Part shown: positions 1-64,000 of the stretch, piece by piece | Layout of the letters: each line of letters begins with the position of its first letter | Numbering within the stretch: the stretch's first letter is position 1 | Source of the DNA: Oricola indica | GTDB taxonomy: Bacteria > Pseudomonadota > Alphaproteobacteria > Rhizobiales > Rhizobiaceae | Direction: 5' to 3' | NCBI RefSeq assembly: GCF_019966595.1 | Contig: NZ_JAINFJ010000002.1 | Span: forward strand, 21,330-85,329 | DNA: 64,000 bases | Translations under genes and position numbers: made by a program | The notes under the pieces: generated by a model | The model's database searches: none | What the model saw: only the letters and a program-made list of their open reading frames with translations | What the model was told of the DNA's origin: nothing

Positions 1-2035
1 GCCGAGACCGAACCAACAGCCGCCAAACCCGTGCCGAGGAACGTGCCGGTGGCAAGGTCGATCAGTGTCACTGCGCCAGCATCCGCCGCGCTGCTATTGT
101 TCCAGACATCCGAGCGAATGTAAGCGACACCGCTGTCGCCGAGTAGGCTGACACCACCAATGCCGACGTAATCACCAGTCGTACTGCTGGTGATGGAATT
201 GGAGGCCGAGACCGCACCGACCGCCGTCGTGGCCGTACCGAGAAACGTGCCCGCGGAAAGGTCGATCAGCGTCACCGCGCCAGCATCCGCCGCGCCGGTG
301 TTGTTCCAGTATCGCGAGCGAATGTAAGCGATGCCGCTGTCGCCGAGCACGGCGACACCGTCATTGCCGACGTTGTCATTAGCGGTGCTGCCGGTGATGG
401 AATTGGAGGCGGAAACCGCACCGACGGCCGTCGTGGCCGTACCGAGGAACGTGCCGGCGGCAAGGTCGATCAGCGTCACGGCACCGGCATTCGTCGCGCC
501 GGCTGCGTCCCATTCTTGGGAGCGAATGTAAGCGATGCCGCTGTCGCCGAGCAGGTTGATGCCGCCATAGCCGATCCGGTCATATGCGGTACTGCCGACA
601 ATGGAATTGGAGGCCGAGACCGCGCCGACCGCCGTCGTCGCCGTGCCGAGGAACGTACCCGCGGAAAGGTCGATCAACGTCACAGCGCCAGTATCCGCCG
701 CGCCGGTGTCGTTCCAGGAATACGAGCGAATGTAAGCGATGCCGCTGTCGCCGAGCACGGCGACACCGTCATTGCCGACGTAATCATAAGTCGTACTGCC
801 GGTGATGGAATTGGAGGCCGAGACCGCGCCCACCGCCGGCGTCCCTGTGCCGAGAAACGTGCCGGCGGAAAGGTCGATCAGCGTCACGGCACCGGCATTC
901 GTCGCGCCGGTTGTGTCCCATTCTTGTGAGCGAATATAAGCAACGCCGCTGTCGCCGAGCAGGTTCACGCCGCCTTTGCCGATATTGTCATTAACGGTGC
1001 TGCCGGTGATGGAATTGGAGGCGGAAACAGCGCCGACGGCCGTCGTGGACGTACCGAGAAACGTGCCGGCGGAAAGATCGATCAGCGTCACAGCGCCCGC
1101 ATCCGCCGCGCCGGTGTCGTTCCAGTAGTACGAGCGAATGAAAGCGATGCCGCTGTCGCCGAGCAGGCTCACGCCGTAGGTTCCAATTCGGTCATCAGCG
1201 GTGCTGCCGAGGATGGAATTGGAGGCCGAGACCGAACCAACAGCCGCCAAACCCGTGCCGAGAAACGTGCCGGCGGAAAGGTCGATCAGCGTCACCGCGC
1301 CAGCACCCGCCGCGCCGGTATTGTTCCAGAAATCCGAGCGAATATAGGCGACGCCGCTGTCGCCGAGCAGGTAGACACCGTTTTTGCCGACGTTGTCATT
1401 AGCGGTGCTGCCGGTGATGGAATTGGAGGCGGAAACAGCGCCGACGGCAGTCGTGGCCGTACCGAGGAACGTGCCGGCGGCAAGGTCGATCAGCGTCACA
1501 GCCCCCGCATCCGCCGCGCCGCTATTGTTCCAAATATGTGAGCGAATGGAAGCGACGCCGCTGTCGCCGAGCAGGTCCACGCCGTAGGCTCCAATCCGGT
1601 CATTCGCGGTACTGCCGACGATGGAATTGGAGGCCGAGACCGAACCAACAGCCGCCAAACCCGTGCCGAGGAACGTGCCGGTGGCAAGGTCGATCAGTGT
1701 CACTGCGCCAGCATCCGCCGCGCTGCTATTGTTCCAGACATCCGAACGAATGTAAGCGATGCCGCTGTCGCCAAGCAGGCCGACGCCACCGGATCCGACT
1801 ACGTCAGAAGCGGTGCTGCCGGTGATGGAATTGGTGGCCGATACAGCACCGACGGCCGTCGTGCTCGTGCCGAGAAACGTGCCGGCGGCAAGGTCGATCA
1901 GCGTCACCGCGCCAGCGCCCGCCGCGCCGGTGTCGTTCCAGCCATATGAGCGAATGTAAGCGACGCCGCTGTCGCCGAGCATGTAAAGGCCGCCAACGCC
2001 GACTTGGTCATGAGCGGTACTGCCCGTAATTGTCC
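1..2035 (-). repeat. In-frame 204-bp tandem repeat (68 residues), about ten copies plus a degenerate eleventh
   Basis: The sequence gagcgaatg or a one-base variant recurs at 112, 316, 520, 724, 928, 1132, 1336, 1540, 1744 and 1948, always exactly 204 bp apart. Each unit encodes GDSG-AYIRS, then W(N/D)-x-(T/S)GA, GAVTLIDL, GTFLGT, AVG-VS-(S/T)NSI-GST and D-(V/I)G. Units differ by scattered substitutions but never in length, so selection or gene conversion keeps the phase. A degenerate further unit at about 2040-2160 ends in GTITGSTAHDQVG. The array continues past the left edge. It resembles blade or coil repeats of large exoproteins; I do not assign a family. Confidence 0.95.
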
Positions 2036-3773
2036 CGATCAATTGACGGGTTTGCTCATCGAACACATAGACCGCGCCAGCATTCTCGGCCGCATCGTCG
2101 TCATTGTAGTCGGAGACGAGAAGCAATCCGTTGCTTGCGGCAGTATAAACTCCGAACGTGCCGGCGGCCCCGGAATTGTTGGGATCGTCGATCGCGTAGG
2201 CGACGAACGTGCCAGCGGAGTCGTCGACGAGAATGAATTTCGGATCGAGCAGCAGCGTCTCGCCTTCGGCGAGGCCGCCATAGCGTATCTGCTCATGACC
2301 GGAGACTTCCATGAAGCCCCAGCCACCCGGCGCCGTCGTATCCAGATGGCTGCCGACGGCGGTATCTTCCGTCGACCAGAAGGTTATCATTCCACCTGTT
2401 GCCGCAGAGGCCGTGGCAGTCGCCGAAAAGCTCGACGGGCCGTCGGCAAAGATCTGCCTGGCGGACGTGTCCTCACGCGTACCGCCGATGAGGATCGTGC
2501 CGCCACGGTCCAGCCCATCTGCCGAGAGGGACGCGGAGGCAAACTTGATCGTCTCGCCATCGACCGAAATGGTGCCGCCGTTGCCGGCGGTGCTGTCAAC
2601 CAGCAACGCACCCGAGGAAAAGAAATTCGTTCCGGCATCGATAGCAACACTGCCGCCACCGGCACCCCCGGACGCATCGATCGTCGTTCCGGCCACTCCA
2701 AGGAAAGTCTCGTCCGTATTTATGGCCACCGTTCCGCCGTTACCGACATCTCCGGTCGCTTGAATATCACCGTAAAGATGAACGGCACGGCCATCGACAC
2801 GCGCTGTCCCGCCCTCGTCGCCGGAAATATCAAGCAGTCCGCCGATGGACACAAAATCCGCATTGGCGAAGATGGTGCCGCCATCTGCTTTCGGGCTTGC
2901 CGGCGTCGGCTTTTTGCGTGCGCGGACGGTTTTCTTCACCGTTACCGAACCGCCCGGCGCGGTCAGGAAAACGCGGCCACCGCTCGTTGCGACACCGGTC
3001 GCGTTGATCGCGCCGTCATTGTTGCCGGCCAGCGCGTAGATGTTGCCGCCATTGGCGCGCAGTTCAACCTCGGCGGCCTCGACATGGCCCTTCTCGGTGA
3101 TGGAGGAGCCCGGATCGCCGATACGGACAAAAAACTTGCCGTCATCAAGCGCAGCATCGCGCAACAGGATTTCCCAGCCGACAGCCAGGCCAACCGTGCC
3201 GTTCGGTGCGCTGATCCGGCCGTCGTTGACGACGGTTTTCGAAATCATGGCGACATCGCCGCCAAGAGAACCGATCCGGCCCAGATTGACGACCTGGGTA
3301 TCGGCGACCCCTGCAAAGGTGGTGTCGCCACCATCAAGGAAATCTCCGTCCGCGACATCAAGCGTCGAGGCAATGAAGCTTCCCCCGGTCTCGACGACAC
3401 CGTCCTCGCCTATGATCACGCCGTTTTCGTTGATGAGGAAAAGCGAGCCGCTGGCCGTCAGAGACCCATCGATCGCGGAAATCGAACTGCCGGTCACCCG
3501 GTTGAGGGTCGCACCCGTGCCGTTGTGGAAACTGACCGCGTTGCCCGACCCGACGGAAAATCCGTCCCACTCGATTATTCCATACTGACTGAATTGGTCG
3601 ATCAGGAGTGAGCCAGAGGCCGGCGCGGAGATGTTCGCACTTCCCGATACGACATTGCCGCCGGTTGGCAGCGTTTCCTGCGCTGATACGGGAAACGTCG
3701 CGATCGCCTGACCCAGCAGAAACGTCGCAATAAAACCGGTCGTCCCGGTGCGCCTGCAGCGGCCCCCGCGCAT
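1..3773 (-). CDS. Filamentous-haemagglutinin-type two-partner secretion exoprotein (TpsA-like), 3' end beyond the window
   Basis: One open frame runs from an ATG at 3773 to the left edge without a stop (about 1,257 codons visible); checks at 3248, 2390, 1964 and 128 all lie in the same phase. Residues 1-31 look like a signal peptide: a basic start, a hydrophobic stretch and a VSA-QE cleavage site. It is followed by a haemagglutination-activity/TPS domain with motifs such as LNRVTGSSISAIDG and LFLINENGVIIG, the latter matching the usual LINPNGV signature. A Gly/Ala/Thr-rich beta-helix-like region follows to about residue 580, then the 68-residue repeats. The protein is probably exported by the Sec pathway and through a TpsB outer-membrane pore to act as an adhesin or large surface protein. 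No TpsB gene is in the window; it could lie to the left. Function is inferred from the N-terminal domain only. The + strand shows long open frames here that are shadows. Confidence 0.88.
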   Translation of the reverse strand, partial: MRGGRCRRTGTTGFIATFLLGQAIATFPVSAQETLPTGGNVVSGSANISAPASGSLLIDQFSQYGIIEWDGFSVGSGNAVSFHNGTGATLNRVTGSSISAIDGSLTASGSLFLINENGVIIGEDGVVETGGSFIASTLDVADGDFLDGGDTTFAGVADTQVVNLGRIGSLGGDVAMISKTVVNDGRISAPNGTVGLAVGWEILLRDAALDDGKFFVRIGDPGSSITEKGHVEAAEVELRANGGNIYALAGNNDGAINATGVATSGGRVFLTAPGGSVTVKKTVRARKKPTPASPKADGGTIFANADFVSIGGLLDISGDEGGTARVDGRAVHLYGDIQATGDVGNGGTVAINTDETFLGVAGTTIDASGGAGGGSVAIDAGTNFFSSGALLVDSTAGNGGTISVDGETIKFASASLSADGLDRGGTILIGGTREDTSARQIFADGPSSFSATATASAATGGMITFWSTEDTAVGSHLDTTAPGGWGFMEVSGHEQIRYGGLAEGETLLLDPKFILVDDSAGTFVAYAIDDPNNSGAAGTFGVYTAASNGLLLVSDYNDDDAAENAGAVYVFDEQTRQLIGTITGSTAHDQVGVGGLYMLGDSGVAYIRSYGWNDTGAAGAGAVTLIDLAAGTFLGTSTTAVGAVSATNSITGSTASDVVGSGGVGLLGDSGIAYIRSDVWNNSSAADAGAVTLIDLATGTFLGTGLAAVGSVSASNSIVGSTANDRIGAYGVDLLGDSGVASIRSHIWNNSGAADAGAVTLIDLAAGTFLGTATTAVGAVSASNSITGSTANDNVGKNGVYLLGDSGVAYIRSDFWNNTGAAGAGAVTLIDLSAGTFLGTGLAAVGSVSASNSILGSTADDRIGTYGVSLLGDSGIAFIRSYYWNDTGAADAGAVTLIDLSAGTFLGTSTTAVGAVSASNSITGSTVNDNIGKGGVNLLGDSGVAYIRSQEWDTTGATNAGAVTLIDLSAGTFLGTGTPAVGAVSASNSITGSTTYDYVGNDGVAVLGDSGIAYIRSYSWNDTGAADTGAVTLIDLSAGTFLGTATTAVGAVSASNSIVGSTAYDRIGYGGINLLGDSGIAYIRSQEWDAAGATNAGAVTLIDLAAGTFLGTATTAVGAVSASNSITGSTANDNVGNDGVAVLGDSGIAYIRSRYWNNTGAADAGAVTLIDLSAGTFLGTATTAVGAVSASNSITSSTTGDYVGIGGVSLLGDSGVAYIRSDVWNNSSAADAGAVTLIDLATGTFLGTGLAAVGSVS

Positions 3774-4251
3774 TCCGGCACCTGGTATCTGGCGCGCCCC
3801 CACGCTTCGTATCCCTCTAAACTCGGCACCCCTAAAAACTGTTAGGCAAGATTTAACATTTTTCTGTATCGACAAGTCAATTCCCAATGCACTTCGTTCC
3901 GCAATACAGCGAATGATATGTTGGTGATACTTGCCTGCTTTCATTTCTCTGCATCGAAAGTACCCGGCACGGATTTCAGACTTTCCGAAATCCAAGTCAG
4001 GATACTAACCTCCCGCTTTGCGAACCCGATGCCACACGCAACCAAAGGTGATTTCCCCAATTCACAAGACTAAATAACGAAATACAACGCCACTTCATGA
4101 CCCATATGAGCTATATTGCGCCATGAATCGCAGCCGCTCGCCGAAATCCGCTTTCGCGCAGCTCAATTCGAGGATGGCCCTCCAGGATCTGCCGGATGCA
4201 GATGCACCAAGCTCGATACCGAAGACTTATCTGTGCTGAGCGCCCCTTGCG
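3774..4251. other. Non-coding stretch upstream of the exoprotein gene
   Basis: No convincing coding frame. The half next to the exoprotein start is more AT-rich than its surroundings and presumably holds that gene's minus-strand promoter; I cannot define its -35 and -10 elements. A short plus-strand ATG frame starting near 4123 is not supported by codon use. Confidence 0.5.
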
Positions 4252-4410
4252 TCACCTCGATCCTGTCCAGCCCCCATTGTCGGGGCCACTGATTTGGGAT
4301 TTCCCTATTCGCATTTCCGGAACGGATGCTCGCATGCCAAGCGCGTGATGCGGGCGGATGTGATTGTGCTGGCGCAGCCATTGATTGATGGCGATCTCGG
4401 CCCGTCGGAT
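4252..4410 (-). pseudogene. Decayed transposase C-terminal fragment (integrase-core family)
   Basis: Reading leftwards from about 4410 the frame gives INQWLRQHNHIRPHHALGMR followed by VPE and ISGPDNGG before a TGA at 4254-4252. The NQWL-x-YNH-x-RPHxALGMRPPVPE pattern is the C-terminal end of DDE/integrase-core transposases of the IS3/IS481 superfamily. Only about 50 residues remain, with no upstream catalytic part, so this is debris. It abuts a second transposase fragment on the other strand. Confidence 0.72.
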
Positions 4411-4436
4411 CAAGGCGAAGCGCCGCCGGGCAATGG

Positions 4437-4653
4437 GAGAATGGCTGCTGCGAGAGCTTCAATGGCCATTTCCGCGATGAATTGCTCGAAAGGGCAATCG
4501 CCGACAGCCTCAGCGAAGCGCAGATCCTCGTCGAGCAATGGAGGAAACATCACATGCAAACGGCCGCAGAGTTCTTTGGGTGACCGTCCACCGGCTCCCG
4601 AAACCATCGTCCGGATGGACCGAAGGCCGGTCACGCACGAACAATCAACATGG
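4437..4653 (+). pseudogene. IS3-family transposase OrfB C-terminal remnant, frameshifted
   Basis: From 4437 the plus strand reads ENGCCESFNGHFRDELLE, then SLSEAQILVEQWRKHH. After a frame change near 4560 it continues RPQSSLGDRPPAPETIV and MDRRPVTH. This matches the well-known end of IS3-family OrfB (ENGYCESFN...RDELL...RPHSALGYRPPAPETIVPMDQRPTMH). The part that would hold the first two Asp residues of the DDE triad is missing, so it is inactive. The 5' half of a similar element lies at 57061-57450 on the opposite strand. Confidence 0.82.
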
Positions 4654-4885
4654 TCTACTCGGGTGGGCCTGATCAGAAAGGCCAGAATCTGCTCGCGTGT
4701 AGTCGTTCACGATACGGGAGGAACGCCAACTCGAAAATGCCCGTTGGCACTCGAACGAACGGCCGCTTGATTGAGATAATCAAGCGACGTCAGTCCGTAA
4801 CGAGTTTGAGGGCTGGTGACATCGCGATCCGGCCACCAAACCCTCGTTCCCCGTCGTAATCGTGTTACGCCTGCAATGCGCCTGC
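4654..4885. other. Intergenic remnant with no recognised gene
   Basis: The stretch between the transposase remnant and the end of the aldehyde dehydrogenase gene has no coding frame I can support. It may include leftover insertion-sequence DNA. Confidence 0.4.
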
Positions 4886-6322
4886 CTATAACGCGAATTC
4901 GGAAACGAATTTCGTGCGCTGAAAGGCTTCCAACCCTTCCAGGCCGCTCTCCGAGCCGAAGCCGGATTCGTTGACGCCGCCGAAAGGCGTTTCGGGGGTC
5001 GAGATGACCATGTGGTTCACGCCAACCATTCCGGCATTCAACCGGGATTCGGTCTTTTGCGCGAGGGCGGAGCTGCGGGTGAAGCAGAACGAGGCCAATC
5101 CATAGGGAAGCGCATTGGCGCGATCGATGACCTCATCCACATCCGAAAAGCGCATCAGCGGCGCGATCGGGCCGAACGGCTCTTCGGTGAGGATGCGCGC
5201 ATCGTCACTCAGATCGGTCAGCACTGTCGGTTCGAAGAAATAGCCCCGGTTTGCGATCCGGCGTCCGCCAAGAGCAACCGTCGCGCCCTTGGATTTGGCG
5301 TCCTCGACAAAGTCCTCCATCACGCCAAGCCGGCGCTCGGCGATCATCGGCCCCATCTGCGTGCCGTCTTCCAAACCGTTTCCGACAACCAGCGACTTCG
5401 CTTGCGCAACGAAATCATCGACAAATTTTCCGAAGAGCTTGTCATGGACAAAGAAGCGGGTCGGCGAGGTGCAGACCTGACCGGCGTTGCGGAACTTGGC
5501 CGCCACCAGCGTCTTCACCGCATGATCGAGATCCGCATCCTCGTGGACGATCACAGGCGCGTGGCCGCCGAGTTCCATTGTGCTGCGCTTCAGCGTTTCC
5601 GCTGCACGGCGCTGAAGCAGCTTTCCGACCGCTGTCGAGCCGGTAAGCGTGAGTTTCTTGAAAACAGGCGATGCCAGAAGCGTTTCCGAAACGTGATCCG
5701 GCTCACCGAAAACCACATTCAGGACACCGTCCGGCACGCCTGCCTCCTGGAAGCAACGCGCCATCGCAATGGCCGTACCGGGCGTTTCTTCCGCCGGCTT
5801 GACGACGATGGAGCAACCGGCCCCCAGGGCTCCGGCGATTTTGCGGATGACATTGCTTGCAGGGAAATTCCAGGCGGCAAAAGCGGCAACCGGCCCCACA
5901 GGCTCCTTGAGAACCATCTGGCGAACGTTCGGCATGCGAGCCGGAACAATGCGGCCATAGGCGCGCTTGCCTTCTTCGGCATACCAGCGCGTGGCATCTG
6001 CCGAAAACTGGACTTCCGGTACGGCTTCAGCGAGCGGCTTGCCGTTTTCGATGGTCAAGGTCCGGCCGATGGCTTCCTTGCGCTCCTCGATCAGGGCGGC
6101 AGCCTTCATCATGATCGCATAGCGCTCGTTTGCCGTCTTGTTCTTCCAGACTTCGAAGCCGCGCTCGGCCGCCTCGATTGCCTCGCTCAGATCGTCGTCG
6201 CTGCAAAGCGGGACCTGACCGATCACATCCTCGTTCGCCGGATTGACGAGATCACGGGTGCGTCCATCGCTCGCCTGTCGCCATTTGCCATTGATCAGCA
6301 GTTCCAATTTTTCCTGATACAT
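4886..6322 (-). CDS. NAD(P)-dependent aldehyde dehydrogenase (succinate/2-oxoglutarate semialdehyde dehydrogenase-like)
   Basis: A 478-residue ALDH-superfamily enzyme of normal length. The catalytic Glu is E250 in MELGGHAP and the nucleophile C284 in NAGQVCTSPTRF; the cofactor-contact stretch WNFPASNVIRK and the C-terminal FGGVNESGFG loop are present. It is the last gene of the ten-gene minus-strand run and starts 42 bp after the upstream epimerase gene ends. In hydroxyproline catabolism the last step is oxidation of 2-oxoglutarate semialdehyde, and this gene or the second ALDH of the cluster could do it. The semialdehyde substrate is inferred from context. Confidence 0.88.
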   Translation of the reverse strand: MYQEKLELLINGKWRQASDGRTRDLVNPANEDVIGQVPLCSDDDLSEAIEAAERGFEVWKNKTANERYAIMMKAAALIEERKEAIGRTLTIENGKPLAEAVPEVQFSADATRWYAEEGKRAYGRIVPARMPNVRQMVLKEPVGPVAAFAAWNFPASNVIRKIAGALGAGCSIVVKPAEETPGTAIAMARCFQEAGVPDGVLNVVFGEPDHVSETLLASPVFKKLTLTGSTAVGKLLQRRAAETLKRSTMELGGHAPVIVHEDADLDHAVKTLVAAKFRNAGQVCTSPTRFFVHDKLFGKFVDDFVAQAKSLVVGNGLEDGTQMGPMIAERRLGVMEDFVEDAKSKGATVALGGRRIANRGYFFEPTVLTDLSDDARILTEEPFGPIAPLMRFSDVDEVIDRANALPYGLASFCFTRSSALAQKTESRLNAGMVGVNHMVISTPETPFGGVNESGFGSESGLEGLEAFQRTKFVSEFAL

Positions 6323-6364
6323 AGGTTGTCTTTCTTTCCGTTTTTTGTGCGGTTCGGAGGATGG

Positions 6365-7372
6365 TCACGCGCATAGGAAACCGTCCTGAAGCGGATCGTT
6401 TTCTCCGAGGATGAAAAAGTGTGTGCCCGTGACGTGCGCCATGCCTTCGATACGGGGCTGGTAGAGAGTTGGGGCCGAGGATGACGGTGACGGTTCGGGC
6501 CGGGCAGACGCGGCGAAGTCGATATCCAGAATGTTGCGCATTCTGACGCGTTCGCCGGGCTTGATCTCCCCGTCCTCCAGCAATTGCGCCAGACGTGCCG
6601 AGCTTCCCGTTCCACAGGGCGAACGGTCGAACTTGTTGGACGCCAAAACGACCAACTGGCGCGAAACGATACCGGCTGCATCGCTTTGCGTGTCGTAAAA
6701 GAGCACGCTGTGGACAGGCTCAACGGCACCATCGATCGCGCCGTTTTTTATACGGGTGTTGATGTCCGTCTTGATGGAGGACCCGATGGAAAGCGCATTC
6801 TGTACGCCATCGGGCTTCAGGGAGACGCCCACTTCGCTCGCCTTCACCAAGACATACCAGTTGCCGCCATAGGCGATGTCGCATTCATGGTTTTCTCCCG
6901 ACAGGGAGAAAGGAACGCGTCGTGCCGCTAGGTAAGCTGGTACGTTCTCAAACTCGACACCGACCAACCGGTCGCCCTCGTAACGGGCGTGCACCGTGAT
7001 CACGCCTGCGGGAACTTCGAGGGTGAAGCTGGCGTGTCCTTGCGCATCCGGCTTCAGCTTGCCCAGATAATCGAGTGTCGCGGCGAGACCGATCGTGGCG
7101 TGGCCGCACATCGGCAGGTAATTGTAGCTGCCCATGAAGAACGCGCCGTGATCGGCGATATCGCTTTCGAACAGCACCGCACCGACCATTGCGGAATGGC
7201 CGCGCGGCTCGTGCAGAAGCAGTTTGCGGACATCATCGTGATGCTGCTCGAACCAGACGCACTTTTCTTGCGCGGTCCGGCCTTCGAGCATCGGCACGCC
7301 GGACATGATGACCCGCGTCGGATGGCCAGCCGTGTGACTGTCGATCGTCCGGATTTCGTGTTTGTGGGCCAC
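6365..7372 (-). CDS. Proline racemase-family protein, probable hydroxyproline-type 2-epimerase (copy 1)
   Basis: A 335-residue proline racemase/4-hydroxyproline epimerase family member. Both catalytic cysteines are present, C89 in the MCGH motif and C253 in DRSPCGTG, so it should be a racemase/epimerase rather than a trans-3-hydroxyproline dehydratase, in which the second Cys is Thr. DSHTAGHPTR at the N-terminus is the family signature. The start is a GTG at 7372, 10 bp after the GMC gene's stop. One of two intact family members in this operon; the same fold also occurs in the regulator at 14933. Which imino acid it acts on cannot be told from sequence alone. Confidence 0.9.
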   Translation of the reverse strand: MAHKHEIRTIDSHTAGHPTRVIMSGVPMLEGRTAQEKCVWFEQHHDDVRKLLLHEPRGHSAMVGAVLFESDIADHGAFFMGSYNYLPMCGHATIGLAATLDYLGKLKPDAQGHASFTLEVPAGVITVHARYEGDRLVGVEFENVPAYLAARRVPFSLSGENHECDIAYGGNWYVLVKASEVGVSLKPDGVQNALSIGSSIKTDINTRIKNGAIDGAVEPVHSVLFYDTQSDAAGIVSRQLVVLASNKFDRSPCGTGSSARLAQLLEDGEIKPGERVRMRNILDIDFAASARPEPSPSSSAPTLYQPRIEGMAHVTGTHFFILGENDPLQDGFLCA

Positions 7373-7381
7373 AGGGACTAC

Positions 7382-9082
7382 TCAGTTCCCGGCCTTGATG
7401 GCATCGGCGATCTTCTCGCCCGCCATCACGGTCGTCAGCATCGTGTTGCCGCTGATGACGAAGGGCATGATCGAGGCATCGACCACGCGCAGGCCATCCA
7501 CACCGATAACCCTGCCGTTATTGTCCACGACGGCGTTCGGGTCGTCCCTGTCTCCCATCTTGCAGGTGCCGCTGGCGTGCCAGCTGCCGCACGCATTGTC
7601 GATGATCCATGAGCGCAGCATGTTCGGGGAGTTCTGCAATCCTGCGATATCGACATCGGGAACGATGACGTTTTCAATCAGCAGCCGACGGAATATCGAT
7701 CCCATCTGCATGATGCCGGCCGCAATCAGCGTCAGGAACCAGTTCATTGAACTGACGGCCCCGAGTTTTCGAACGCGCTCCGAAAACGTTGCGGGGAAGA
7801 TCTCACCGACAGCTGACTTCATCTGCGGGTCGGCCATGATCTTGAACAGCCGCTGCATCCCGTCTTCGAGGCGCCTGAGATCGCGCTCATCGGTCAGCTG
7901 CCTGAAATTCACATGGGGCCCTGTCGACGGGTCACTGTCTTTCAGACGCACATATCCGGTGGAATACGGCCGGTTCACGCAAACGAGGATCGACGCGAGC
8001 CGTCGTCCGAGCGGATGCCAGGCTGCGCGGTTGGAGGCCAGGATGAACATGTCACCCGGCGTGGTTTCCGGCATACCGGATGTGTAGCGATAACCCATCT
8101 GGATATGCCGCCGCATCGTCGCTGGGAGGCGCGATTTTACGGGTAGGTAAGCTGCCAGCGCCACCATCGGGTGGTCCTGGAGGTTCTGTCCCGTACCGGG
8201 CCGATCGGCCCGCACGGGAATTCCGAGTTCCTTGAGGTGCTCGGCCGGGCCAATGCCGGCGCGCATCAACATCGCGGGCGACTGAAGCGCGCCAGCCGAC
8301 AAAATGACCTCTTTGGCGTGAAGCGTCCTCTCGCCGGACGGTCCTGCGACCTCGACTCCGCATGCGCGATTGCCCTCGAACAGGATCTTGCGCATGTCGG
8401 TCGAGCCAAGAACAGTCAGGTTCGGCCGGTTGCGAACCTCGTTGGTCAAATATGCCCTTGCCGTCGAAATCCGCTTTCCGTCGACATTGTTGGTCGTCAT
8501 CGGAAAATAGCCATCGTCCCAACAGCCATTGTGGTCGCGGATGTTGGTCTGACCCTGTTTCTCGAGAACGTTTGCCGTTGCTTTCGAAAAGGGCGACCAG
8601 TCCTTTTCCGGGATACGGCGCAATTTCATCGGCCCGCTATCGCCGTGGACATCGCTCGGGCCGAAATCCAGATCGTTCTCCAGCTTCTTGAAATAGGGAA
8701 GCACGTTTTCCCAGTTCCAGCCGGTCGCGCCTTGCTCGGCCCAGGAATCGTAATCCCAAGGCAGACCCCGGAACGCGAACTGGCCGTTGATGGCCGTACC
8801 GCCCCCGATGACCTTCGCCTGTTCGTAGCGACGCGGAGGCTCGTTTGCTGCCTGCTGATCGTTGAGATGAACCTGGATGTTCTGCCAGTGGTAATGGCGA
8901 TTGAAGTAAGCAACGATCGGATAGGCGTCGAGAATGTCGTCCGGCTCTTCGCCAGGCTTCATGTCAGGGCCAGCCTCGATCAACGCCACCTGGCGGCTGC
9001 TGTCTTCGGACAACCGGTTTGCAAGAACCGCGCCGGCGGCTCCGCCGCCGACAATGATGTAGTCAAAATGATCAGTTTTCAT
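7382..9082 (-). CDS. GMC-family FAD-dependent oxidoreductase (choline dehydrogenase-like)
   Basis: A 566-residue GMC oxidoreductase. The start is the ATG at 9082, directly before the FAD-binding motif YIIVGGGAAGAVLANRL; a longer upstream frame lies inside the preceding gene. Family motifs are GGGTAINGQ, AGALQSPAMLMRAGIGP, and the C-terminal SWHASGTCKMG and SGNTMLTT, which carry the His and Asn of the active site. It begins 4 bp after the aldehyde dehydrogenase stop. GMC enzymes oxidise alcohols to aldehydes or ketones. Canonical hydroxyproline operons carry a D-amino-acid oxidase/dehydrogenase instead, so this operon probably handles a variant substrate with an alcohol group. Confidence 0.9.
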   Translation of the reverse strand: MKTDHFDYIIVGGGAAGAVLANRLSEDSSRQVALIEAGPDMKPGEEPDDILDAYPIVAYFNRHYHWQNIQVHLNDQQAANEPPRRYEQAKVIGGGTAINGQFAFRGLPWDYDSWAEQGATGWNWENVLPYFKKLENDLDFGPSDVHGDSGPMKLRRIPEKDWSPFSKATANVLEKQGQTNIRDHNGCWDDGYFPMTTNNVDGKRISTARAYLTNEVRNRPNLTVLGSTDMRKILFEGNRACGVEVAGPSGERTLHAKEVILSAGALQSPAMLMRAGIGPAEHLKELGIPVRADRPGTGQNLQDHPMVALAAYLPVKSRLPATMRRHIQMGYRYTSGMPETTPGDMFILASNRAAWHPLGRRLASILVCVNRPYSTGYVRLKDSDPSTGPHVNFRQLTDERDLRRLEDGMQRLFKIMADPQMKSAVGEIFPATFSERVRKLGAVSSMNWFLTLIAAGIMQMGSIFRRLLIENVIVPDVDIAGLQNSPNMLRSWIIDNACGSWHASGTCKMGDRDDPNAVVDNNGRVIGVDGLRVVDASIMPFVISGNTMLTTVMAGEKIADAIKAGN

Positions 9083-9086
9083 GTGA

Positions 9087-10559
9087 CTAGCCGTGATTGA
9101 CCCAAACGGTTTTGAAACGCAGGAAGCTTTCGAGTCCTGCGCGGCCCATTTCCTTGCCGAAGCCCGATCCGTTGAAGCCGCCTTGCGGTGTGGAGAAATC
9201 CGGTTGACGGCCATGCGCGTTGACCCAGACAGTCCCCGCCTCGATCCTTCCCGGCAGTGACATCGCCTTGTTCAAATCGTCGGTATAGATGCTTGCCGCG
9301 AGGGCGTAGGAGGGATGGTTCGCCATGGCGATCCCCTCTTCCTCGTCGTCATACTCGTAGACCGAGAGGACAGGACCGAAGAATTCCTCGGTGAACCCGA
9401 CAGACGTGTCGGGCACATTGCGAAGGATCGTCGGCTCGTAGTAGGCGCCGGCATTCTGGGATGCGACGCGGCTTCCGCCGATGATGGCTTCCGCGCCGTC
9501 CGAAAGCGTTTGCCGCATCAGATCGTCGATGCGTTTTGCCTGTTTTTCAGAGATGATCGGCGGAAGCGTGTTTCCAACCTCCCAGGTTGGACCCGCTCGC
9601 CGCTCGCCGGCGATTTTCGCAACTTTTTCGATGAGTTCATCGCGAAGTCCGGTCGGCGTGATCAGTCTGGTGCCGGCTGTACAGACCTGACCGGAGTTGG
9701 CCAGAAAACCGTTGGCGATATTCAAGGCGACCGCATCGACATCACGGATATCCTTGAGAACCAGCTGCGGTGACTTGCCGCCAAGCTCCAGCGTCAGCGG
9801 CTTGGTACCGGTGGCAGCCGCATCGGCCATGACCTTGGCACCGGTTGCCGATGACCCGGTAAAGGTGATCTTGCGGACGAGCGGATGGCGCACGAGCTGC
9901 GAACCGGTTTGGCCGGCGCCCTGGATGACATTGAAGAGACCGGCCGGAAGCCCCGCTTCGATGGCGAGTTCCGCAATCGCCAATGCCGAGAACGGTGTCA
10001 TTTCCGACGGCTTGAGAACGACCGCGTTGCCCACGGCCAGCGCCGGAGCAGACTTCCAGATCGCATTGATTGCGGGAAAGTTGAACGGTGCAATCGACGC
10101 CACCACGCCGTAAGGCTCAGGCCGCGCCATCGCGGTGGTACCGGACTTGCCGGCCAGCAATTGCCCTTCGACCTTGTCGGCCCATTCGGCGAAATAACGA
10201 AGCGCACCGCTGGCGCGCACAAGATCGCGGTTGACGAGATCCTCGACCGGCCGGGTCGACGAGGCCGCTTCGATCTTTGCGATCCGAATACGATCACGAT
10301 CGAGCAAATCGGCCCATCGCTTCAGGACCTCTGCTCGCTCCAGAGGAGAGGCTTCCGGCCAGCCGGTGCTTCGGAACGCGGTGTCGGCAGAACGCACAGC
10401 CCGGTCCACCGTGTCTTCATCCGCAACCGACATCTGCGCGGAGCCGTTGCCGTCCGAGGGACGATACACCGGCATTTTATTATCAGAATGGACCCGCTCA
10501 CCATTAATGAGGTGCGCGCCGACAAGCTCAACGCTTGAAGGGTCAAATGATAAGCTCAT
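9087..10559 (-). CDS. Aldehyde dehydrogenase family protein (second copy)
   Basis: A 490-residue ALDH with E258 in TLELGGKSP and C293 in NSGQVCTAGTR, plus APFNFPAINAIWK and the C-terminal FNGSGFGKEMG loop. I chose the ATG at 10559 because an AAGGAG sequence sits five bases upstream; an ATG 24 bp further upstream overlaps the epimerase gene and lacks such a site. It lies directly before the GMC oxidoreductase gene, so oxidation of the aldehyde made by that enzyme is a reasonable guess. Confidence 0.88.
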   Translation of the reverse strand: MSLSFDPSSVELVGAHLINGERVHSDNKMPVYRPSDGNGSAQMSVADEDTVDRAVRSADTAFRSTGWPEASPLERAEVLKRWADLLDRDRIRIAKIEAASSTRPVEDLVNRDLVRASGALRYFAEWADKVEGQLLAGKSGTTAMARPEPYGVVASIAPFNFPAINAIWKSAPALAVGNAVVLKPSEMTPFSALAIAELAIEAGLPAGLFNVIQGAGQTGSQLVRHPLVRKITFTGSSATGAKVMADAAATGTKPLTLELGGKSPQLVLKDIRDVDAVALNIANGFLANSGQVCTAGTRLITPTGLRDELIEKVAKIAGERRAGPTWEVGNTLPPIISEKQAKRIDDLMRQTLSDGAEAIIGGSRVASQNAGAYYEPTILRNVPDTSVGFTEEFFGPVLSVYEYDDEEEGIAMANHPSYALAASIYTDDLNKAMSLPGRIEAGTVWVNAHGRQPDFSTPQGGFNGSGFGKEMGRAGLESFLRFKTVWVNHG

Positions 10560-10579
10560 GATAACTCCTTGCGATCCGC

Positions 10580-11587
10580 TCAAACGCCGGTCAGGCGAAA
10601 GCCATTCGGGAACGGATCATTTGGATCGAGGAAAAAGTTGAATGTGCCGGTGAGATAGGCGGATCCCGTCACCGTGCAGGTGATCGCCGGGAGGTCACCC
10701 ACCGTCGTTTCTCCGGTAACTGTTCCGGTGAAAACCGTGTCGAGTATGCCGGAGTGACGGAACCGATCACCTGGCTTCAGTTCGCCACGCGCAGCCAGCA
10801 TCGCCATTCTCGATGCAGTGCCGGTTCCACAGGGCGACCGGTCGATCACGGTCGGCGGGCAGATGACGGCATTCTTGCCGTCACATGTCTCGCCGTCGCC
10901 GTCCTGGATGATCTCGATCTGGTAAATCTCATTGATGTGCGACAGCGTCGGATGCTGGACCGGATGATCCTTGAGGCCATCGCGCAGCTCCGATGCGGCG
11001 CCGACGATTTCCCACGCACGCTCCGGCGAGATTTCGAGGCCGAGGTCACTTGCCTTGACGATCAGATAGAAGTCGCCGCCGTAAGCAATATCGGCCCGCA
11101 CTTTGCCGAAGCTCTTCGTCTCCACGAGGATGTTTTCCTTGTAGAGAAAGCTGGCCGGCATCTCGAGCGTGACGGAAACCGCGCGGCCACCCTCCACCTG
11201 AAGCCGGGCGGGCACGACACCCGCAGGTGTGTCGAGCCGGACGAGAACTTCTCCGTCCTTTGCGTCGACATAGCCCGCTTCGACCGCGATCGTCGCGACA
11301 GCCATCGCGCAGTGTCCACACATCGGCGGGTAGGTATCCGGTTCCAGGATGATCATGCCGATGTCCGCGTCTTCGGAGCACGCTTCCGTCAGCACCGCGG
11401 CGGGCATGTTGAAACTGCCGCGCGGCTCGAACAAAACCAGCTGCCGCAGCCAGTCGCGCGTCATCAGATCGGCGCGCTTTTCAACCATCGTCTTGCCGCG
11501 GATCGGGCCAAATCCGGACGTGATCAGCCGCAGCGGACAACCCGCCGTATGCGAGTCGACGCCCTGAATGATACGGGAACTGCGCAT
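10580..11587 (-). CDS. Proline racemase-family protein, probable hydroxyproline-type 2-epimerase (copy 2)
   Basis: A 335-residue family member with both active-site cysteines (C90 in PPMCGH, C253 in DRSPCGTG) and the N-terminal DSHTAGCPLR signature. It is clearly diverged from copy 1, with many substitutions outside the motifs, so the two probably have different substrates or act at different steps. The ATG overlaps the TGA of the DapA-family gene by one base, which indicates translational coupling. Confidence 0.9.
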   Translation of the reverse strand: MRSSRIIQGVDSHTAGCPLRLITSGFGPIRGKTMVEKRADLMTRDWLRQLVLFEPRGSFNMPAAVLTEACSEDADIGMIILEPDTYPPMCGHCAMAVATIAVEAGYVDAKDGEVLVRLDTPAGVVPARLQVEGGRAVSVTLEMPASFLYKENILVETKSFGKVRADIAYGGDFYLIVKASDLGLEISPERAWEIVGAASELRDGLKDHPVQHPTLSHINEIYQIEIIQDGDGETCDGKNAVICPPTVIDRSPCGTGTASRMAMLAARGELKPGDRFRHSGILDTVFTGTVTGETTVGDLPAITCTVTGSAYLTGTFNFFLDPNDPFPNGFRLTGV

Positions 11588-12504
11588 CAGGCGTGTTCTC
11601 CGGCTTGCTGGATCGTCGCGGCGACGTTGTTTTCGGCGAGGATCGTCTCGACCTTCGCCATCTGGTCAGCGGTGAACGGCAATAGCGGCTCGCGGGGCAG
11701 GCCGGCACTTTGGCCGAGCGTGTTCATCACCGCCTTGATGCCGGCGTAGTAGCTGCCCTGCTTGAAGCAGGCGTAGATGGCAAAGAGCGCCGGCTCTAGG
11801 CGATCGATCGTCGCCTGATCATTTGCGGCACAGGCATCGAAATACGTACGGACCAGTCGTCCGGACAGCTGGTGCGCCATGGCGACGACGCCGACGGCTC
11901 CAACGCTCAGGGCCGGACGGATCATCGTCTCGTAACCGACAAAGACACTGAGCCTGTCGCCGAGCCGGCGCGCCAATTCGCTGACCTGAACGATATCGCC
12001 CGAACTGTCCTTGATGGCGGCAACTGTCGGCAGCTCCGCAAGCTCGCTCACGAGTTGCACGTCAAGCCCGACGCCTGCCCTGCGGGGTGAATTGTAAAGC
12101 ATGACAGGCAGGCCGCTGGCAGAGCACAGCTGCTTGAAATAGTGCAGCGTCTCACGTCGGTCCGGCATAGCATAGAGCGGCGGCATGGCGAGGACACCAT
12201 CAAGGCCGAGCTTTTCCGATGTGCGTGCGAGTTCCATCGCATTGGCCGGGAGAAGGTCCGAGACACCGGCGATAACGGGCACGCGCCCATTCGCGAATTT
12301 GGCGGTCTGCCCGAGCAGTTCGGCGCGCTCCGCCATAGTCAAGGCGTAGAACTCTCCGGTGCTTCCGCAGGCGATGAGGCCGTCCGCACCGTTTTCGATG
12401 TTCGTTTCGACCTGTTTTTCATAGGTGGCGAAATCGATCTTACCGTCCGTATCAAAAGGGGTGATGAGGACGCTGTGGATTCCGGACCATTTCGGCGTGT
12501 GCAT
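11587..12504 (-). CDS. DapA/N-acetylneuraminate lyase-family aldolase or deaminase
   Basis: A 305-residue class I aldolase of the DHDPS family. GSTGEFYAL near the N-terminus, the Tyr in LYNSPRR and the Schiff-base Lys in AAIKDSSGD are all visible. In hydroxyproline degradation a DapA-family enzyme (pyrroline-4-hydroxy-2-carboxylate deaminase) makes 2-oxoglutarate semialdehyde. Its position between the transporter and the epimerase suits that role, but other 2-oxo-acid aldolase activities are equally compatible with the sequence. Confidence 0.88.
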   Translation of the reverse strand: MHTPKWSGIHSVLITPFDTDGKIDFATYEKQVETNIENGADGLIACGSTGEFYALTMAERAELLGQTAKFANGRVPVIAGVSDLLPANAMELARTSEKLGLDGVLAMPPLYAMPDRRETLHYFKQLCSASGLPVMLYNSPRRAGVGLDVQLVSELAELPTVAAIKDSSGDIVQVSELARRLGDRLSVFVGYETMIRPALSVGAVGVVAMAHQLSGRLVRTYFDACAANDQATIDRLEPALFAIYACFKQGSYYAGIKAVMNTLGQSAGLPREPLLPFTADQMAKVETILAENNVAATIQQAGEHA

Positions 12505-12524
12505 GTTTATTCCTGTTCAGATTA

Positions 12525-13343
12525 TTAGCTGACGAACGGCTTCATGAGCTGTGCCGTCTGGTGAAAGCGGTTTACGAATCCCTTGACCCGGTCATTGGGC
12601 GGATTCATCAGGATTTCGTGCGGGGCGCCCTCCGCACAGATCGTCCCCTGATCGAGGAAGACTGTGCGTTTTGCGACTTCCAGCGCGAAACCAAGTTCGT
12701 GCGTGACGACGATCATCGTCATCCCCTCTTTCGCGAGGTCGATCATCGTGTTGAGGACTTCGCCAACGAGTTCCGGATCAAGCGCCGAAGTGGGCTCGTC
12801 GAAAAGCATGACCTCCGGCTCCATGTTGAGAGCGCGGGCGATCGAAACCCTTTGTTTCTGGCCGCCTGAAAGGTTGTCGGGCCGCCGGTCGGCATATTCC
12901 GCCATGCCAACCTTCTCCAGAAGGGACATGGCGCGGTCCCGGTTGGTCTTCTCCGCCTCTTTCTTGACGGTCCGAGGCCCTTCCATGACGTTGGCAAGAA
13001 CGGTCATGTGCGGGAACAGATTGAACTGCTGGAAGACCATCCCGATGTGACTGCGGATGGCGTTGGTCTTGGCGGACGACAGCTTGAGGACGTCCTTTCC
13101 GGAGTCATGTTGAAAGAACGGCTCACCGTTGAGCGAGATGCGCCCGTGATTGGGATGAGCGAGCAGGTTGAGGCAACGCAGGAGTGTTGTCTTACCGGAG
13201 CCGCTGGATCCGATGAGTGCCACGACGTCTCCGCGCCCGACCGTAAGATCAAGCCCCTTGAGGACCTTCGACTCGCCGAAGGACAGATGAAGATCTTCAA
13301 CCGCTATGACGGCGTCGTCGGTTTTTGTGTTGTCGTCACGCAT
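12525..13343 (-). CDS. Polar amino-acid ABC transporter ATP-binding protein
   Basis: A 272-residue ATPase of the HisP/GlnQ class. Walker [10 protein letters not shown], signature LSGGQKQR, Walker [15 protein letters not shown] and the His switch VTHE are intact. The ATG overlaps the TAA of the permease gene by one base. It energises uptake together with the permease at 13343-13993 and the binding protein at 14058-14900. Confidence 0.92.
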
Positions 13344-13993
13344 TATCTTGGCCCTTTGTCCTCGAGGCGTCGCGCGATGTAGGTGAGCGGGACCAGTACG
13401 ATCAGGAAGATCACGGCGACTGCGGTGTAGGTCTCAAGCGGACGATACGTGAACGAGGCTATGTAATCGGCCTGATAGAGAAGGTCCGGCACGGTGATGA
13501 CCGACAGAAGTGTCGTGTTCTTGAGCTGAATGATCATCTGCCCCGCAAGCGGCGGAATCATCCGACGGAGCGCCTGCGGCAGGATGATGCGAGTCAGTTT
13601 TTGCCGATAAGACATACCGAGCGCGACAGCGGCGTCGCTCTGTCCCGGATCGATTGACTGAATGCCGGCCCGGAATATCTCTGCGAAATACGCGGCTCCA
13701 TAGAGGCTCAATGCGAGAATGCCGGCGGATTCCTTGCTGATGTTGATACCCATGAAGATCGGCAGGGCGTAGTAGGCCCACAACAACCAGACCAGAAGCG
13801 GGATATTCCGGAAAAACTCGACGAATAATCGTCCGACGAGGACAGTTACCCGAGCTGACGTTAACTGCATCAATGCGACGATCAGACCAATCGCGAGCCC
13901 TAGGGCCGAGGTGATCACGGTGTACTTGATGGTGATCCACAACCCCATGAGAAGAAGATGGGAATTTTGCTCAATGACGGACCAATCAAACAT
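13343..13993 (-). CDS. Polar amino-acid ABC transporter permease
   Basis: A 216-residue membrane protein of the HisM/GlnP class. It has about five hydrophobic segments, the first around [13 protein letters not shown], and an EAA-type cytoplasmic loop ([20 protein letters not shown]) that contacts the ATPase. Only one permease gene is present, so a homodimer is likely. Confidence 0.9.
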
Positions 13994-14057
13994 GATGGCT
14001 TTCCGATTTCAGTTTTAGCTGCCGACACTGACATGAAGCAGTGTCGGCATGTGTTGA

Positions 14058-14900
14058 TCAGAAGCTGAAGTCGCCCGGCAGGACCGACATATCGAGGCCT
14101 GCGTCTTCGAACGACTTGGCGAGCTTGCCCTGTGCAAGGCCAAGCGAGCGCTGCTGTGACGTCCAGTTTTCGAGCCAGTTGATCCAACCCGCGTTACCGG
14201 CTTCACGTCGCACGCCGATCACCGCCGTGTTGGTCAGCGCAGGCGTGGGAACGAACACATCGCCTTCAACCTCTGGCGCAACCTGGATCGCATCAAAGCT
14301 CGCCAGGAGCATCGCGTCGGCGCGACCGGAGTTGATTTCGAGGACGCCGAGAGGACGCGTACCGACAACGATGATTTCCGCCTTCGGTGTCAGAGCTTCC
14401 GCGACCACCTGCATGGTGCTGCCCTTCTGGACGGCAAGGCGGACGGACGGATCGTTGAGTTCAGCCCAGCTCGTTTTTTCGAAGCCCTTTTTGGCAACGA
14501 TTGTCCACGGTCCGTAGAAAAGCGGGGTTGTCGTGTAATCGACCACGAGCCCGCGCTGCGGGTTCGGATTCAGGCCGATTGCGATATCAACCTTCTGCGA
14601 CTGGAAATCAGCCGCAAGATTGCCCCACGTCGTCTCAACGAACTCAAGGTCAACGCCGAGGATGTCAGCGATTTCCTCGCCCCACTCAACGTAAAAACCG
14701 CTCCATTCGCCGGTTTGCGGATCCTTGATGTAGCTTGGCTCCTCGCCGGTGATGACGGGAAACTTCAGAACGCCAGAATCGCGAATCCTGTCGAGTACCA
14801 GTGAGGGATCTTCTGCGTGAGCAGGTTGAAGTGTGGCCGCGGCCACCATGGCGAATGCGCCGAACGCAACTGCCAAGGATTTCAACTTTTTGATTAGCAT
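14058..14900 (-). CDS. Amino-acid ABC transporter periplasmic binding protein (family 3)
   Basis: A 280-residue secreted binding protein. An N-terminal signal peptide ends at PAHA-EDPS; the mature part has the family-3 pattern LDRIRDSGVLKF, GFYVEWGEEIADILG, and VDIAIGLNPNPQR. An AAGGAGG ribosome site lies upstream of the ATG. It is the first transport gene after the regulator. The ligand is probably the proline-like substrate of the operon. Confidence 0.9.
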   Translation of the reverse strand: MLIKKLKSLAVAFGAFAMVAAATLQPAHAEDPSLVLDRIRDSGVLKFPVITGEEPSYIKDPQTGEWSGFYVEWGEEIADILGVDLEFVETTWGNLAADFQSQKVDIAIGLNPNPQRGLVVDYTTTPLFYGPWTIVAKKGFEKTSWAELNDPSVRLAVQKGSTMQVVAEALTPKAEIIVVGTRPLGVLEINSGRADAMLLASFDAIQVAPEVEGDVFVPTPALTNTAVIGVRREAGNAGWINWLENWTSQQRSLGLAQGKLAKSFEDAGLDMSVLPGDFSF

Positions 14901-14932
14901 TTACCTGTGCCTCCTTTTGAAGGGTTTTTGGT

Positions 14933-16825
14933 TCAAGTCCCGAGGAAACCGCGCTTCAGGGGGTCTTCCGGCTCAACGATGAGCGTGGAAACGCCGTTGA
15001 GATGCGCACGCCCCGAGATGTTCGGGACGCATACGAGGCGCCCATCGGTCGCCTTCGCAATGCTGATGATTTCGCCGCTGAGGCGGCCGCCAAAGATACT
15101 TTCGGCCTCGATCTTGTGACCGGTATCCAGCGTGCCGCGCGTCGCTTCCAGCGCCATGCAGGCGGACAGGCCTGTCACGCCGGGCGAGCGGTCGTAGCGA
15201 TGCCGGTCGATGGCAAGAAAGAGACGCCGCGTGCCCTCGTCCGTTTTCCTGAACAACAGGACGTTGTCGATCGGCGGATGCGATGAGACCGCCTTCGCGA
15301 TGTAGGCCTGCTTCAGCGCAGCGCCCAGCGAAAGGATATCATCGAGATTTTCCGAATTGAGGTCGATGTCCGCCTGATCGCAGTCAATGAGCAACTGGCA
15401 CGAACCGCCACCGACAAGTGCGCCCTCGAAGGTTCTGCCGTCATGCTCGATCTCGATACCGTCCTGCAGCACAAACGTACCCGGCATTTCGACGTCGATC
15501 TCATCGCGTGTGCGTCGTAGCTTCACCGCGACTGTGGCGCCGGGCATTTCGATGGTGAAATCCGTGCGCCCTTCCAGCCGGTTCAGCGCCGACAGCGCCT
15601 TCGCATAACCGAAGATCGCATGGCCGCACAAAGACGGATAACCATAGGACGTTATGAAAAACGCGCCGAAATCCGCAGTCTGAGACGCGAAGGGAATTAA
15701 CCCGAATGAGCCCGTGTGGCCGCGCGGTTCCTGCAGCAGAAGGTTGCGCAGATGGTCATATTTTTCGCGAAATGCTTCCGCCTTTTCAGCGGCCGTCTCG
15801 CCATCCAGCCCCTCGAGCGCTTCGATGAGAATGCGTGTCGGATGGCCGGCGGTGTGGGTCTCCATGACCCGGTAGGTTTCGCACCCCTCCTGCAACTGCA
15901 GATCAAGCGCACCCTCTCCGAGGCCGTCGCTGTGACTGGTGCCAAGCTCCAGCCGGCGCCCGCCACCCCGGAACTGCATTGCCGAAGCGCGCGCGCTGTC
16001 CGTATTGACCCACAGAACTACAGCCTTCCCGGCGCCAGGGTTACGCCAGCGGTGTTCTGTGGAGCTGCTGAAATAGGCGCTGTCACCGGAACGAAGGAGA
16101 ACCGGATCGCGAGCGCCCAGCGTGACCTCCAACTCACCCGAGAGCACATGGAGAAGCTCTTCACCATCGTGCGAGTAGAATCCGTCGCTCTCGCGGCCTG
16201 ACTCGATCGTCCAGAGCTCGACGTCCATCATGCGCTCTGCGACGGTCACCTGCTCGATGGATACACCCGGCCCGAATGTGCCGACGATGCGCCCGCCGCC
16301 TTTCCTGACGAATGGCAGGTTGTCGTTGCTCGTTCCGCCCAGCAGCTCGGCCAGCGACTTGCCGAAAACATCGGCAACCGCGCTTAGCCGCGCTGGCGAA
16401 AGGAATGCCGCGCCGCGTTCGAACATGCTGAGATGCGAAACCGTGATGTCGGTCTTGACGGACAGATCCCTCAGCGACATGCGCGCGAGCTTTCTCATCT
16501 CGCGCACCTTCGCACCGATCTTGTTGTAATCTATCGGGAGGCGCTGGACCTTGCCTTCGTCAGCGTCATCCGCCTTCGGAAGCGGATCGGATGAGATTTT
16601 CTTGCGTATTGCAGAGAGGCTTTGCCCCTCAATCCGCCGGAGCTGTTCAATCCTGCGAATGCGATCGATGTCTTCCGATGAGAACGAACGATGTCCACTT
16701 TCGGATTTGTGCGGCTGAACCAGGCCGAGACTTTCCCATGACCTGAGCGTCGAAACCGAGACGCCGCCCATCTTGGCCGCATGGCCAATCGAAAAGGGGC
16801 GCCGTTGGTTCACTGGATCAGACAT
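14933..16825 (-). CDS. Four-domain regulator: MerR HTH + XRE HTH + cupin + degenerate proline racemase domain
   Basis: A 630-residue protein with an unusual domain chain. Residues 8-78 form a MerR-type HTH (FSIGHAAKMGGVSVSTLRSW). Residues 100-165 form an XRE HTH (MRKLARMSLRDLSVKTDITV). Residues 190-285 form a cupin (SHDGEELLHVLSGE, later STEHRW). Residues 315-628 are a complete proline-racemase fold (ETHTAGHPTR; C400 in SLCGH). The second catalytic Cys is lost: the normal DRSPCGTG is DRSPGVTG, with Gly549 in place of Cys. Racemase activity by the two-cysteine mechanism is therefore not expected, and the domain may serve as ligand sensor. The ATG at 16825 follows a TTG that could be read as an alternative start. 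First gene of the catabolic run; only 32 bp separate it from the binding-protein gene. The frame is intact, so the fusion is not an artefact of a frameshift visible here. Confidence 0.9.
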   Translation of the reverse strand: MSDPVNQRRPFSIGHAAKMGGVSVSTLRSWESLGLVQPHKSESGHRSFSSEDIDRIRRIEQLRRIEGQSLSAIRKKISSDPLPKADDADEGKVQRLPIDYNKIGAKVREMRKLARMSLRDLSVKTDITVSHLSMFERGAAFLSPARLSAVADVFGKSLAELLGGTSNDNLPFVRKGGGRIVGTFGPGVSIEQVTVAERMMDVELWTIESGRESDGFYSHDGEELLHVLSGELEVTLGARDPVLLRSGDSAYFSSSTEHRWRNPGAGKAVVLWVNTDSARASAMQFRGGGRRLELGTSHSDGLGEGALDLQLQEGCETYRVMETHTAGHPTRILIEALEGLDGETAAEKAEAFREKYDHLRNLLLQEPRGHTGSFGLIPFASQTADFGAFFITSYGYPSLCGHAIFGYAKALSALNRLEGRTDFTIEMPGATVAVKLRRTRDEIDVEMPGTFVLQDGIEIEHDGRTFEGALVGGGSCQLLIDCDQADIDLNSENLDDILSLGAALKQAYIAKAVSSHPPIDNVLLFRKTDEGTRRLFLAIDRHRYDRSPGVTGLSACMALEATRGTLDTGHKIEAESIFGGRLSGEIISIAKATDGRLVCVPNISGRAHLNGVSTLIVEPEDPLKRGFLGT

Positions 16826-17170
16826 CAAACCTACATATCATCCGTAGATATATTGAATTTTGCAGATCGTATGTTGATATTTTGAACGAGTCAAGGGTAG
16901 GAGGTACCAGCTTTTGACGCGCAGGCTTCCGGCGTGGCGGCATCGGCAATGCCGGCGCATCGGCCACCGGTGCGATTGGAGGGGCCTTAAAGCTCCCTAA
17001 GGGAAGCCGATGGTATGCACCGCCGACCCCGGGCTTCTCGCGATGGATGAAAGTGTCTCGTCAGGCGGCGATATGAAGATTGAACCGCCCGCGCGGTTTG
17101 CCGGAAGCTGGCTGGAGGGGGGCCGTCGGACAAACTCCAACCAGCCTCCGCTTGCCGAAAACGCCCCGCC
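16826..17170. other. Promoter-containing intergenic region before the catabolic operon
   Basis: About 345 bp without a supported gene. Next to the regulator start, 16831-16848 holds a CTAC/GTAG inverted repeat with a 10-base spacer, a possible MerR-type operator. AT-rich sequence to about 16890 probably contains the minus-strand promoter. The rest adjoins an IS6-family remnant and may be insertion-sequence DNA. Confidence 0.45.
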
Positions 17171-17641
17171 CTATGCCGCAAGAAACTGGCGCCACTCGTT
17201 GGGAGCGACGCTGCGGTTGTGCTTGAACTTCTGTCGGCCAGGGAGACGGCATTTTTTGGCTGAAATGAATGTAGACCAGGCCATGAATGGCGGCGCGCTT
17301 CTACACACTTGTTACGCGCCGAAATCCCGGTATCGCCCGTTCTCGTCTTCTTAACGGAAGGGCTGTTCTCTGTTCTGTGGGTGTTCCATCGGCCGCCGGT
17401 TTCACGGCGGCTTGCGTCGATGCCGGTTTACCGCATCGCGGCGCCAGAAGGCTTCAGCTTGTCGGTGACGATTACCTCTGGCTTCAGCTGCTTTCGCGGC
17501 AATTCCAATGCCGTTTCTGCATCTCGGCGCCTAGTGACAACAGCATCAAGCACCGCACCGTCATGGACGACTGCCCGCGAAAGGCAGGCGGATGACTTCG
17601 CGCGGCGTCTTGAAATAGCGAAACGGATTGATCCTGCTCAT
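17171..17641 (-). pseudogene. IS6-family transposase remnant with internal deletions
   Basis: The minus strand from the ATG at 17641 starts MSRINPFRYFKTPREVIRL, the typical start of an IS6-family transposase. After a deletion and frame change it continues HDGAVLDAVVTRRRDAETAL and LKPEVIVTDKLKPSGAAM, the region around the second Asp of the DDE triad, interrupted by stops. It closes with KFKHNRSVAPNEWRQFLAA and TAG at 17173-17171. An intact element encodes about 230-240 residues; here about 155 codons remain in several frames. It separates the amino-acid operon from the rhodanese island. Confidence 0.85.
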
Positions 17642-17750
17642 GCCCAGTCGCGACGAAACCGCCCTCGACTGCTCAAGACCGGTTTCTTCTGACAAGGCAG
17701 TCTCGACGCAAGCATCGCCTGCATTCGGATTTCACGGCGACGCCAAGCTG

Positions 17751-18545
17751 CTATTTTCGGTCTGAGCGTATCGCTTTGGAAAGCCCTTTGGCGCGTATTG
17801 CGGCGAACTCTTCGGTCTCATGGCTGAGCTGATGAAGCTCGAAATGAGCTTCCAAGGCCGAACGCATGCCCTGCACGTCGAAGGTGCGATTCAGGGAACG
17901 CTTCAGGAGGCGCAGGGCAAAGGGCGGTGCCGCCGCGATCTTGGCGGCCTCCGCAAGAGCGGCGGCATCGAGGTTGTCTCGCGGAACTACGCTGTTGACC
18001 ATCCCGATCCTAAGCGCGTCTTCGGCCTTCAGGCGACCACCGGTGAAAAGGAGATGTTTTGCCTGGCGCAAGCCCATCACCCAGGGGTGAATCAACACCT
18101 CGATCGAAGCGGTTGCGAGCGTGTGGCAAACGGGATCGGCGAAGAAGGCGTCGTCGGATGCGATTACCAGGTCGCACATATTGGCCATCATGAAGCCGCC
18201 GGCGACACAGGCCCCCTGAACCTGCGCGATCGTCGGCTTCGGGCTGTCCCAGATGCGGATGCAGTAGTCGAAATATCGCAGGGATTCATAGGCCCAGCGC
18301 TCCTCGACCGTGAAATTCGCCCGCTTCGCCTGCGCCTCCTTGAGGTCATGCCCCGCCGAGAAGTGCTTCCCCTTGCCCGCTATGATGATGACGCGGATAT
18401 CGTCGTCGGCTTCGGCTCGGGTGAAGGCCGCATCCATTTCGTCGAGAAGAAGCTGGCTCTCCGCGTTGCTCGCTTCGGGACGGTTATGGGAGATGCGCGC
18501 GACGTTATCGAGCTTCTCGTAGGTAATGCATTCGTAGTCCGCCAT
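17751..18545 (-). CDS. Crotonase-fold (enoyl-CoA hydratase/isomerase family) protein lacking the usual catalytic glutamates
   Basis: A 264-residue crotonase-family protein. The oxyanion-hole segments GKGKHFSAGHDL and VQGACVAGGFMM are present. In true hydratases Glu follows the GGG(C/x) turn and a second Glu follows a Gly/Gln-Pro; here these positions read GGFMMANMCD and FFADPVCHT, with no Glu. Hydratase activity is therefore doubtful. A decarboxylase, isomerase or thioester hydrolase variant is possible. It lies about 100 bp after the GST gene in the same direction and probably shares its promoter with the palindrome at 19399. Confidence 0.85.
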   Translation of the reverse strand: MADYECITYEKLDNVARISHNRPEASNAESQLLLDEMDAAFTRAEADDDIRVIIIAGKGKHFSAGHDLKEAQAKRANFTVEERWAYESLRYFDYCIRIWDSPKPTIAQVQGACVAGGFMMANMCDLVIASDDAFFADPVCHTLATASIEVLIHPWVMGLRQAKHLLFTGGRLKAEDALRIGMVNSVVPRDNLDAAALAEAAKIAAAPPFALRLLKRSLNRTFDVQGMRSALEAHFELHQLSHETEEFAAIRAKGLSKAIRSDRK

Positions 18546-18646
18546 GACGTTCCGCCTATCGGTCTTTTCTTGCTGTCAATTGTTGCGTTGGGCCGGACCA
18601 CCTTTGGCGATACCGGCCCGGCCGTTTCCGAAATCAGACGGAACGA

Positions 18647-19297
18647 TCACCGCGAGGCTGCTGCGAGCTTCTTCACCAGCAAATCAGATTCGACGAAATC
18701 GTGTTTCTTGAAAGCCGGACGAAGCTTGAGCTCGTCATACCAGGCGGCCAGGCCCGGATGATCCGCACGCCAATCCTTCTGACCCCAGCGGAAATCCAGA
18801 TAGGCGAGCGCGTTGGAACACGCCACGGTTCCGACGGTCATTGACGCGGACACGCTTTCGATTTCACGTTCGAGGCAGTCGAGCCCCTCGTCGACCTTGC
18901 TCAACTGCTTGGAGATGCGCTCCGGCATCTGCTTGTCCGCCGGACGGGACAGCTCCTGCCGGGCGAAGATCGCCGCGTCGACCATCCCGTCACCCAGCGC
19001 CTCGTAGCGCAGGGCCTTCCACAACTCGTCGGGATCCGTGGGATAGAAGGAATTCCCGGCATCGCCGAAGGCATCAACATAGCGGCAGATCACCCGCGAA
19101 TCGAAAATCGCGAAACCCGGCTCGATGACCAGCGCCGGCATTTTCGCAAGCGGGTTCTCCCGAACGATCCCTGCCTGCCCTTCCGGGGTGAACGGCGAAA
19201 TGAACTCGAAAACGTCATCCTTACCGTGCTCGGCCGCAATGATGAGCACCTTCCTGGAATAAGGGCAGTTGGAATCGTGATACATCTTGAACTTCAT
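18647..19297 (-). CDS. Glutathione S-transferase family protein
   Basis: A 216-residue GST. The thioredoxin-like N-terminal domain begins MKFKMYHDSNCPYSRKVLI, where the CPYSRK stretch carries the likely active-site Cys/Ser; MPALVIEPG is the cis-Pro segment and the remainder is the helical C-terminal domain. I chose the ATG at 19297, preceded by a GGGGAGA site; a longer frame starts at 19345. First gene of a two-gene unit with the crotonase-fold protein. It could handle a glutathione conjugate or thioether in the island's pathway. Confidence 0.88.
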   Translation of the reverse strand: MKFKMYHDSNCPYSRKVLIIAAEHGKDDVFEFISPFTPEGQAGIVRENPLAKMPALVIEPGFAIFDSRVICRYVDAFGDAGNSFYPTDPDELWKALRYEALGDGMVDAAIFARQELSRPADKQMPERISKQLSKVDEGLDCLEREIESVSASMTVGTVACSNALAYLDFRWGQKDWRADHPGLAAWYDELKLRPAFKKHDFVESDLLVKKLAAASR

Positions 19298-19398
19298 GGT
19301 CTCCCCCGACTTTGCATGGACCGGGATCCGGTCAAACGGCCGCATGGCCGGCCATGCCTCACGCTAGCAAGCCGACGCCACATTGTCCAGAATTGTTT

Positions 19399-19418
19399 CA
19401 AACGTTTGTTGTAATTTT
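19399..19418. promoter_or_regulatory. Palindromic operator, site 1 (CAAACGTTTG + AATTTT)
   Basis: Perfect palindrome CAAACGTTTG at 19399-19408, then AATTTT at 19413-19418. It lies about 100 bp upstream of the GST start. Four other sites share exactly this arrangement. Confidence 0.75.
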
Positions 19419-19577
19419 TGAACGCATGCGGCCTACCGAGAGGCCTTTGAAGGACCCTTCCCCCACCATCGCACCAACCTTGCGCCGGCGCATTTGACGG
19501 GGAACGCCGGTGCATTGCGCTTCGGCCGGCACGGCAAATAGCGCTTTCCGGCCAAAGCAAAATCGGAAACCGTTGTT

Positions 19578-19590
19578 TAAACGTTTGATA
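19578..19590. promoter_or_regulatory. Operator-like site 2 upstream of the TetR gene
   Basis: TAAACGTTTGA at 19578-19588 keeps the AAACGTTTG core but lacks the AATTTT box at the usual distance. About 85 bp upstream of the TetR start, consistent with autoregulation. Confidence 0.55.
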
Positions 19591-19669
19591 AAAAACTGTA
19601 TCTGTCGGATCGTGCTTCGGATATCACGTTGAGCGCGATCTCTTGATGGAACAGAGCCCGGATAAATAG

Positions 19670-20473
19670 ATGCCAGAAACCATGAAGCGCGGCGAAAAAG
19701 CCGGAAATTCGGCGGGCAAGAAAGCCGCTCCGCGCAAGGGCGATATACCGCCGACAAAGGAACGTATCCTTGACGCCGCCGAACGACTATTTGTCCGATA
19801 CGGATACAAGGGCGTGTCCATGCGCCTCCTCACCCGGGAGAGCAAGGTCAATCTGGGCGCGGTACATTACCATTTCGGCGGGATGGAAAGCGTTCTCCGC
19901 GCGCTGTTTGAAAAGCACATCGTACCGCTCAATCAGGAACGTCACGAGCTTCTGGACAAGTGCCTGGCGGAGGAGGCCGACACTTATACGAGTGTTCGGA
20001 ATTTGATCGAGGCCTATATCCGTCCTTCGCTGCGCTATCCAGCCAGTTCCAAGCCGCCCAAGAGCCTGTTCGCGAGGCTGCAGGCGCAGCTTTCCGTCGA
20101 CCCCTCGCCCGAAGTCCGACGCGTCATCGACCGGGGATATGACGAGATCGGCACCAGGTTCGCCCGGATGCTGCGGGCGCATTGCCCTCACCTGGCGGAC
20201 CATGAATTCTTCTGGCGATTGAACTGCTTGTACGGAACAATGTTCTACACCCAGGCCGATACCGGACGGACACAGAAGATCGCCGAACTCATGGGCGTCG
20301 AATTCGACCAGACCGACCGGGCGGATGACATCACGCTGATCGCCGGTTTCCTCGCTTCGGGATTTCTCGCGCCGGCCGTCGACACAAGCACATCGCCCGC
20401 CGCGACGGCAAAATCTCAATCCGGCAAGTCTTCGTCCGGCAAGTCTTCGTCCGGCAACGCAAAGGGCAAATAG
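19670..20473 (+). CDS. TetR-family regulator, PsrA-like
   Basis: A 267-residue regulator. The HTH spans about residues 28-75 (TKERILDAAERLF, VNLGAVHYHFGG). The C-terminal domain pattern (LFARLQAQLS, EFFWRLNCLYGTMFY) resembles PsrA-type TetR proteins, which sense fatty acids or acyl-CoA. PsrA is reported to bind CAAAC/GTTTG half-sites, and the island's palindromes are built from these halves with no spacer. The last ~25 residues are a low-complexity Ser/Gly/Lys tail (SGKSSSGKSSSGN) made by a 15-bp repeat. Its 3' end overlaps the convergent rhodanese gene by 58 bp. Diverges from the GST operon. Control of the island is inference. Confidence 0.86.
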   Translation: MPETMKRGEKAGNSAGKKAAPRKGDIPPTKERILDAAERLFVRYGYKGVSMRLLTRESKVNLGAVHYHFGGMESVLRALFEKHIVPLNQERHELLDKCLAEEADTYTSVRNLIEAYIRPSLRYPASSKPPKSLFARLQAQLSVDPSPEVRRVIDRGYDEIGTRFARMLRAHCPHLADHEFFWRLNCLYGTMFYTQADTGRTQKIAELMGVEFDQTDRADDITLIAGFLASGFLAPAVDTSTSPAATAKSQSGKSSSGKSSSGNAKGK

Positions 20474-22053
20474 TCCTCCGTTCGCGCCGTGTTGACGAGC
20501 GCGACCTCCCAATCGATGTAACCCTTCATGGCCGCCAGAAGATCCGCCGACCCGTCATAGATCGAACGGCGCATGTCTTGCGCGGGATGCAGTAAAGAGC
20601 GCGCGCCGGCCTCCAGCCCGAACCCGGCTTCGCACCAAGCCCGGTTGCCGCCGCGCAGCACTGCGACCGGTCCGGCAAAAAGCTCGGAGACCTCGGGTTT
20701 TGCCAGCATCGCGCGGACGCCGTCTTCACTGGTGAGCACGACAAGGCGGGGCCGGCCGAGCGTTTCAATCGCCTCGGCCGAAAGCTTCGACCGGATTGCG
20801 AAATGCGCACCCGGTACATGGCCCTTCTCATAGTCGAGGCTGGATGAGAGATCGATAACGGCGGCTTCCCTGCCGGCGAGCATTCGATCCAGCGCTTGCG
20901 GCTCCACCAGCTCGGCCGGATCGAACCCCGCCGGACATCCATTATCCTTGTCCGGTTCGTCCACAAGCGGCGGCTGAGGGCAGCGGTCCAGCGGGATCCA
21001 GGCGATGTCCCGCCATCCCATGCGCCACAACCAATATGCGGCGAAGGCGGCCCGGTCGCCCAGATCGTCGAAAAGAACGACTCTGGCGTTGCGGACGGCC
21101 ATGAAACTGTCAGTTTCCTGCACCAGTTGCCCGGCCGGCGCATGGCGTGCCAGCGGATGATGCCCGGTATCGAATTCGGCCGCGGAGCGCACATCGAAGA
21201 AATAGGTCGCCCGGCTTTGGGAATGCGCGATCAGTTCCGCCAGACCGGTGTCGTCGATTTCCCGCGCCCCGCTCGCGCCATAGAGGCGGTCGAGTGCGAG
21301 ACGCAGACCCGAGCCGGCCGGCTGAGGCTGCTCATGGGAAGCCTGTTCCGGGCCGGGGACCGTTTCCCGCCCCGATAATCGCCAGCCGATCGTCCCGTTC
21401 TCGAGCACCGAAACCGGATGGGGCAGCCCCGCCGCGACCACGGTCTGCGCAGCGATGATGCCGCGCGTTCGCCCGCCACAATGCAGGACGACCGACTGCC
21501 GGGCATCGGCGGCAATATCCGGCAAGGAACGCAGAAGCTCGCCCGCCGGAATGTTTATCGAGCCGGGCAAGGTCGATCGGCGGTATTCGTCGGGCGAGCG
21601 GACATCGACGACGATCACGCCTTCGCTCTCCTGTTGCGCGCCGGCGAGTTGTTCGGCTGTCACCGACTTCAGGCCGGCATCGTGCTCGACTACTTCGCCA
21701 AACAGCTTGCTGAAAGCGTGGATCCCGGTGAATGCGGAATAGCCGGCACCGACCCAGCCCGACAGCCCGCCGTCAAGAACGGAGACATCCTCATATCCGT
21801 GCGACGCCAGCTTTCGTGCCGCGCGAACGGCCAATCCGTTTTCCTCCGCCGCGTCGTCGTCCAAGACCACGACGGGCGACGCCTTGCACGGCACGAGCGC
21901 CGGGACAGCCATTTCCAGCGAACTCAACGGACAGGACGATGCCAGCAGCGCGTGGCCTTGGCAAAAATCCCACTGCTCGCGCACGTCAAGAAGGGCGATC
22001 TCCTCACCTTCCCGATAACGGCGCGCGACCTCCGGGGCCTCAATCCGCCGCAC
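20416..22053 (-). CDS. Four-domain rhodanese protein
   Basis: A 545-residue sulfurtransferase-type protein with four rhodanese repeats, roughly residues 1-105, 125-225, 260-365 and 380-480. Only the second has a cysteine active loop (C192 in LHCGGRTRG). The corresponding loops of the other domains read VVLDDDAAE, VLFDDLGD and VLTSEDGV, so they are non-catalytic. The C-terminus ends in LPDED repeats. The start overlaps the end of the cupin gene by 14 bp, so the unit dehydrogenase-cupin-rhodanese is co-transcribed. Such proteins move sulfane sulfur; a role in handling sulfur released from the cupin enzyme's product is inference. Confidence 0.87.
   Translation of the reverse strand: MRRIEAPEVARRYREGEEIALLDVREQWDFCQGHALLASSCPLSSLEMAVPALVPCKASPVVVLDDDAAEENGLAVRAARKLASHGYEDVSVLDGGLSGWVGAGYSAFTGIHAFSKLFGEVVEHDAGLKSVTAEQLAGAQQESEGVIVVDVRSPDEYRRSTLPGSINIPAGELLRSLPDIAADARQSVVLHCGGRTRGIIAAQTVVAAGLPHPVSVLENGTIGWRLSGRETVPGPEQASHEQPQPAGSGLRLALDRLYGASGAREIDDTGLAELIAHSQSRATYFFDVRSAAEFDTGHHPLARHAPAGQLVQETDSFMAVRNARVVLFDDLGDRAAFAAYWLWRMGWRDIAWIPLDRCPQPPLVDEPDKDNGCPAGFDPAELVEPQALDRMLAGREAAVIDLSSSLDYEKGHVPGAHFAIRSKLSAEAIETLGRPRLVVLTSEDGVRAMLAKPEVSELFAGPVAVLRGGNRAWCEAGFGLEAGARSLLHPAQDMRRSIYDGSADLLAAMKGYIDWEVALVNTARTEDYLPFALPDEDLPDEDLPD
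20420..20457. repeat. 15-bp tandem repeat coding on both strands
   Basis: The unit tccggcaagtcttcg occurs at 20420-20434 and 20435-20449, with a partial third copy to 20457. It lies inside the overlap of two convergent genes and gives both proteins a repetitive C-terminus: SGKSS repeats in the TetR protein and LPDED repeats in the rhodanese protein. Confidence 0.9.
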
Positions 22054-22648
22054 GTCCGGCCGCCAGATCGAAACGCCTGATGTTGGGCCGATGGGCGAAG
22101 TAGCTCCATTCGCCGGACGACTCTGAATAAAACATGCGCTCGGTCGTCTTCTCGAACGGCATGCCGTAACAGTGAAAACTGAAGAAGCGTTCCGGCGTCT
22201 TCTCGATGCGGATCGAATGCAAGTCCTCCGGCATCATCATGATCGCCGTTCCGTTCTCGACTACGCGGTGATCGGTGGCGACAGGCCGCACGTCGCCGTC
22301 GCGCGCGTAGAACTGGTTGAACTCGGCTCCGCGCAAACCGACGATGACCGCCCAGGTCGTATGGAAATGGACAGGCGTCGTCAGACCGGCGGGAGCGACA
22401 CTGGCATAGAGCGTCGGCCCGTCATTTTCGCAGCGGAACAGCTCGAACATATTGGAATTGCGCTTCGGATCGTCCGGAGGCGCGAAATGCTCCGGCTGAA
22501 AGCATTCCGGATGTTCTGTCAGTCCGAGAAGCGTCTGCCCGACCTGATCGAGCCTGGCGCGATCGACCGCGTTCGACGAAACGATCGCGTTGACGCGATT
22601 CATCACGTCACTGACGAGTTTTTGACGTTCTTCCGTGATAGACGGCAT
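22040..22648 (-). CDS. Cupin protein, possibly a thiol dioxygenase-like enzyme
   Basis: A 202-residue single-domain cupin. PVHFHTTWAVIVGLRG gives the HxH metal ligands and EDLHSI a third His, a spacing similar to cysteine dioxygenase-type enzymes. The ATG at 22648 has a GGGGAG site; the open frame extends upstream into the neighbouring gene. Placed between a dehydrogenase and a rhodanese gene, it might oxidise a thiol. That is inferred from fold and context; other cupin functions are not excluded. Confidence 0.8.
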   Translation of the reverse strand: MPSITEERQKLVSDVMNRVNAIVSSNAVDRARLDQVGQTLLGLTEHPECFQPEHFAPPDDPKRNSNMFELFRCENDGPTLYASVAPAGLTTPVHFHTTWAVIVGLRGAEFNQFYARDGDVRPVATDHRVVENGTAIMMMPEDLHSIRIEKTPERFFSFHCYGMPFEKTTERMFYSESSGEWSYFAHRPNIRRFDLAAGRAAD

Positions 22649-22662
22649 GAGGCTCCCCCCGT

Positions 22663-23634
22663 TCAGTCGCAGTAATCGTCGACGAAATGATCGATGATGG
22701 CATTTGCGTCCGCATCGGCTTCGAGGCCGTTCTCCAGCGCCCAACGATTGTCGATCGCCTGCGGCCTGCCCTCGAATATCCGCGCGATTGCGGGGTCTGC
22801 CTTCCAGGACAGCGTTCCGACCTTACGGCCGCTTCTGTTTCCGACGGCGGCAGCCAGTTCGCTGACGCTGACATTGAGCGACGGCATGTTGATGACGCGG
22901 CCTTCCGTCAGCCGTTCGGCCGCGAGATCGTTGACGCGAACCGACATTTCGGCGGCTTTGTGCGCCGAGGTAACGGGCATCCGGAGTTCCGGATCGAAGG
23001 GAATCGCGAAATCGGCTCCAAGCATCGGTTCGCGAATGATGCCTGACATTGTTCCAGACACCGAGGCGTCGTTGCGCCCGGGGCGCGTCAAAACCATCGG
23101 ATAGCGCAAGCCGCGCCCGTCAATCGCGCCAGCGCGCGAGAAATCGTCGATCAGCAGCTCCCCGATCGCCTTGTGGCTGCCATAGGAACTGACCGGCGCG
23201 TGACGGGTGAAATTGTCGATCGTGTCGTGACCGTTCGCGTAGACGCCGATCGAACTGGCGAAGAAGAATTTCGGCTTCGTGCCGAGCATGCGGCACCGTT
23301 CCAGCAGATCGATCGTCGCGCGTACGTTGAAGTTCAGCGCAGCGGAGAAATCCTTCGACGCATCGGCCTTGAGCATCGCGGCGAAATGAAAGACCGCACC
23401 GCATTCCGGCGTGATCACGGATTCCAGAATCTGCGGGCTGGTTATGTCGCCGACGACCTGCCTGACACGCCCGTCCGACGCCCATGACTGGGAAACGGCA
23501 TTCAGGTCGGCGACGACGAGTTCGGAAATCTCCCGGGTCCGGCCAGATGAATCCGTGAACGACCCCTGCTGCAAGAGAACCCGCGCAACATGAGACCCGA
23601 GAAAACCACCGCCACCTGTCAAGACTACCCGCAC
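22663..23634 (-). CDS. NAD-dependent epimerase/dehydratase family protein (D-erythronate dehydrogenase-like)
   Basis: A 323-residue extended SDR. It starts with the Rossmann motif VLTGGGGFLGSHVA and has the catalytic YGSHK (Tyr-x-x-x-Lys) and FFFASSIGVYA. The start is a GTG at 23634 with GGGAGG six bases upstream. The overall pattern is like D-erythronate dehydrogenase (DenD), but the substrate is open. First gene of the unit reading into the cupin and the four-domain rhodanese genes, behind palindrome site 3. Confidence 0.85.
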   Translation of the reverse strand: MRVVLTGGGGFLGSHVARVLLQQGSFTDSSGRTREISELVVADLNAVSQSWASDGRVRQVVGDITSPQILESVITPECGAVFHFAAMLKADASKDFSAALNFNVRATIDLLERCRMLGTKPKFFFASSIGVYANGHDTIDNFTRHAPVSSYGSHKAIGELLIDDFSRAGAIDGRGLRYPMVLTRPGRNDASVSGTMSGIIREPMLGADFAIPFDPELRMPVTSAHKAAEMSVRVNDLAAERLTEGRVINMPSLNVSVSELAAAVGNRSGRKVGTLSWKADPAIARIFEGRPQAIDNRWALENGLEADADANAIIDHFVDDYCD

Positions 23635-23722
23635 ATCAATCCTCCCAATCAGACCTTTTCGGGCGCCGCACCTCCCTGCGTCCGGCGCCACGCCAGACGC
23701 TAGCAGAACGATATTTTTCTAT

Positions 23723-23742
23723 CAATCGTTTGTTTTAATTTT
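23723..23742. promoter_or_regulatory. Palindromic operator, site 3
   Basis: CAATCGTTTG at 23723-23732 (one mismatch to the palindrome) with AATTTT at 23737-23742, the fixed 14-base offset. About 90 bp upstream of the minus-strand GTG at 23634. Confidence 0.68.
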
Positions 23743-23823
23743 CGGCACCTTTGTTTCTTGAAATGGCGATGATATAACGTTTTTATGCGAGGTTTTGCCG
23801 ATATGGAAAACTCTCGCAATTTC

Positions 23824-23843
23824 CATACGTTTGTATGAATTTT
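23824..23843. promoter_or_regulatory. Palindromic operator, site 4
   Basis: CATACGTTTG at 23824-23833, AATTTT at 23838-23843, again at the 14-base offset. It lies 26-45 bp before the plus-strand TTG start at 23869, so the divergent region carries one site per promoter. Confidence 0.7.
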
Positions 23844-23868
23844 TGCGTTTCCGCATGGAGGAGAAAGC

Positions 23869-24747
23869 TTGAATAACGAAGCCAAGAACCCGATCCCGCC
23901 GCTGGTCTCGACGGACTGGCTGCTGGATCACCTGGACGATCCGGACATCCGGATTTTCGATTGCAGCACCTATCTTGCGCGCGATCCGGAAACGACGTTT
24001 CGCGAGGTTACGGGCGAGAGCGACTGGTGGAACGAACACATTCCGGGCGCCGGGTTCCTCAACATCCCCGAGGCGCTGTCGGACAAGACCAGCAGTCTGC
24101 GCCTGACCATGCTGCCTCCGGACGAGTTCGCACGGCGCATGGCCGCCTATGGCGTGTCGGAGGACACGCGGGTTGTGCTCTATGCGGCGGGCCAGATCAT
24201 GTGGGCGACCCGGGTCTGGTGGATGCTCCGGGCGATCGGCTTCGACAATGCCGCGGTCCTCGATGGCGGTTTCCAGAAATGGAAGAGCGAGAACAAGCCG
24301 GTGTCGAACGCGCCGTGCCTCTACACACCCGGAACGCTCACTGCCCGCCCGCGCCCCGAGGCATTTTGCGACAGGCGAGAAGTCCTCTCCGCGATCGACG
24401 CACCCGGCTGCATTATCGTTAATGCGCTGCCGCCGGATCAGCACCGCGGCGAGTCGGATGTCAGCCACGGCCGACGCGGCCGGATCGCCTCCAGCATCAA
24501 CGTCAACGCCTTCGACCTCATCAAGCAGCCCGACGGCACGTTTCACGGCACGGACGATTTGCGAAACCTGTTCGAGGAAGCCGGAATCGGAAAGGAAGAC
24601 CGCGTGCTTTGCTATTGCGGCGGCGGCATTTCGGCGACCGGGGACGCATTTGCGCTCCTGATGGCCGGATACGACAATGTGTCCGTCTATGACGGTTCGA
24701 TGAACGAATGGGCGAAGGATCCCGACCTGCCGATGGAGACCGGATAG
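23869..24747 (+). CDS. Tandem-rhodanese sulfurtransferase (paralogue A)
   Basis: A 292-residue thiosulfate/3-mercaptopyruvate sulfurtransferase-type protein with two rhodanese domains. The N-terminal domain's loop (LYAAGQIMW) has no Cys; the C-terminal one has C250 in CYCGGGISA. The start is TTG at 23869 behind GGAGAA. Its paralogue at 28057 shares long blocks such as DVSVYDGSMNEW-x2-DPDLPM, so the pair arose by duplication. Both are preceded by the same operator. Confidence 0.88.
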   Translation: MNNEAKNPIPPLVSTDWLLDHLDDPDIRIFDCSTYLARDPETTFREVTGESDWWNEHIPGAGFLNIPEALSDKTSSLRLTMLPPDEFARRMAAYGVSEDTRVVLYAAGQIMWATRVWWMLRAIGFDNAAVLDGGFQKWKSENKPVSNAPCLYTPGTLTARPRPEAFCDRREVLSAIDAPGCIIVNALPPDQHRGESDVSHGRRGRIASSINVNAFDLIKQPDGTFHGTDDLRNLFEEAGIGKEDRVLCYCGGGISATGDAFALLMAGYDNVSVYDGSMNEWAKDPDLPMETG

Positions 24748-24770
24748 GCCATCGCCTCGCAATGAGGGAA

Positions 24771-24791
24771 CCCGCCGGCCAAGCCGGCGGG
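24771..24791. terminator. Hairpin between convergent genes
   Basis: Perfect 9-bp stem CCCGCCGGC / GCCGGCGGG with a 3-base loop. It sits between the converging sulfurtransferase and SDR genes and probably stops transcription from both sides, although no long T-run follows. Confidence 0.65.
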
Positions 24792-24800
24792 AGATCTCCC

Positions 24801-25538
24801 CTACTGCATGTAGGTGCCGCCGTTGACGTTCAGCGTGTGTCCGGTGATGAAGGCGGCCTGATCGCCGGCCAGGAAACGGATGGCGGCGGCGACGTCCTCG
24901 GGACGACCAAGACGCCCCAGCGGAACGACCTTGCTGAGAGCATCCCACTTCTCGCGCGGAATCATTGGCCCTTCGATCGGACCCGGCGCGACGCAATTCA
25001 CACGAACCCCTTTCGGCGCCAGTTCCATGGCGAACGACTTGGTCATGGCGATCACGCCAGCCTTTGAAGAGACATAATGCGGCTTGGTCGCCACCGGATT
25101 GACCCCGTGCGCCGACGCGCCGACCTGCCCTGCCCGCGACGAGATCAGCACCACGCTGGAAGGCGCCGTGTCGACGAGCAGGTCCATCGCGGCCTGCATC
25201 AACAGGAAGCTTCCCGTGAGGTTGACCCGGATGACGTCTTCCCAGTCAGACAGCTTGATCTCGCCGGCAGGCACGGTTTCGCGGGTGATCCCCGCCGCAT
25301 GCGCCAGGACGTGCAGACCGCCGGCCTGGCGAGCCGTATCGATCCACCGACGGCAGTCTTCTGCATTCGACACATCGCCACGCACGGATATGGCCCCGTT
25401 GCCGATCCGCTTGGCGAGTTCGGTGGTATCCACGACGTCCGCAAGAATAACGGTGTGGTCGCGACCAAAGTCCTCCGCCGTGGCCTTGCCGATATTGCTG
25501 GCCGCACCTGTCACCAGGGCGATTTTGTCTCCCGACAT
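24801..25538 (-). CDS. Short-chain dehydrogenase/reductase
   Basis: A 245-residue classical SDR: TGAASNIGKATAE nucleotide motif, catalytic Ser in VLISSRAG and YVSSKAG (Tyr-x-x-x-Lys), C-terminal ITGHTLNVNGG. It resembles 3-oxoacyl-ACP reductase-type enzymes. Last gene of the run CoA ligase - DUF169 - SDR (55-bp gap). It could reduce or oxidise a 3-hydroxyacyl-CoA intermediate. Confidence 0.88.
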   Translation of the reverse strand: MSGDKIALVTGAASNIGKATAEDFGRDHTVILADVVDTTELAKRIGNGAISVRGDVSNAEDCRRWIDTARQAGGLHVLAHAAGITRETVPAGEIKLSDWEDVIRVNLTGSFLLMQAAMDLLVDTAPSSVVLISSRAGQVGASAHGVNPVATKPHYVSSKAGVIAMTKSFAMELAPKGVRVNCVAPGPIEGPMIPREKWDALSKVVPLGRLGRPEDVAAAIRFLAGDQAAFITGHTLNVNGGTYMQ

Positions 25539-25593
25539 TCAATCCTCCAAAAATACAAATTGGTATCGCGGCCCCAGAGCCGCGAGAAAATGG

Positions 25594-26370
25594 TCAATCG
25601 TAGCTCACACCAAGACCCTCTGCCGGATCCATCCCGGTACCGTAGGGCAGAATCGGATAGCGGATGCCGACCTTTTCGAGTTCGGCAAGACCGACAATCG
25701 CCTCGATGAAATCACTTGGTGTCAAAGCAAACAGCATCTCGTCATCCGCCACGCCTCCAAAGCGCCTTTCGGCGAAACACGGGATCGAAAGGGAGGAACG
25801 GCCGCTCGCCAGCGCCTGCCCCCAGGAATCCGCGCAGGCGCTCTCGCCGGTGACGCTCATTTCGATGCGACGATAATTGTTGCGCTGGAGCCCGTTGATA
25901 AACAGGATCATCTGCGCAGGACTGGCGTAAAGCAGGATCGTGTCCGGCGGATCCAGGCGGGCTTTCGCCACCGGCGATGCCACAAGTCCCTGATAGCGCC
26001 CCTTTTCGACACGCGGCATCTGGTCCTGATGAAGACGCGCGGCTTCCTGATTGCCGAACCAGACGCCGTTCATGCGCTCTCCCGAAAGATGCTCATCGCT
26101 GGCCGCGGCGAGCCCGATCACGTCCGAACAGGTTGAATTGCGGATCACGGAATCGGACACGATCCCGAGCGTATAGCCGATCATTCGGCATTGGCTGACG
26201 AGCTGGCACGTCGTCAGCCGCCGCCCGCCGACCTTCAGCCGCAGACCGGGCGTCTCCATCATCTCTTCGCGACTCTCGAAGAGCTTCAGTCCGATCGGCT
26301 CCGTCCTCAGGCGCAGCAGGCGCACCAGTTCGGTGGAACGCTCCTTCAGTTCTTCCGCATTCGGGCTCAT
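25594..26370 (-). CDS. DUF169 family protein
   Basis: A 258-residue member of the uncharacterised DUF169/COG2043 family. Features are LRTEPIGLKLF near the N-terminus, several cysteines (TTCQLVSQCRMIG, NSTCSDVIGLA, ESACAD) and a C-terminal LPYGTGMDP. The ATG at 26370 overlaps the TGA of the CoA ligase gene (ATGA), so the two are translationally coupled. The clustered Cys residues may bind a metal or Fe-S cluster; that is only a guess. Confidence 0.8.
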   Translation of the reverse strand: MSPNAEELKERSTELVRLLRLRTEPIGLKLFESREEMMETPGLRLKVGGRRLTTCQLVSQCRMIGYTLGIVSDSVIRNSTCSDVIGLAAASDEHLSGERMNGVWFGNQEAARLHQDQMPRVEKGRYQGLVASPVAKARLDPPDTILLYASPAQMILFINGLQRNNYRRIEMSVTGESACADSWGQALASGRSSLSIPCFAERRFGGVADDEMLFALTPSDFIEAIVGLAELEKVGIRYPILPYGTGMDPAEGLGVSYD

Positions 26371-27899
26371 TTGAACATTTCCGTCAGCTTGAATTTCTGG
26401 GGTTTGTCGGAAGACGACCGCGGCAACGCGTCCACGAAATGGACCCGCTTCGGCACCTTGAAGCCGGCCAGCTGCGAGCGGCAGAAATCCCGGACCTCGT
26501 CCTCGGTCAGAGAGGCATTTTCGGTCGTTTCGACGGCGACGCACAGCATCTCGCCCAGATGATCGTCCGGAATGCCGAAGGCGGCGGCGTCGCGGATGCC
26601 GGGACACCGGATCACGACCTGCTCGACCTCCTGGGCGGCAACATTCTCGCCTCCGGTCTTGACCATGTCCTTGGAGCGGCCGACGAAATAGGCGAATCCG
26701 TCTTCATCGAAACGGAACAAATCGCCAGATTTGAGCCAACCGCCGTCCACAATCGCTTCGCTGGTCGCCGCCTCGTTGTTCCAGTAGCCCTTGAACACGA
26801 CGGGGCCCTTGACCTGGAGCTCCCCGCTGTTGCCGATCGGGTCGAGCACCGCTCCGTCTTCATCGACAAGGCGATAGCGCACATGCCGCCAGCCATATCC
26901 CAGCGTCCCGGCGCGGCCTTCCAGCTCTTCGGTTCGCTGCGACTTGATGGTCGTGACACAGCTTTCCGTCATGCCGTAACCCCAGCCGAACTCCGCATTC
27001 GGGAAACGGGCGCGAATCTTTTCCTGACGCTCCTCGCTGAGAGGACCGGCAGCGGTCGACACGAATGTGGTGCCGGGGAAGGTTTCGCTGAGAAAATACG
27101 GATCCTCCGTCATCTTCACCCACATGGCGGATACCAGAAAGACGTGGCTCGGCTGAAAACTCCTGACCGCGTCAAGCACCGCTTCGGTCGAGAACCTGTC
27201 GACGATGAATAGCGCCCCTCCCGCATGCAGGAGCGGACCGTGCAGGACGCCAAAACCGGAAATATGGAAGAGCGGCGTCACGAGTACGGTCGAATGCGAA
27301 GGCCGCAACTCGCTTTCCATGATGTAGTTGATCGAATTCCAGGCGAGGTTTCCGTGCGTGAGCATGGCGCCCTTGGGACGCGACGTGGTGCCGGACGTGT
27401 AGATCAGCATCGCCACGTCATCCGTGGAAATGCAGCCATACTGCACCTGCTCGTAATCGCGCGCAGCGCGCCATTCAGCGACGGCCTGCGGCGACGGAGT
27501 TGCGCAATAGGAGCGTATCTCCTCGACCCGGGGCGGATTGGCCATACCGGACAGCGCCTCGGCAAGAAGCGGAGCATACTCCTCCCCGCACAACACAAGC
27601 GATGGCGTTGAGTCATCGACGAGGAAACGCAGTTCGTCGGCGGAGTAGCGGGTATTCGCCGGAACCATGATGCAACCGTTCAGCGCAGTCGCATGGAGAA
27701 ACGCGATCGTTTCGATGCAGTTGTCGGCGAGGATGACAACCCGATCACCGAAACCGACGCCGTCTCCGTCAAGCCTGACGGCAATGCCGTAGATGTAGTC
27801 GACGAGTTCGCCGAAATTGAAGCTTCGACTCCGATCGCGAACAGCCAGTTTCCCGGGCCGACGGAGCGCATGCCAATTCAATGTCTGAAAGATATTCAA
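26367..27899 (-). CDS. AMP-forming acyl-CoA synthetase (ligase)
   Basis: A 510-residue acyl-adenylate-forming enzyme. ATP motifs YTSGTTSRPKGAML and GYGMTESC are present; the hinge and A10 Lys region read KTGGENVAAQEVE and PRSSSDKPQKFKL. I take the TTG at 27899 as start: a GGAGGAA site precedes it and the family N-terminus (NIFQTLNWHALRRPGK) follows. An upstream extension to 28112 lacks family similarity and overlaps the operator. It should activate the organic acid imported by the TRAP system. Site 5 is about 100 bp upstream. Confidence 0.88.
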   Translation of the reverse strand: MNIFQTLNWHALRRPGKLAVRDRSRSFNFGELVDYIYGIAVRLDGDGVGFGDRVVILADNCIETIAFLHATALNGCIMVPANTRYSADELRFLVDDSTPSLVLCGEEYAPLLAEALSGMANPPRVEEIRSYCATPSPQAVAEWRAARDYEQVQYGCISTDDVAMLIYTSGTTSRPKGAMLTHGNLAWNSINYIMESELRPSHSTVLVTPLFHISGFGVLHGPLLHAGGALFIVDRFSTEAVLDAVRSFQPSHVFLVSAMWVKMTEDPYFLSETFPGTTFVSTAAGPLSEERQEKIRARFPNAEFGWGYGMTESCVTTIKSQRTEELEGRAGTLGYGWRHVRYRLVDEDGAVLDPIGNSGELQVKGPVVFKGYWNNEAATSEAIVDGGWLKSGDLFRFDEDGFAYFVGRSKDMVKTGGENVAAQEVEQVVIRCPGIRDAAAFGIPDDHLGEMLCVAVETTENASLTEDEVRDFCRSQLAGFKVPKRVHFVDALPRSSSDKPQKFKLTEMFK

Positions 27900-27996
27900 G
27901 CGAAGGTTTCCTCCCAAAACACTCCCGGCCGAAAACGCTACCGCAGCACCGCGCCGGGCCTTGATCGATGATAGAAAACTGTGATTGATATGTAAA

Positions 27997-28016
27997 CAAA
28001 CGTTTGTATTAATTTT
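27997..28016. promoter_or_regulatory. Palindromic operator, site 5
   Basis: Perfect CAAACGTTTG at 27997-28006 (extended to ACAAACGTTTGT) and AATTTT at 28011-28016. It lies between the divergent CoA ligase and sulfurtransferase genes and could control both. Confidence 0.78.
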
Positions 28017-28056
28017 CATCGCTACGAGACAGCGATGGACGCGAGGGAGAGAGACG

Positions 28057-28932
28057 ATGTCGAACACAAACGGGCGCTTGCCCGCCAGAAGCACCGCGTG
28101 GCTCGAGGACAATCTGGCCGACCCCGGCCTGCGGATTTACGACTGCACGGCCTACCTCCGGCCTGACCCGGAGACCGTTTTCCGGGTTGAAAGCGGGCGC
28201 GAGGAATGGGCCCGGGCCCATATCCCTGGCGCGAACCATGTCGATATCGAGAAGGATATTTCCGATGCCGACAACCCGCTGCGCTTCACCATGCCGAAAC
28301 GCGCGGACTTCGCGGCGGCGATGGGGGCGCTGGGCGTCGGCGACGATACCGAGGTCGTGCTCTACAGCGCGACCCATTACATGTGGGCGACGCGCGTCCT
28401 CTGGATGCTGCAGGATATCGGCTTCTCCAACGCCTCCATCCTCGACGGCGGTCTGCCCAAATGGCTCCGGGAGGGTCGCCCCATGACCAGCGAAGCACGG
28501 CCCTACGCACCGGGAAAACTCACTGTCCGACCGGCCGGCACACGCTTCGTGGGCAAGGATGCGGTCCTGTCCGCGATCGGCGGCTCCGGCGCGGCGCTGG
28601 TCAACGCGCTGCCGCCGGGCCAGTTCCGAGGCGATCCGAACGAGACCAATCACGGCCGGCTTGGCCGCATCGCGTCGAGCATCAACATTCCCGCCAATGC
28701 CCTGCTCGATCCGGAGGAAGGGATCCTGCGACAGATCGACGAAATCGCCGACATGGCGGCCGGCGCGGGACTTTCGCGGGACCAGCCCGTCATCTGCTAT
28801 TGCGGCGGCGGCGTGTCGGCGACCTGCGTCGCGATTGCGCTTCAGGCGTGCGGATACGACGACGTCAGCGTCTATGACGGATCGATGAACGAATGGGTGC
28901 AGGATCCGGATCTTCCGATGGAAATCGGCTGA
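28057..28932 (+). CDS. Tandem-rhodanese sulfurtransferase (paralogue B)
   Basis: A 291-residue two-domain rhodanese. The N-terminal loop (LYSATHYMW) has no Cys; C249 lies in CYCGGGVSA. The ATG at 28057 follows a GAGGGAGAGA stretch. It is a close paralogue of the protein at 23869, so the island carries two near-identical sulfurtransferases plus the four-domain one, an unusual dose of sulfur-transfer capacity. Confidence 0.88.
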   Translation: MSNTNGRLPARSTAWLEDNLADPGLRIYDCTAYLRPDPETVFRVESGREEWARAHIPGANHVDIEKDISDADNPLRFTMPKRADFAAAMGALGVGDDTEVVLYSATHYMWATRVLWMLQDIGFSNASILDGGLPKWLREGRPMTSEARPYAPGKLTVRPAGTRFVGKDAVLSAIGGSGAALVNALPPGQFRGDPNETNHGRLGRIASSINIPANALLDPEEGILRQIDEIADMAAGAGLSRDQPVICYCGGGVSATCVAIALQACGYDDVSVYDGSMNEWVQDPDLPMEIG

Positions 28933-28939
28933 CATGACA

Positions 28940-28965
28940 ATGCCGGCGGCTCGCGCCGCCGGCAT
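28940..28965. terminator. Bidirectional hairpin terminator
   Basis: Perfect 11-bp stem ATGCCGGCGGC / GCCGCCGGCAT with a 4-base loop, between the convergent sulfurtransferase and TRAP permease genes. A GAAAA follows on the plus strand; there is no strong T-run. Confidence 0.68.
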
Positions 28966-29003
28966 CGAAAAGGCTGACATGGTTTGTGTCGGCCCCGAGG
29001 AAT

Positions 29004-30938
29004 TCAGGCCTCGGCAGCCGGTTTCTGCGTCTCGGCGCGCGCACGGCCGAACCACGCCGCGGCAAAGCCGGCCACGGCGGCGGCACCGCCGACCGAATCC
29101 GTGAACACACCGGGGCTCAGCAGCATGCCGCCCGCCAACAGGAAGAGCGCGCGCGGCACCATGCCGATCGGACCGACACGATAGGCCCAGCCCTCCATCG
29201 CCTGCGAGATCAGCACGATGCTGATGCATGCCGTGACCACGGCCGCGACACAGTCGATGAACTCTCCATGCAGGATCAGTTCGGGATTGAGCGCGAACAT
29301 GAACGGCAGCACGAACAGAATCGCGCCGATCCGCATGCTCTTGAAGCCCACCGGCATGGTTTTGGTGCCCGCCACGCTCCCTGCAGCCATCGCACCGAGT
29401 GCGACGGGCGGCGTGATGAAAGACAGCATGCCCCAGTAGAGGATGAACAGATGCACGGCCATCGGGTCCAGCCCCTGCTGGACCAGTGCGCTCGGCAGGA
29501 TCGTCGCCAGCAGCAGATAACATGCGGTGATCGTCATCCCCATGCCGAGAATGAAGCTGGTGATCGCGCCAAAACCGAGCAGCAGAAGCGTGTTGTTGCC
29601 ACCGAAAAGGATCAGCTCGCGCGAAAAGGCCGCGCCGACGCCGGTGAAGGTCAACGCCCCGATCACCATGCCGATGCCGGCCAGGATGGCGAAGATATTG
29701 ACGATGGTCCGGATGCTCTCCCGGACCAGCTTCAACAGGTCAAGCAGACCGATCTGGCGGCGCAAGAGCGACACGCCAACGACGAAAACCGTCGCATAAT
29801 AGGGAGCATAGGTTTCCAGGCGCATGCCGATCAGAAGGTAGGTCAGCAGAACGAGCCCCCCGAGATGATGCCAGCCGCGTCCCAGCACCTCCCACACACT
29901 CGGCAGGTCCTCCATCGCGGGAACCGTCAGCTTCTTGCGCGCGGCGAACATGTCCACCTGCAATACCAGGGCAAGGTAGAACAGGATCGAGGGCACCAGC
30001 GCGGCGATCGCGACTTCGACATAGGACACCCGCAGGAAGTCCGCCATGATGAAGGCGACCGCGCCCATGACAGGCGGCATGAGCGTACCGCCCGTCGAGG
30101 CGCAAGCCTCGACAGCGGCGGCATAGGTCGCCGGATAACCCGCCTTGCGCATCGCGGGGATCGTCAACCGCCCGGTTGTCACGATGTTGGAAAGCACACT
30201 TCCGCTCAGCGAGCCGAACAGCGCGCTGGACATGATCGCCACCTTGGCGGTGCCGCCGCGCGTGCGCCCGAGCAGAGCCATGGCGATGTCCATGAAGAAA
30301 CGCCCGCCGCCGGTGACGATCAGGGACGCGCCGAAAATCAGGAACCCCATGAGGACGGTCATGACAACCCTGATCGGCTGGCCGAGAATGCTTTCCGCGC
30401 CAAGAGCGTGCTCGCGCAGCACCGTGCCGACATCCAGTCGCGGCGCCCAAAGAAAGCCCGGCATGAGGTGCGCGATGATCGGATAGGCCCCGAAGATCGC
30501 GCAAACCACAAGAATGACCGTGCCGCCGACGCGGCGCACAGCCTCGAGCGCGAGCAGGCACAACAGGCCGCTCGCCACCGTCGCCGCAACTGGCGAGCGA
30601 TAGACCCAGCCAAGATTGACGATGTTCTCGCCATTCAGCGCCAGGTAGCCGCAGGTCGCGGCACAGCAGACAAAAAGCAGCCAGTCATACCAGGGAACGG
30701 CACCGCTGGCCGTTTTTCTCGCCGGGTAGAGAAGGAAGGTGATCGACAGGAACAGGACCATCTCAAGATAGAGAAAAACGTTCTCCACCAGGACGATGCC
30801 CATTATCCGGAGCCCAAGAATGTGATTGAGCGCGACCAGTATCCCGGCCGCACCCATGAATAGCGCGATCATGTCCGGGAAACGCCGAAGATTTCGCTCC
30901 TGCGCCTCGAAAGTGAATTCTGCTGATTCCAATTTCAC
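29004..30938 (-). CDS. TRAP transporter fused permease, TAXI type
   Basis: A 644-residue, strongly hydrophobic protein with the small (DctQ-like) and large (DctM-like) subunits fused. DctM-type signatures include GSLSGSVLSNIVTTG, ASTGGTLMPPVMGAVAF and SFITPPVALGAMAA. It works with the binding protein at 31120-32307. Substrates of TAXI systems are poorly known, often dicarboxylates or other organic acids. The gene follows the binding-protein gene across a hairpin. Confidence 0.9.
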   Translation of the reverse strand: MKLESAEFTFEAQERNLRRFPDMIALFMGAAGILVALNHILGLRIMGIVLVENVFLYLEMVLFLSITFLLYPARKTASGAVPWYDWLLFVCCAATCGYLALNGENIVNLGWVYRSPVAATVASGLLCLLALEAVRRVGGTVILVVCAIFGAYPIIAHLMPGFLWAPRLDVGTVLREHALGAESILGQPIRVVMTVLMGFLIFGASLIVTGGGRFFMDIAMALLGRTRGGTAKVAIMSSALFGSLSGSVLSNIVTTGRLTIPAMRKAGYPATYAAAVEACASTGGTLMPPVMGAVAFIMADFLRVSYVEVAIAALVPSILFYLALVLQVDMFAARKKLTVPAMEDLPSVWEVLGRGWHHLGGLVLLTYLLIGMRLETYAPYYATVFVVGVSLLRRQIGLLDLLKLVRESIRTIVNIFAILAGIGMVIGALTFTGVGAAFSRELILFGGNNTLLLLGFGAITSFILGMGMTITACYLLLATILPSALVQQGLDPMAVHLFILYWGMLSFITPPVALGAMAAGSVAGTKTMPVGFKSMRIGAILFVLPFMFALNPELILHGEFIDCVAAVVTACISIVLISQAMEGWAYRVGPIGMVPRALFLLAGGMLLSPGVFTDSVGGAAAVAGFAAAWFGRARAETQKPAAEA

Positions 30939-31073
30939 AATCCTGTGCGTTACGGACTCCGGCTGGCATGCTTACCTGCCCGGAGCACAGTGGCCACGCG
31001 ATAAAGCCCGCCCGGGCTCATGCCAAGCTGACGCAGGGTTGGCCGGTCGCGGCGGATTTCGAAGGTTGAAGTC

Positions 31074-31104
31074 GCGACCCGCCGTCTTTCCGACGGCGGG
31101 TCGC
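31074..31104 (-). terminator. Intra-operon hairpin downstream of the TAXI binding-protein gene
   Basis: Perfect 13-bp stem (GCGACCCGCCGTC / GACGGCGGGTCGC) with a 5-base loop. There is no clear T-run in the transcribed direction, so partial attenuation or 3'-end protection that favours binding-protein mRNA over permease mRNA is likelier than full termination. Confidence 0.65.
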
Positions 31105-31119
31105 CAGCCGGTCTTGGGA

Positions 31120-32307
31120 CTAGCTCGTACGATATTCTTCCCAGAATTCGGCCCAGGCTTCGTCATCACTGCCCGTATAGCCGGCAGCCTTTTTCTCTTC
31201 GAGCCAGGGACCAAAAGCCTCCGTCGCCGCATTCCACTTCGCCTTGGCTTTCGCGAGGCGATCGAGGCGCTTTTCCTGCCAGGCGCGGTCTTCGTCCGTC
31301 CAGACACCTTTCTCCTCGAGATAGCGCACCGCGCCTTCGTGGAAGGGAACGTCCGCCGGAGAATGACCTGCCTTGGAGATATGAAGGTTGCCTATGTCGG
31401 GATGCGCATTCTTGTAGATGTCGTAGGATTCATCGAGCGCCTTGATGAAGGCGTATACCTCGTCAGCGTCACGCGAGTCGTAACAGGCGACCTGCGGATA
31501 CTTCCAACCCATGATGTCGACCGGATTCTCTTTCGACATCGCCTCGCCATTCGTGTCGTGACGCGGCGTGATCGCCGGCATGATCGCCTGCAGGCGCGCC
31601 CAGCCTTCCTTGTCGTCCGGCGGGAACTCGACCCAGCGCAGGCCACGCGACGAAAGCTCGACTTCCTTCATGGCAGGAGAGTTGGTCGTGTAGGTGACGA
31701 CGTCGATTTGGTTGTTGATCAACCCCTCCTTGGAGCCGACCGACGAATTGCTGAGCCAGACAACCTCGACATCGTCGCGCGTCAGACCCGCGAAGGCGAG
31801 ATAGGCATCCGTCTTCACATTCACCGACGGGCTACCCTTCACATAGCCGACGCGCTTGCCCTTCAGGTCCTTGGGATAGAAGATATTCGCGTCTTTCGCG
31901 CTGGCCAGCGCCAAGGCTTTCGGCGGCGCGAGCACCATGCGCAGATCCTGCGGCCCGCCCCAGTCGCGCGTGCCGAACTCAAAGGCGGCTTCCGACGCAA
32001 AGAACAGCTCGTTGGCCGCGAAGGTGTAATCGGCCCCGCCGAGTTTCAGCGGCAGGACAAGAGCCACGCCATTGGCCGCGGGAGAAATCCTGACCCGTGA
32101 TGACGTGGTCTTCTGCAGCGCATCCGCCACCGCGGTGGCGATGATATTGCCGGACCCGGTGCCGTGGCACTTGAAGATGAGTGTATCGGCCATGCCCGTC
32201 GCCGCCCTGGCGACATGCGGTGCAAAAACCGCTCCGGCGACGCCGGCGCCGCCGAGCTTGAGTACGCTGCGGCGTGATACGCCGGCGCTGCCCTTTGAAT
32301 CGCGCAT
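31120..32307 (-). CDS. TAXI-family TRAP transporter substrate-binding protein
   Basis: A 395-residue periplasmic protein with a twin-arginine signal (SRRSVLKLGGAGVAG, cleavage near ARA-ATG). The mature part has the TAXI pattern GSGNIIATAVADAL, YPKDLKGKRVGYVKGSPS and YEVYAFIKAL-like segments. A GGGAGGAA site precedes the ATG. Site 6 of the shared operator lies about 80 bp upstream, placing substrate uptake under the same control as the catabolic genes. Confidence 0.9.
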   Translation of the reverse strand: MRDSKGSAGVSRRSVLKLGGAGVAGAVFAPHVARAATGMADTLIFKCHGTGSGNIIATAVADALQKTTSSRVRISPAANGVALVLPLKLGGADYTFAANELFFASEAAFEFGTRDWGGPQDLRMVLAPPKALALASAKDANIFYPKDLKGKRVGYVKGSPSVNVKTDAYLAFAGLTRDDVEVVWLSNSSVGSKEGLINNQIDVVTYTTNSPAMKEVELSSRGLRWVEFPPDDKEGWARLQAIMPAITPRHDTNGEAMSKENPVDIMGWKYPQVACYDSRDADEVYAFIKALDESYDIYKNAHPDIGNLHISKAGHSPADVPFHEGAVRYLEEKGVWTDEDRAWQEKRLDRLAKAKAKWNAATEAFGPWLEEKKAAGYTGSDDEAWAEFWEEYRTS

Positions 32308-32387
32308 AGATTCCTCCCAAAAATGTTCGTTTGTCGAGCGTGATCCTCTTCACGCAGCTGAACGTTAACGGAGCCCCATTTGTGTGT

Positions 32388-32407
32388 CAAACGTTTGTTT
32401 GAATTTT
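32388..32407. promoter_or_regulatory. Palindromic operator, site 6
   Basis: Perfect CAAACGTTTG at 32388-32397 with AATTTT at 32402-32407, the same 14-base offset as the other four complete sites. Upstream of the TAXI binding-protein gene. Confidence 0.76.
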
Positions 32408-32516
32408 CAAACTCTCCGACCCGCCGCATGCTCAAAATCCCCTCGTGCCGAACCTCCTGTCGGATGGCGCCAGATCGTGCGCCCCTCCCCCGATTAAGTG
32501 GTTTCGGTCTTCCGAT

Positions 32517-32861
32517 ATGGCGATGTACGAAACCTCACAACTGTCGGCCAAGTATGGCCCGAGCTTCGATCGCAATGCGTGGACGAATGGCGGAAAGACC
32601 CACATGGACGGGTTGCGCGGGCGTGGGCGGCCGGTTCGCATCGAGAGCGTCGGCGGAACCGTTCTCCTCGTCCGCGCCGACCTGCACCGCGACGGACTGA
32701 TCTTCCCTCCATATCGCTACGGGCTGGAGAGCCCCGTCATTCGAGACGTTCACCCGGTCTGGGGAAAAGGTGAAATCGAGACCGAGGGGCTTGCGGCCAT
32801 GGCACATGACATGGGCGTGCAGTGCTGGGGACTGCCGGACCTTCAGGTCGTGCACGCCTGA
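32517..32861 (+). CDS. Hypothetical protein, 114 residues
   Basis: I do not recognise this protein. The frame has the third-position GC bias of real genes and runs from an ATG at 32517 (alternative ATG at 32523) to a TGA at 32861. No transmembrane segment or signal is visible. The sequence includes FDRNAW, GGTVLLVRADLHRDG and WGKGEIETEGL. It converges on the GNAT gene with a 25-bp gap. The frame stays open upstream to 32445, so a longer form is possible. It could be the end of a once larger protein. Confidence 0.5.
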   Translation: MAMYETSQLSAKYGPSFDRNAWTNGGKTHMDGLRGRGRPVRIESVGGTVLLVRADLHRDGLIFPPYRYGLESPVIRDVHPVWGKGEIETEGLAAMAHDMGVQCWGLPDLQVVHA

Positions 32862-32886
32862 CAATTCGGTGTCGTCTTGTGCCGGA

Positions 32887-33747
32887 TCAGCCCAGTTCGA
32901 ATGTCGTGATGCCGAAAATCCGGTCGAGCGGGAGGTGCGGATCGGGGCCCCGATACATGCGGGCTGTTTCGAACACTGGCGCAAGGCCGGCGCGCACGGC
33001 CATCGCGACCGCGGCCGCGTTGTCTTCCGGCGTGTCCAGCGAGACTTCCGCCTGCCGCGGCATCGTTTCCACGAGCATGGCGAACAAGGCCTCCGCGATT
33101 TCGGGTCTGTCGGCGAAAAGCGAGCCGATCTTGTAGCCCGTCCGGCATGTGCGGATCGTCCCGTACCCGACCATCCGGCCGTCATCGATGGCGACGAGGC
33201 TTTGGCGCTGCGTGCCGTCCGCCGGCAAGACCCAGTCGGTCACGAAGGCGTCCCGGCCGGCGGGGAAATGCGCCCGGTCATAGGCGGCAAGCGCCGAAAG
33301 ATCGTCCACACGGACCGGCCTGATTTCGCAGCCCGGCGAGCCGGCGGACATACGCTTCGGCACGCCGGTGTGGCGGATGTTGCGCCCCGCCAAGACGAAA
33401 CCGCTCCTGCGATAATTGTCCTGCTGCGCAACCACCCCGTCCAGCCCGATGACGCGGTCGCCCAGATGCGCCATGCCCGCATTCCAGGTCGTCATGCCGG
33501 CACCCAGCCCGCGATGGCCGGGCCGGACGATATAGAAACCGAGGAACCCGAATTCCGCGCCGTAGCGCACGACGGATATCGACGAAACCGGCTCGCCGCC
33601 GGCAAAGCCCATCAGGAACCCTTCAGGGTCGGCGGCATGGAAGGCTGCAAGATCGTCGAGACCGGGATTCCAGCCTTCCTGCGCCGCCCATTCGACCGCG
33701 ACCGCGAACTCGTCGAGGCTGGCAGGCCGAATATCGAGGCCCTTCAT
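32887..33747 (-). CDS. GNAT-family N-acetyltransferase, tandem-domain
   Basis: A 286-residue protein with two GNAT-like halves. The first has the acetyl-CoA binding motif FYIVRPGHRGLGAGM; the second is weaker (FAMLVETMPRQAEVSLDTPEDNAAAVAMAVRAG). The ATG overlaps the racemase stop (ATGA). Last gene of the ABC-racemase unit. It may acetylate the amino compound imported by this system, which is inference. Confidence 0.82.
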   Translation of the reverse strand: MKGLDIRPASLDEFAVAVEWAAQEGWNPGLDDLAAFHAADPEGFLMGFAGGEPVSSISVVRYGAEFGFLGFYIVRPGHRGLGAGMTTWNAGMAHLGDRVIGLDGVVAQQDNYRRSGFVLAGRNIRHTGVPKRMSAGSPGCEIRPVRVDDLSALAAYDRAHFPAGRDAFVTDWVLPADGTQRQSLVAIDDGRMVGYGTIRTCRTGYKIGSLFADRPEIAEALFAMLVETMPRQAEVSLDTPEDNAAAVAMAVRAGLAPVFETARMYRGPDPHLPLDRIFGITTFELG

Positions 33748-34445
33748 GCCACGCGGTCTCCGCGATCGGGACCGGCCCAGCGGTCGGCATTGGCCGCGCG
33801 CAACGCTTCCGCGAAGGCGACCGCGGCCGCCACGCCGTCGATGACAGGCAGCCGGAAGCGGTCGGAGAGTGTCTTTGCGAGATCGGCCATGCCCGCGCAT
33901 CCAAGCACGATCGCATCGGGATTGTCATCCGCGACGGCCCGCGCGATTTCCGCGGCGATGATATCGCGGGAATCATCCTTCGCCGTTTCAAGTTCCAGCA
34001 CGGGCACTTCGGACGCGCGCACCTTTCGGCAGCGCGACGCGAACCCATAGGCTTCCAGATTGGCTTCGAGCACGGGCACGGATACGCCGAGCGTGGTCAC
34101 GACCGAAAAGCTCTCTCCGACCAGCATCGCCGCGTGAAACGCCGCCTCCCCGATCCCGATCACGGGAATCGGCGACCGGCGTTTCAGGGCCATCAGGCCC
34201 GTATCGTCGAAACAGGCGATCACGCAGGCGTCGTAGCCCCCCTTTTCGATGACTTCCGCATCGAAAAGCCGGAACAGGCCCGGCAAGGCGGCCGCGCCAT
34301 CCTCGGCACCCTGAATGGCGGGTGGCGTGTCGGCCGGATTGATTGCCGTGATCCGTGTTTCGCCCCGTGCGGCGTCTTGCGCCGCCTTCCCGATCGACCG
34401 CGTCATTGCCGCGGTCGAATTGGGATTGATGACGAGAATGTGCAT
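33744..34445 (-). CDS. Aspartate/glutamate/hydantoin racemase family protein
   Basis: A 233-residue member of the Asp/Glu racemase superfamily, closest in pattern to hydantoin/allantoin racemases: ILVINPNSTAAMT at the start, and two catalytic cysteines in IACFDDTGL and LGCAGMADL. The ATG overlaps the permease TGA by one base. With an ABC transporter upstream and an acetyltransferase downstream, it suggests import and racemisation of a hydantoin- or ureide-like compound. Confidence 0.85.
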   Translation of the reverse strand: MHILVINPNSTAAMTRSIGKAAQDAARGETRITAINPADTPPAIQGAEDGAAALPGLFRLFDAEVIEKGGYDACVIACFDDTGLMALKRRSPIPVIGIGEAAFHAAMLVGESFSVVTTLGVSVPVLEANLEAYGFASRCRKVRASEVPVLELETAKDDSRDIIAAEIARAVADDNPDAIVLGCAGMADLAKTLSDRFRLPVIDGVAAAVAFAEALRAANADRWAGPDRGDRVA

Positions 34446-35284
34446 CAAACCATGCCCTTGCCCGCATCCGAGCCCTGGCGCGCCCGCCGGCGATTCATGA
34501 TCACCACCGTGACAAGGAACACGGCGATGATAACGAGGGAGAATGCCGTGGTCAGCGTGCCGAGCGCAAAGATGACCGGCGTGGTGACATTCGTGGTCAT
34601 GCCGTAGATTTCGAGCGGCAGCGTGTTGTAGCTGCCCGCCGTCAGCAGGGTCCGCGCGAACTCGTCATAGGAGAGCGTGAAGCCGAAAAGCGCCACGCCG
34701 ATCAGCATCGGCGCAATGATCGGCAGGACGACATGCCAGATGGTCTGCCATGCGGTTGCGCCCTGATCGCGCGCCGCTTCCTCGTAGGATTTGTCGAAGC
34801 GATTGAAGACCGCGAACATGATCAGGAGCCCGAAGGGAAGTGTCCAGGTCAGTTGCGAACCGTAGCCCGATGTCGACCAGTGAATGTCGAGGCCGGACTG
34901 CGAGAAGATCAGGCCGACACCGAGCGAGATCAGGATCGAAGGAATCACCAGCGAGGTGATGATCAGGTAGAAGATGATGCCCGAGCCGGGAAATCGCTTG
35001 CGGAAGGCGAGACCGCCCATCACGGAGACGACGACGGTGGTCACCATGACCATCAGGCCGAGCACGAAGGACCGCGCGAAAGAGCCCCAGATATCCCCGA
35101 CCGCCTGCTGCTGGAAGAGTTCGTGGAACCAGTGCAAAGACACGCCCCGCATCGGGAAGGTCAGACCGCCCTGCGGACCCTGGAAGGACAGGATCGCGAT
35201 CGTGACCGTCGGGCCGTAAAGGAAGATCAGGAAAGCGCCGAAGACAGCGGCCATGACGTAGAAGGAGCGAGGCCTTTTTTCCAT
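34445..35284 (-). CDS. ABC transporter permease (PotC class)
   Basis: A 279-residue inner-membrane protein with about six membrane segments and the EAA loop (YEEAARDQGATAWQTIWHVVLPI). It belongs to the polyamine/iron-type permease family and is the second permease of this transporter, following the PotB-class gene with a 1-bp gap. Confidence 0.88.
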   Translation of the reverse strand: MEKRPRSFYVMAAVFGAFLIFLYGPTVTIAILSFQGPQGGLTFPMRGVSLHWFHELFQQQAVGDIWGSFARSFVLGLMVMVTTVVVSVMGGLAFRKRFPGSGIIFYLIITSLVIPSILISLGVGLIFSQSGLDIHWSTSGYGSQLTWTLPFGLLIMFAVFNRFDKSYEEAARDQGATAWQTIWHVVLPIIAPMLIGVALFGFTLSYDEFARTLLTAGSYNTLPLEIYGMTTNVTTPVIFALGTLTTAFSLVIIAVFLVTVVIMNRRRARQGSDAGKGMV

Positions 35285-35285
35285 C

Positions 35286-36209
35286 TCAGAGCTCCTTCCT
35301 GATGTCGACGAAGCGCAGCAATATCCCGATGACGATCAGGACCGTGATCAAAAGGATGACCGCCGTGGCCGCCGCTGACGGATATTGCAGCAGGGCGATG
35401 TCGTTGGAAATCAGCCGGCCGACATTCGCCTTCTGGCTGCCGGACATGAAGCGCACCGTGATGAAGTCGCCCATCACCAGCGTGACGACGAAGATCGACC
35501 CGATCATGATGCCTGGCTTGGTAAGCGGGATGATGACGTTGGTCAGGGTCTGGAAACCCGTCGCGCCATTGTCGTAGGCGGCCTCGATCAGCGACTTGTC
35601 GATACGCATCATGGTGTTGAAGATCGGCACCACCATGAACAGCGTGTAGAGATGCACGAAGGCGAGGATCACCGAGAAATCGGAGAAAAGCAGCCATTCC
35701 AGCGGTTCATCGATCACACCCATCGAGATCAGCGCCGAATTGGCGATGCCGTTTCGTCCGAGGAACGGAATCCACGAAATCATGCGGATGATGTTCGATG
35801 TCCAGAACGGGATGGTGCACAGAAGGAAGAGTACGATCTGCCATGTCAGCGTGCGGACGTGGAACGCCAGGAAATAGGCGATCGTGAAGCCGAGAACCAG
35901 CGTGATGGCCCAGGTGATCACGGCGTATTTGATGGTGTTGAGAAACACCGAATAGGTCACCGGCGAGGTGAGCAGAAATTCGTAATTGTCGAACTGGAAA
36001 GCCGGATAGATCGAGAATTCGGTCGCGCCCCAGAAACTGACGATGACGATCATCACGATCGGCAGCACAAGGAAGAAGAACAGGACCAGCGTCAGCGGCA
36101 GCGAAAGCAGCCAGCCGGTCACGGTGTCGGAGAGACCGAGCGATTTGCGCGCCTTCCCCGGTGCGGAAGTTTGGGCTTCGAGTGCCATGGTTTGCGTCAG
36201 ATCCGACAT
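35286..36209 (-). CDS. ABC transporter permease (PotB class)
   Basis: A 307-residue permease. After a ~30-residue cytoplasmic start come about six membrane helices, with the EAA loop IEAAYDNGATGFQTLTNVIIPL. It pairs with the PotC-class permease to form the translocation channel. Confidence 0.88.
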   Translation of the reverse strand: MSDLTQTMALEAQTSAPGKARKSLGLSDTVTGWLLSLPLTLVLFFFLVLPIVMIVIVSFWGATEFSIYPAFQFDNYEFLLTSPVTYSVFLNTIKYAVITWAITLVLGFTIAYFLAFHVRTLTWQIVLFLLCTIPFWTSNIIRMISWIPFLGRNGIANSALISMGVIDEPLEWLLFSDFSVILAFVHLYTLFMVVPIFNTMMRIDKSLIEAAYDNGATGFQTLTNVIIPLTKPGIMIGSIFVVTLVMGDFITVRFMSGSQKANVGRLISNDIALLQYPSAAATAVILLITVLIVIGILLRFVDIRKEL

Positions 36210-36278
36210 GGTTTCGCGTTCGGCAGTTTTGTCGGCGCCCCGGCATAGGGAAGACCGGAGCGCCGCAATCTCATCGCG

Positions 36279-37571
36279 TTACGCCGCGATGAACTCGTTC
36301 CACTTGCGAACCATGTACTGGTTCTCGTCCATGACGGCGTTCCAGCAGGCGACCGAACCCATACGGTCGTAGAAGGAACCACCATCGCGCGTTTCGCCGG
36401 CCTCGGCCAACTTGTCGCCGGTCGGGCTGGTGATGACGTCCGTGGCTTCCTTGCCCTCGAACCAGTAGCCCCACTCGTTCTCGCTCATGAACTCCTTGGA
36501 GGTCTCCGGCACCGCGGAGTAGTAGCCCTGGCGCATCAAGTAGCCGCCGACCCAGCCGGAAAGGTACCAGTTGATGTACTCGTAGGCTGCATCGAGCTCG
36601 AGACCCGAAAGCGATTTCGACAAGCCGATGCCACCGCCCCAGGACCTGTAGCCTTCCTTCAGCGGCTGGTAGACGCAGGGAATGCCGCGGGACTTCACAG
36701 CGGTGATTGCCGGGGACCACATGGACTGGATCACCACCTCACCGGAGGCCATCAGATTGACGCTCTCGTCGAAGGTCTTCCAGAAGGCGCGGAACTGACC
36801 GTCCTTCTTGGCCTCGGTGAAGATCGCCATGGTCTTGTCGATCTCTTCCCTGGTCATGTTGCCCTTGTCGCCATACTGGATCTCGCCCATCGCCTCGCAG
36901 ACCATGGCCATATCCATGATGCCGATCGAGGAGATATCGAGGATCGACGCCTTGCCCTTGAACTCGGGGTTCAACAGCTCGGTCCAGCTCTCGATCGGAC
37001 GACCGATCAAGTCGGGACGGATACCCAGCGTGTCAGCGTTGTAGATCGTCGGGATGAGCGTCATCCAATTTGTCTGCTCGTCGGCGAAAGTCGTGGCGCC
37101 CGGCTCGGGAATGAAGCCTACCGTGTGCGGCGCGGTGCCTTGGGCGATTTCGCTTTCCGGGGTCAGCTTGCCGCTTTTGAAGATGCCGACGATCTTGTCG
37201 TAATTCTTGATCTTCGACACGTCCATCGCCTGCAGGTTGCCTGTCGGCCAGACCTTTTTGCAGATCCAGTATTCGATATCGGCGATGTCGAACGAGTCGG
37301 GCTGGGTCGCCGCACGCTGCGTGACCGCGTCGGAATCGAGCGCCGTCATTTCGAGCGTGAAGCCGAGGTCTTCCTTCACCTTCTGGGCAACGTCATTGAG
37401 GTTGGAGACGCCGGTGCCGAACTGGCGCAGGGTCACGTCCTTGATGTTCTGCGCCCAGATGGTCGGAAATCCGGTGATCGCGCCGGAACCGACAGCCGCA
37501 CCGGCGGTGGCGGCAGCGCCCTTGAGAACAGAACGTCGGCTGACGCCCTTCTTTTCCTGTTTGATGCTCAT
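36279..37571 (-). CDS. ABC transporter substrate-binding protein (polyamine/spermidine class), Tat-exported
   Basis: A 430-residue binding protein with a twin-arginine signal (SRRSVLKGAAATAGAAVG). It follows the PotD/family-1 pattern (NLQAMDVSKIKNYDKI, ASGEVVIQSMWSPA). The ATG at 37571 follows GGAGCCCCCACC; a longer frame upstream reaches into the intergenic region. The ligand is unknown; the neighbouring racemase argues for an amino-acid-like or ureide compound rather than a polyamine. Confidence 0.88.
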   Translation of the reverse strand: MSIKQEKKGVSRRSVLKGAAATAGAAVGSGAITGFPTIWAQNIKDVTLRQFGTGVSNLNDVAQKVKEDLGFTLEMTALDSDAVTQRAATQPDSFDIADIEYWICKKVWPTGNLQAMDVSKIKNYDKIVGIFKSGKLTPESEIAQGTAPHTVGFIPEPGATTFADEQTNWMTLIPTIYNADTLGIRPDLIGRPIESWTELLNPEFKGKASILDISSIGIMDMAMVCEAMGEIQYGDKGNMTREEIDKTMAIFTEAKKDGQFRAFWKTFDESVNLMASGEVVIQSMWSPAITAVKSRGIPCVYQPLKEGYRSWGGGIGLSKSLSGLELDAAYEYINWYLSGWVGGYLMRQGYYSAVPETSKEFMSENEWGYWFEGKEATDVITSPTGDKLAEAGETRDGGSFYDRMGSVACWNAVMDENQYMVRKWNEFIAA

Positions 37572-37635
37572 GGTGGGGGCTCCTTTTCCCTTCCAGTGGC
37601 TGGCCGGCGACCGCATGCCGCAGGCCCTTTGCGGC

Positions 37636-38625
37636 TTACGCCGCAAGCGAGTGGGCATCCTCCGGCTTCCACGACAGGAAGACGGATTGGCCGATTTCTA
37701 TGGGATTGGCGAAGAATGCCGTGTCGCCAACGGTCACGTTCAATTCACCGGTAGCTGGCGCCTCGACGGCGACGTTGACGCTCGTGCCGAGATATTCGAC
37801 CGCGCGCACGACGGCCGACAGCGCGGCATCCGGGGTCTGCTCCTGATGCAGGAATATCCGGTCGGCGCGCACCGCAAGCTTGCCGCCCTCGCCCGCCATG
37901 ATGTTGTGGCCGCCGATGAAGCGCGCGACGAATTCCGTGCGCGGCGCGTCGAAGACCTCCTGCGGCTTGCCGTCCTGCTCGATGAGCCCGCCATTCATGA
38001 CGATGATGTGGTCGGCAAGCGCAAGCGCCTCGTCCTGGCTGTGGGTGACGTGGATGAAGGAGATGCCGAGTTCGCGCTGCAGGCGTTTCAGTTCGGTGCG
38101 CATGCGCAGTCGCAGAAACGGATCGAGCGCGGACAGGGGCTCGTCGAGGAGCAGGATAGACGGCTTCGTGATCAGAGCGCGGGCAAGGGCGACGCGCTGC
38201 TGCTGGCCGCCGGACAATTGTTCAGGCAGGCGCTCGCCATAGGCGGACATGTCGACGAGTTCCAGCAGTTCGCGGGCGCGTTCCTGCCGGGTGCCCTTGT
38301 CGACACCCTTCATCTTCAGGCTGAACGCGACATTTTCGGTGACGCTGAGATGCGGGAACAGCGCGTAGCTCTGGAACATCATCGCCGTGCCGCGTTTCGC
38401 CGGCGGCAGATCGGTGATGTTGTGCCCGTCGAGGACGATATCGCCCGATGACGCCGTTTCGTGGCCGGCGATCATGCGCAGCGTCGAGGACTTGCCGCAT
38501 CCGGACGGGCCAAGCAGGCAGGTATAGGTTCCGCCCGGTATCTTCTGGTCAATCGCGTCGACGGCGATCGTGTCGCCATAGCGTTTTGTCAGGCTGACAA
38601 GTTCAAGCGCCGACTTATCGGACAT
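37636..38625 (-). CDS. ABC transporter ATP-binding protein (PotA class)
   Basis: A 329-residue ATPase with Walker A GPSGCGKSS, signature LSGGQQQR, Walker B ILLLDEPLSALD and a C-terminal TOBE-like regulatory domain (from about residue 240). First gene of the six-gene minus-strand unit, divergent from the GntR regulator. Confidence 0.9.
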   Translation of the reverse strand: MSDKSALELVSLTKRYGDTIAVDAIDQKIPGGTYTCLLGPSGCGKSSTLRMIAGHETASSGDIVLDGHNITDLPPAKRGTAMMFQSYALFPHLSVTENVAFSLKMKGVDKGTRQERARELLELVDMSAYGERLPEQLSGGQQQRVALARALITKPSILLLDEPLSALDPFLRLRMRTELKRLQRELGISFIHVTHSQDEALALADHIIVMNGGLIEQDGKPQEVFDAPRTEFVARFIGGHNIMAGEGGKLAVRADRIFLHQEQTPDAALSAVVRAVEYLGTSVNVAVEAPATGELNVTVGDTAFFANPIEIGQSVFLSWKPEDAHSLAA

Positions 38626-38727
38626 GGGCAGGCTCCTTGCGCATCTGCATGACGCGTTGCAATCGCTGTGCCAGAAATCGCAAATCTCGTAATTATCTGA
38701 TTTTAAACGATTATAATTTCACCTTCG

Positions 38728-38747
38728 ACATTCCGATTTCGGAATGT
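38728..38747. promoter_or_regulatory. Inverted repeat in the potA-gntR divergent promoter
   Basis: Perfect palindromic arms ACATTCCG / CGGAATGT separated by four bases, in an AT-rich divergent region. Candidate operator for the GntR protein or another regulator. Confidence 0.6.
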
Positions 38748-38787
38748 GCCCGATTTTTAATCATGTCGGATACATCTTGCGCAATTT

Positions 38788-38797
38788 TTGTATACGA
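38788..38797. promoter_or_regulatory. FadR-type GntR operator candidate
   Basis: TTGTATACGA fits the T-N-GT-Nx-AC-N-A pattern typical of FadR-subfamily operators. It lies about 90 bp upstream of the gntR-family start, consistent with autoregulation. Based on pattern only. Confidence 0.45.
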
Positions 38798-38886
38798 TTT
38801 TTCCGTTGATTGAATCGCTCCACGGGCGTATCTCAAGGCTTCCGGCATAAGCTCTACCGACATCCAATTCGGGGAACCGACCTCAG

Positions 38887-39594
38887 ATGAATCCTGGTGT
38901 GATCAACGGCACCTACTCCCTTCCTCCGGGACGGGCGCTGGAGATTTGCCACCAGATCGAGGGCGCGATTCTGCGCCACCGCATTCGCCCCGGCACGAAG
39001 CTGTCCGAGGACGAGGTCGGCGACACGTTCGGCGTCAGCCGCACGGTTGCGAGGACCGCCCTGCAGGCGCTGGCGCATGGCGGTCTCGTGACGATCGAGC
39101 GCAATCGCGGCGCCTTCGTATCGAGGCCGACAATCCGGGAAGCGCATGAGGTGTTCGAGGCGCGTACGCTGATCGAACCGCGCATCGCCCGCATGGCCGC
39201 GAAAGCGATGACCGATGAGGCGCTCGGCCGCCTTCAGCGTCACATCGACGCCGAACATGATGCCTTCGCAAAGGGCGAAATGGGGCTGGCCCTATCGCTG
39301 TCGGGCGCGTTCCACCTCGCCATCGCCGAAATCGCCGATCAGAAAGTTCTGACCCAGATCCTTCACTCGCTGGTTTCGCGATCGTCGCTGATCATCGCGC
39401 TCTACTGGAAACGCCCGGACACGGCTTGCGAAAGCCATTCGCACCACGCCCTGCTCGATGCCTTCTTGCGCCGCGACCAGTCGGCGGCCGAAGAGATCAT
39501 GAACAGTCATATCGTCGATCTTCACTCCGGCCTCGACCTCATCGACCGCGATGAGAACGAGCCGTCGCTCGCGGACGTCTTCGCGACGAGCTGA
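38887..39594 (+). CDS. GntR-family regulator, FadR subfamily
   Basis: A 235-residue regulator. The N-terminal winged HTH (about residues 15-80) includes KLSEDEVGDTFGVSRTVARTAL. The all-helical FCD domain follows, with metal-ligand-type residues (ARTLIEPRIAR, HIDAEHDAF, HHALLDAFLRRD). Divergent from the ABC-racemase operon, which it probably represses until a ligand binds. Confidence 0.88.
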   Translation: MNPGVINGTYSLPPGRALEICHQIEGAILRHRIRPGTKLSEDEVGDTFGVSRTVARTALQALAHGGLVTIERNRGAFVSRPTIREAHEVFEARTLIEPRIARMAAKAMTDEALGRLQRHIDAEHDAFAKGEMGLALSLSGAFHLAIAEIADQKVLTQILHSLVSRSSLIIALYWKRPDTACESHSHHALLDAFLRRDQSAAEEIMNSHIVDLHSGLDLIDRDENEPSLADVFATS

Positions 39595-39778
39595 AGCGTT
39601 CGGTATCGCCGATTTCGGTCGGAACCGGACCGGGAAAGCTGTCAGGTTCGGGTCGGCAGGTCTTCCGGCTCCCGGGACGCGACGCAGGAATGGATTTGCC
39701 TCGCCGTCGATTGCTCTCGTCAGCGCAGCAAACGAACCTCAACCAGTTGACAGGCAGCAGCGGATAATCACCATATAT

Positions 39779-39965
39779 GGTGTGTGGTTCCGGCGATTCG
39801 CGTCGCCGGCGAAGATGGGAATCCGGTGCGCATGACGCTAGGCCGGAGCTGCCCCCGCAACTGTAAGCGGCGAGCCCGCGTCCGATAACGCCACTGGGAC
39901 GAATGTCCCGGGAAGGCTGGACAAGGGCGGTGACCCGCGAGCCAGGAGACCTGCCACGCATCGAC
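39779..39965 (+). ncRNA. Cobalamin riboswitch
   Basis: The conserved blocks of the B12 aptamer appear in order: GGTTCC, GGGAATCCGGTGCG, GGAGCTGCCCCCGCAACTGTAAGCGG, CCACTGGGA and GCGAGCCAGGAGACCTGCC (39937-39955). It precedes the gene for an unknown 100-residue protein, with cydDC beyond. No clear Rho-independent terminator follows, so control of translation is likelier than attenuation. A cobalamin riboswitch ahead of these genes is not the usual transport or cobalamin-synthesis context. Confidence 0.95.
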
Positions 39966-40072
39966 GACAACGACGGGCGGGGTGCCCGGAAAGGATGTAT
40001 TCGTGACAGAACGGCCTGACCGCCTGCCGACATTGCCTTTTCCGCGCGCCCGCATTTTGCGCGGAGGGCGCC

Positions 40073-40375
40073 ATGAGCATCGATCTCACACTTCAACAAT
40101 TGCAATCGAAGACCGAATCGCCCGAGCGGGCCAAGGAATATGGCCAACTCGGCTACATGCAGTGGCTTGGATGGCTACCGGCGGACGCCTGCTACCGGAC
40201 GGCGGCGATCCGCGCCTATGCGACGGCGAAGCCCATCATGCGAACCGATCCGGCCGTCGCGGTGTTTTGCCAGTTGTTGATCGAGTCGCTCGAAAATCCG
40301 CTTGCTCCGCTTGATCTCGCCCTGCCGAAACCACGACGGCGTGGCGGCGCGAGGGAGCGGCGGCTGTCACTCTGA
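40073..40375 (+). CDS. Hypothetical 100-residue protein downstream of the cobalamin riboswitch
   Basis: I do not recognise the family. The ATG at 40073 follows a GCGGAGGGCGCC ribosome site, about 105 bp after the aptamer. Residues 1-70 look like a compact helical domain (AKEYGQLGYMQWLGWLPADACYR, AAIRAYATAKPIMR), with one Cys in that part and one at AVFCQLL. The end is basic (PKPRRRGGARERR). No signal peptide or clear membrane helix. B12-dependent expression is the only clue to its role. Confidence 0.72.
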   Translation: MSIDLTLQQLQSKTESPERAKEYGQLGYMQWLGWLPADACYRTAAIRAYATAKPIMRTDPAVAVFCQLLIESLENPLAPLDLALPKPRRRGGARERRLSL

Positions 40376-40511
40376 GCGTTTCCGGAAATACGCCAACCGC
40401 GGATTTCGCCGGATCGACTCATACATCTTGAAACCGGCAGGTTGGACTGACGACGGCCGGGTGCGACATGTTCGACCGCTGCCTTTGGAATCGCCAATTG
40501 CGCGCTTAACT

Positions 40512-40528
40512 ACGTATCCGAGATACAT
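40512..40528. promoter_or_regulatory. Imperfect palindrome before cydD with Rrf2/NsrR-like geometry
   Basis: ACGTA and TACAT separated by seven bases, the same arm spacing as the better palindrome before cydA. It lies directly upstream of the cydD start. Confidence 0.4.
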
Positions 40529-40536
40529 CTTAATAC

Positions 40537-42246
40537 ATGCAGCGCGAGATGAGTGAAGACGATGCAAGCCGAAAGGCGGTTGCGGAGGCCCGGCTTGCCG
40601 GGCTGCTTGCGCCGGTAAAGGGCAGGCTTTCGGCGGCTTCCGGACTGACCGTTCTCGCCGCGCTGCTCTGGCTTCCGCAGGCGGCATGCGTCGCGGCCCT
40701 TCTCGCAGCGCTGATCGCGGACGAAAGCCCGTTTCTCGGGCCCTGGGGCACGAGCGCGGTCTTCGTTGCGCTGGGGGTCGCGCGCGCCGGGCTCTCGTCA
40801 TATGCGGCCGGACTGGCCTTCTCCGCCTCCGACGAGGCCGTCTCGCTGGAACGCAATCGGTTGCTGGCCGTGCAAAGCCGCCGTTCGCCCGTCCTCGCGG
40901 GACGCTATTCCTCGGCGGAAATCGCGACGCTGGCCGCCGACAAGCTCGATCTCGTCGCACCCTACGTGACCCGGTACGCACCGGCGATGGCGCGGACGAA
41001 ATATGTCCCGCTGGCGATCCTGGCGGTCGCCTTTCCTCTCTCATGGGCCGCCGGCGTCATCCTGATGGTCGCCGGACCGTTGATCCCCGTCTTCATGGCG
41101 CTGGTCGGGCTCGCGGCACGCGATGCGAGCGAAAAACAGATGCAGGAGATCGGCGGCATGAACGCCCTGCTCCTCGAACGCATCCGCGCGCTGACGGATC
41201 TGCGCCTGCTCGATGCGGTGGGGCGCACCGTCACGGATTTCGAGGCGGCGGCCGATCGTCTGCGCCGCCAGACGATGGAAGTTCTGCGCATTGCCTTCCT
41301 GTCATCGACCGTGCTCGAACTGTTTGCCGCCATCGGCGTCGCGCTGGTCGCGGTCTATGTCGGCTTCGCGCTGATCGGCGAAATCCCGTTCGGGGCGTGG
41401 GCGACGCCGCTGACCGTGGGTGAAGGCATATTCCTGCTTCTGCTCGCGCCGGATTTCTTCCAGCCGCTCCGCGATCTGGCTGCCGCGTGGCACGACAAGG
41501 CGTCGGCCCTGGCCGTCACCGGCGAACTCGCCGACATGGAAGACGAGGCCGCGGTCGACATGCTCGGTGACGGCACGAGCCGTTCGGCGCTTGCCGGCCC
41601 CGCAAGCGTCGCCACCCGGTCGCTGGTCTGGGAGACACCGGCCGGGCGGCAGATCCGCTTTCCCGATCTTGAGATCCGGCCCGGCGAAACGGTCGCGATC
41701 ACCGGGCGCAGCGGAAGCGGCAAGACGACGCTGCTCGCACTCCTCGCCGGTCTCGCGCCGGCCCATCAGGGCGTCATCGAAGCAGCCGGCCACGCGCTCG
41801 ACGGGGACAACGCCGACGCATGGCGGGCGCGACTTGGCTGGATCGGGCAGATGCCGCATTTTTCCAATGAGAGTCTGCGCGCCAACCTGATCATGTCCGC
41901 ATCAGACCGGGATGACGCGCGCCTCGGCCGGGCGCTCGCCCACGCATCCGCGGACGGGATCGTAAAGGCGCTGCCCCGCGCGCTCGACACCCGGCTCGGC
42001 GAAACCGGACACGGCGTTTCAGGCGGCGAGGCACGGCGCCTGATGATCGCACGCGCACTCTATTCCAATGCGGATATCGTGCTCGCCGACGAACCGACCG
42101 CCGATCTCGACATCGCAACCGCCGACGCGGTGACCGAGGGGCTGCTGACGCTCGCCGCACGCGGCGCGACGCTAATCGTTGCGACCCACGACATGACGCT
42201 CGCCGAACGGCTCGACCGCGTTATCGATCTGGAGGCCGGGACATGA
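40537..42246 (+). CDS. cydD: CydD, glutathione/cysteine exporter ATP-binding/permease subunit
   Basis: A 569-residue ABC exporter half: about six membrane helices in residues 1-330, then a nucleotide-binding domain with Walker A GRSGSGKTT, signature VSGGEARR and Walker B IVLADEPTADLD. CydDC exports thiols to the periplasm and is needed to assemble cytochrome bd. Start at 40537, alternatively the ATG at 40549. The stop overlaps the cydC ATG (ATGA). Identification rests on the domain layout and position beside cydC and cydAB. Confidence 0.9.
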   Translation: MQREMSEDDASRKAVAEARLAGLLAPVKGRLSAASGLTVLAALLWLPQAACVAALLAALIADESPFLGPWGTSAVFVALGVARAGLSSYAAGLAFSASDEAVSLERNRLLAVQSRRSPVLAGRYSSAEIATLAADKLDLVAPYVTRYAPAMARTKYVPLAILAVAFPLSWAAGVILMVAGPLIPVFMALVGLAARDASEKQMQEIGGMNALLLERIRALTDLRLLDAVGRTVTDFEAAADRLRRQTMEVLRIAFLSSTVLELFAAIGVALVAVYVGFALIGEIPFGAWATPLTVGEGIFLLLLAPDFFQPLRDLAAAWHDKASALAVTGELADMEDEAAVDMLGDGTSRSALAGPASVATRSLVWETPAGRQIRFPDLEIRPGETVAITGRSGSGKTTLLALLAGLAPAHQGVIEAAGHALDGDNADAWRARLGWIGQMPHFSNESLRANLIMSASDRDDARLGRALAHASADGIVKALPRALDTRLGETGHGVSGGEARRLMIARALYSNADIVLADEPTADLDIATADAVTEGLLTLAARGATLIVATHDMTLAERLDRVIDLEAGT

Positions 42247-43928
42247 AGCACCTCGTGCCGATCATCCGCCATGTATGGTCGCAGGACTGGTGGTCGCTCT
42301 TGCGCGGCACGGCGCTCGCGATCGTCGTTCTGATCGCCGGCATCGCGCTGCTCGGCCTTTCCGGTTGGTTCATCACCGCGGCCGGAGCCGCCGGACTGGC
42401 GGGCATCGGCATCGCCTTCGACATGTTTCGCCCCAGCGCCGGGGTCCGGTTCCTCGCCCTCGGGCGCACCGCCGCGCGCTACGGCGAACGCATCCTGACC
42501 CATGACGCGACGCTGCACAGCCTCGCGCGACTGCGCGTCAGACTGCTCGAGGCGATGGCAAAGGCTCCTTTCATTCGCCTTCCCGCTCTTCGCGCATCGG
42601 AACAATTGAACCGCATCACGCGCGACGTCGATGCGCTGGACGGAATCGCATTGCGGCTTTTCATTCCGATCATCGCGGCGGCCTCGGCCCTGGCGCTGAC
42701 GGCGGCCGTGTTGTGGTTCCTGGTCGACCCCGCCCTGGTGATCTGGCTTCTTGCCGGATACGGGCCCGGAACGATTCTGGCGCTCGTCTTCGTCGCAATG
42801 CGTTCACGCGATGCCTCCCGCAGCGGCCAGCTTGCGCTCAACGCGTTCCGGACCCGTTTCGTCGACCTGCTTCGCACCCGTACCGATCTCGCTGTCTTCG
42901 GCAGGCTGGACGCGAAAGCGGCCCATGTCCGGACGGCGGAGCGGCGTATGCGCGACGCGAAGACGGAAAACGACCGGATCGAGCGTATCGGCGGCTTCAT
43001 CCTGTCGACGACGGAATATGCCGCCGCTGCGGGCGCGCTGCTGATCGGAGCGCTGCTCGCAAGGCAGGGCACGATCGATCCGGCGCTGGCCGCGCTCGGT
43101 TTCTTCGCCACACTCGCGCTTGCCGAAATCCTGATGCCGCTCAGGCGCGGAATGAGCGAGATCGGCCGCATGACCGATGCGGCGCGACGGGTGAACAGGT
43201 TGCTGGAAAGCAAGCCGGAGATACAGACCGGAACGGCGACTTCCACGGTTGCCGGATGCCCCACCGCGCTGGTCATGCGCGATGTCGGCTTCGCCCATGA
43301 GGGCGCCGAGACGCCGGTCATCGCGGAACTCAGCCTCGACGTCACGGCCGGCGAGATCGTAGCGCTTGTCGGTCCGAGCGGCGGCGGCAAAACGACGCTC
43401 CTGCACCTTGCGGCCGGCATGGCCCCCGCGACCGGCGGTGTGGTCGAGATATGCGGGCGAGACATCCGGGATTGGGACGAAGCGGCACTTCGCGACACGG
43501 TCGCACTGTTGCCGCAGCGAAGCGCGTTGCTGAGCGGCACGATTCGCGAGGCACTTGCACTGGCAAAGCCCGAGCTCGACGATTCGGAGGCCTGGGCCGC
43601 GCTGAAGGCCGTCTGCCTCGATGAGGTGATCGAAGACCGCGGCGGCCTCGACAGCCGACTGGGCGAATCCGGCGCCGGGCTTTCCGGCGGCGAGAGCCGC
43701 AGGCTGGCGCTTGCCCGCGTGATCCTGCGCCGCCCGGCCCTTCTTTTGCTGGACGAACCGACCGAGGGACTGGACCGCGCGACGGCGGAGCAGGTCCTGT
43801 CAGGCGTCCGGGATTACCTGCCCGAGGCCGCTATCCTGCTCGCCTCGCACCGGACGGCCGAGCGGCAATTCGCCGACCGTATCTGCGAAATCCTGCCGCA
43901 GAGGACACCCGCCCCACTCGCGATTTGA
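42243..43928 (+). CDS. cydC: CydC, glutathione/cysteine exporter ATP-binding/permease subunit
   Basis: A 561-residue partner of CydD. It has N-terminal membrane helices (LLGLSGWFITAAGAAG is characteristic of CydC) and an ATPase domain with GPSGGGKTT, LSGGESRR and LLLLDEPTEGLD. The heterodimer exports cysteine or glutathione to keep the periplasm reduced. Confidence 0.92.
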   Translation: MKHLVPIIRHVWSQDWWSLLRGTALAIVVLIAGIALLGLSGWFITAAGAAGLAGIGIAFDMFRPSAGVRFLALGRTAARYGERILTHDATLHSLARLRVRLLEAMAKAPFIRLPALRASEQLNRITRDVDALDGIALRLFIPIIAAASALALTAAVLWFLVDPALVIWLLAGYGPGTILALVFVAMRSRDASRSGQLALNAFRTRFVDLLRTRTDLAVFGRLDAKAAHVRTAERRMRDAKTENDRIERIGGFILSTTEYAAAAGALLIGALLARQGTIDPALAALGFFATLALAEILMPLRRGMSEIGRMTDAARRVNRLLESKPEIQTGTATSTVAGCPTALVMRDVGFAHEGAETPVIAELSLDVTAGEIVALVGPSGGGKTTLLHLAAGMAPATGGVVEICGRDIRDWDEAALRDTVALLPQRSALLSGTIREALALAKPELDDSEAWAALKAVCLDEVIEDRGGLDSRLGESGAGLSGGESRRLALARVILRRPALLLLDEPTEGLDRATAEQVLSGVRDYLPEAAILLASHRTAERQFADRICEILPQRTPAPLAI

Positions 43929-43974
43929 TTTGCATCAATGCCGCGCGGCCGGCCAATTGCGATGAGGGTGACAT

Positions 43975-43999
43975 AAACATGCAAACGAAATGCATGTTT
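43975..43999. promoter_or_regulatory. Palindromic operator before cydA, Rrf2/NsrR-like
   Basis: Perfect 9-base arms AAACATGCA / TGCATGTTT with a seven-base spacer. Reported NsrR sites (ATGCA-TTTNAAA-TGCAT) have the same arm core and spacing. It lies about 20 bp before the cydA start, where a repressor would block initiation. No Rrf2 gene is in the window. Confidence 0.65.
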
Positions 44000-44019
44000 A
44001 ATTGAGAAAGGACCGAAAG

Positions 44020-45630
44020 ATGGAGCTCGATGTCGTTGAGCTGTCTCGCCTGCAATTTGCGATGACGGCCATGTACCATTTCCTCTTCGTCCCGCTCACG
44101 CTTGGCCTCTCGATCATCGTCGCTATCATGGAGACGGTCTACGTCATGACCGACCGTCCCATCTGGCGGCAGATGACGAAATTCTGGGGCACGCTGTTCG
44201 GGATCAACTTCGTTCTCGGTGTCGCCACCGGGATCACCATGGAATTCCAGTTCGGCATGAACTGGAGCTATTACAGCCATTATGTCGGCGACATTTTCGG
44301 CGCGCCTCTGGCGATCGAGGGCCTGATGGCCTTCTTCCTCGAGGCGACATTCGTCGGCCTGTTCTTCTTCGGATGGGACAAGCTCTCCAAGGTGGCGCAT
44401 CTGGTCGTTGCCTGGCTGGTCGCCATCGGCTCCAACTTCTCCGCATTGTGGATCCTCATCGCCAATGGCTGGATGCAGAACCCGGTCGGTGCCGAGTTCA
44501 ACCCCATGACCATGCGCATGGAGATGACGTCCTTTTACGAGGTGTTGTTCAACACCGTCGCACAGGCGAAATTCGTGCACACGGTGTCCGCCGGTTATGT
44601 GACGGCGTCGGTCTTCGTGCTCGGGGTTTCAGCCTGGTATCTCCTGAAGGGGCGGCACATCGAGCTGGCGCGCCGGTCGATCGGCATCGCGGCGAGTTTC
44701 GGCCTCATGTCTGCTCTCTCGGTCGTCGTTCTCGGCGACGAGTCCGGCTACACGACCACGCATGACCAGAAGATGAAGCTCGCGGCAATGGAAGGGATGT
44801 GGGAGACAGAGCCTGCACCAGCCTCGTTCACCCTGATCGGATTTCCCGATCAGGAAGCGCGCGATACCAAATATGCGATCCATATTCCCTGGGTGATGGG
44901 GCTGATCGGCACACGGTCGCTCGATACGGTCATTCCGGGTATCGCCCAACTCGTCGACGAGTCCGAGGACCGCATTCGTTCCGGAATGATTGCCTATGAT
45001 GCGCTGATGACGATCCGTGCCGACCGGGGCGAAGTCGCCCAGGACATCCGCGACCGGTTCGAGACGCACAGCGACGATCTCGGTTACGCGCTGCTGTTGA
45101 AGCGTTATGTCGATGACCCCCGGGAAGCGACGGACGAGCAGATCGCACAGGCCGCGGAAGACACGGTTCCAACCGTCTGGCCGCTGTTCTGGGCCTTCCG
45201 CATCATGGTCGGCCTCGGCTTCGCCTTCATCGCGGTGATGGGCTATTTCTTCTACCTGGCCTCGTTCAAGCGAATGCAGTTTCCGCGCTGGTCGCTTTAT
45301 TTCGGCGTGGCGATCATTCCAGCGCCCTGGATCGCGGCTGAACTGGGCTGGTTTGTCGCGGAGTTCGGTCGCCAGCCATGGACAGTGGACGGCGTCTTGC
45401 CGACGGCGCTCTCGGTCTCGCATCTGAGCGTCGGGGATCTGCTGATCACGCTGGCGGGCTTTGTCACCTTCTACTCGATACTCTTCATCATCGAGATGGG
45501 GCTGATGCTCAAATATATCCGCAAGGGGCCTTTCCAGGACGTCGAGGAAACCGACCGGTGGATTGCCCGTCACGAACATCGTTTGCGCACCCATGACGGC
45601 AATGTGCCGGGTGCGGTGCCAGCGGAGTAA
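44020..45630 (+). CDS. cydA: Cytochrome bd ubiquinol oxidase subunit I
   Basis: A 536-residue CydA. H20 in AMYHFLFVPLTLG is the high-spin haem ligand; WGTLFGINFVLGVATG and the late GRQPWTV motif are diagnostic. I chose the ATG at 44020, preceded by AAAGGA; a TTG at 44002 is in frame but unlikely. High-affinity oxygen reduction by bd oxidase resists sulfide, cyanide and NO, which suits the sulfide genes downstream. Confidence 0.96.
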   Translation: MELDVVELSRLQFAMTAMYHFLFVPLTLGLSIIVAIMETVYVMTDRPIWRQMTKFWGTLFGINFVLGVATGITMEFQFGMNWSYYSHYVGDIFGAPLAIEGLMAFFLEATFVGLFFFGWDKLSKVAHLVVAWLVAIGSNFSALWILIANGWMQNPVGAEFNPMTMRMEMTSFYEVLFNTVAQAKFVHTVSAGYVTASVFVLGVSAWYLLKGRHIELARRSIGIAASFGLMSALSVVVLGDESGYTTTHDQKMKLAAMEGMWETEPAPASFTLIGFPDQEARDTKYAIHIPWVMGLIGTRSLDTVIPGIAQLVDESEDRIRSGMIAYDALMTIRADRGEVAQDIRDRFETHSDDLGYALLLKRYVDDPREATDEQIAQAAEDTVPTVWPLFWAFRIMVGLGFAFIAVMGYFFYLASFKRMQFPRWSLYFGVAIIPAPWIAAELGWFVAEFGRQPWTVDGVLPTALSVSHLSVGDLLITLAGFVTFYSILFIIEMGLMLKYIRKGPFQDVEETDRWIARHEHRLRTHDGNVPGAVPAE

Positions 45631-45635
45631 GACCC

Positions 45636-46799
45636 ATGATTTTGCACGATCTCTTAAGTTTCGAACTTCTGCGCGTCATCTGGTGGCTGCTGCTCGGCGT
45701 CCTGCTGATCGGCTTCGCGCTGACCGACGGCTTCGACATGGGCGTGGGCGCGTTGCTACCCTTCGTCGCGAAGACCGACAATGAACGCCGTGTCGTCATC
45801 AATACGGTGGGTCCGGTCTGGGAAGGCAACCAGGTCTGGTTCATTCTCGGCGGAGGCGCCATCTTCGCCGCGTGGCCGCCGCTTTATGCGGTCTCGTTCT
45901 CCGGGTTCTATCTCGCGATGTTCGCCGTGCTCGCGGCGCTCATCCTGCGGCCGGTCGGCTTCAAGTACCGGTCCAAGCGCGAAAGCGCCGCATGGCGTTC
46001 CAGTTGGGACTGGGCACTCTTCGTGGGCGGCGCGGTGCCGGCGCTGATCTTCGGCGTCGCGGTCGGCAATGTCCTTCAGGGTGTGCCGTTCTACCTCACC
46101 GAAGACCTGATGCCGATCTATGACGGGACGTTCTACTGGAAGTTCCTCGCCCTGTTGAACCCGTTTGCGATCCTCGTCGGCCTTGTTTCCTTCGGGATGC
46201 TCTTGATGCATGGCGCGGCGTGGCTGACGGTGAAGACCGAAGGCGTGATCGCCGATCGCGCCCGCACCATCGGCGCGGTCATGGGTCTGATCGCCATGGC
46301 GGGCTTCGCGCTGGCCGGGGTGTGGTTGGCCTTCGGCGTTGACGGCTATGCGATCGTCGGCGCTGTCGTTGCCGACGGCCCGTCCAATCCGCTGCATTCC
46401 GAAGTTTCGAGGGAAAGCAGCTGGCTGGCCGCCTACAGCGCCCGTCCGTGGATCGCAATCGCTCCGGTGCTGGGCTTCATCGGCATGGCCATGGCCATTC
46501 GCGGGCTGCGCAGTGGCGGCGAGGTTTCGACGCTGTTGTGGTCGAAACTCGGCATCTTAGGCGTCATCTCGACAGTCGGGCTGACCATGTTCCCGTTCAT
46601 CCTGCCGTCCTCGGTCGATCCGAAATCGTCGCTGACGGTCTGGGACGCCTCGTCATCGCATCTGACGCTCTTCGTCATGCTGGTCGTGACGGTCATCTTC
46701 ATGCCGCTCATCCTCCTCTACACCGCTTGGGTCTACAAGGTGCTGTGGGGCAAGGTGACCGAGGATGACGTGACCGCGAACAGCGACAGCGTCTACTGA
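45636..46799 (+). CDS. cydB: Cytochrome bd ubiquinol oxidase subunit II
   Basis: A 387-residue membrane protein with the CydB start WWLLLGVLLIGFALTDGFDMGVGALLPF and EGNQVWFILGGGAIFAAWP. It begins five bases after cydA and forms the bd complex with CydA and CydX. Confidence 0.96.
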   Translation: MILHDLLSFELLRVIWWLLLGVLLIGFALTDGFDMGVGALLPFVAKTDNERRVVINTVGPVWEGNQVWFILGGGAIFAAWPPLYAVSFSGFYLAMFAVLAALILRPVGFKYRSKRESAAWRSSWDWALFVGGAVPALIFGVAVGNVLQGVPFYLTEDLMPIYDGTFYWKFLALLNPFAILVGLVSFGMLLMHGAAWLTVKTEGVIADRARTIGAVMGLIAMAGFALAGVWLAFGVDGYAIVGAVVADGPSNPLHSEVSRESSWLAAYSARPWIAIAPVLGFIGMAMAIRGLRSGGEVSTLLWSKLGILGVISTVGLTMFPFILPSSVDPKSSLTVWDASSSHLTLFVMLVVTVIFMPLILLYTAWVYKVLWGKVTEDDVTANSDSVY

Positions 46800-46815
46800 T
46801 CAAGGAGACCCAACC

Positions 46816-46938
46816 ATGTGGTATTTCGCCTGGCTTCTCGGCCTGCCCGTCGCCGCCCTTTTCGCAGTGGTCAACGCGATGTGGCTGGAACTGCAGGAAG
46901 ACCGCCTGCTGACGAGCGACGATCCGCCCGCCGAATAG
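46816..46938 (+). CDS. cydX: CydX, small subunit of cytochrome bd oxidase
   Basis: A 40-residue single-pass protein starting MWYFAWLLGLPVAALFAVVN, the typical CydX/YbgT sequence with W and the hydrophobic helix, followed by WLELQED. An AAGGAG site is ten bases before the ATG. It stabilises the haems of the oxidase. Easily missed because of its size. Confidence 0.95.
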   Translation: MWYFAWLLGLPVAALFAVVNAMWLELQEDRLLTSDDPPAE

Positions 46939-46962
46939 GCGGGCGGGCCGACGCCCGAACAT

Positions 46963-46994
46963 CCGGGGCGCCACGGGTCGGCGCTCCGGTTTTT
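46963..46994 (+). terminator. Rho-independent terminator of the cyd operon
   Basis: Arms CCGGGGCGCC and GGCGCTCCGG (one mismatch) with a seven-base loop and TTTTT at 46990-46994. A second GC hairpin overlaps the cydX stop at 46924-46946. Confidence 0.85.
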
Positions 46995-47049
46995 AGATGC
47001 ATCACAGATGCGTCTTTTTGACCCATTCCTCGGACACCTCCTTACATTT

Positions 47050-47073
47050 ACGTATACGAATATAAGCATACGT
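47050..47073. promoter_or_regulatory. Inverted repeat before the sulfide:quinone oxidoreductase gene
   Basis: ACGTAT / ATACGT arms separated by 12 bases, in an AT-rich promoter region some 50 bp before the ATG. AT-rich palindromes here would suit an ArsR-type sulfide sensor (BigR/SqrR class), but no such gene is in the window. Confidence 0.45.
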
Positions 47074-47122
47074 CTATAAAGGGCGACGCTTTCATTTCGC
47101 AACGATTAGGGAGGCATTTTCC

Positions 47123-48421
47123 ATGCTGGCCAACCGAAGACAATTTCTCGGCCTGTCCGCCGCCGGAGCGGCAGCCGTGGTCACAAGCTCGCCGGCGCGC
47201 GCCGCCAAGATCAAGAGCAATGCGCGTATCGTCATCCTGGGTGCCGGCGCCGCCGGCACGGCGGCGGCCAACCGCCTCGCGGAGCGCCTCGACGGCGCGA
47301 AGATCACGATCGTGGATGCCCGCAAGCAGCATCTCTACCAGCCCGGGTTCACACTGATTGCCGCCGGCCTCAAGCCGGCCAATTATTCGGTTTCTGGTAC
47401 CGGCGACTGGCTGCCCTCGGATATCGACTGGATCGAGGAAGCCGCCGCGGAAATCGACCCCGTGGCGAAGAAAATCGTCACGACAGGCGGCAAGACCGTC
47501 GATTACGACTATCTGGTCGTCGCGACCGGCATCAAGCTCGACTTCGAGGCCATCGAGGGCATGTCGCTCGACCTGATCGGCAAGAACGGCATCGGTTCCG
47601 TCTATGCGGGACCGGACTATGCGGCGAAGACCTGGGCCGAGATGGACCGTTTCACCGAGACCGGAGGCGTTGGCCTGTTCACGCGCCCCGGAACCGAGAT
47701 GAAATGCGCCGGCGCCCCGCTGAAATACACCTTCCTCACCGACGATTACGCCCGCAAGAAAGGCACGCGCGGCAAGACCGAGATCATCTACGCCGCCCAC
47801 AACAAGACGCTGTTCGGCGTGCCGATCGTCAACGAGAAGGTGCGGATGCTCTACGAGGATCGCGGCTTCAACACGGTCTACGACCACGTGATGAAGGCCA
47901 TCGATCCCGGCCGCAAGATCGCCACCTTCGCGACGCCTGACGGCGACAAGGAGATCGGTTTCGACTTCACCAATGTCATTCCGCCGATGCGCTCGCCCGA
48001 CGTGATCCGCAACAGCCCCCTGCCCTGGACCGACAAATGGACCGACCAGGGCTGGGTCGAGGTCGATCAATACACGATGCGCCACCGGCGTTTTCCCGAG
48101 GTCTTCGCCGTCGGCGACGCGGCGGGCGTGCCGAAGGGCAAGACGGCGGCCAGCGTCAAATGGCAGGTGCCCGTCGCCGTCGACCAGCTCGTCGCCCAGA
48201 TCGAGGGCCGGGAATCGAGCGAGACCTATAACGGCTACACGTCCTGCCCGCTGATCACCCAGGTCGGCAAGGCGATGCTGATCGAGTTCGACTACAAGAA
48301 CAATCTCACCCCGTCCTTCCCGGGCATCATCGCGCCCCTGGAGGAATTGTGGATCTCCTGGCTGATGAAGGAGATCGCTCTCAAGCCGACCTACAACGCC
48401 ATGCTGCGTGGCCGGGCATAA
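47123..48421 (+). CDS. Sulfide:quinone oxidoreductase-like flavoprotein with Tat signal
   Basis: A 432-residue FAD protein. Residues 1-29 are a twin-arginine signal (NRRQFLGLSAAGAAAV). The FAD motif VILGAGAAGTAAANRLAE follows. The redox cysteines are in EMKCAGAPLKYTF and TSCPLI, as in type II (SQOR-like) sulfide:quinone oxidoreductases. It would oxidise sulfide to sulfane sulfur and reduce quinone. The Tat signal is notable because SQR usually lacks one and faces the cytoplasm or periplasm as a peripheral protein. A GGGAGG site precedes the ATG. The next gene encodes a small membrane protein of the same unit. Confidence 0.88.
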   Translation: MLANRRQFLGLSAAGAAAVVTSSPARAAKIKSNARIVILGAGAAGTAAANRLAERLDGAKITIVDARKQHLYQPGFTLIAAGLKPANYSVSGTGDWLPSDIDWIEEAAAEIDPVAKKIVTTGGKTVDYDYLVVATGIKLDFEAIEGMSLDLIGKNGIGSVYAGPDYAAKTWAEMDRFTETGGVGLFTRPGTEMKCAGAPLKYTFLTDDYARKKGTRGKTEIIYAAHNKTLFGVPIVNEKVRMLYEDRGFNTVYDHVMKAIDPGRKIATFATPDGDKEIGFDFTNVIPPMRSPDVIRNSPLPWTDKWTDQGWVEVDQYTMRHRRFPEVFAVGDAAGVPKGKTAASVKWQVPVAVDQLVAQIEGRESSETYNGYTSCPLITQVGKAMLIEFDYKNNLTPSFPGIIAPLEELWISWLMKEIALKPTYNAMLRGRA

Positions 48422-48433
48422 GGGAGAACCATC

Positions 48434-48787
48434 ATGAAAGACGTTTCCATCGGCATGTTCATCGCGGTGTTCGAGGAGATCTTCGGCGCCGGGCTGTTCT
48501 GGGGAATGGTCGCCGCCGCGGCCGCGATCCTTCTGGCCTTCCTCTATCTGATCGTGCGTGACCACAAGCTTGAAAGCCGGCGCTTCCTGCGCGCGGAATT
48601 GTGGGCACCGGTCGGCGCGCTCGCGGCCATTCTGTTCGTGCAGTTCTGGACGAATTCCGGCTTCACGGACATTGGCGGACCGATCGACGTGATCGTCCTG
48701 ATCCTGATCGGCTCCGCCGGCGCGATCGGGCTGACCATTCTCGCCTATGTCGTTCCGAGCCTGCTGTCCGGCCGGCGCAGCGCCTGA
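48434..48787 (+). CDS. Small membrane protein, DUF5368-like
   Basis: A 117-residue protein with three hydrophobic helices (near residues 7-40, 58-75 and 82-110). It begins 12 bp after the sulfide:quinone oxidoreductase gene, behind a GGGAGA site. From memory it resembles DUF5368 proteins found beside such genes; function unknown. It might anchor or assist the exported flavoprotein. Confidence 0.72.
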   Translation: MKDVSIGMFIAVFEEIFGAGLFWGMVAAAAAILLAFLYLIVRDHKLESRRFLRAELWAPVGALAAILFVQFWTNSGFTDIGGPIDVIVLILIGSAGAIGLTILAYVVPSLLSGRRSA

Positions 48788-48811
48788 CCCAAAGCATTCT
48801 TGCAGAAACCG

Positions 48812-48845
48812 AAAAGCCCGGGGCGATCACCCCGGGCTTTTTGCG
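48812..48845. terminator. Bidirectional Rho-independent terminator
   Basis: Perfect 12-bp stem AAAAGCCCGGGG / CCCCGGGCTTTT with a six-base loop and flanking A and T tracts. It serves the plus-strand sulfide unit and the minus-strand bacterioferritin gene. Confidence 0.92.
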
Positions 48846-48869
48846 TTTCGAAGATGCATTTCGGGAGCG

Positions 48870-49358
48870 TCAGCCCTCGTCATGTTCCCCCGGCGCCGAC
48901 ATGTGCTTGGCGACATAGGCGGGTTCGCCCATTCGGGCGATGAGATCGAGCTGGAGTTCCAGCCAGGACATGTGGCCCTCCTCGTCGAGAACGATCTTCT
49001 CGAACAGGACCCGCGATCCGATATCGCCGTCTTCCGAAGCCTGCCTGGCCGCGGCGGTGTAGAATTCGATGGCTTCCTTCTCGTCGGCGAGGTCGGCCTC
49101 GAACATGTCCACCAGCGACTGGGCGCGGGCCGGGGCCTTGGCGAAACGCAGTTCCGGATCGCCCTTCAGGAACATGATGCGCTCGATATAGGCGTCGGAA
49201 TGGCCGAGTTCCTCTGCCATTTCCTCGCGCATCTTGTTCGCCAGGCGGTCGATTCCCCAGTCGTCGAGCACATGGGCGTGCAGCTGGTACTGATGTGCGG
49301 CGCTCAACTCCATGCCGAGCGCGATCTGCAGATTTTTCAAGGTTTCCTTGTGTGCCAT
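48870..49358 (-). CDS. Bacterioferritin family protein
   Basis: A 162-residue four-helix ferritin-like protein. The ferroxidase-type ligands are in ALGMELSAAHQYQLHA, EEMAEELGHSDAYIERI and EKIVLDEEGHMSWLE. Similar length to Bfr (about 158), but a haem-ligating Met is uncertain, so DPS-like or encapsulin-type alternatives remain. Iron storage and oxidative defence fit the neighbouring peroxiredoxin. Confidence 0.85.
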   Translation of the reverse strand: MAHKETLKNLQIALGMELSAAHQYQLHAHVLDDWGIDRLANKMREEMAEELGHSDAYIERIMFLKGDPELRFAKAPARAQSLVDMFEADLADEKEAIEFYTAAARQASEDGDIGSRVLFEKIVLDEEGHMSWLELQLDLIARMGEPAYVAKHMSAPGEHDEG

Positions 49359-49402
49359 GACGGCTTCTCCTTCTAGGTATTGATAGGGGCCGCGGGACGG
49401 TT

Positions 49403-50272
49403 CTACGCGAACCGGTTGAGCGGAATTTTCAAATAGGACTGACCGTTGTTCTCCGCTTCCGGAAGACGGCCGCCCCTGATGTTCACCTGCAGTGCCGCCA
49501 GCATCAGCTTTGGCAGCGGCAAGGAGGCATCACGCTTGTCGCGGGTCTCTACATAGTCGGCTTCGCTGGCGCCGCCTTTCAGATGAATATTGGCGGCCTT
49601 GTGCTCGGCGACGGTTGCCTCACATTGCGCATCCCGGCCATTCGGCCGGTAGTCGTGACCGACGAACAGCCGCGTATCGTCCGGCAGGGCCAGGATGGCC
49701 TGCAGGCTCCTGTAAAGCTCGTGCGAGTCGCCGCCCGGGAAATCCGCCCGGCTGGTGCCGCTATCCGGCATCATCAACGTGTCGTGCACGAAGGCGGCAT
49801 CGCCCGCGACATAGGTGATCGAGGCCATCGTGTGTCCCGGCGAGAACATGACGCGCACCGGCACCCCGCCCACCGCAAATTCCTCGCCATCGGCGAACAG
49901 GCGGTCCCACTGGCTGCCGTCAGTCGGGAAGTCATCGTGCAGGTTGTAGATGTCCTTCCACAATCTCTGCACATTGACGACCTTCTCGCCGATCGCCGTC
50001 GGAGCACCGAGCTTTTCCTTCAGGTAGGGCCCGGCGGAGAAATGGTCCGCGTGGGGGTGGGTGTCCAGGATCCAGACAATTTCGATTCCGACGTCCCGCA
50101 CATAGCGCAGGATTTCGTCGGCGTTCGTCGTGCCGGTCGAGGCCGCCATCGGGTCGAAATCCAGTACGGGATCGACAATGGCGCCCTGCATGGTGCCCGG
50201 ATCGTGGAAAACATATTGCCAGCTTCCGGTCTGCTCGTCCCAGAACCCCTTCACGATTGGTGATGCGCTCAT
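49403..50272 (-). CDS. MBL-fold metallo-hydrolase, persulfide dioxygenase-like
   Basis: A 289-residue metallo-beta-lactamase-fold protein. The metal motif is THPHADHFSAG, followed by SPGHTMAS and GHDYRPNGR, as in ETHE1/Blh-type persulfide dioxygenases. The ATG at 50272 follows a GAGGAG site. ETHE1-type enzymes oxidise glutathione persulfide to sulfite, the step after sulfide:quinone oxidoreductase. Placed 980 bp from that gene, it makes a complete sulfide disposal route likely. Confidence 0.87.
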   Translation of the reverse strand: MSASPIVKGFWDEQTGSWQYVFHDPGTMQGAIVDPVLDFDPMAASTGTTNADEILRYVRDVGIEIVWILDTHPHADHFSAGPYLKEKLGAPTAIGEKVVNVQRLWKDIYNLHDDFPTDGSQWDRLFADGEEFAVGGVPVRVMFSPGHTMASITYVAGDAAFVHDTLMMPDSGTSRADFPGGDSHELYRSLQAILALPDDTRLFVGHDYRPNGRDAQCEATVAEHKAANIHLKGGASEADYVETRDKRDASLPLPKLMLAALQVNIRGGRLPEAENNGQSYLKIPLNRFA

Positions 50273-50347
50273 CTGTATTCTCCTCTGTCTGTATGACGGC
50301 AAACGCCCGAACCGCCGAAGCGGTTCGGACTTTGGATGCCGCAATGC

Positions 50348-50992
50348 TCAAAGCGTCCTGGTCGAGAAGTACCAGTCCTTCGTGTCATAGCCTTCGGAGG
50401 CGCGCGCCTCGGCGGCTGCGACGGTTCCCGGTGTGGGAACGATCACCGGATCGCCGGGCTTCCAGTTCTCAGGCATCGCGCACTTGTTCGCGTCGGCGGT
50501 CTGCAGAGCTTCCACGAGACGATAGATCTCGTCGACGGAGCGCCCGGCGTTCATCGGGTAGTAGACCATGGCGCGCAGGACGCCGTTCGGGTCGATGATG
50601 AAAGTCGCGCGCACAGCCGCCGTGTCGGATGCGCCCGGCTGGATCATGCCATAGGCATTGGCGACCTTCATGTTCAGGTCCGCGATGATCGGAAATCCGA
50701 TCTCGACGCCGAACTTCTCCTTGATCGAGAGCACCCATGCGATGTGCGAATAGTGGCTGTCGATGGACAGTCCGAGAAGCTCGACACCCTTCGCCTTGAA
50801 GTCGTCCTGACGCTTGGCGAAAGCGATGAACTCCGTCGTGCAGACCGGCGTGAAATCAGCCGGATGCGAGAACAGGATCAGCCATTTTCCCTTGTAGTCC
50901 GCGAGCGTCTTCTCGCCGTCGGTGGTCAGCGCCTTGAAGTCCGGAGCGGGCTCGTTGAGGCGTGGGCCTTTCAGTTCGATTGTGTCGGTCAT
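50348..50992 (-). CDS. Peroxiredoxin, 1-Cys (Prx6) type
   Basis: A 214-residue peroxiredoxin. The peroxidatic C51 lies in HPADFTPVCTTEF; the Prx6 C-terminal domain has VEALQTADANKCAMPENW. The ATG at 50992 is preceded by a purine-rich stretch; the longer open frame upstream runs into the divergent gene. Divergent from the OxyR-like gene, which probably activates it on peroxide stress. Confidence 0.93.
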   Translation of the reverse strand: MTDTIELKGPRLNEPAPDFKALTTDGEKTLADYKGKWLILFSHPADFTPVCTTEFIAFAKRQDDFKAKGVELLGLSIDSHYSHIAWVLSIKEKFGVEIGFPIIADLNMKVANAYGMIQPGASDTAAVRATFIIDPNGVLRAMVYYPMNAGRSVDEIYRLVEALQTADANKCAMPENWKPGDPVIVPTPGTVAAAEARASEGYDTKDWYFSTRTL

Positions 50993-51062
50993 TGTCGTTT
51001 TTCCTTCAACTTGCGTTGTCTGCAAGGCGAATATGGCGAGCCTTGTAATATTTTTGAAACGA

Positions 51063-51082
51063 ATTATTTTCCTCACAATAAT
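51063..51082. promoter_or_regulatory. Inverted repeat in the peroxiredoxin-oxyR divergent region
   Basis: ATTATT / AATAAT arms with an eight-base spacer, a LysR-type T-N11-A arrangement, about 25 bp before the regulator's start. Candidate site for the LysR protein. Confidence 0.5.
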
Positions 51083-51104
51083 CGATTTTTTGAATTTCTG
51101 GATC

Positions 51105-52007
51105 ATGCTGCCAAGCCTGCAACAACTGCGTTTCCTCGTCGCGCTTGCCGACGAGCTGCATTTCGGCCACGCGGCGGATCGCTGCCACGTGACGCAGTCG
51201 ACGCTCTCAAACGGAATCAAGGAGCTGGAAGCGATTCTCGGCGTATCGCTCGCGGAGCGCTCCAAACGTTCGGTGCTGCTGACGCCAGTCGGTATCGAGA
51301 TCGCCGCGCGCGCAAGGCGGCTTCTCGCCGACGCCAGCGACCTGGTCGATTCGGCGAAACGCCACGCCGGGCCGTTTCGCGGCGACCTGCGGCTTGGCGC
51401 CATCCCGACAGTCGGACCGTTCCTCATGCCCAAGGTGATGCCGCGCCTGCGCGAGACCTACCCCGATCTGCGCTTCTATTTTCGCGAGGAACTGACCGAG
51501 TCGCTCGATGCCGGGCTGAAGGCCGGGCGGCTGGACGCGATCCTGATCGCCCTGCCCTTTCCGGTGGAAGGATTGGAGACGGTCGATCTCTTCGACGACA
51601 ACTACCAGCTCGCCACTCCGCTCGGCCATCGGCTGGCGGACAGGAAATCCGTCGCCGGCCGCGATCTCGCCGGCGAAAAGCTTCTTCTCCTCGAAAAGGG
51701 GCACTGCCTGCAGCGGCATGCCTTGTCCGCCTTTCCGGATTCGCATGCGACACAAGACGACACATTCGCGGCGACCAGCCTCGTGACGCTGGTCTCCATG
51801 GTGGCGGAAGGCCTCGGAATCACGCTTCTGCCGCAACTGGCGATCGATGCGGGCGTGACGCACGGCAATCGGCTGGCGCTTGCGCCGCTGGTCGGCGCCT
51901 GCCCGCGCAGTATCGTGCTTGCGTGGCGGAAAACATCGGCAAGGGCGGAGGAATTCTCCGAACTCGCCAAAATATTCCGTGAGGCGCGCGCGGATCTCCG
52001 GGCCTGA
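51105..52007 (+). CDS. LysR-family regulator, OxyR-like, lacking the second redox cysteine
   Basis: A 300-residue LysR regulator: HTH in residues 4-60 (QLRFLVALADELHFGHAADRCHVTQSTLS), then an OxyR-type sensor domain. C201 lies in LEKGHCLQRHALSAF, matching OxyR C199. The resolving cysteine expected nine residues later (E. coli C208) is Phe210. Intramolecular disulfide switching in the classic way is therefore unlikely; sulfenic acid, persulfide or another thiol modification is an alternative. Divergent from the 1-Cys peroxiredoxin gene. Confidence 0.88.
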   Translation: MLPSLQQLRFLVALADELHFGHAADRCHVTQSTLSNGIKELEAILGVSLAERSKRSVLLTPVGIEIAARARRLLADASDLVDSAKRHAGPFRGDLRLGAIPTVGPFLMPKVMPRLRETYPDLRFYFREELTESLDAGLKAGRLDAILIALPFPVEGLETVDLFDDNYQLATPLGHRLADRKSVAGRDLAGEKLLLLEKGHCLQRHALSAFPDSHATQDDTFAATSLVTLVSMVAEGLGITLLPQLAIDAGVTHGNRLALAPLVGACPRSIVLAWRKTSARAEEFSELAKIFREARADLRA

Positions 52008-52011
52008 GCGG

Positions 52012-52668
52012 TCACAGCACGCCGGTGCCGCTGAGGATGGCGGCCAGCCCGAAACCCAACACGACGAGGCCGGATGCAAGGTCGATCCAGCGAAGCAGAG
52101 CGGGCGGCAGCGCCTTGTGGATGATCGACACGGTGCCGACCAGGAACAGCCACCACGCGACGGATCCGGAGAAGACACCGGCGACGACCGTCAGGCCATG
52201 TCCGATACCGGCGGCGCGCTCCGTGTCCGAAAGGCTCGCAACGATCGCCGTAAAGGCGATGATGGTCATGGGGTTCGCCAATGTCAGGAGGAACGTCGTA
52301 CCAAAACCCGCGACGGCCGATCCGCCTGAAACTGTCAGCCTCCTGGCCGCGCCGGGCTCCTGCCGTCTCGACCGCATGAACTGGCGCAGCGCCGACAAGC
52401 CAAGATAGACGAGCATCGCGCCGCCCGCGATTTTGAGGATGTCGGCAGATTCGACCAAGGCCGCCGTGATCAGGCCGACCCCGAAAACCGCGACGAACCC
52501 GTAGACCATGTCCGCGGTTGCAGCCCCGAGGCCTGTCGCGATCCCGACCAGCGGGCCGCGCACCAGGGTCTGGCGAATGCACAGCAGACCGATCGGACCG
52601 ACAGGGGCCGCGACTGCGAAGCCGATCGCGAGGCCGCCGGCAAAGACGCTCACAACCTCCAGCATCAC
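52012..52668 (-). CDS. LysE/RhtB-family amino-acid exporter
   Basis: A 218-residue membrane protein with about six helices and the LysE pattern AAPVGPIGLLCIRQTL and GFGTTFLLTLANPMTIIAF. It starts 5 bp after the Lrp gene in the same direction, so the Lrp protein probably regulates it. Confidence 0.88.
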   Translation of the reverse strand: MMLEVVSVFAGGLAIGFAVAAPVGPIGLLCIRQTLVRGPLVGIATGLGAATADMVYGFVAVFGVGLITAALVESADILKIAGGAMLVYLGLSALRQFMRSRRQEPGAARRLTVSGGSAVAGFGTTFLLTLANPMTIIAFTAIVASLSDTERAAGIGHGLTVVAGVFSGSVAWWLFLVGTVSIIHKALPPALLRWIDLASGLVVLGFGLAAILSGTGVL

Positions 52669-52672
52669 CGCT

Positions 52673-53131
52673 TCAGTCCTCCCAGTCCGCGCCGAGGACC
52701 GTCGTTTCCTTGTGGGTCTCCAGCACGATGACCGACTCCGTGCGGCTGACGCCCGGCAGGCGCTTGAGCTTTGTCGAGAGAAAGCGCTGCAGGTCCGACG
52801 TGTCGCGCAACCGCACTTTCAGGAGATAGGAATGGCTGCCCGCCACATGATGCGATTCCAGGACCTCCGGGCAGGCCTGCACACCGTCGATGAACCCCTG
52901 CTCGTCCGCCCGCATATCGATATCGACGAAAAGGAAGGCGCACAGCTTCAGATCCAGTGCATCGGGATCGACGATGGCGCGGTTCGCCGTCACTGTGCCG
53001 GATGCGTTCAACCGCCGCACGCGCTCGTTGACCGCCGAAACGGACAGACCGACCCGCCGCCCGATCTCGTTGCTCGAAAGACGGTTATCGCGCTGCACCA
53101 GCTGTAATATTGCCTTGTCAATCTCATCCAT
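52673..53131 (-). CDS. Lrp/AsnC-family regulator
   Basis: A 152-residue regulator: HTH in residues 2-60 (IDKAILQLVQRDNRLSSNEIGRRVGLSVSAVNERVRRL) and a C-terminal RAM domain (VAGSHSYLLKVRLRDTSDLQRFL). First gene of the pair with the LysE exporter. Confidence 0.92.
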   Translation of the reverse strand: MDEIDKAILQLVQRDNRLSSNEIGRRVGLSVSAVNERVRRLNASGTVTANRAIVDPDALDLKLCAFLFVDIDMRADEQGFIDGVQACPEVLESHHVAGSHSYLLKVRLRDTSDLQRFLSTKLKRLPGVSRTESVIVLETHKETTVLGADWED

Positions 53132-53199
53132 GCAGGACGATTACCGGCAATCAGATCATTTTTCAATAATCTTGGTCGTATATCCACGAACTAGCGCGC

Positions 53200-53232
53200 A
53201 AAAAAACGCCTGCAAATCACCATTTGCAAGCG
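53200..53232 (-). terminator. Rho-independent terminator
   Basis: On the minus strand CGCTTGCAAAT and ATTTGCAGGCG form an 11-bp stem (one mismatch) with a four-base loop, then a run of seven T. It ends transcription of the gene at 53280-53831. Confidence 0.88.
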
Positions 53233-53279
53233 ATTATTCGCCGACTCCAGATTTCGGATTGAAAGGGCGGCTTCGCCTA

Positions 53280-53831
53280 TCAGGAATCCCTGCGCCCGAA
53301 GCGCACCATTGCTGGCGGGCGCGGCGCCGAAGCGACGGACAGGACATCGCCAAACGGGCTGTCCGGAAGCCGTGAAACGTCGTCATCCGACAGGAGGTCG
53401 CCAAAAACCGGCGGCACCGAGGATCGATCGTCGAACACGGCGCAATCCAGCTCTTCGCCAATCGCCTCGCACGCTTTCGACAGTTCAAGTATCGGCGCGA
53501 GTTTCTCGGCAGCCCCTGCGATCAGCGCCTTGCGTCCGTCCTCGAGCAGCAACACGACAAGCGCATCGCCGGGATCTCCGCTGCCGAATGTCGAGGCGAT
53601 GTTCTCGAGCGGGCCGAGTATGACGGCCGCGTCCAATCCCCAGTCCAGCGTCGATCCGACTTCTTCCTGGTTTTCGTCGTTCAGGTGAAAGACCCGCAGG
53701 ATCTTTCGTACGTGAATGTCTTCGTAGGCGAATGTCGAGACCGGTAAGACCAGCGCCGTCACGGCCCCGGTTACAGACACGCGCAACGATACCTCGGCGT
53801 CAATGCGCCAATCTCCAGAAATGATTCTCAT
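53280..53831 (-). CDS. Hypothetical protein, 183 residues
   Basis: I do not recognise a family. It is a soluble, acidic protein without signal peptide or membrane helix. The first 110 residues look beta-rich (RVSVTGAVTALVLPVSTFAYEDIHVR, ALVVLLLEDGRKAL); the tail is rich in Ser, Asp and Pro. A single-gene unit with its own terminator, between the Lrp and RraA-like genes. Confidence 0.7.
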   Translation of the reverse strand: MRIISGDWRIDAEVSLRVSVTGAVTALVLPVSTFAYEDIHVRKILRVFHLNDENQEEVGSTLDWGLDAAVILGPLENIASTFGSGDPGDALVVLLLEDGRKALIAGAAEKLAPILELSKACEAIGEELDCAVFDDRSSVPPVFGDLLSDDDVSRLPDSPFGDVLSVASAPRPPAMVRFGRRDS

Positions 53832-54066
53832 AATCGACCTGGCTCACTATTTTCCGGCTTCATGCCGTCAAGCATCTTAGGGGGCCAACCGATTAAGAAA
53901 GAGTTAAAACAAACTACAAGAAACTCTAGTCATAGTATTCGTTACAATATATTCAGATGGATTCCAGACATTTTTCAAATCCTCAATAACGAAATCATAA
54001 CCATTACATTTCGCTGCTTTTTGCGCAGACACCAAGCGATACAGGCAACGCAGCCTCACGCCTGTG
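53832..54066. other. AT-rich intergenic region
   Basis: About 235 bp with markedly lower GC than the rest and no coding frame I can support. It should contain the promoter of the hypothetical gene at 53280; no other signal was recognised. Confidence 0.5.
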
Positions 54067-54762
54067 TCAGCTTTGGGCGTGCTCGAAGCGGGACCACGCG
54101 TCCTCGATCATCTTCGCGTCGAAATCCGGGCGGCGTGTCATATCAAGGAGATCCTTCTCGATCCCGCGCAGGCTGTTTATCGCGTCCGCCAGCCGATCGA
54201 CGACATCCTCCGGAATCACGACCGCGCCGTGGCGATCCGCGTGGATCAGGTCGCCCTGCCGGATCGACAGTCCGAATACGGTGACGGGCATGCCGAACCC
54301 GGTGACATGGGCGAAGCCGTGGCTCGGTCCGATCGAGCCCGCAATGATCGGAAACTCCTCCGGCAACGCATCGAGGTCGCGAACCATGCCGTTGGTCAGC
54401 ACGCCCGTGATGCCGAGGCCCTTGTGGATGGCGGCATTTGTCCTGCCCCAGAAGGCCCCGGCGCATTCCGGGTAGTCGATGTCCTCGACGACCGCGACCG
54501 ACAATGCCCGCGCGGCCCCGACATGGCGGAAATAGCCGAGCCGTCTTTCGCGCTCGGATTCGGGCGACTCGACTGTTGGAAACTTGCTCGCGATCTTCCC
54601 GGTAGAGGCGTAGCCGACGATGGGCGGACCGTCCGGCACCGCCGCCACCGGCGTCGCACGCGAATAGCCGGAAAAGCCACGTTTTCCCTGGGCGGTCTCG
54701 ATTGCGTTGCAGACCGTCGGGGTATTGACCGTTCTGAGCAATTGCAGAAGTTTGTCGTCCAT
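54067..54762 (-). CDS. RraA-like / 4-hydroxy-4-methyl-2-oxoglutarate aldolase family protein
   Basis: A 231-residue protein of the RraA/HMG-aldolase fold. The pattern GVLTNGMVRDLDAL and the loop IIAGSIGPSHGFAHV contain the Arg and Asp typical of metal-dependent aldolases. The start at 54762 gives the normal N-terminus; the frame extends upstream. Either a pyruvate-type aldolase or an RNase E inhibitor homologue; aldolase is likelier in a catabolic neighbourhood. Confidence 0.82.
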   Translation of the reverse strand: MDDKLLQLLRTVNTPTVCNAIETAQGKRGFSGYSRATPVAAVPDGPPIVGYASTGKIASKFPTVESPESERERRLGYFRHVGAARALSVAVVEDIDYPECAGAFWGRTNAAIHKGLGITGVLTNGMVRDLDALPEEFPIIAGSIGPSHGFAHVTGFGMPVTVFGLSIRQGDLIHADRHGAVVIPEDVVDRLADAINSLRGIEKDLLDMTRRPDFDAKMIEDAWSRFEHAQS

Positions 54763-54881
54763 CGTCCTTCCTCTTGGCCGCGCGTCATCGGCGTTCGGGT
54801 TCGTTTCATTCCCGACGCTAGAGCGTTTCGCACCCGATTGGAATCGTACCGCTACGTCACCACCGGCGACCGTTTTCGCGC

Positions 54882-55517
54882 TCAGCTTTTGACGACGAAA
54901 TCGGCCGGACGGCTGCGGGCCAGCACGAGCCGCCCGTTCGGCAGATCGTTTTCTTCCAGCTTGCCGCGAATGTCCGCCGGGCTCATCCCGTATCCGCGCC
55001 ATCTGGCTTCCAGCCGCTCGCGCAATGTCTCCTCGCTGACATTGATGCGAATGGTGACATCGAACAAAGGCGAGAGGTCCGACCAGGGGGCGTCGCCAAG
55101 AAGCAGGTAGTTTCCCTCGGCGACGATGATCCGGGCCTGACGGGGTATGAGCCGCGCGCCTGCGCGCGCAATCTCGATATCCCGATCGAATACCGGAACG
55201 GCGACCGCGTCCTCCTCGTCGGAGCGCAAACGTTGCAGCATGTGGCGAAATCCGGCCACGTCGAACGTGTCGGGTGCGCCCTTGCGTGCGCGCCTGCCCA
55301 ATTTGTCGAGCAGCATGTTGTCGAAATGATAGCCGTCCATGGGGAGAATCGCTGCCAGGCCCGGCGCGTCCTCCGCGATCAGATCGACAAGCTTTTCCGC
55401 GAGTGTCGACTTGCCGGCACCCGGCGCGCCCGCAAGCGCGACGACAAGTCGCCCCTTGTCGCCGCGTACAACCAGCGTCTTCGCAAGGTCCGACAATTCG
55501 ATTTCACGTTCAGGCAC
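54882..55517 (-). CDS. Small-molecule kinase of the uridine/pantothenate kinase superfamily (FrcK-like)
   Basis: A P-loop kinase of about 211 residues: Walker A GAPGAGKSTLAEKL, the substrate motif PMDGYHFDN and EGNYLLL. It resembles the kinase of rhizobial fructose-transport loci (frcK). The start is a GTG at 55517; an ATG at 55598 would add 27 residues without family similarity. The substrate is unknown. Confidence 0.8.
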   Translation of the reverse strand: MPEREIELSDLAKTLVVRGDKGRLVVALAGAPGAGKSTLAEKLVDLIAEDAPGLAAILPMDGYHFDNMLLDKLGRRARKGAPDTFDVAGFRHMLQRLRSDEEDAVAVPVFDRDIEIARAGARLIPRQARIIVAEGNYLLLGDAPWSDLSPLFDVTIRINVSEETLRERLEARWRGYGMSPADIRGKLEENDLPNGRLVLARSRPADFVVKS

Positions 55518-55738
55518 TGTATCCCCGTCGTCGTGGTCCGCCCCGAAGTTGGGCCGGGTCTGTAAGGCATGCCAGATCGTGACGCTGGCGCGCAACAATT
55601 ACGGCAAGGCGCTGGACATCGCGCGCCCGGCGCGCGACATGGTTTGCGGCAAACGACCGAGGAGCAACAGCAAATCATGCGGCTTGCGCGAAATCCCCAA
55701 ACAATCGTCCCCCATATCGGGTTTCAGGCTTTTTCACG

Positions 55739-56884
55739 ATGAGCGACAGGCCACTTGAAGGACTGCGTGTTCTCGAACTCGCCCGCATCCTCGCCGGTCC
55801 GTGGGTCGGCCAGACGCTTGCCGATCTCGGCGCCGACATCATCAAGGTGGAGAGCCCGGAGGGCGACGATACGCGCCAGTGGGGTCCGCCCTTCATCGAG
55901 CGCGACGGCGACAGCTCCGCGGCCTATTTCCACGCCTGCAATCGCGGCAAACGCTCGGTAACGGCCGATTTCCGCGATCTGGAGGATCTCGATTTCGTGC
56001 GCCGGCTGGCGAAGGACGCCGACGTCGTGGTCGAGAATTTCAAGGTCGGCGGTCTCGTGAAATTCGGCCTCGACTACGAGACCCTGTCGGCCACCAATCC
56101 GGGCCTAGTTTATTGCTCGGTCACCGGCTTCGGTCAGGACGGGCCATATGCGGCGCGCGCCGGATACGACTTCCTGATCCAGGGCATGAGCGGCATCATG
56201 GACCTGACCGGCGATCCGGCGGGGGAACCGCAAAAGATCGGGGTCGCCTTCGCCGATATCTTCACCGGACTCTACAGCGTCATTGCCATTCAGGCGGCGC
56301 TCGCGGAGCGCGAACGGACCGGCCGGGGCAAGCATGTCGACATGGCTCTGCTCGACTGCATGACCGGCGTTCTCGCCAACCAGGCGATGAACTATCTTGC
56401 CTCCGGCGTCGTGCCGCATCGTCTGGGCAACGCCCATCCGAACATCACGCCCTACCAGACCTTCGCGACAGCGGATGGCTGGCTGATCATCGCCGTCGGC
56501 AACAATGCCCAGTTCGGTCGGCTTTGCGAGGTGCTCGGTCTCGACGGCATCGCCGACGATCCGCGTTACGCCACCAATGCCGCGCGCATCGAGAACCGGG
56601 ACGCATTGACGGCCTTGCTGGCGGACAGGACCAGCGCCTGGGCACGCGACGACCTGCTCGCCGCGCTGGAACAGGCCGTCGTTCCGGCCGGACCGATCAA
56701 CACGGTCGCCGATGTCCTCGCCGATCCTCAGATCGTCCATCGCGGCATGCAGATCGCGCCGGATGGCGTTCCGGGGCTACGCACTCCGGTGTCTTTCGCC
56801 GGCGCGCCCGCACCCGTTTCCGATCGCCCCTCGCCGAAGCTCGGGGAGCACACGGATGCGGTGCGCCGCAACGGCTGGGACTAG
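55739..56884 (+). CDS. CaiB/BaiF family CoA transferase
   Basis: A 381-residue class III CoA transferase. It starts LEGLRVLELARILAGPWVGQTLADLGADIIKVE; the catalytic Asp is in HVDMALLDCMTG. It moves CoA between carboxylic acids. No obvious partner gene is adjacent. Confidence 0.92.
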   Translation: MSDRPLEGLRVLELARILAGPWVGQTLADLGADIIKVESPEGDDTRQWGPPFIERDGDSSAAYFHACNRGKRSVTADFRDLEDLDFVRRLAKDADVVVENFKVGGLVKFGLDYETLSATNPGLVYCSVTGFGQDGPYAARAGYDFLIQGMSGIMDLTGDPAGEPQKIGVAFADIFTGLYSVIAIQAALAERERTGRGKHVDMALLDCMTGVLANQAMNYLASGVVPHRLGNAHPNITPYQTFATADGWLIIAVGNNAQFGRLCEVLGLDGIADDPRYATNAARIENRDALTALLADRTSAWARDDLLAALEQAVVPAGPINTVADVLADPQIVHRGMQIAPDGVPGLRTPVSFAGAPAPVSDRPSPKLGEHTDAVRRNGWD

Positions 56885-57060
56885 GCTGTGTACTCATAAA
56901 TCGAATAGCACCGGCCTCGCGGTCACGACCGCTTCCAGGGGTCCGGCATCGAATTATCGCACCAGCACGGCAGCTTTGTGCCAATTTCAGTCATTTCTCA
57001 TTTGTGCATGTTGCAGGCTGCCCATAGCCGAAATTGGATCCTTGATCCTTGACCGCGCGG
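56885..57060. other. Intergenic DNA beside the IS3 remnant
   Basis: No supported gene. It lies between the CoA transferase and the transposase remnant. The original downstream part of the interrupted dehydrogenase gene is not recognisable here. Confidence 0.45.
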
Positions 57061-57450
57061 CTAGCCGTAACGACCATAGTCGCGAGCCAACTCGATCATG
57101 TCCGCGACGAGGCGCTCCTCATCGGCACCTCCGCGCGGCTGTCGTCGCTGCGTGGAACGATGCTGGCCCAGAATGCGGCAGATGCGACGCTACGACACCT
57201 TCATCTGCTCGCTCACATGATTGATGCAGGCACGGCGACGAGAAGGGCTTAGAAGTTTTCCCTTGCAGCATCGGCCAAGACCAGCCTGTCCAACGTTACA
57301 TCCGAAACAGCTTTCCGCAGACGATTTGTTCTCCTTCTGCAGGCGCTTCAGCTCTTTCAGTTGGTCGGTTCCCATGCCGCCATACTGTCTGCGCCACCGG
57401 TAATAAGTCTGCTCGGTTATGCGAACCTCCCGGATCGCATCCGCGAAGGC
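57061..57450 (-). pseudogene. IS3-family element remnant (OrfA and start of OrfB)
   Basis: Reading leftwards: FADAIREVRITEQTYYRWRR, then GTDQLKELKRLQKENK (the OrfA HTH and leucine-zipper start), a frame change, LDRLVLAEAAKGNF and a stop. The next frame contains RRICRILGQHRSTQRRQPRG, EERLVADMIELARDYGRYG (start of OrfB), ending in TAG at 57063. Everything after OrfB residue ~60 is missing. Frameshifts and stops make it inactive. Confidence 0.85.
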
Positions 57451-57560
57451 ACGGGCCTTTTCTGGCGAACGGTTCCACACGGTTACGCGATGACCGCGCG
57501 CACGAGATTTCCAGCCATCGGCGCCCCCATGCGCCCAAGCCCCGCAAATCCGACCTGCAT
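57450..57560 (-). pseudogene. 3-Hydroxyisobutyrate dehydrogenase-like gene, 5' fragment cut off by an IS element
   Basis: The ATG at 57560 overlaps the TGA of the ABC ATPase gene by one base. The frame reads MQVGFAGLGRMGAPMAGNLVRA, the NAD-binding start of the 3-hydroxyisobutyrate dehydrogenase/6-phosphogluconate dehydrogenase family. A one-base deletion near 57504 then shifts the frame to GHRVTVWNRSPEKARA. After that the IS3 OrfA sequence begins. The remaining ~240 residues are absent. The operon has therefore lost its last enzyme. Confidence 0.85.
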
Positions 57561-59071
57561 CACGCCGCCTTGCCGTTTCCGATGCCGGATATCGCCTGGA
57601 CGAGATTGTCCTCGTTGACTTCATCCGCCGTGAACTCCCGCATGATCCGGCCCTGATACATGGCGATCACACGGTCGGAGACCCGCAGAATTTCAGGCAT
57701 CTCCGAGGAGATTACGATGACCGCATATCCAGAATGGGCCAGTTCGCGAATGAGGTTGTGGATCTCGGCCTTCGAGCCGACATCGATACCGCGCGTCGGC
57801 TCGTCGACGATCAGCACGCGCGGCTTCATTGCTAGCCACTTTCCGATGACGATCTTCTGCTGGTTGCCGCCGGAGAGATTGCCGACTTCGCTGCGCCAGC
57901 TTGGCGCCTTGATGTCGAGCCGGTCACGATACATGTCGTAGATCGCGATCTCCGCTCCGTTTGAGACGAACGGTCCGGCTGTCATGTCATCGACCTGCGG
58001 CAGCGTAATGTTGTCGCGGCAGTTCATGCCCAGCACGAGGCCCTGCTCTTTGCGGCTTTCGGGCACCAGCGAAATGCCCTGCGCGATCGCCTCGGCCGGT
58101 GAGCCGATTGTGACATCCTCGCCGCCGAGCCGGATCGTCCCGCCCGACGGTTCTCGCAGACCGAAAAGGGTTTCGGCAATCTCCGTCCGCCCTGCCCCGA
58201 CAAGGCCATAGAAGCCGACGACCTCTCCGGCGCGCAGTGAAAAGCTTACATCTTGATAGAGTTTTCCGCAGGACAGGCCGCTGACCTCGAGGGTGATATC
58301 GCCAATTTCGCCTTTCTCGACATTGCGCGAATAATCGAGACTGCGACCGATCATCAACTGGGTCACCTCGTCCTCGGTGGTGTCGGTCGCGACAAGCGTA
58401 CCGCGGTAGGATCCGTCGCGAAGCACCGTGATGCGATCGGAAATCGTGAAGATCTCCTCCATGCGGTGAGAGATATAGACGATGCTGACGCCATCGGATT
58501 TCAGGTCGTTGATGATATCGAAAAGAACCACTTTCTCGGCGTCAGTCAGAGAAGCGGTTGGTTCGTCAAAAACGACGACCTTCGCCTGGTGGGTCAGGGC
58601 GCGGGCGATTTCGACCATCTGCTTCTTGGCGATCGACAACGTGCCGACATTCGTGCGCGGCCCGAAATCGCAATTTAGCTTGGTGAGGATGGCGCCGACG
58701 CGCTCTTCGAGCACTTTCCAGTCGACGAAACCCCAGCTCGTGCGAGGCAATTCGCCAAGAAAGACGTTCTCGGCGACTGTCATCTGTTCCGCCAGCGACA
58801 GTTCTTGGTGGATCAGAATGACGCCGTTTTGCTTTGCCTCGATCGGATTGCGCATGACGACCGGCTTGCCGTCGATCATGATGCGCCCTTCATTGGGCTG
58901 ATACATGCCGGCGAGCACCTTCATCAGGGTCGACTTGCCGGCGCCGTTCTCTCCCATCAGCGCGTGCACCTCGCCGGGGAACACGCTGAAATCGACGCCG
59001 TCGAGCGCACGCACACCGGGGAACGTCTTGACGATGCCTTCTAGGCGCAGAACCGGTTGAGCTTCACTCAT
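57560..59071 (-). CDS. Sugar ABC transporter ATP-binding protein (RbsA/XylG class)
   Basis: A 503-residue tandem ATPase. The first domain has GENGAGKST and VVVFDEPTASLTD; the second has LVGAGRTEIAETL, LSGGNQQK and VLIVDEPTRGIDVG. Its start overlaps the permease stop by 4 bp. It powers uptake with permeases 59068-60090 and 60104-61096. Confidence 0.94.
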   Translation of the reverse strand: MSEAQPVLRLEGIVKTFPGVRALDGVDFSVFPGEVHALMGENGAGKSTLMKVLAGMYQPNEGRIMIDGKPVVMRNPIEAKQNGVILIHQELSLAEQMTVAENVFLGELPRTSWGFVDWKVLEERVGAILTKLNCDFGPRTNVGTLSIAKKQMVEIARALTHQAKVVVFDEPTASLTDAEKVVLFDIINDLKSDGVSIVYISHRMEEIFTISDRITVLRDGSYRGTLVATDTTEDEVTQLMIGRSLDYSRNVEKGEIGDITLEVSGLSCGKLYQDVSFSLRAGEVVGFYGLVGAGRTEIAETLFGLREPSGGTIRLGGEDVTIGSPAEAIAQGISLVPESRKEQGLVLGMNCRDNITLPQVDDMTAGPFVSNGAEIAIYDMYRDRLDIKAPSWRSEVGNLSGGNQQKIVIGKWLAMKPRVLIVDEPTRGIDVGSKAEIHNLIRELAHSGYAVIVISSEMPEILRVSDRVIAMYQGRIMREFTADEVNEDNLVQAISGIGNGKAA

Positions 59072-60090
59072 ATCCGCAACTCCTCACCGCCCTTGCGATT
59101 CAATTGCTTGTCGAGGAACAGTACGGCGATCAGGATCACGCCGAGGGTCACGAGCACGTAGAATGCCGGGACCTGCATCAGATTCATGCCGTTGCGCAGG
59201 ATGCCGATAGCAAGCACGCCGCCAAACGTCCCGATGATGTTTCCGGCGCCGCCCGTCAGCTTGGTCCCTCCCAGCACCGTCGCCGTGATCACCCACAATT
59301 CGTAGTCGCGTCCGAGATTGGGCGTGGACGCGCCCATCTGCGTCGACAAGGTTAGCCCCGCCAGCGCCGCGAAGAACCCGACGATCATGAAGTTGATCAT
59401 CATGTGCGGCCCGACTCGGATGCCGGCATTGACCGCCGCTTCGCGATTGTCGCCGACGGCGTAGGTGTTTGAGCCGTGCACCGTTCGCGACAGCAGGACA
59501 TGCATCAGAACGGTGAAGATCAGAAACACCCAAGCCAGGGTCGGCAGGCCGAGGAAGCGGCTGGCCCCGAAATCGGAATAGGCGAAATTCAGCGCGAAGA
59601 AGGACTGCTCGCCAGTATAGACGAAGACGAGCCCGCGCACGCCGAGCATCGCCCCGAGCGTGACGATGAAGGCGTCGACGCCTGTCTTCCAGACGATCAA
59701 CCCGTTCAGCGCGCCAAGCAAGACTCCCGATGCGAGCCCGGCCAGCACCGCCGGCAGGATCTGCCAGTTGCCCCAGCTCTCGAACATCGGCCAGCCCATG
59801 ATGTCGACAGTGAGACTTGCCGCCAATGCGACGACAGCGCCGACGGACAGGTCGATATTGCCGTTGATCATCACGATCGTCATGCCGAGCGCGATGAGCC
59901 CGAGCGTCGAGGTCTGGACGAGGATGTTCTCGAAATTGCCGAGCGAGAAGAAATTGTCGGTCATCAGCGAGAAGAAGATGAAGATCATCACCACGAAGGC
60001 CCAGATCGGATGCCGGACGAGCCAGCCCAAATTGGCCTTCATGCCGCCCGACGCCTGTACCGGCGTACTTTCCACGGATGTTTGCGACAT
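59068..60090 (-). CDS. Sugar ABC transporter permease (RbsC class)
   Basis: A 340-residue permease with 8-10 helices and the family pattern LGMTIVMINGNIDLSVGAVVALAA. The ATG at 60090 follows a GGAGGAAG site; the longer frame starts inside the upstream gene. The transporter has two non-identical permeases, so a heterodimer is likely. Confidence 0.91.
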   Translation of the reverse strand: MSQTSVESTPVQASGGMKANLGWLVRHPIWAFVVMIFIFFSLMTDNFFSLGNFENILVQTSTLGLIALGMTIVMINGNIDLSVGAVVALAASLTVDIMGWPMFESWGNWQILPAVLAGLASGVLLGALNGLIVWKTGVDAFIVTLGAMLGVRGLVFVYTGEQSFFALNFAYSDFGASRFLGLPTLAWVFLIFTVLMHVLLSRTVHGSNTYAVGDNREAAVNAGIRVGPHMMINFMIVGFFAALAGLTLSTQMGASTPNLGRDYELWVITATVLGGTKLTGGAGNIIGTFGGVLAIGILRNGMNLMQVPAFYVLVTLGVILIAVLFLDKQLNRKGGEELRI

Positions 60091-60103
60091 ATCTTCCTCC
60101 ACT

Positions 60104-61096
60104 TCAGGCGATCGGCGACAGCAGCCGACCGCGCTTCGCCGCGACATCGAGCCAGACCGCAAGAATGATGACGACCCAAGTGACGATCCACTGGGCGAAA
60201 TAGGGATAACCGAGAAGCAGCAGGCCGTTCTGGATGAAGCCCAGAATCAGCACGCCGATTACTGTTTTAAGGATGCTGCCGGACCCGCCGAGGAGCGACG
60301 TTCCTCCAAGGATGACAGAGGCGAGCACCAGCAGTTCGTAGCCCTGGCCGACATTGTTCTGCGATCCCATCACGCGGCTGCCGAGAATGATGGCCGCGAT
60401 GCCGACGCAGAAGGCAGAGATGAGATAAGTCGAAAAGACGACGCGGTTTCGTCGAATCCCGGAAAACACCGCTGCGGTCGGGTTGCCGCCGACCGCGTAA
60501 ACGCGTCGGCCATACGGCGTGAACGCGATGACGAAACCGATAATGATCGCCAGCACGAAGAATATGATGATTGGCATGTCGATACCGGCCACCTCGCCAC
60601 GACCGAAGACGCGAAACCAAGTCGTGTCCTGAGTGCTCGGGTTGACATCGACATTCTTGCCGCCGGAATAGATCAGGGTCAGCCCCTGGATCGCCGAGAG
60701 CATGCCAAGCGTAACGATCAGCGAGTTCAGACGAACGAAGCCGATCAGGAAGCCGTTCACCGCGCCGAGCAGCAACACGCAGACCATCATGACCAGAATT
60801 GCCGGCCCCGGACCGATCTTGTCATGCAGGTCAACGACCATGACTGTACCAAATGAGAGCATAGACCCAACCGATAGGTCGAGATTGCCGGAAATGACGA
60901 CGATGGTGACACCGAGGGCCATTACGCCGATCATTGCCGAGGACCGGACGACGCTTTCCAGGTTGTTGAAGGACAGGAACTTGTCCGACCCAATTCCGAA
61001 GGCAATCATGAACGCGATGAAAGCGATGAAGATGCCGTTCCTGGCGATCAGCCCTTTTGCTTCGCCTTGCCGGATTCTTTCGACGAACCCCGTCAT
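60104..61096 (-). CDS. Sugar ABC transporter permease (RbsC class), second copy
   Basis: A 330-residue permease with LGVTIVVISGNLDLSVGSML and the C-terminal QNGLLLLGYP. The ATG at 61096 follows GGAGGAAG. It is a paralogue of the permease downstream. Confidence 0.91.
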   Translation of the reverse strand: MTGFVERIRQGEAKGLIARNGIFIAFIAFMIAFGIGSDKFLSFNNLESVVRSSAMIGVMALGVTIVVISGNLDLSVGSMLSFGTVMVVDLHDKIGPGPAILVMMVCVLLLGAVNGFLIGFVRLNSLIVTLGMLSAIQGLTLIYSGGKNVDVNPSTQDTTWFRVFGRGEVAGIDMPIIIFFVLAIIIGFVIAFTPYGRRVYAVGGNPTAAVFSGIRRNRVVFSTYLISAFCVGIAAIILGSRVMGSQNNVGQGYELLVLASVILGGTSLLGGSGSILKTVIGVLILGFIQNGLLLLGYPYFAQWIVTWVVIILAVWLDVAAKRGRLLSPIA

Positions 61097-61165
61097 TCCA
61101 CTTCCTCCCTGGCCCTTTCGCGAAGCCACTCGCGCTTCAGCGTTTCGGCGGGCCCGCCGATTTCG

Positions 61166-61963
61166 TCAAACCAGAACCATGCCACCATCTATCATGACGA
61201 CCTGTCCGGTCATGTAGTCGCTTTCCTTCGACGCCAGGAACGTGGTCGTTCCCGTAATGTCGTCAGGTGTGGCAACTCTGCCGCGCAGGATATCCGCAGA
61301 GAACTCTGCGATCGCCTGCCCTTCGCGCTCTGACGCGCCAATTTCCATCAGGTCCCGATCGAGCTGACTCCACATTTCAGTAGCCACCACGCCCGGCGCG
61401 AATCCCGTAACGGTAATCTTGTGCTTCGCCAGGTCGCGAGCGCCCGACTGCGTCAGCGAGACGACCGCCCATTTCGACGCGCAGTAGGGCGCGACATTGT
61501 CGAAGCCTTGCCGGCTGGCGATCGAGGCGGTGTTGACGATCTTTCCGCCGGTCCCCTGCCGGATCATCTGCTTTGCCGCTTCCTGCATGCCGATCAGCAC
61601 ACCAAGCCCGTTGACCTTCATGATCGTGTTCCAGTTGTCTTCTGTCACATCGAGCAGGTTCATCGGCTTGTTGATGCCGGCATTGTTGAATTTCACGTCG
61701 AGCTTTCCGAAGGCGGAAACAGCGATCCCGATCATCTCCTGGACCTGCTCCCGCTCCGTCACGTCGACCTTGGCCCAAGCGACCTTACCGCCGTTGCGGT
61801 CGGCGCGTTCCTCGTTTTCGCGGGCGGCCCTTTCTGCGGTATCACCGTCTATGTCGGCGAAACACACATCGGCGCCCTCGTCGAGCAGCGCTTCCCCGAT
61901 GGCGCGGCCGATGCCCCGGGCGGCACCCGTGACAATGCATGAACGGCCAGACACGCGACCCAT
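61166..61963 (-). CDS. Short-chain dehydrogenase/reductase
   Basis: A 265-residue classical SDR: VTGAARGIGRAIGEALLDEGADV, NNAGINKPM, catalytic Ser in VNTASIASR and YCASKWAVV, and MTGQVVMIDGG. It sits within the sugar ABC operon, between binding protein and permease. It probably oxidises the imported polyol or sugar. Confidence 0.9.
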   Translation of the reverse strand: MGRVSGRSCIVTGAARGIGRAIGEALLDEGADVCFADIDGDTAERAARENEERADRNGGKVAWAKVDVTEREQVQEMIGIAVSAFGKLDVKFNNAGINKPMNLLDVTEDNWNTIMKVNGLGVLIGMQEAAKQMIRQGTGGKIVNTASIASRQGFDNVAPYCASKWAVVSLTQSGARDLAKHKITVTGFAPGVVATEMWSQLDRDLMEIGASEREGQAIAEFSADILRGRVATPDDITGTTTFLASKESDYMTGQVVMIDGGMVLV

Positions 61964-61995
61964 GGCTATCCTCCCACGAATTCAGAGACGCAAAT

Positions 61996-62024
61996 GGACG
62001 CGGGGCCTCCGTGGCCCCGCGTCC
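61996..62024 (-). terminator. Hairpin after the sugar-binding-protein gene
   Basis: Perfect 12-bp stem GGACGCGGGGCC / GGCCCCGCGTCC with a five-base loop, in the gap after the binding-protein stop. It probably sets a higher level for the binding protein than for the downstream genes. Confidence 0.7.
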
Positions 62025-62037
62025 CTCCGGGAGAAGA

Positions 62038-63003
62038 TCAGAACACCGGCTTGGTGAACTGGTCCATGTTGTCCTGGGTGATTTTCGGCGTATCGAAGTA
62101 GTTGAGGAACGGGACGTCCTCGCCGTTGACGACCGCCTTGGCGGTTGCCAGCGCGTTCTTCGCATCATCGACCGGCGACTGGTAGATCGAGCCCCAATAT
62201 TCGCCCCGCGCCATCGCCTCGTAGCCGACGGCGAAGTTTGTCGCGCCGACGAAGATGATGCCGTCGCGTCCGGCAGCCTTGGCGGCATTCAGCGCGCCGA
62301 CCCCCATATTGTCGTCGCCCGCATAGACACCGTCGATATCGTCATATTTGACCAGGAAGGCCTCCATGACGCGCTGCGACTTCTCGCGGTTCCAGTCGCC
62401 AGGCTGGGTTTCCAGAAGCGTCACATTCGGACACACCTCGGGAAGCCGGTCTTCGAAACCCTTGGCGCGTTCGATGGCGGTCGTGTAGCCGGGCTGGCCG
62501 GAAATCTGGACGATCTGGGCCTCGTTCTCGATGCCCATGTCCTTGAACTTGTCGCACATGATTTCAGCCGAACGGGAACCCTGCGTGATGTTGTCGGGTC
62601 CGGAGAAGGACTTGATGAAGTCGAAGCCTTCCTCGGCAATATTGGAGTTCGTGATGACGACCGGAATACCGGCCTTGTCGGCAGCGCGCACTGCCGGGAC
62701 CACCGCCTTGCCGTTGGTCGGCCAGATGATGATGGCGTCGACCTGCTGCTGCACGAGGTCCTGAATCTGCGCGATTTGGCGCGCTACGTCGCCGCCGGCG
62801 TCGAGGACAACGGTCTCGACCGAGGGATCTGCGTCGGCGGCCTCGATGAAGGCCTTTTCATAGGTGGTCTGATAGCTGTCGACGCCGACATTGTTCTGCG
62901 TGATGCCGATTGTCATCGGCTCCTGAGCCATCGCGGTGCCGGCAAACGCCATGCCCGCAAGAGCCGTCGTGCCTGCGATAAGTGACTTGTAGGCGATCTT
63001 CAT
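62038..63003 (-). CDS. Sugar ABC transporter periplasmic binding protein (family 2/RbsB class)
   Basis: A 321-residue binding protein. The signal peptide ends FAGTAMAQ-EPM; the mature part begins TIGITQNNVGVDSYQTTYEKAF and contains QDLVQQQVDAIIIWP, typical of RbsB-class proteins. A GGGAGGAAATGACGAA stretch precedes the ATG. First gene of the operon, divergent from the HTH-binding-domain regulator. Confidence 0.92.
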   Translation of the reverse strand: MKIAYKSLIAGTTALAGMAFAGTAMAQEPMTIGITQNNVGVDSYQTTYEKAFIEAADADPSVETVVLDAGGDVARQIAQIQDLVQQQVDAIIIWPTNGKAVVPAVRAADKAGIPVVITNSNIAEEGFDFIKSFSGPDNITQGSRSAEIMCDKFKDMGIENEAQIVQISGQPGYTTAIERAKGFEDRLPEVCPNVTLLETQPGDWNREKSQRVMEAFLVKYDDIDGVYAGDDNMGVGALNAAKAAGRDGIIFVGATNFAVGYEAMARGEYWGSIYQSPVDDAKNALATAKAVVNGEDVPFLNYFDTPKITQDNMDQFTKPVF

Positions 63004-63133
63004 TTCGTCATTTCCTCCCAATTCGATCCCCTTGCTGCGGTCGCCGCCGTTCGAGCGGCTTTTCGAATTCCCGACAGCAATGCGGGTAGCAGGAACTTGC
63101 GGCTTCCGTCGTTTCTGATCGCCATCAAATATG

Positions 63134-63165
63134 TCCATTCTGGATATAATGAAATCCAGAATGGA
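63134..63165. promoter_or_regulatory. Perfect inverted repeat, candidate operator of the sugar operon
   Basis: 12-base arms TCCATTCTGGAT / ATCCAGAATGGA separated by eight bases, between the divergent operon and regulator. About 130 bp before the binding-protein ATG and 57 bp before the regulator ATG. Very likely the binding site of the adjacent regulator. Confidence 0.8.
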
Positions 63166-63221
63166 TAGAATGCGCATATCGCAACATTCTCATTTTGAAC
63201 AGTTTGGACGAAGGAGCTGCC

Positions 63222-64000
63222 ATGACCCCCACGACGAAATCCATCTTGGACAATTCGGAAGCGGTGGCTCCTGCGCCCGTAACGCGGCAGCGCAACCCGA
63301 ACACGAATAATGGAGGCAGGGAAAGGAAAGACCCACCGATTTCGATGCGCGCCCGCGACGAAATCCTCGAGATCATGAACTTTCTCGAAGACTTCGAACT
63401 AGAGGTGGAAACAGCGCTCGATCTCGCGACGCCTGATCCCTATTACAAGATGGCGACCTGTCTGATCCGCAACCATCTCGAGGCCAAGCCGGTGACGCCG
63501 TCATCGTTGACGGCCGCGGCCGGCGTGCCCTACGCCACGGCCGTGAGGCGGCTGAACGAGATGCAGCAGGCAGGCATCATCGAGCAACGCCCCCGCACTC
63601 GGACCGGCAAGAGCTTCACGTTGCATCCGAGCGCCGAACTCATCGAGCAGTGGCTTCAGATGTGCGGACGCATCAAGCGCCTTGCCGCCAAATCTTTCGG
63701 CGGCGACGTCCGCGAGACCAAGACGCGCGACTACTATTTCGGCGGCTCCTATATCTATGGCCAGTCGATCCAGCCGCCGCAAGTGCTGCCAGAGCCTCTG
63801 GCGCTTCCTGGCGGATTACGCATTCTCGTTCACGGCGACCCGACCTTCATGGTCATGGATGCCCTCAAGCGCCAGTTCGAACAAGTCATTGGCGTTTCCA
63901 TTCACCAGCGCGCCTTCTCCATCGACCGATTGCACGAGGAAGCGCTGCGCAACGCCCAGCGCAAAACGAGCCGCTATGATATTATCGCCGTCGATTTACC
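63222..64000 (+). CDS. HTH regulator fused to a periplasmic-binding-protein-like domain, 3' end beyond the window
   Basis: About 259 residues are visible. There is no signal peptide. A winged-HTH-like segment lies at about residues 80-140 (VTPSSLTAAAGVPYATAVRRLNEMQQAGIIEQRPR). From about residue 196 the sequence LRILVHGDPTFMVMDALKRQFEQVIG resembles the start of a family-1 solute-binding domain. An AAGGAG site lies five bases before the ATG. It is divergent from the sugar ABC operon, so the cytoplasmic binding domain probably senses the same ligand. Confidence 0.8.
   Translation, partial: MTPTTKSILDNSEAVAPAPVTRQRNPNTNNGGRERKDPPISMRARDEILEIMNFLEDFELEVETALDLATPDPYYKMATCLIRNHLEAKPVTPSSLTAAAGVPYATAVRRLNEMQQAGIIEQRPRTRTGKSFTLHPSAELIEQWLQMCGRIKRLAAKSFGGDVRETKTRDYYFGGSYIYGQSIQPPQVLPEPLALPGGLRILVHGDPTFMVMDALKRQFEQVIGVSIHQRAFSIDRLHEEALRNAQRKTSRYDIIAVDL

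Follow-up and report, generated by a model that had tools for sequence, protein, structure and literature searches.

A MerR-XRE-cupin regulator fused to a proline racemase domain that lacks one catalytic cysteine: a probable ligand sensor at the head of a putative transporter and enzyme operon in Oricola indica

The described systems closest to the protein analysed here are the BzdR-type regulators, of which BoxR is a relative, the MocR, GabR and EnuR regulators, the unfused MerR-XRE-cupin regulators, and the enzymes of the proline racemase superfamily. The birth of regulators from the fusion of a DNA-binding domain and an enzyme is widely held and seldom addressed by experiment, and for BzdR the order of events, fusion and then loss of activity, was deduced from synthetic chimeras (PMC3602430). 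The BzdR-type regulators consist of an XRE domain and a shikimate-kinase-like sensor, that is, a helix-turn-helix (HTH) joined to what was once an enzyme and now binds a compound of the pathway (PMC3602430). MocR, GabR and EnuR combine a winged HTH with an aminotransferase of fold type I and likewise control catabolic operons through an enzyme-derived sensor; their fold is PLP-dependent with a covalent cofactor, and the passages of that account used here mention no cupin (PMC8739950). The unfused MerR-XRE-cupin regulators are about 280 residues long and annotated as "MerR family transcriptional regulator". In three plasmid neighbourhoods of Allorhizobium and Shinella (L164, L165 and L166), two of them near-identical, they adjoin a 4-aminobutyrate transaminase gene, and they may regulate GABA catabolism there.

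The window, a stretch of 64 kb from Oricola indica, contains a gene of 630 codons on the minus strand (14933..16825, ATG at 16825), whose product comprises four domains that all exceed their curated Pfam cut-offs. The MerR DNA-binding domain (residues 11-78, 16592..16795; MerR_1, E 1.8e-17) is an N-terminal HTH that scores above cut-off for both MerR_1 and MerR. It is followed by an XRE/HTH_3 DNA-binding domain (residues 107-161, 16343..16507; HTH_3, E 1.3e-11) and a cupin (residues 204-273, 16007..16216; Cupin_2, E 5.1e-16), the arrangement of the XRE-cupin (PuuR-like) regulators. The C-terminal half is a proline-racemase-superfamily (PRS) domain (residues 320-627, 14945..15868; Pro_racemase, PF05544, E 1.4e-49), which reaches 169.4 bits against a cut-off of 27 and covers positions 1-324 of the 325 in the profile. 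Pfam thus bears out the first-pass annotation, made from the sequence before any search, in which two DNA-binding domains, a cupin and a complete PRS fold were read in one frame of 630 residues. A PDB sequence search with the PRS domain returned 17 distinct sequences, most of them named PRS enzymes and two hypothetical or uncharacterised, and PRS structures occupy Foldseek ranks 1-38. The AlphaFold model has a mean pLDDT of 71.8, with low values in the linkers and parts of the N-terminal half, whereas the racemase domain is mostly at 79-94 over residues 331-610, apart from one block of 58; at a pTM of 0.53, the relative placement of the four domains is unreliable.

Compared to the BzdR-type regulators, the window protein has a PRS domain in place of the shikimate-kinase-like domain, and its enzyme fold comes after two DNA-binding domains and a cupin. 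It differs from MocR, GabR and EnuR in its enzyme fold and in its DNA-binding domains. The unfused MerR-XRE-cupin regulators share its first three domains in the same order, at 32-38% identity, but are devoid of a racemase domain. With the PRS enzymes (ProR, 4HypE, t3HypD), the window domain shares the full-length fold, the first catalytic cysteine (Cys1), the histidine and the aspartate; it differs from them in being fused to DNA-binding domains and in having Gly followed by Val at the second cysteine (Cys2), rather than the Thr of t3HypD.

The same four-domain order was found in 17 distinct full-length proteins, the one in the window included, nearly all of them in Hyphomicrobiales; they are 618-634 residues long and the frame is open in each. 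Beyond the window, 394 genomes of the family yielded one further version (G300, 58% identity), 397 genomes of the order eight more and 385 genomes of the class one more, and 299 genomes of the phylum had no full-length fusion beyond those already found. A scan of GTDB contigs gave 11 fusions, in Labrenzia, Hoeflea, Ancylobacter (five strains), a Xanthobacteraceae bacterium, Aureimonas, Hyphomicrobiales bacterium UR115 and an alphaproteobacterial MAG; its patterns were two cupin peptides, which catch only some fusions and say little on absence. Removal of five duplicates left the 17 proteins. Since the searches sampled the taxa and scored three to four candidates per genome, these counts are lower bounds. 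In the plasmid collection, 705 records matched, none with a place that covers 80% of the protein. The sharing of the frame by 16 other distinct genomes rules out an artefactual fusion, a frameshift or two genes joined by a sequencing error. No paper on the union of such a regulator with a PRS domain was found in the open-licence literature; according to the first-pass annotation, no described regulator is known to have this domain order.

The first catalytic motif, Cys400-Gly401-His402 (15620..15628, minus strand), is kept within SLCGH (residues 398-402), whereas DRSPGVTG (residues 545-552) stands in place of DRSPCGTG, as first annotated. In the segment Asp545 to Val550 (15176..15193, minus strand), Gly549 occupies the place of Cys2 and is followed by Val550. 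Alignment of position 549 showed that Cys2 is lost in 15 of the 17 fusions, 14 with DRSPGV and one, from Aureimonas, with DRSPGI; DRSPCGTG is kept in the remaining two (L058 and L059), of which L059 has MCAH where MCGH would be expected. Cys1 is present in 16 of the 17 fusions and replaced by Gly in Aureimonas, and is thus kept in 14 of the 15 proteins without Cys2. His402 and Asp545 are invariant throughout the 17. The Aureimonas fodinaquatilis regulator (L067:7959-9851) therefore lacks both catalytic cysteines (KMGNH and DRSPGI), and it heads the same gene order. Among 41 stand-alone PRS proteins, a biased sample of search hits that includes 18 orthologues of the window enzyme PRS_B (see below), the Cys2 position holds Cys in 31, Thr in nine and Gly in one, which rules out, for this sample, that Cys2 is commonly absent in related enzymes; the ten tree rows nearest to the fusions all carry Cys. 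The single Gly belongs to a stand-alone PRS with DRSPGGTG in genome G064 (L009:1492-3480, minus strand), so Gly at this position does not by itself mean a sensor. The sequence upstream of it, considered as part of another fusion, looks by eye like chance open sequence. Other PRS fusions suggested by long open frames were likewise discarded, as no DNA-binding domain was found in the seven loci scanned (six with frames of 420-645 aa and one of 402 aa).

With Cys400 present and Gly at 549, the window protein has neither the Cys/Cys nor the Ser/Cys pair of the two-base racemases and 4-hydroxyproline epimerases, nor the Thr of the trans-3-hydroxyproline dehydratases (NF045511, 134 of 540 bits). It misses the NCBIfam equivalog cut-offs, with a best score of 144.8 of 556 bits; the stand-alone PRS_B also falls below, at 289.7 of 556. 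One alternative is that the fused domain is a trigger enzyme: Cys400 would still perform one-base catalysis, as t3HypDs do with a single catalytic residue, and the reaction would serve as the signal. The retention of Cys1 in nearly all proteins without Cys2 would also be explained by such single-base chemistry, and the universal His402 and Asp545 are compatible with it; t3HypDs carry Thr for Cys2 (PMC4113996), as do the nine stand-alone PRS proteins mentioned above. However, position 549 is Gly rather than Thr, and the Aureimonas protein is without Cys1 too, yet has the same domains and gene order. Moreover, the Pro_racemase score drops from 251 and 249 bits in the two Cys-Cys fusions to 169 in the window protein and 138 in Aureimonas, compared to 262 and 348 for the two stand-alone enzymes of the window. 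We therefore hold a trigger enzyme to be unlikely, though worth keeping in mind.

A tree of 58 PRS domains places all 17 fused ones in a clade of their own (support 100/99), within which the two Cys-Cys members (99/95) stand opposite the 15 proteins without Cys2 (100/100). Cys2 is present in each of the five stand-alone rows closest to the fusions, and these rows join the fusions at 96/79; the nearest stand-alone PRS genes adjoin the same transporter genes and keep both cysteines. In five unfused operons (L038, L049, L050, L051 and L161), the stand-alone PRS gene lies immediately upstream of the gene for the substrate-binding protein (SBP), which is the place of the fused gene, and in Microvirga (L160) and Mesorhizobium (L162) it lies immediately downstream. 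The regulator halves likewise group in a single clade (100/99) when analysed with 37 unfused MerR-XRE-cupin proteins, which make up the opposite side of the branch carrying the fused halves, and this tree repeats the first split of Cys-Cys members against the rest (97/92 and 97/89). By their PRS_B sequences too, the Cys-Cys operons are the earliest of the fused operons to split off, at moderate support (92/80 and 92/89); the unfused operons of G645 and Microvirga lie outside them (81/92 and 84/93). As both halves form single clades, a single fusion event is indicated, and the simplest history would be one fusion of an intact enzyme, followed by loss of Cys2 and, in one line, of Cys1; the position of the Aureimonas row is unsure, as both trees contain long branches, that of Aureimonas among them. 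For BzdR the missing link is synthetic, whereas the PRS fusions keep a both-cysteine stage in nature, within the same operon.

The fused gene is followed on the minus strand by genes for an amino-acid ABC transporter SBP (14058..14900; SBP_bac_3), an ABC permease (13343..13993), an ABC ATPase (12525..13343), a DHDPS-superfamily enzyme (11587..12504), the stand-alone PRS enzyme PRS_B (10580..11587), an aldehyde dehydrogenase (ALDH, 9087..10583), a GMC oxidoreductase (7382..9214), a second stand-alone PRS enzyme, PRS_A (6365..7372), and a second aldehyde dehydrogenase (4886..6322). Judged from strand and spacing, we infer that these genes form one transcript. In tblastn searches with the window proteins, the order regulator-SBP-permease-ATPase-DHDPS-PRS_B-ALDH-GMC recurs on one strand in all 17 fused loci, where the SBP gene is always next to the regulator, and a partial or whole match to PRS_A follows the GMC gene in 16. 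The exception is the Cys-Cys genome G478 (L168), in which PRS_A was not found within the 15.5 kb read; in this seemingly PRS_A-less operon, the intact fused domain might do the work of PRS_A. The first-pass annotation had placed two active epimerases in the operon: two PRS genes on the same strand are indeed there, each with MCGH and DRSPCGTG, and from these motifs both products are predicted to be active. Among the 397 genomes of the order, the nine with a PRS_B of at least 80% identity, O. indica included, are the same nine that have the fusion, and one genome with a 74% PRS_B is without it. The G645 operon has matches to DHDPS, PRS_B and ALDH, and none to the SBP, permease or fusion within the 19.5 kb read.

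The DHDPS, ALDH and PRS families are those of hydroxyproline pathways (PMC4113996). The operon resembles these pathways in its enzyme families, but it includes a GMC oxidoreductase; no D-amino-acid oxidase was identified in it. Around the operon, about 850 bp (16895-17750) separate its promoter from the upstream enoyl-CoA hydratase gene, with listed frames of 102-127 aa on the plus strand only. Elsewhere in the window, one minus-strand frame (20416-22053) contains four rhodanese stretches, and the adjoining frame (22040-22744) is cupin-like by eye, with no Pfam match at E 0.01. In Hoeflea sp. YIM 152468 (L063, the same locus as L021), a transposase-like frame, IS66-like by eye (L021:625-1275, plus strand), sits directly upstream of the fused regulator and makes recent mobility of the operon possible.

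The racemase half of the proteins without Cys2 evolves with an omega of 0.06-0.28 (Nei-Gojobori) in seven pairs, three of which are among the same three strains and one of which has a dS above 1; in the same pairs, the regulator half gives 0.02-0.14 and PRS_B 0.04-0.09. In the Cys-Cys pair, omega is near 0.30 for both halves. Since these values are well below 1, the racemase half has been constrained after the loss of Cys2, and the window protein thus joins DNA-binding domains to an enzyme domain that selection has kept although one catalytic residue is lost, as in an enzyme-derived sensor regulator. That the fusion is a pseudogene drifting without function is scarcely credible: in six of the seven pairs the racemase half changes faster than the regulator half, and one member has lost both cysteines, but the omega values contradict such drift and the frame stays open at nearly constant length in 17 genomes. 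The same excess of change in the racemase half could suit a domain that is a structural or oligomerisation appendage only, with the cupin as the sensor, as presumed for the unfused MerR-XRE-cupin regulators. These are common in the family, so that the three-domain core suffices as a regulator, and cupin residues His219, Glu223 and His258 are identical in all 17 fusions. By contrast, an appendage explains poorly the invariant His402 and Asp545, the low omega of the racemase half and the distribution of identical positions among the 15 proteins without Cys2, where the N-terminal racemase part (46 of 125) is near the cupin (33 of 79), compared to 2 of 90 in the middle (residues 441-530) and 14 of 97 in the C-terminal part. 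We consider it very doubtful that the domain is an appendage only.

In 4HypE, two helices point their N-termini at each other and the substrate carboxylate bridges the backbone amides there; the prolyl nitrogen is coordinated by Asp232 and His90 (PMC4113996). His402 and Asp545 of the window protein match the residues that hold the substrate amine in known enzymes, and in the AlphaFold model helices begin at 402 and 549, the sites of the two carboxylate-holding ends. Loss of the Cys2 side chain would accordingly drop a catalytic base and spare the backbone contacts and the amine ligands. With this predicted pocket geometry as the main structural ground, the racemase domain would bind a ligand and not racemise it. 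Since 10 of the 15 proteins without Cys2 have Gly, Ala or Leu in place of Thr551 in the carboxylate-side motif, and conservation is low across residues 441-530, the ligand may be something other than proline.

Upstream of the fused gene, a sigma-70-like promoter, TTGACT-N17-TACGAT, lies at 16866..16894 on the minus strand, and two copies of a tandem direct repeat of about 21 bp form a candidate operator, copy 1 over the spacer and the -10 element (16866..16886) and copy 2 starting 29 bp further downstream (16837..16857). Promoter and repeats (16837-16894) fall within 16826-16900, the stretch proposed for binding in the first-pass annotation. The promoter was the only such site in a scan of 14000-17800; shuffles of the region give a mean of 0.9 sites, so the case for it rests on conservation. 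The 17 orthologues can be aligned over a block near TTGACNNNTTCAANANATCNACATAC in front of the fused gene, some of them with deviations, and not over the sequence preceding this block. TTGAC is present in this block in all 17, and the spacer is 17 bp in 16 and, by eye, 16 bp in Aureimonas. An exact match to the motif TTCAANANATCNRCATA is present in 26 of the 172 loci fetched; each of the 26 has the fused gene, whole or in part, and no exact match was seen in fetched loci without the fusion. These 26 loci represent 13 of the 17 distinct fusions, and the other four deviate from the motif. Allowing up to three mismatches, the promoter pattern has a single occurrence in the genome of O. indica, which fits a local autoregulator. 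The two repeat copies are the only matches with at most three mismatches to their joint pattern in the 64 kb (expected 0.01), a pattern written from these same two copies. Tested against mononucleotide shuffles, the tandem repeat stands out at P<0.05 in 11 of the 17 orthologues, which are not all independent, and fails to do so in six. An inverted repeat between the -10 element and the start codon, TCTACA-N7-TGTAGA, was rejected as the operator in favour of the tandem direct repeat: two Ancylobacter loci alone have it in perfect form, Aureimonas carries the variant TTCTAC-N9-GTAGAA, and a search of the other 14 orthologues found no perfect 6-bp arms.

Classical MerR promoters have a spacer of 19-20 bp. 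Activation by untwisting such an over-long spacer might be expected from a protein whose N-terminal domain is MerR; however, the spacer of the candidate target promoter is an ordinary 17 bp, and repeats over and downstream of the -10 element suit repression better, so that classical activation appears quite improbable and the sign of control leans towards repression.

Taken together, the single fusion, the intact-cysteine stage, purifying selection, the invariant amine-holding positions, the place at the head of the operon and the conserved promoter favour the reading that the window protein acts as an autoregulator of the operon headed by its gene, and that its racemase domain has turned into a non-racemising ligand sensor; from sequence comparison and modelling, we put its probability at roughly 0.7. 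The first-pass interpretation, a degenerate enzyme serving as a substrate sensor for the pathway of its active relatives, is thus the best supported. As far as the trees show, a MerR-XRE-cupin regulator was joined to a PRS enzyme a single time, and Cys2 was lost later in one lineage. In the proposed mechanism, the HTH domains would recognise the tandem repeats across the -10 region and the leader and keep the promoter down. The racemase domain would hold a substrate or intermediate of the operon, probably a proline- or hydroxyproline-like cyclic amino acid, through the amide groups at the two helix ends together with His402 and Asp545, and, with one of the two bases gone, would not racemise it. 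Closure of the domain on its ligand could then alter DNA binding and induce the uptake and catabolic genes, and the cupin may serve a second signal or dimerisation. A more speculative idea, and something of a long shot, is that the half-racemase is a chirality sensor: with one base removed and the other kept, it might tell or trap one enantiomer, so that the intact racemases of the operon, by shifting the D/L ratio, would set the signal that governs how strongly they are transcribed; the two Cys-Cys fusions would then be surviving bifunctional ancestors, able both to racemise and to regulate.

A PRS-based enzyme-derived sensor regulator is an addition to the kind known from BzdR and MocR/GabR, and none was found in the open-licence literature searched. 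The extant operons look like successive stages, from a stand-alone enzyme next to the transporter genes, through the Cys-Cys fusion and the one-Cys fusions, to the fusion without either cysteine. If the sensor reading is true, the proline racemase fold would join the known sensor domains, and the regulator would offer a route to the substrate of the operon.
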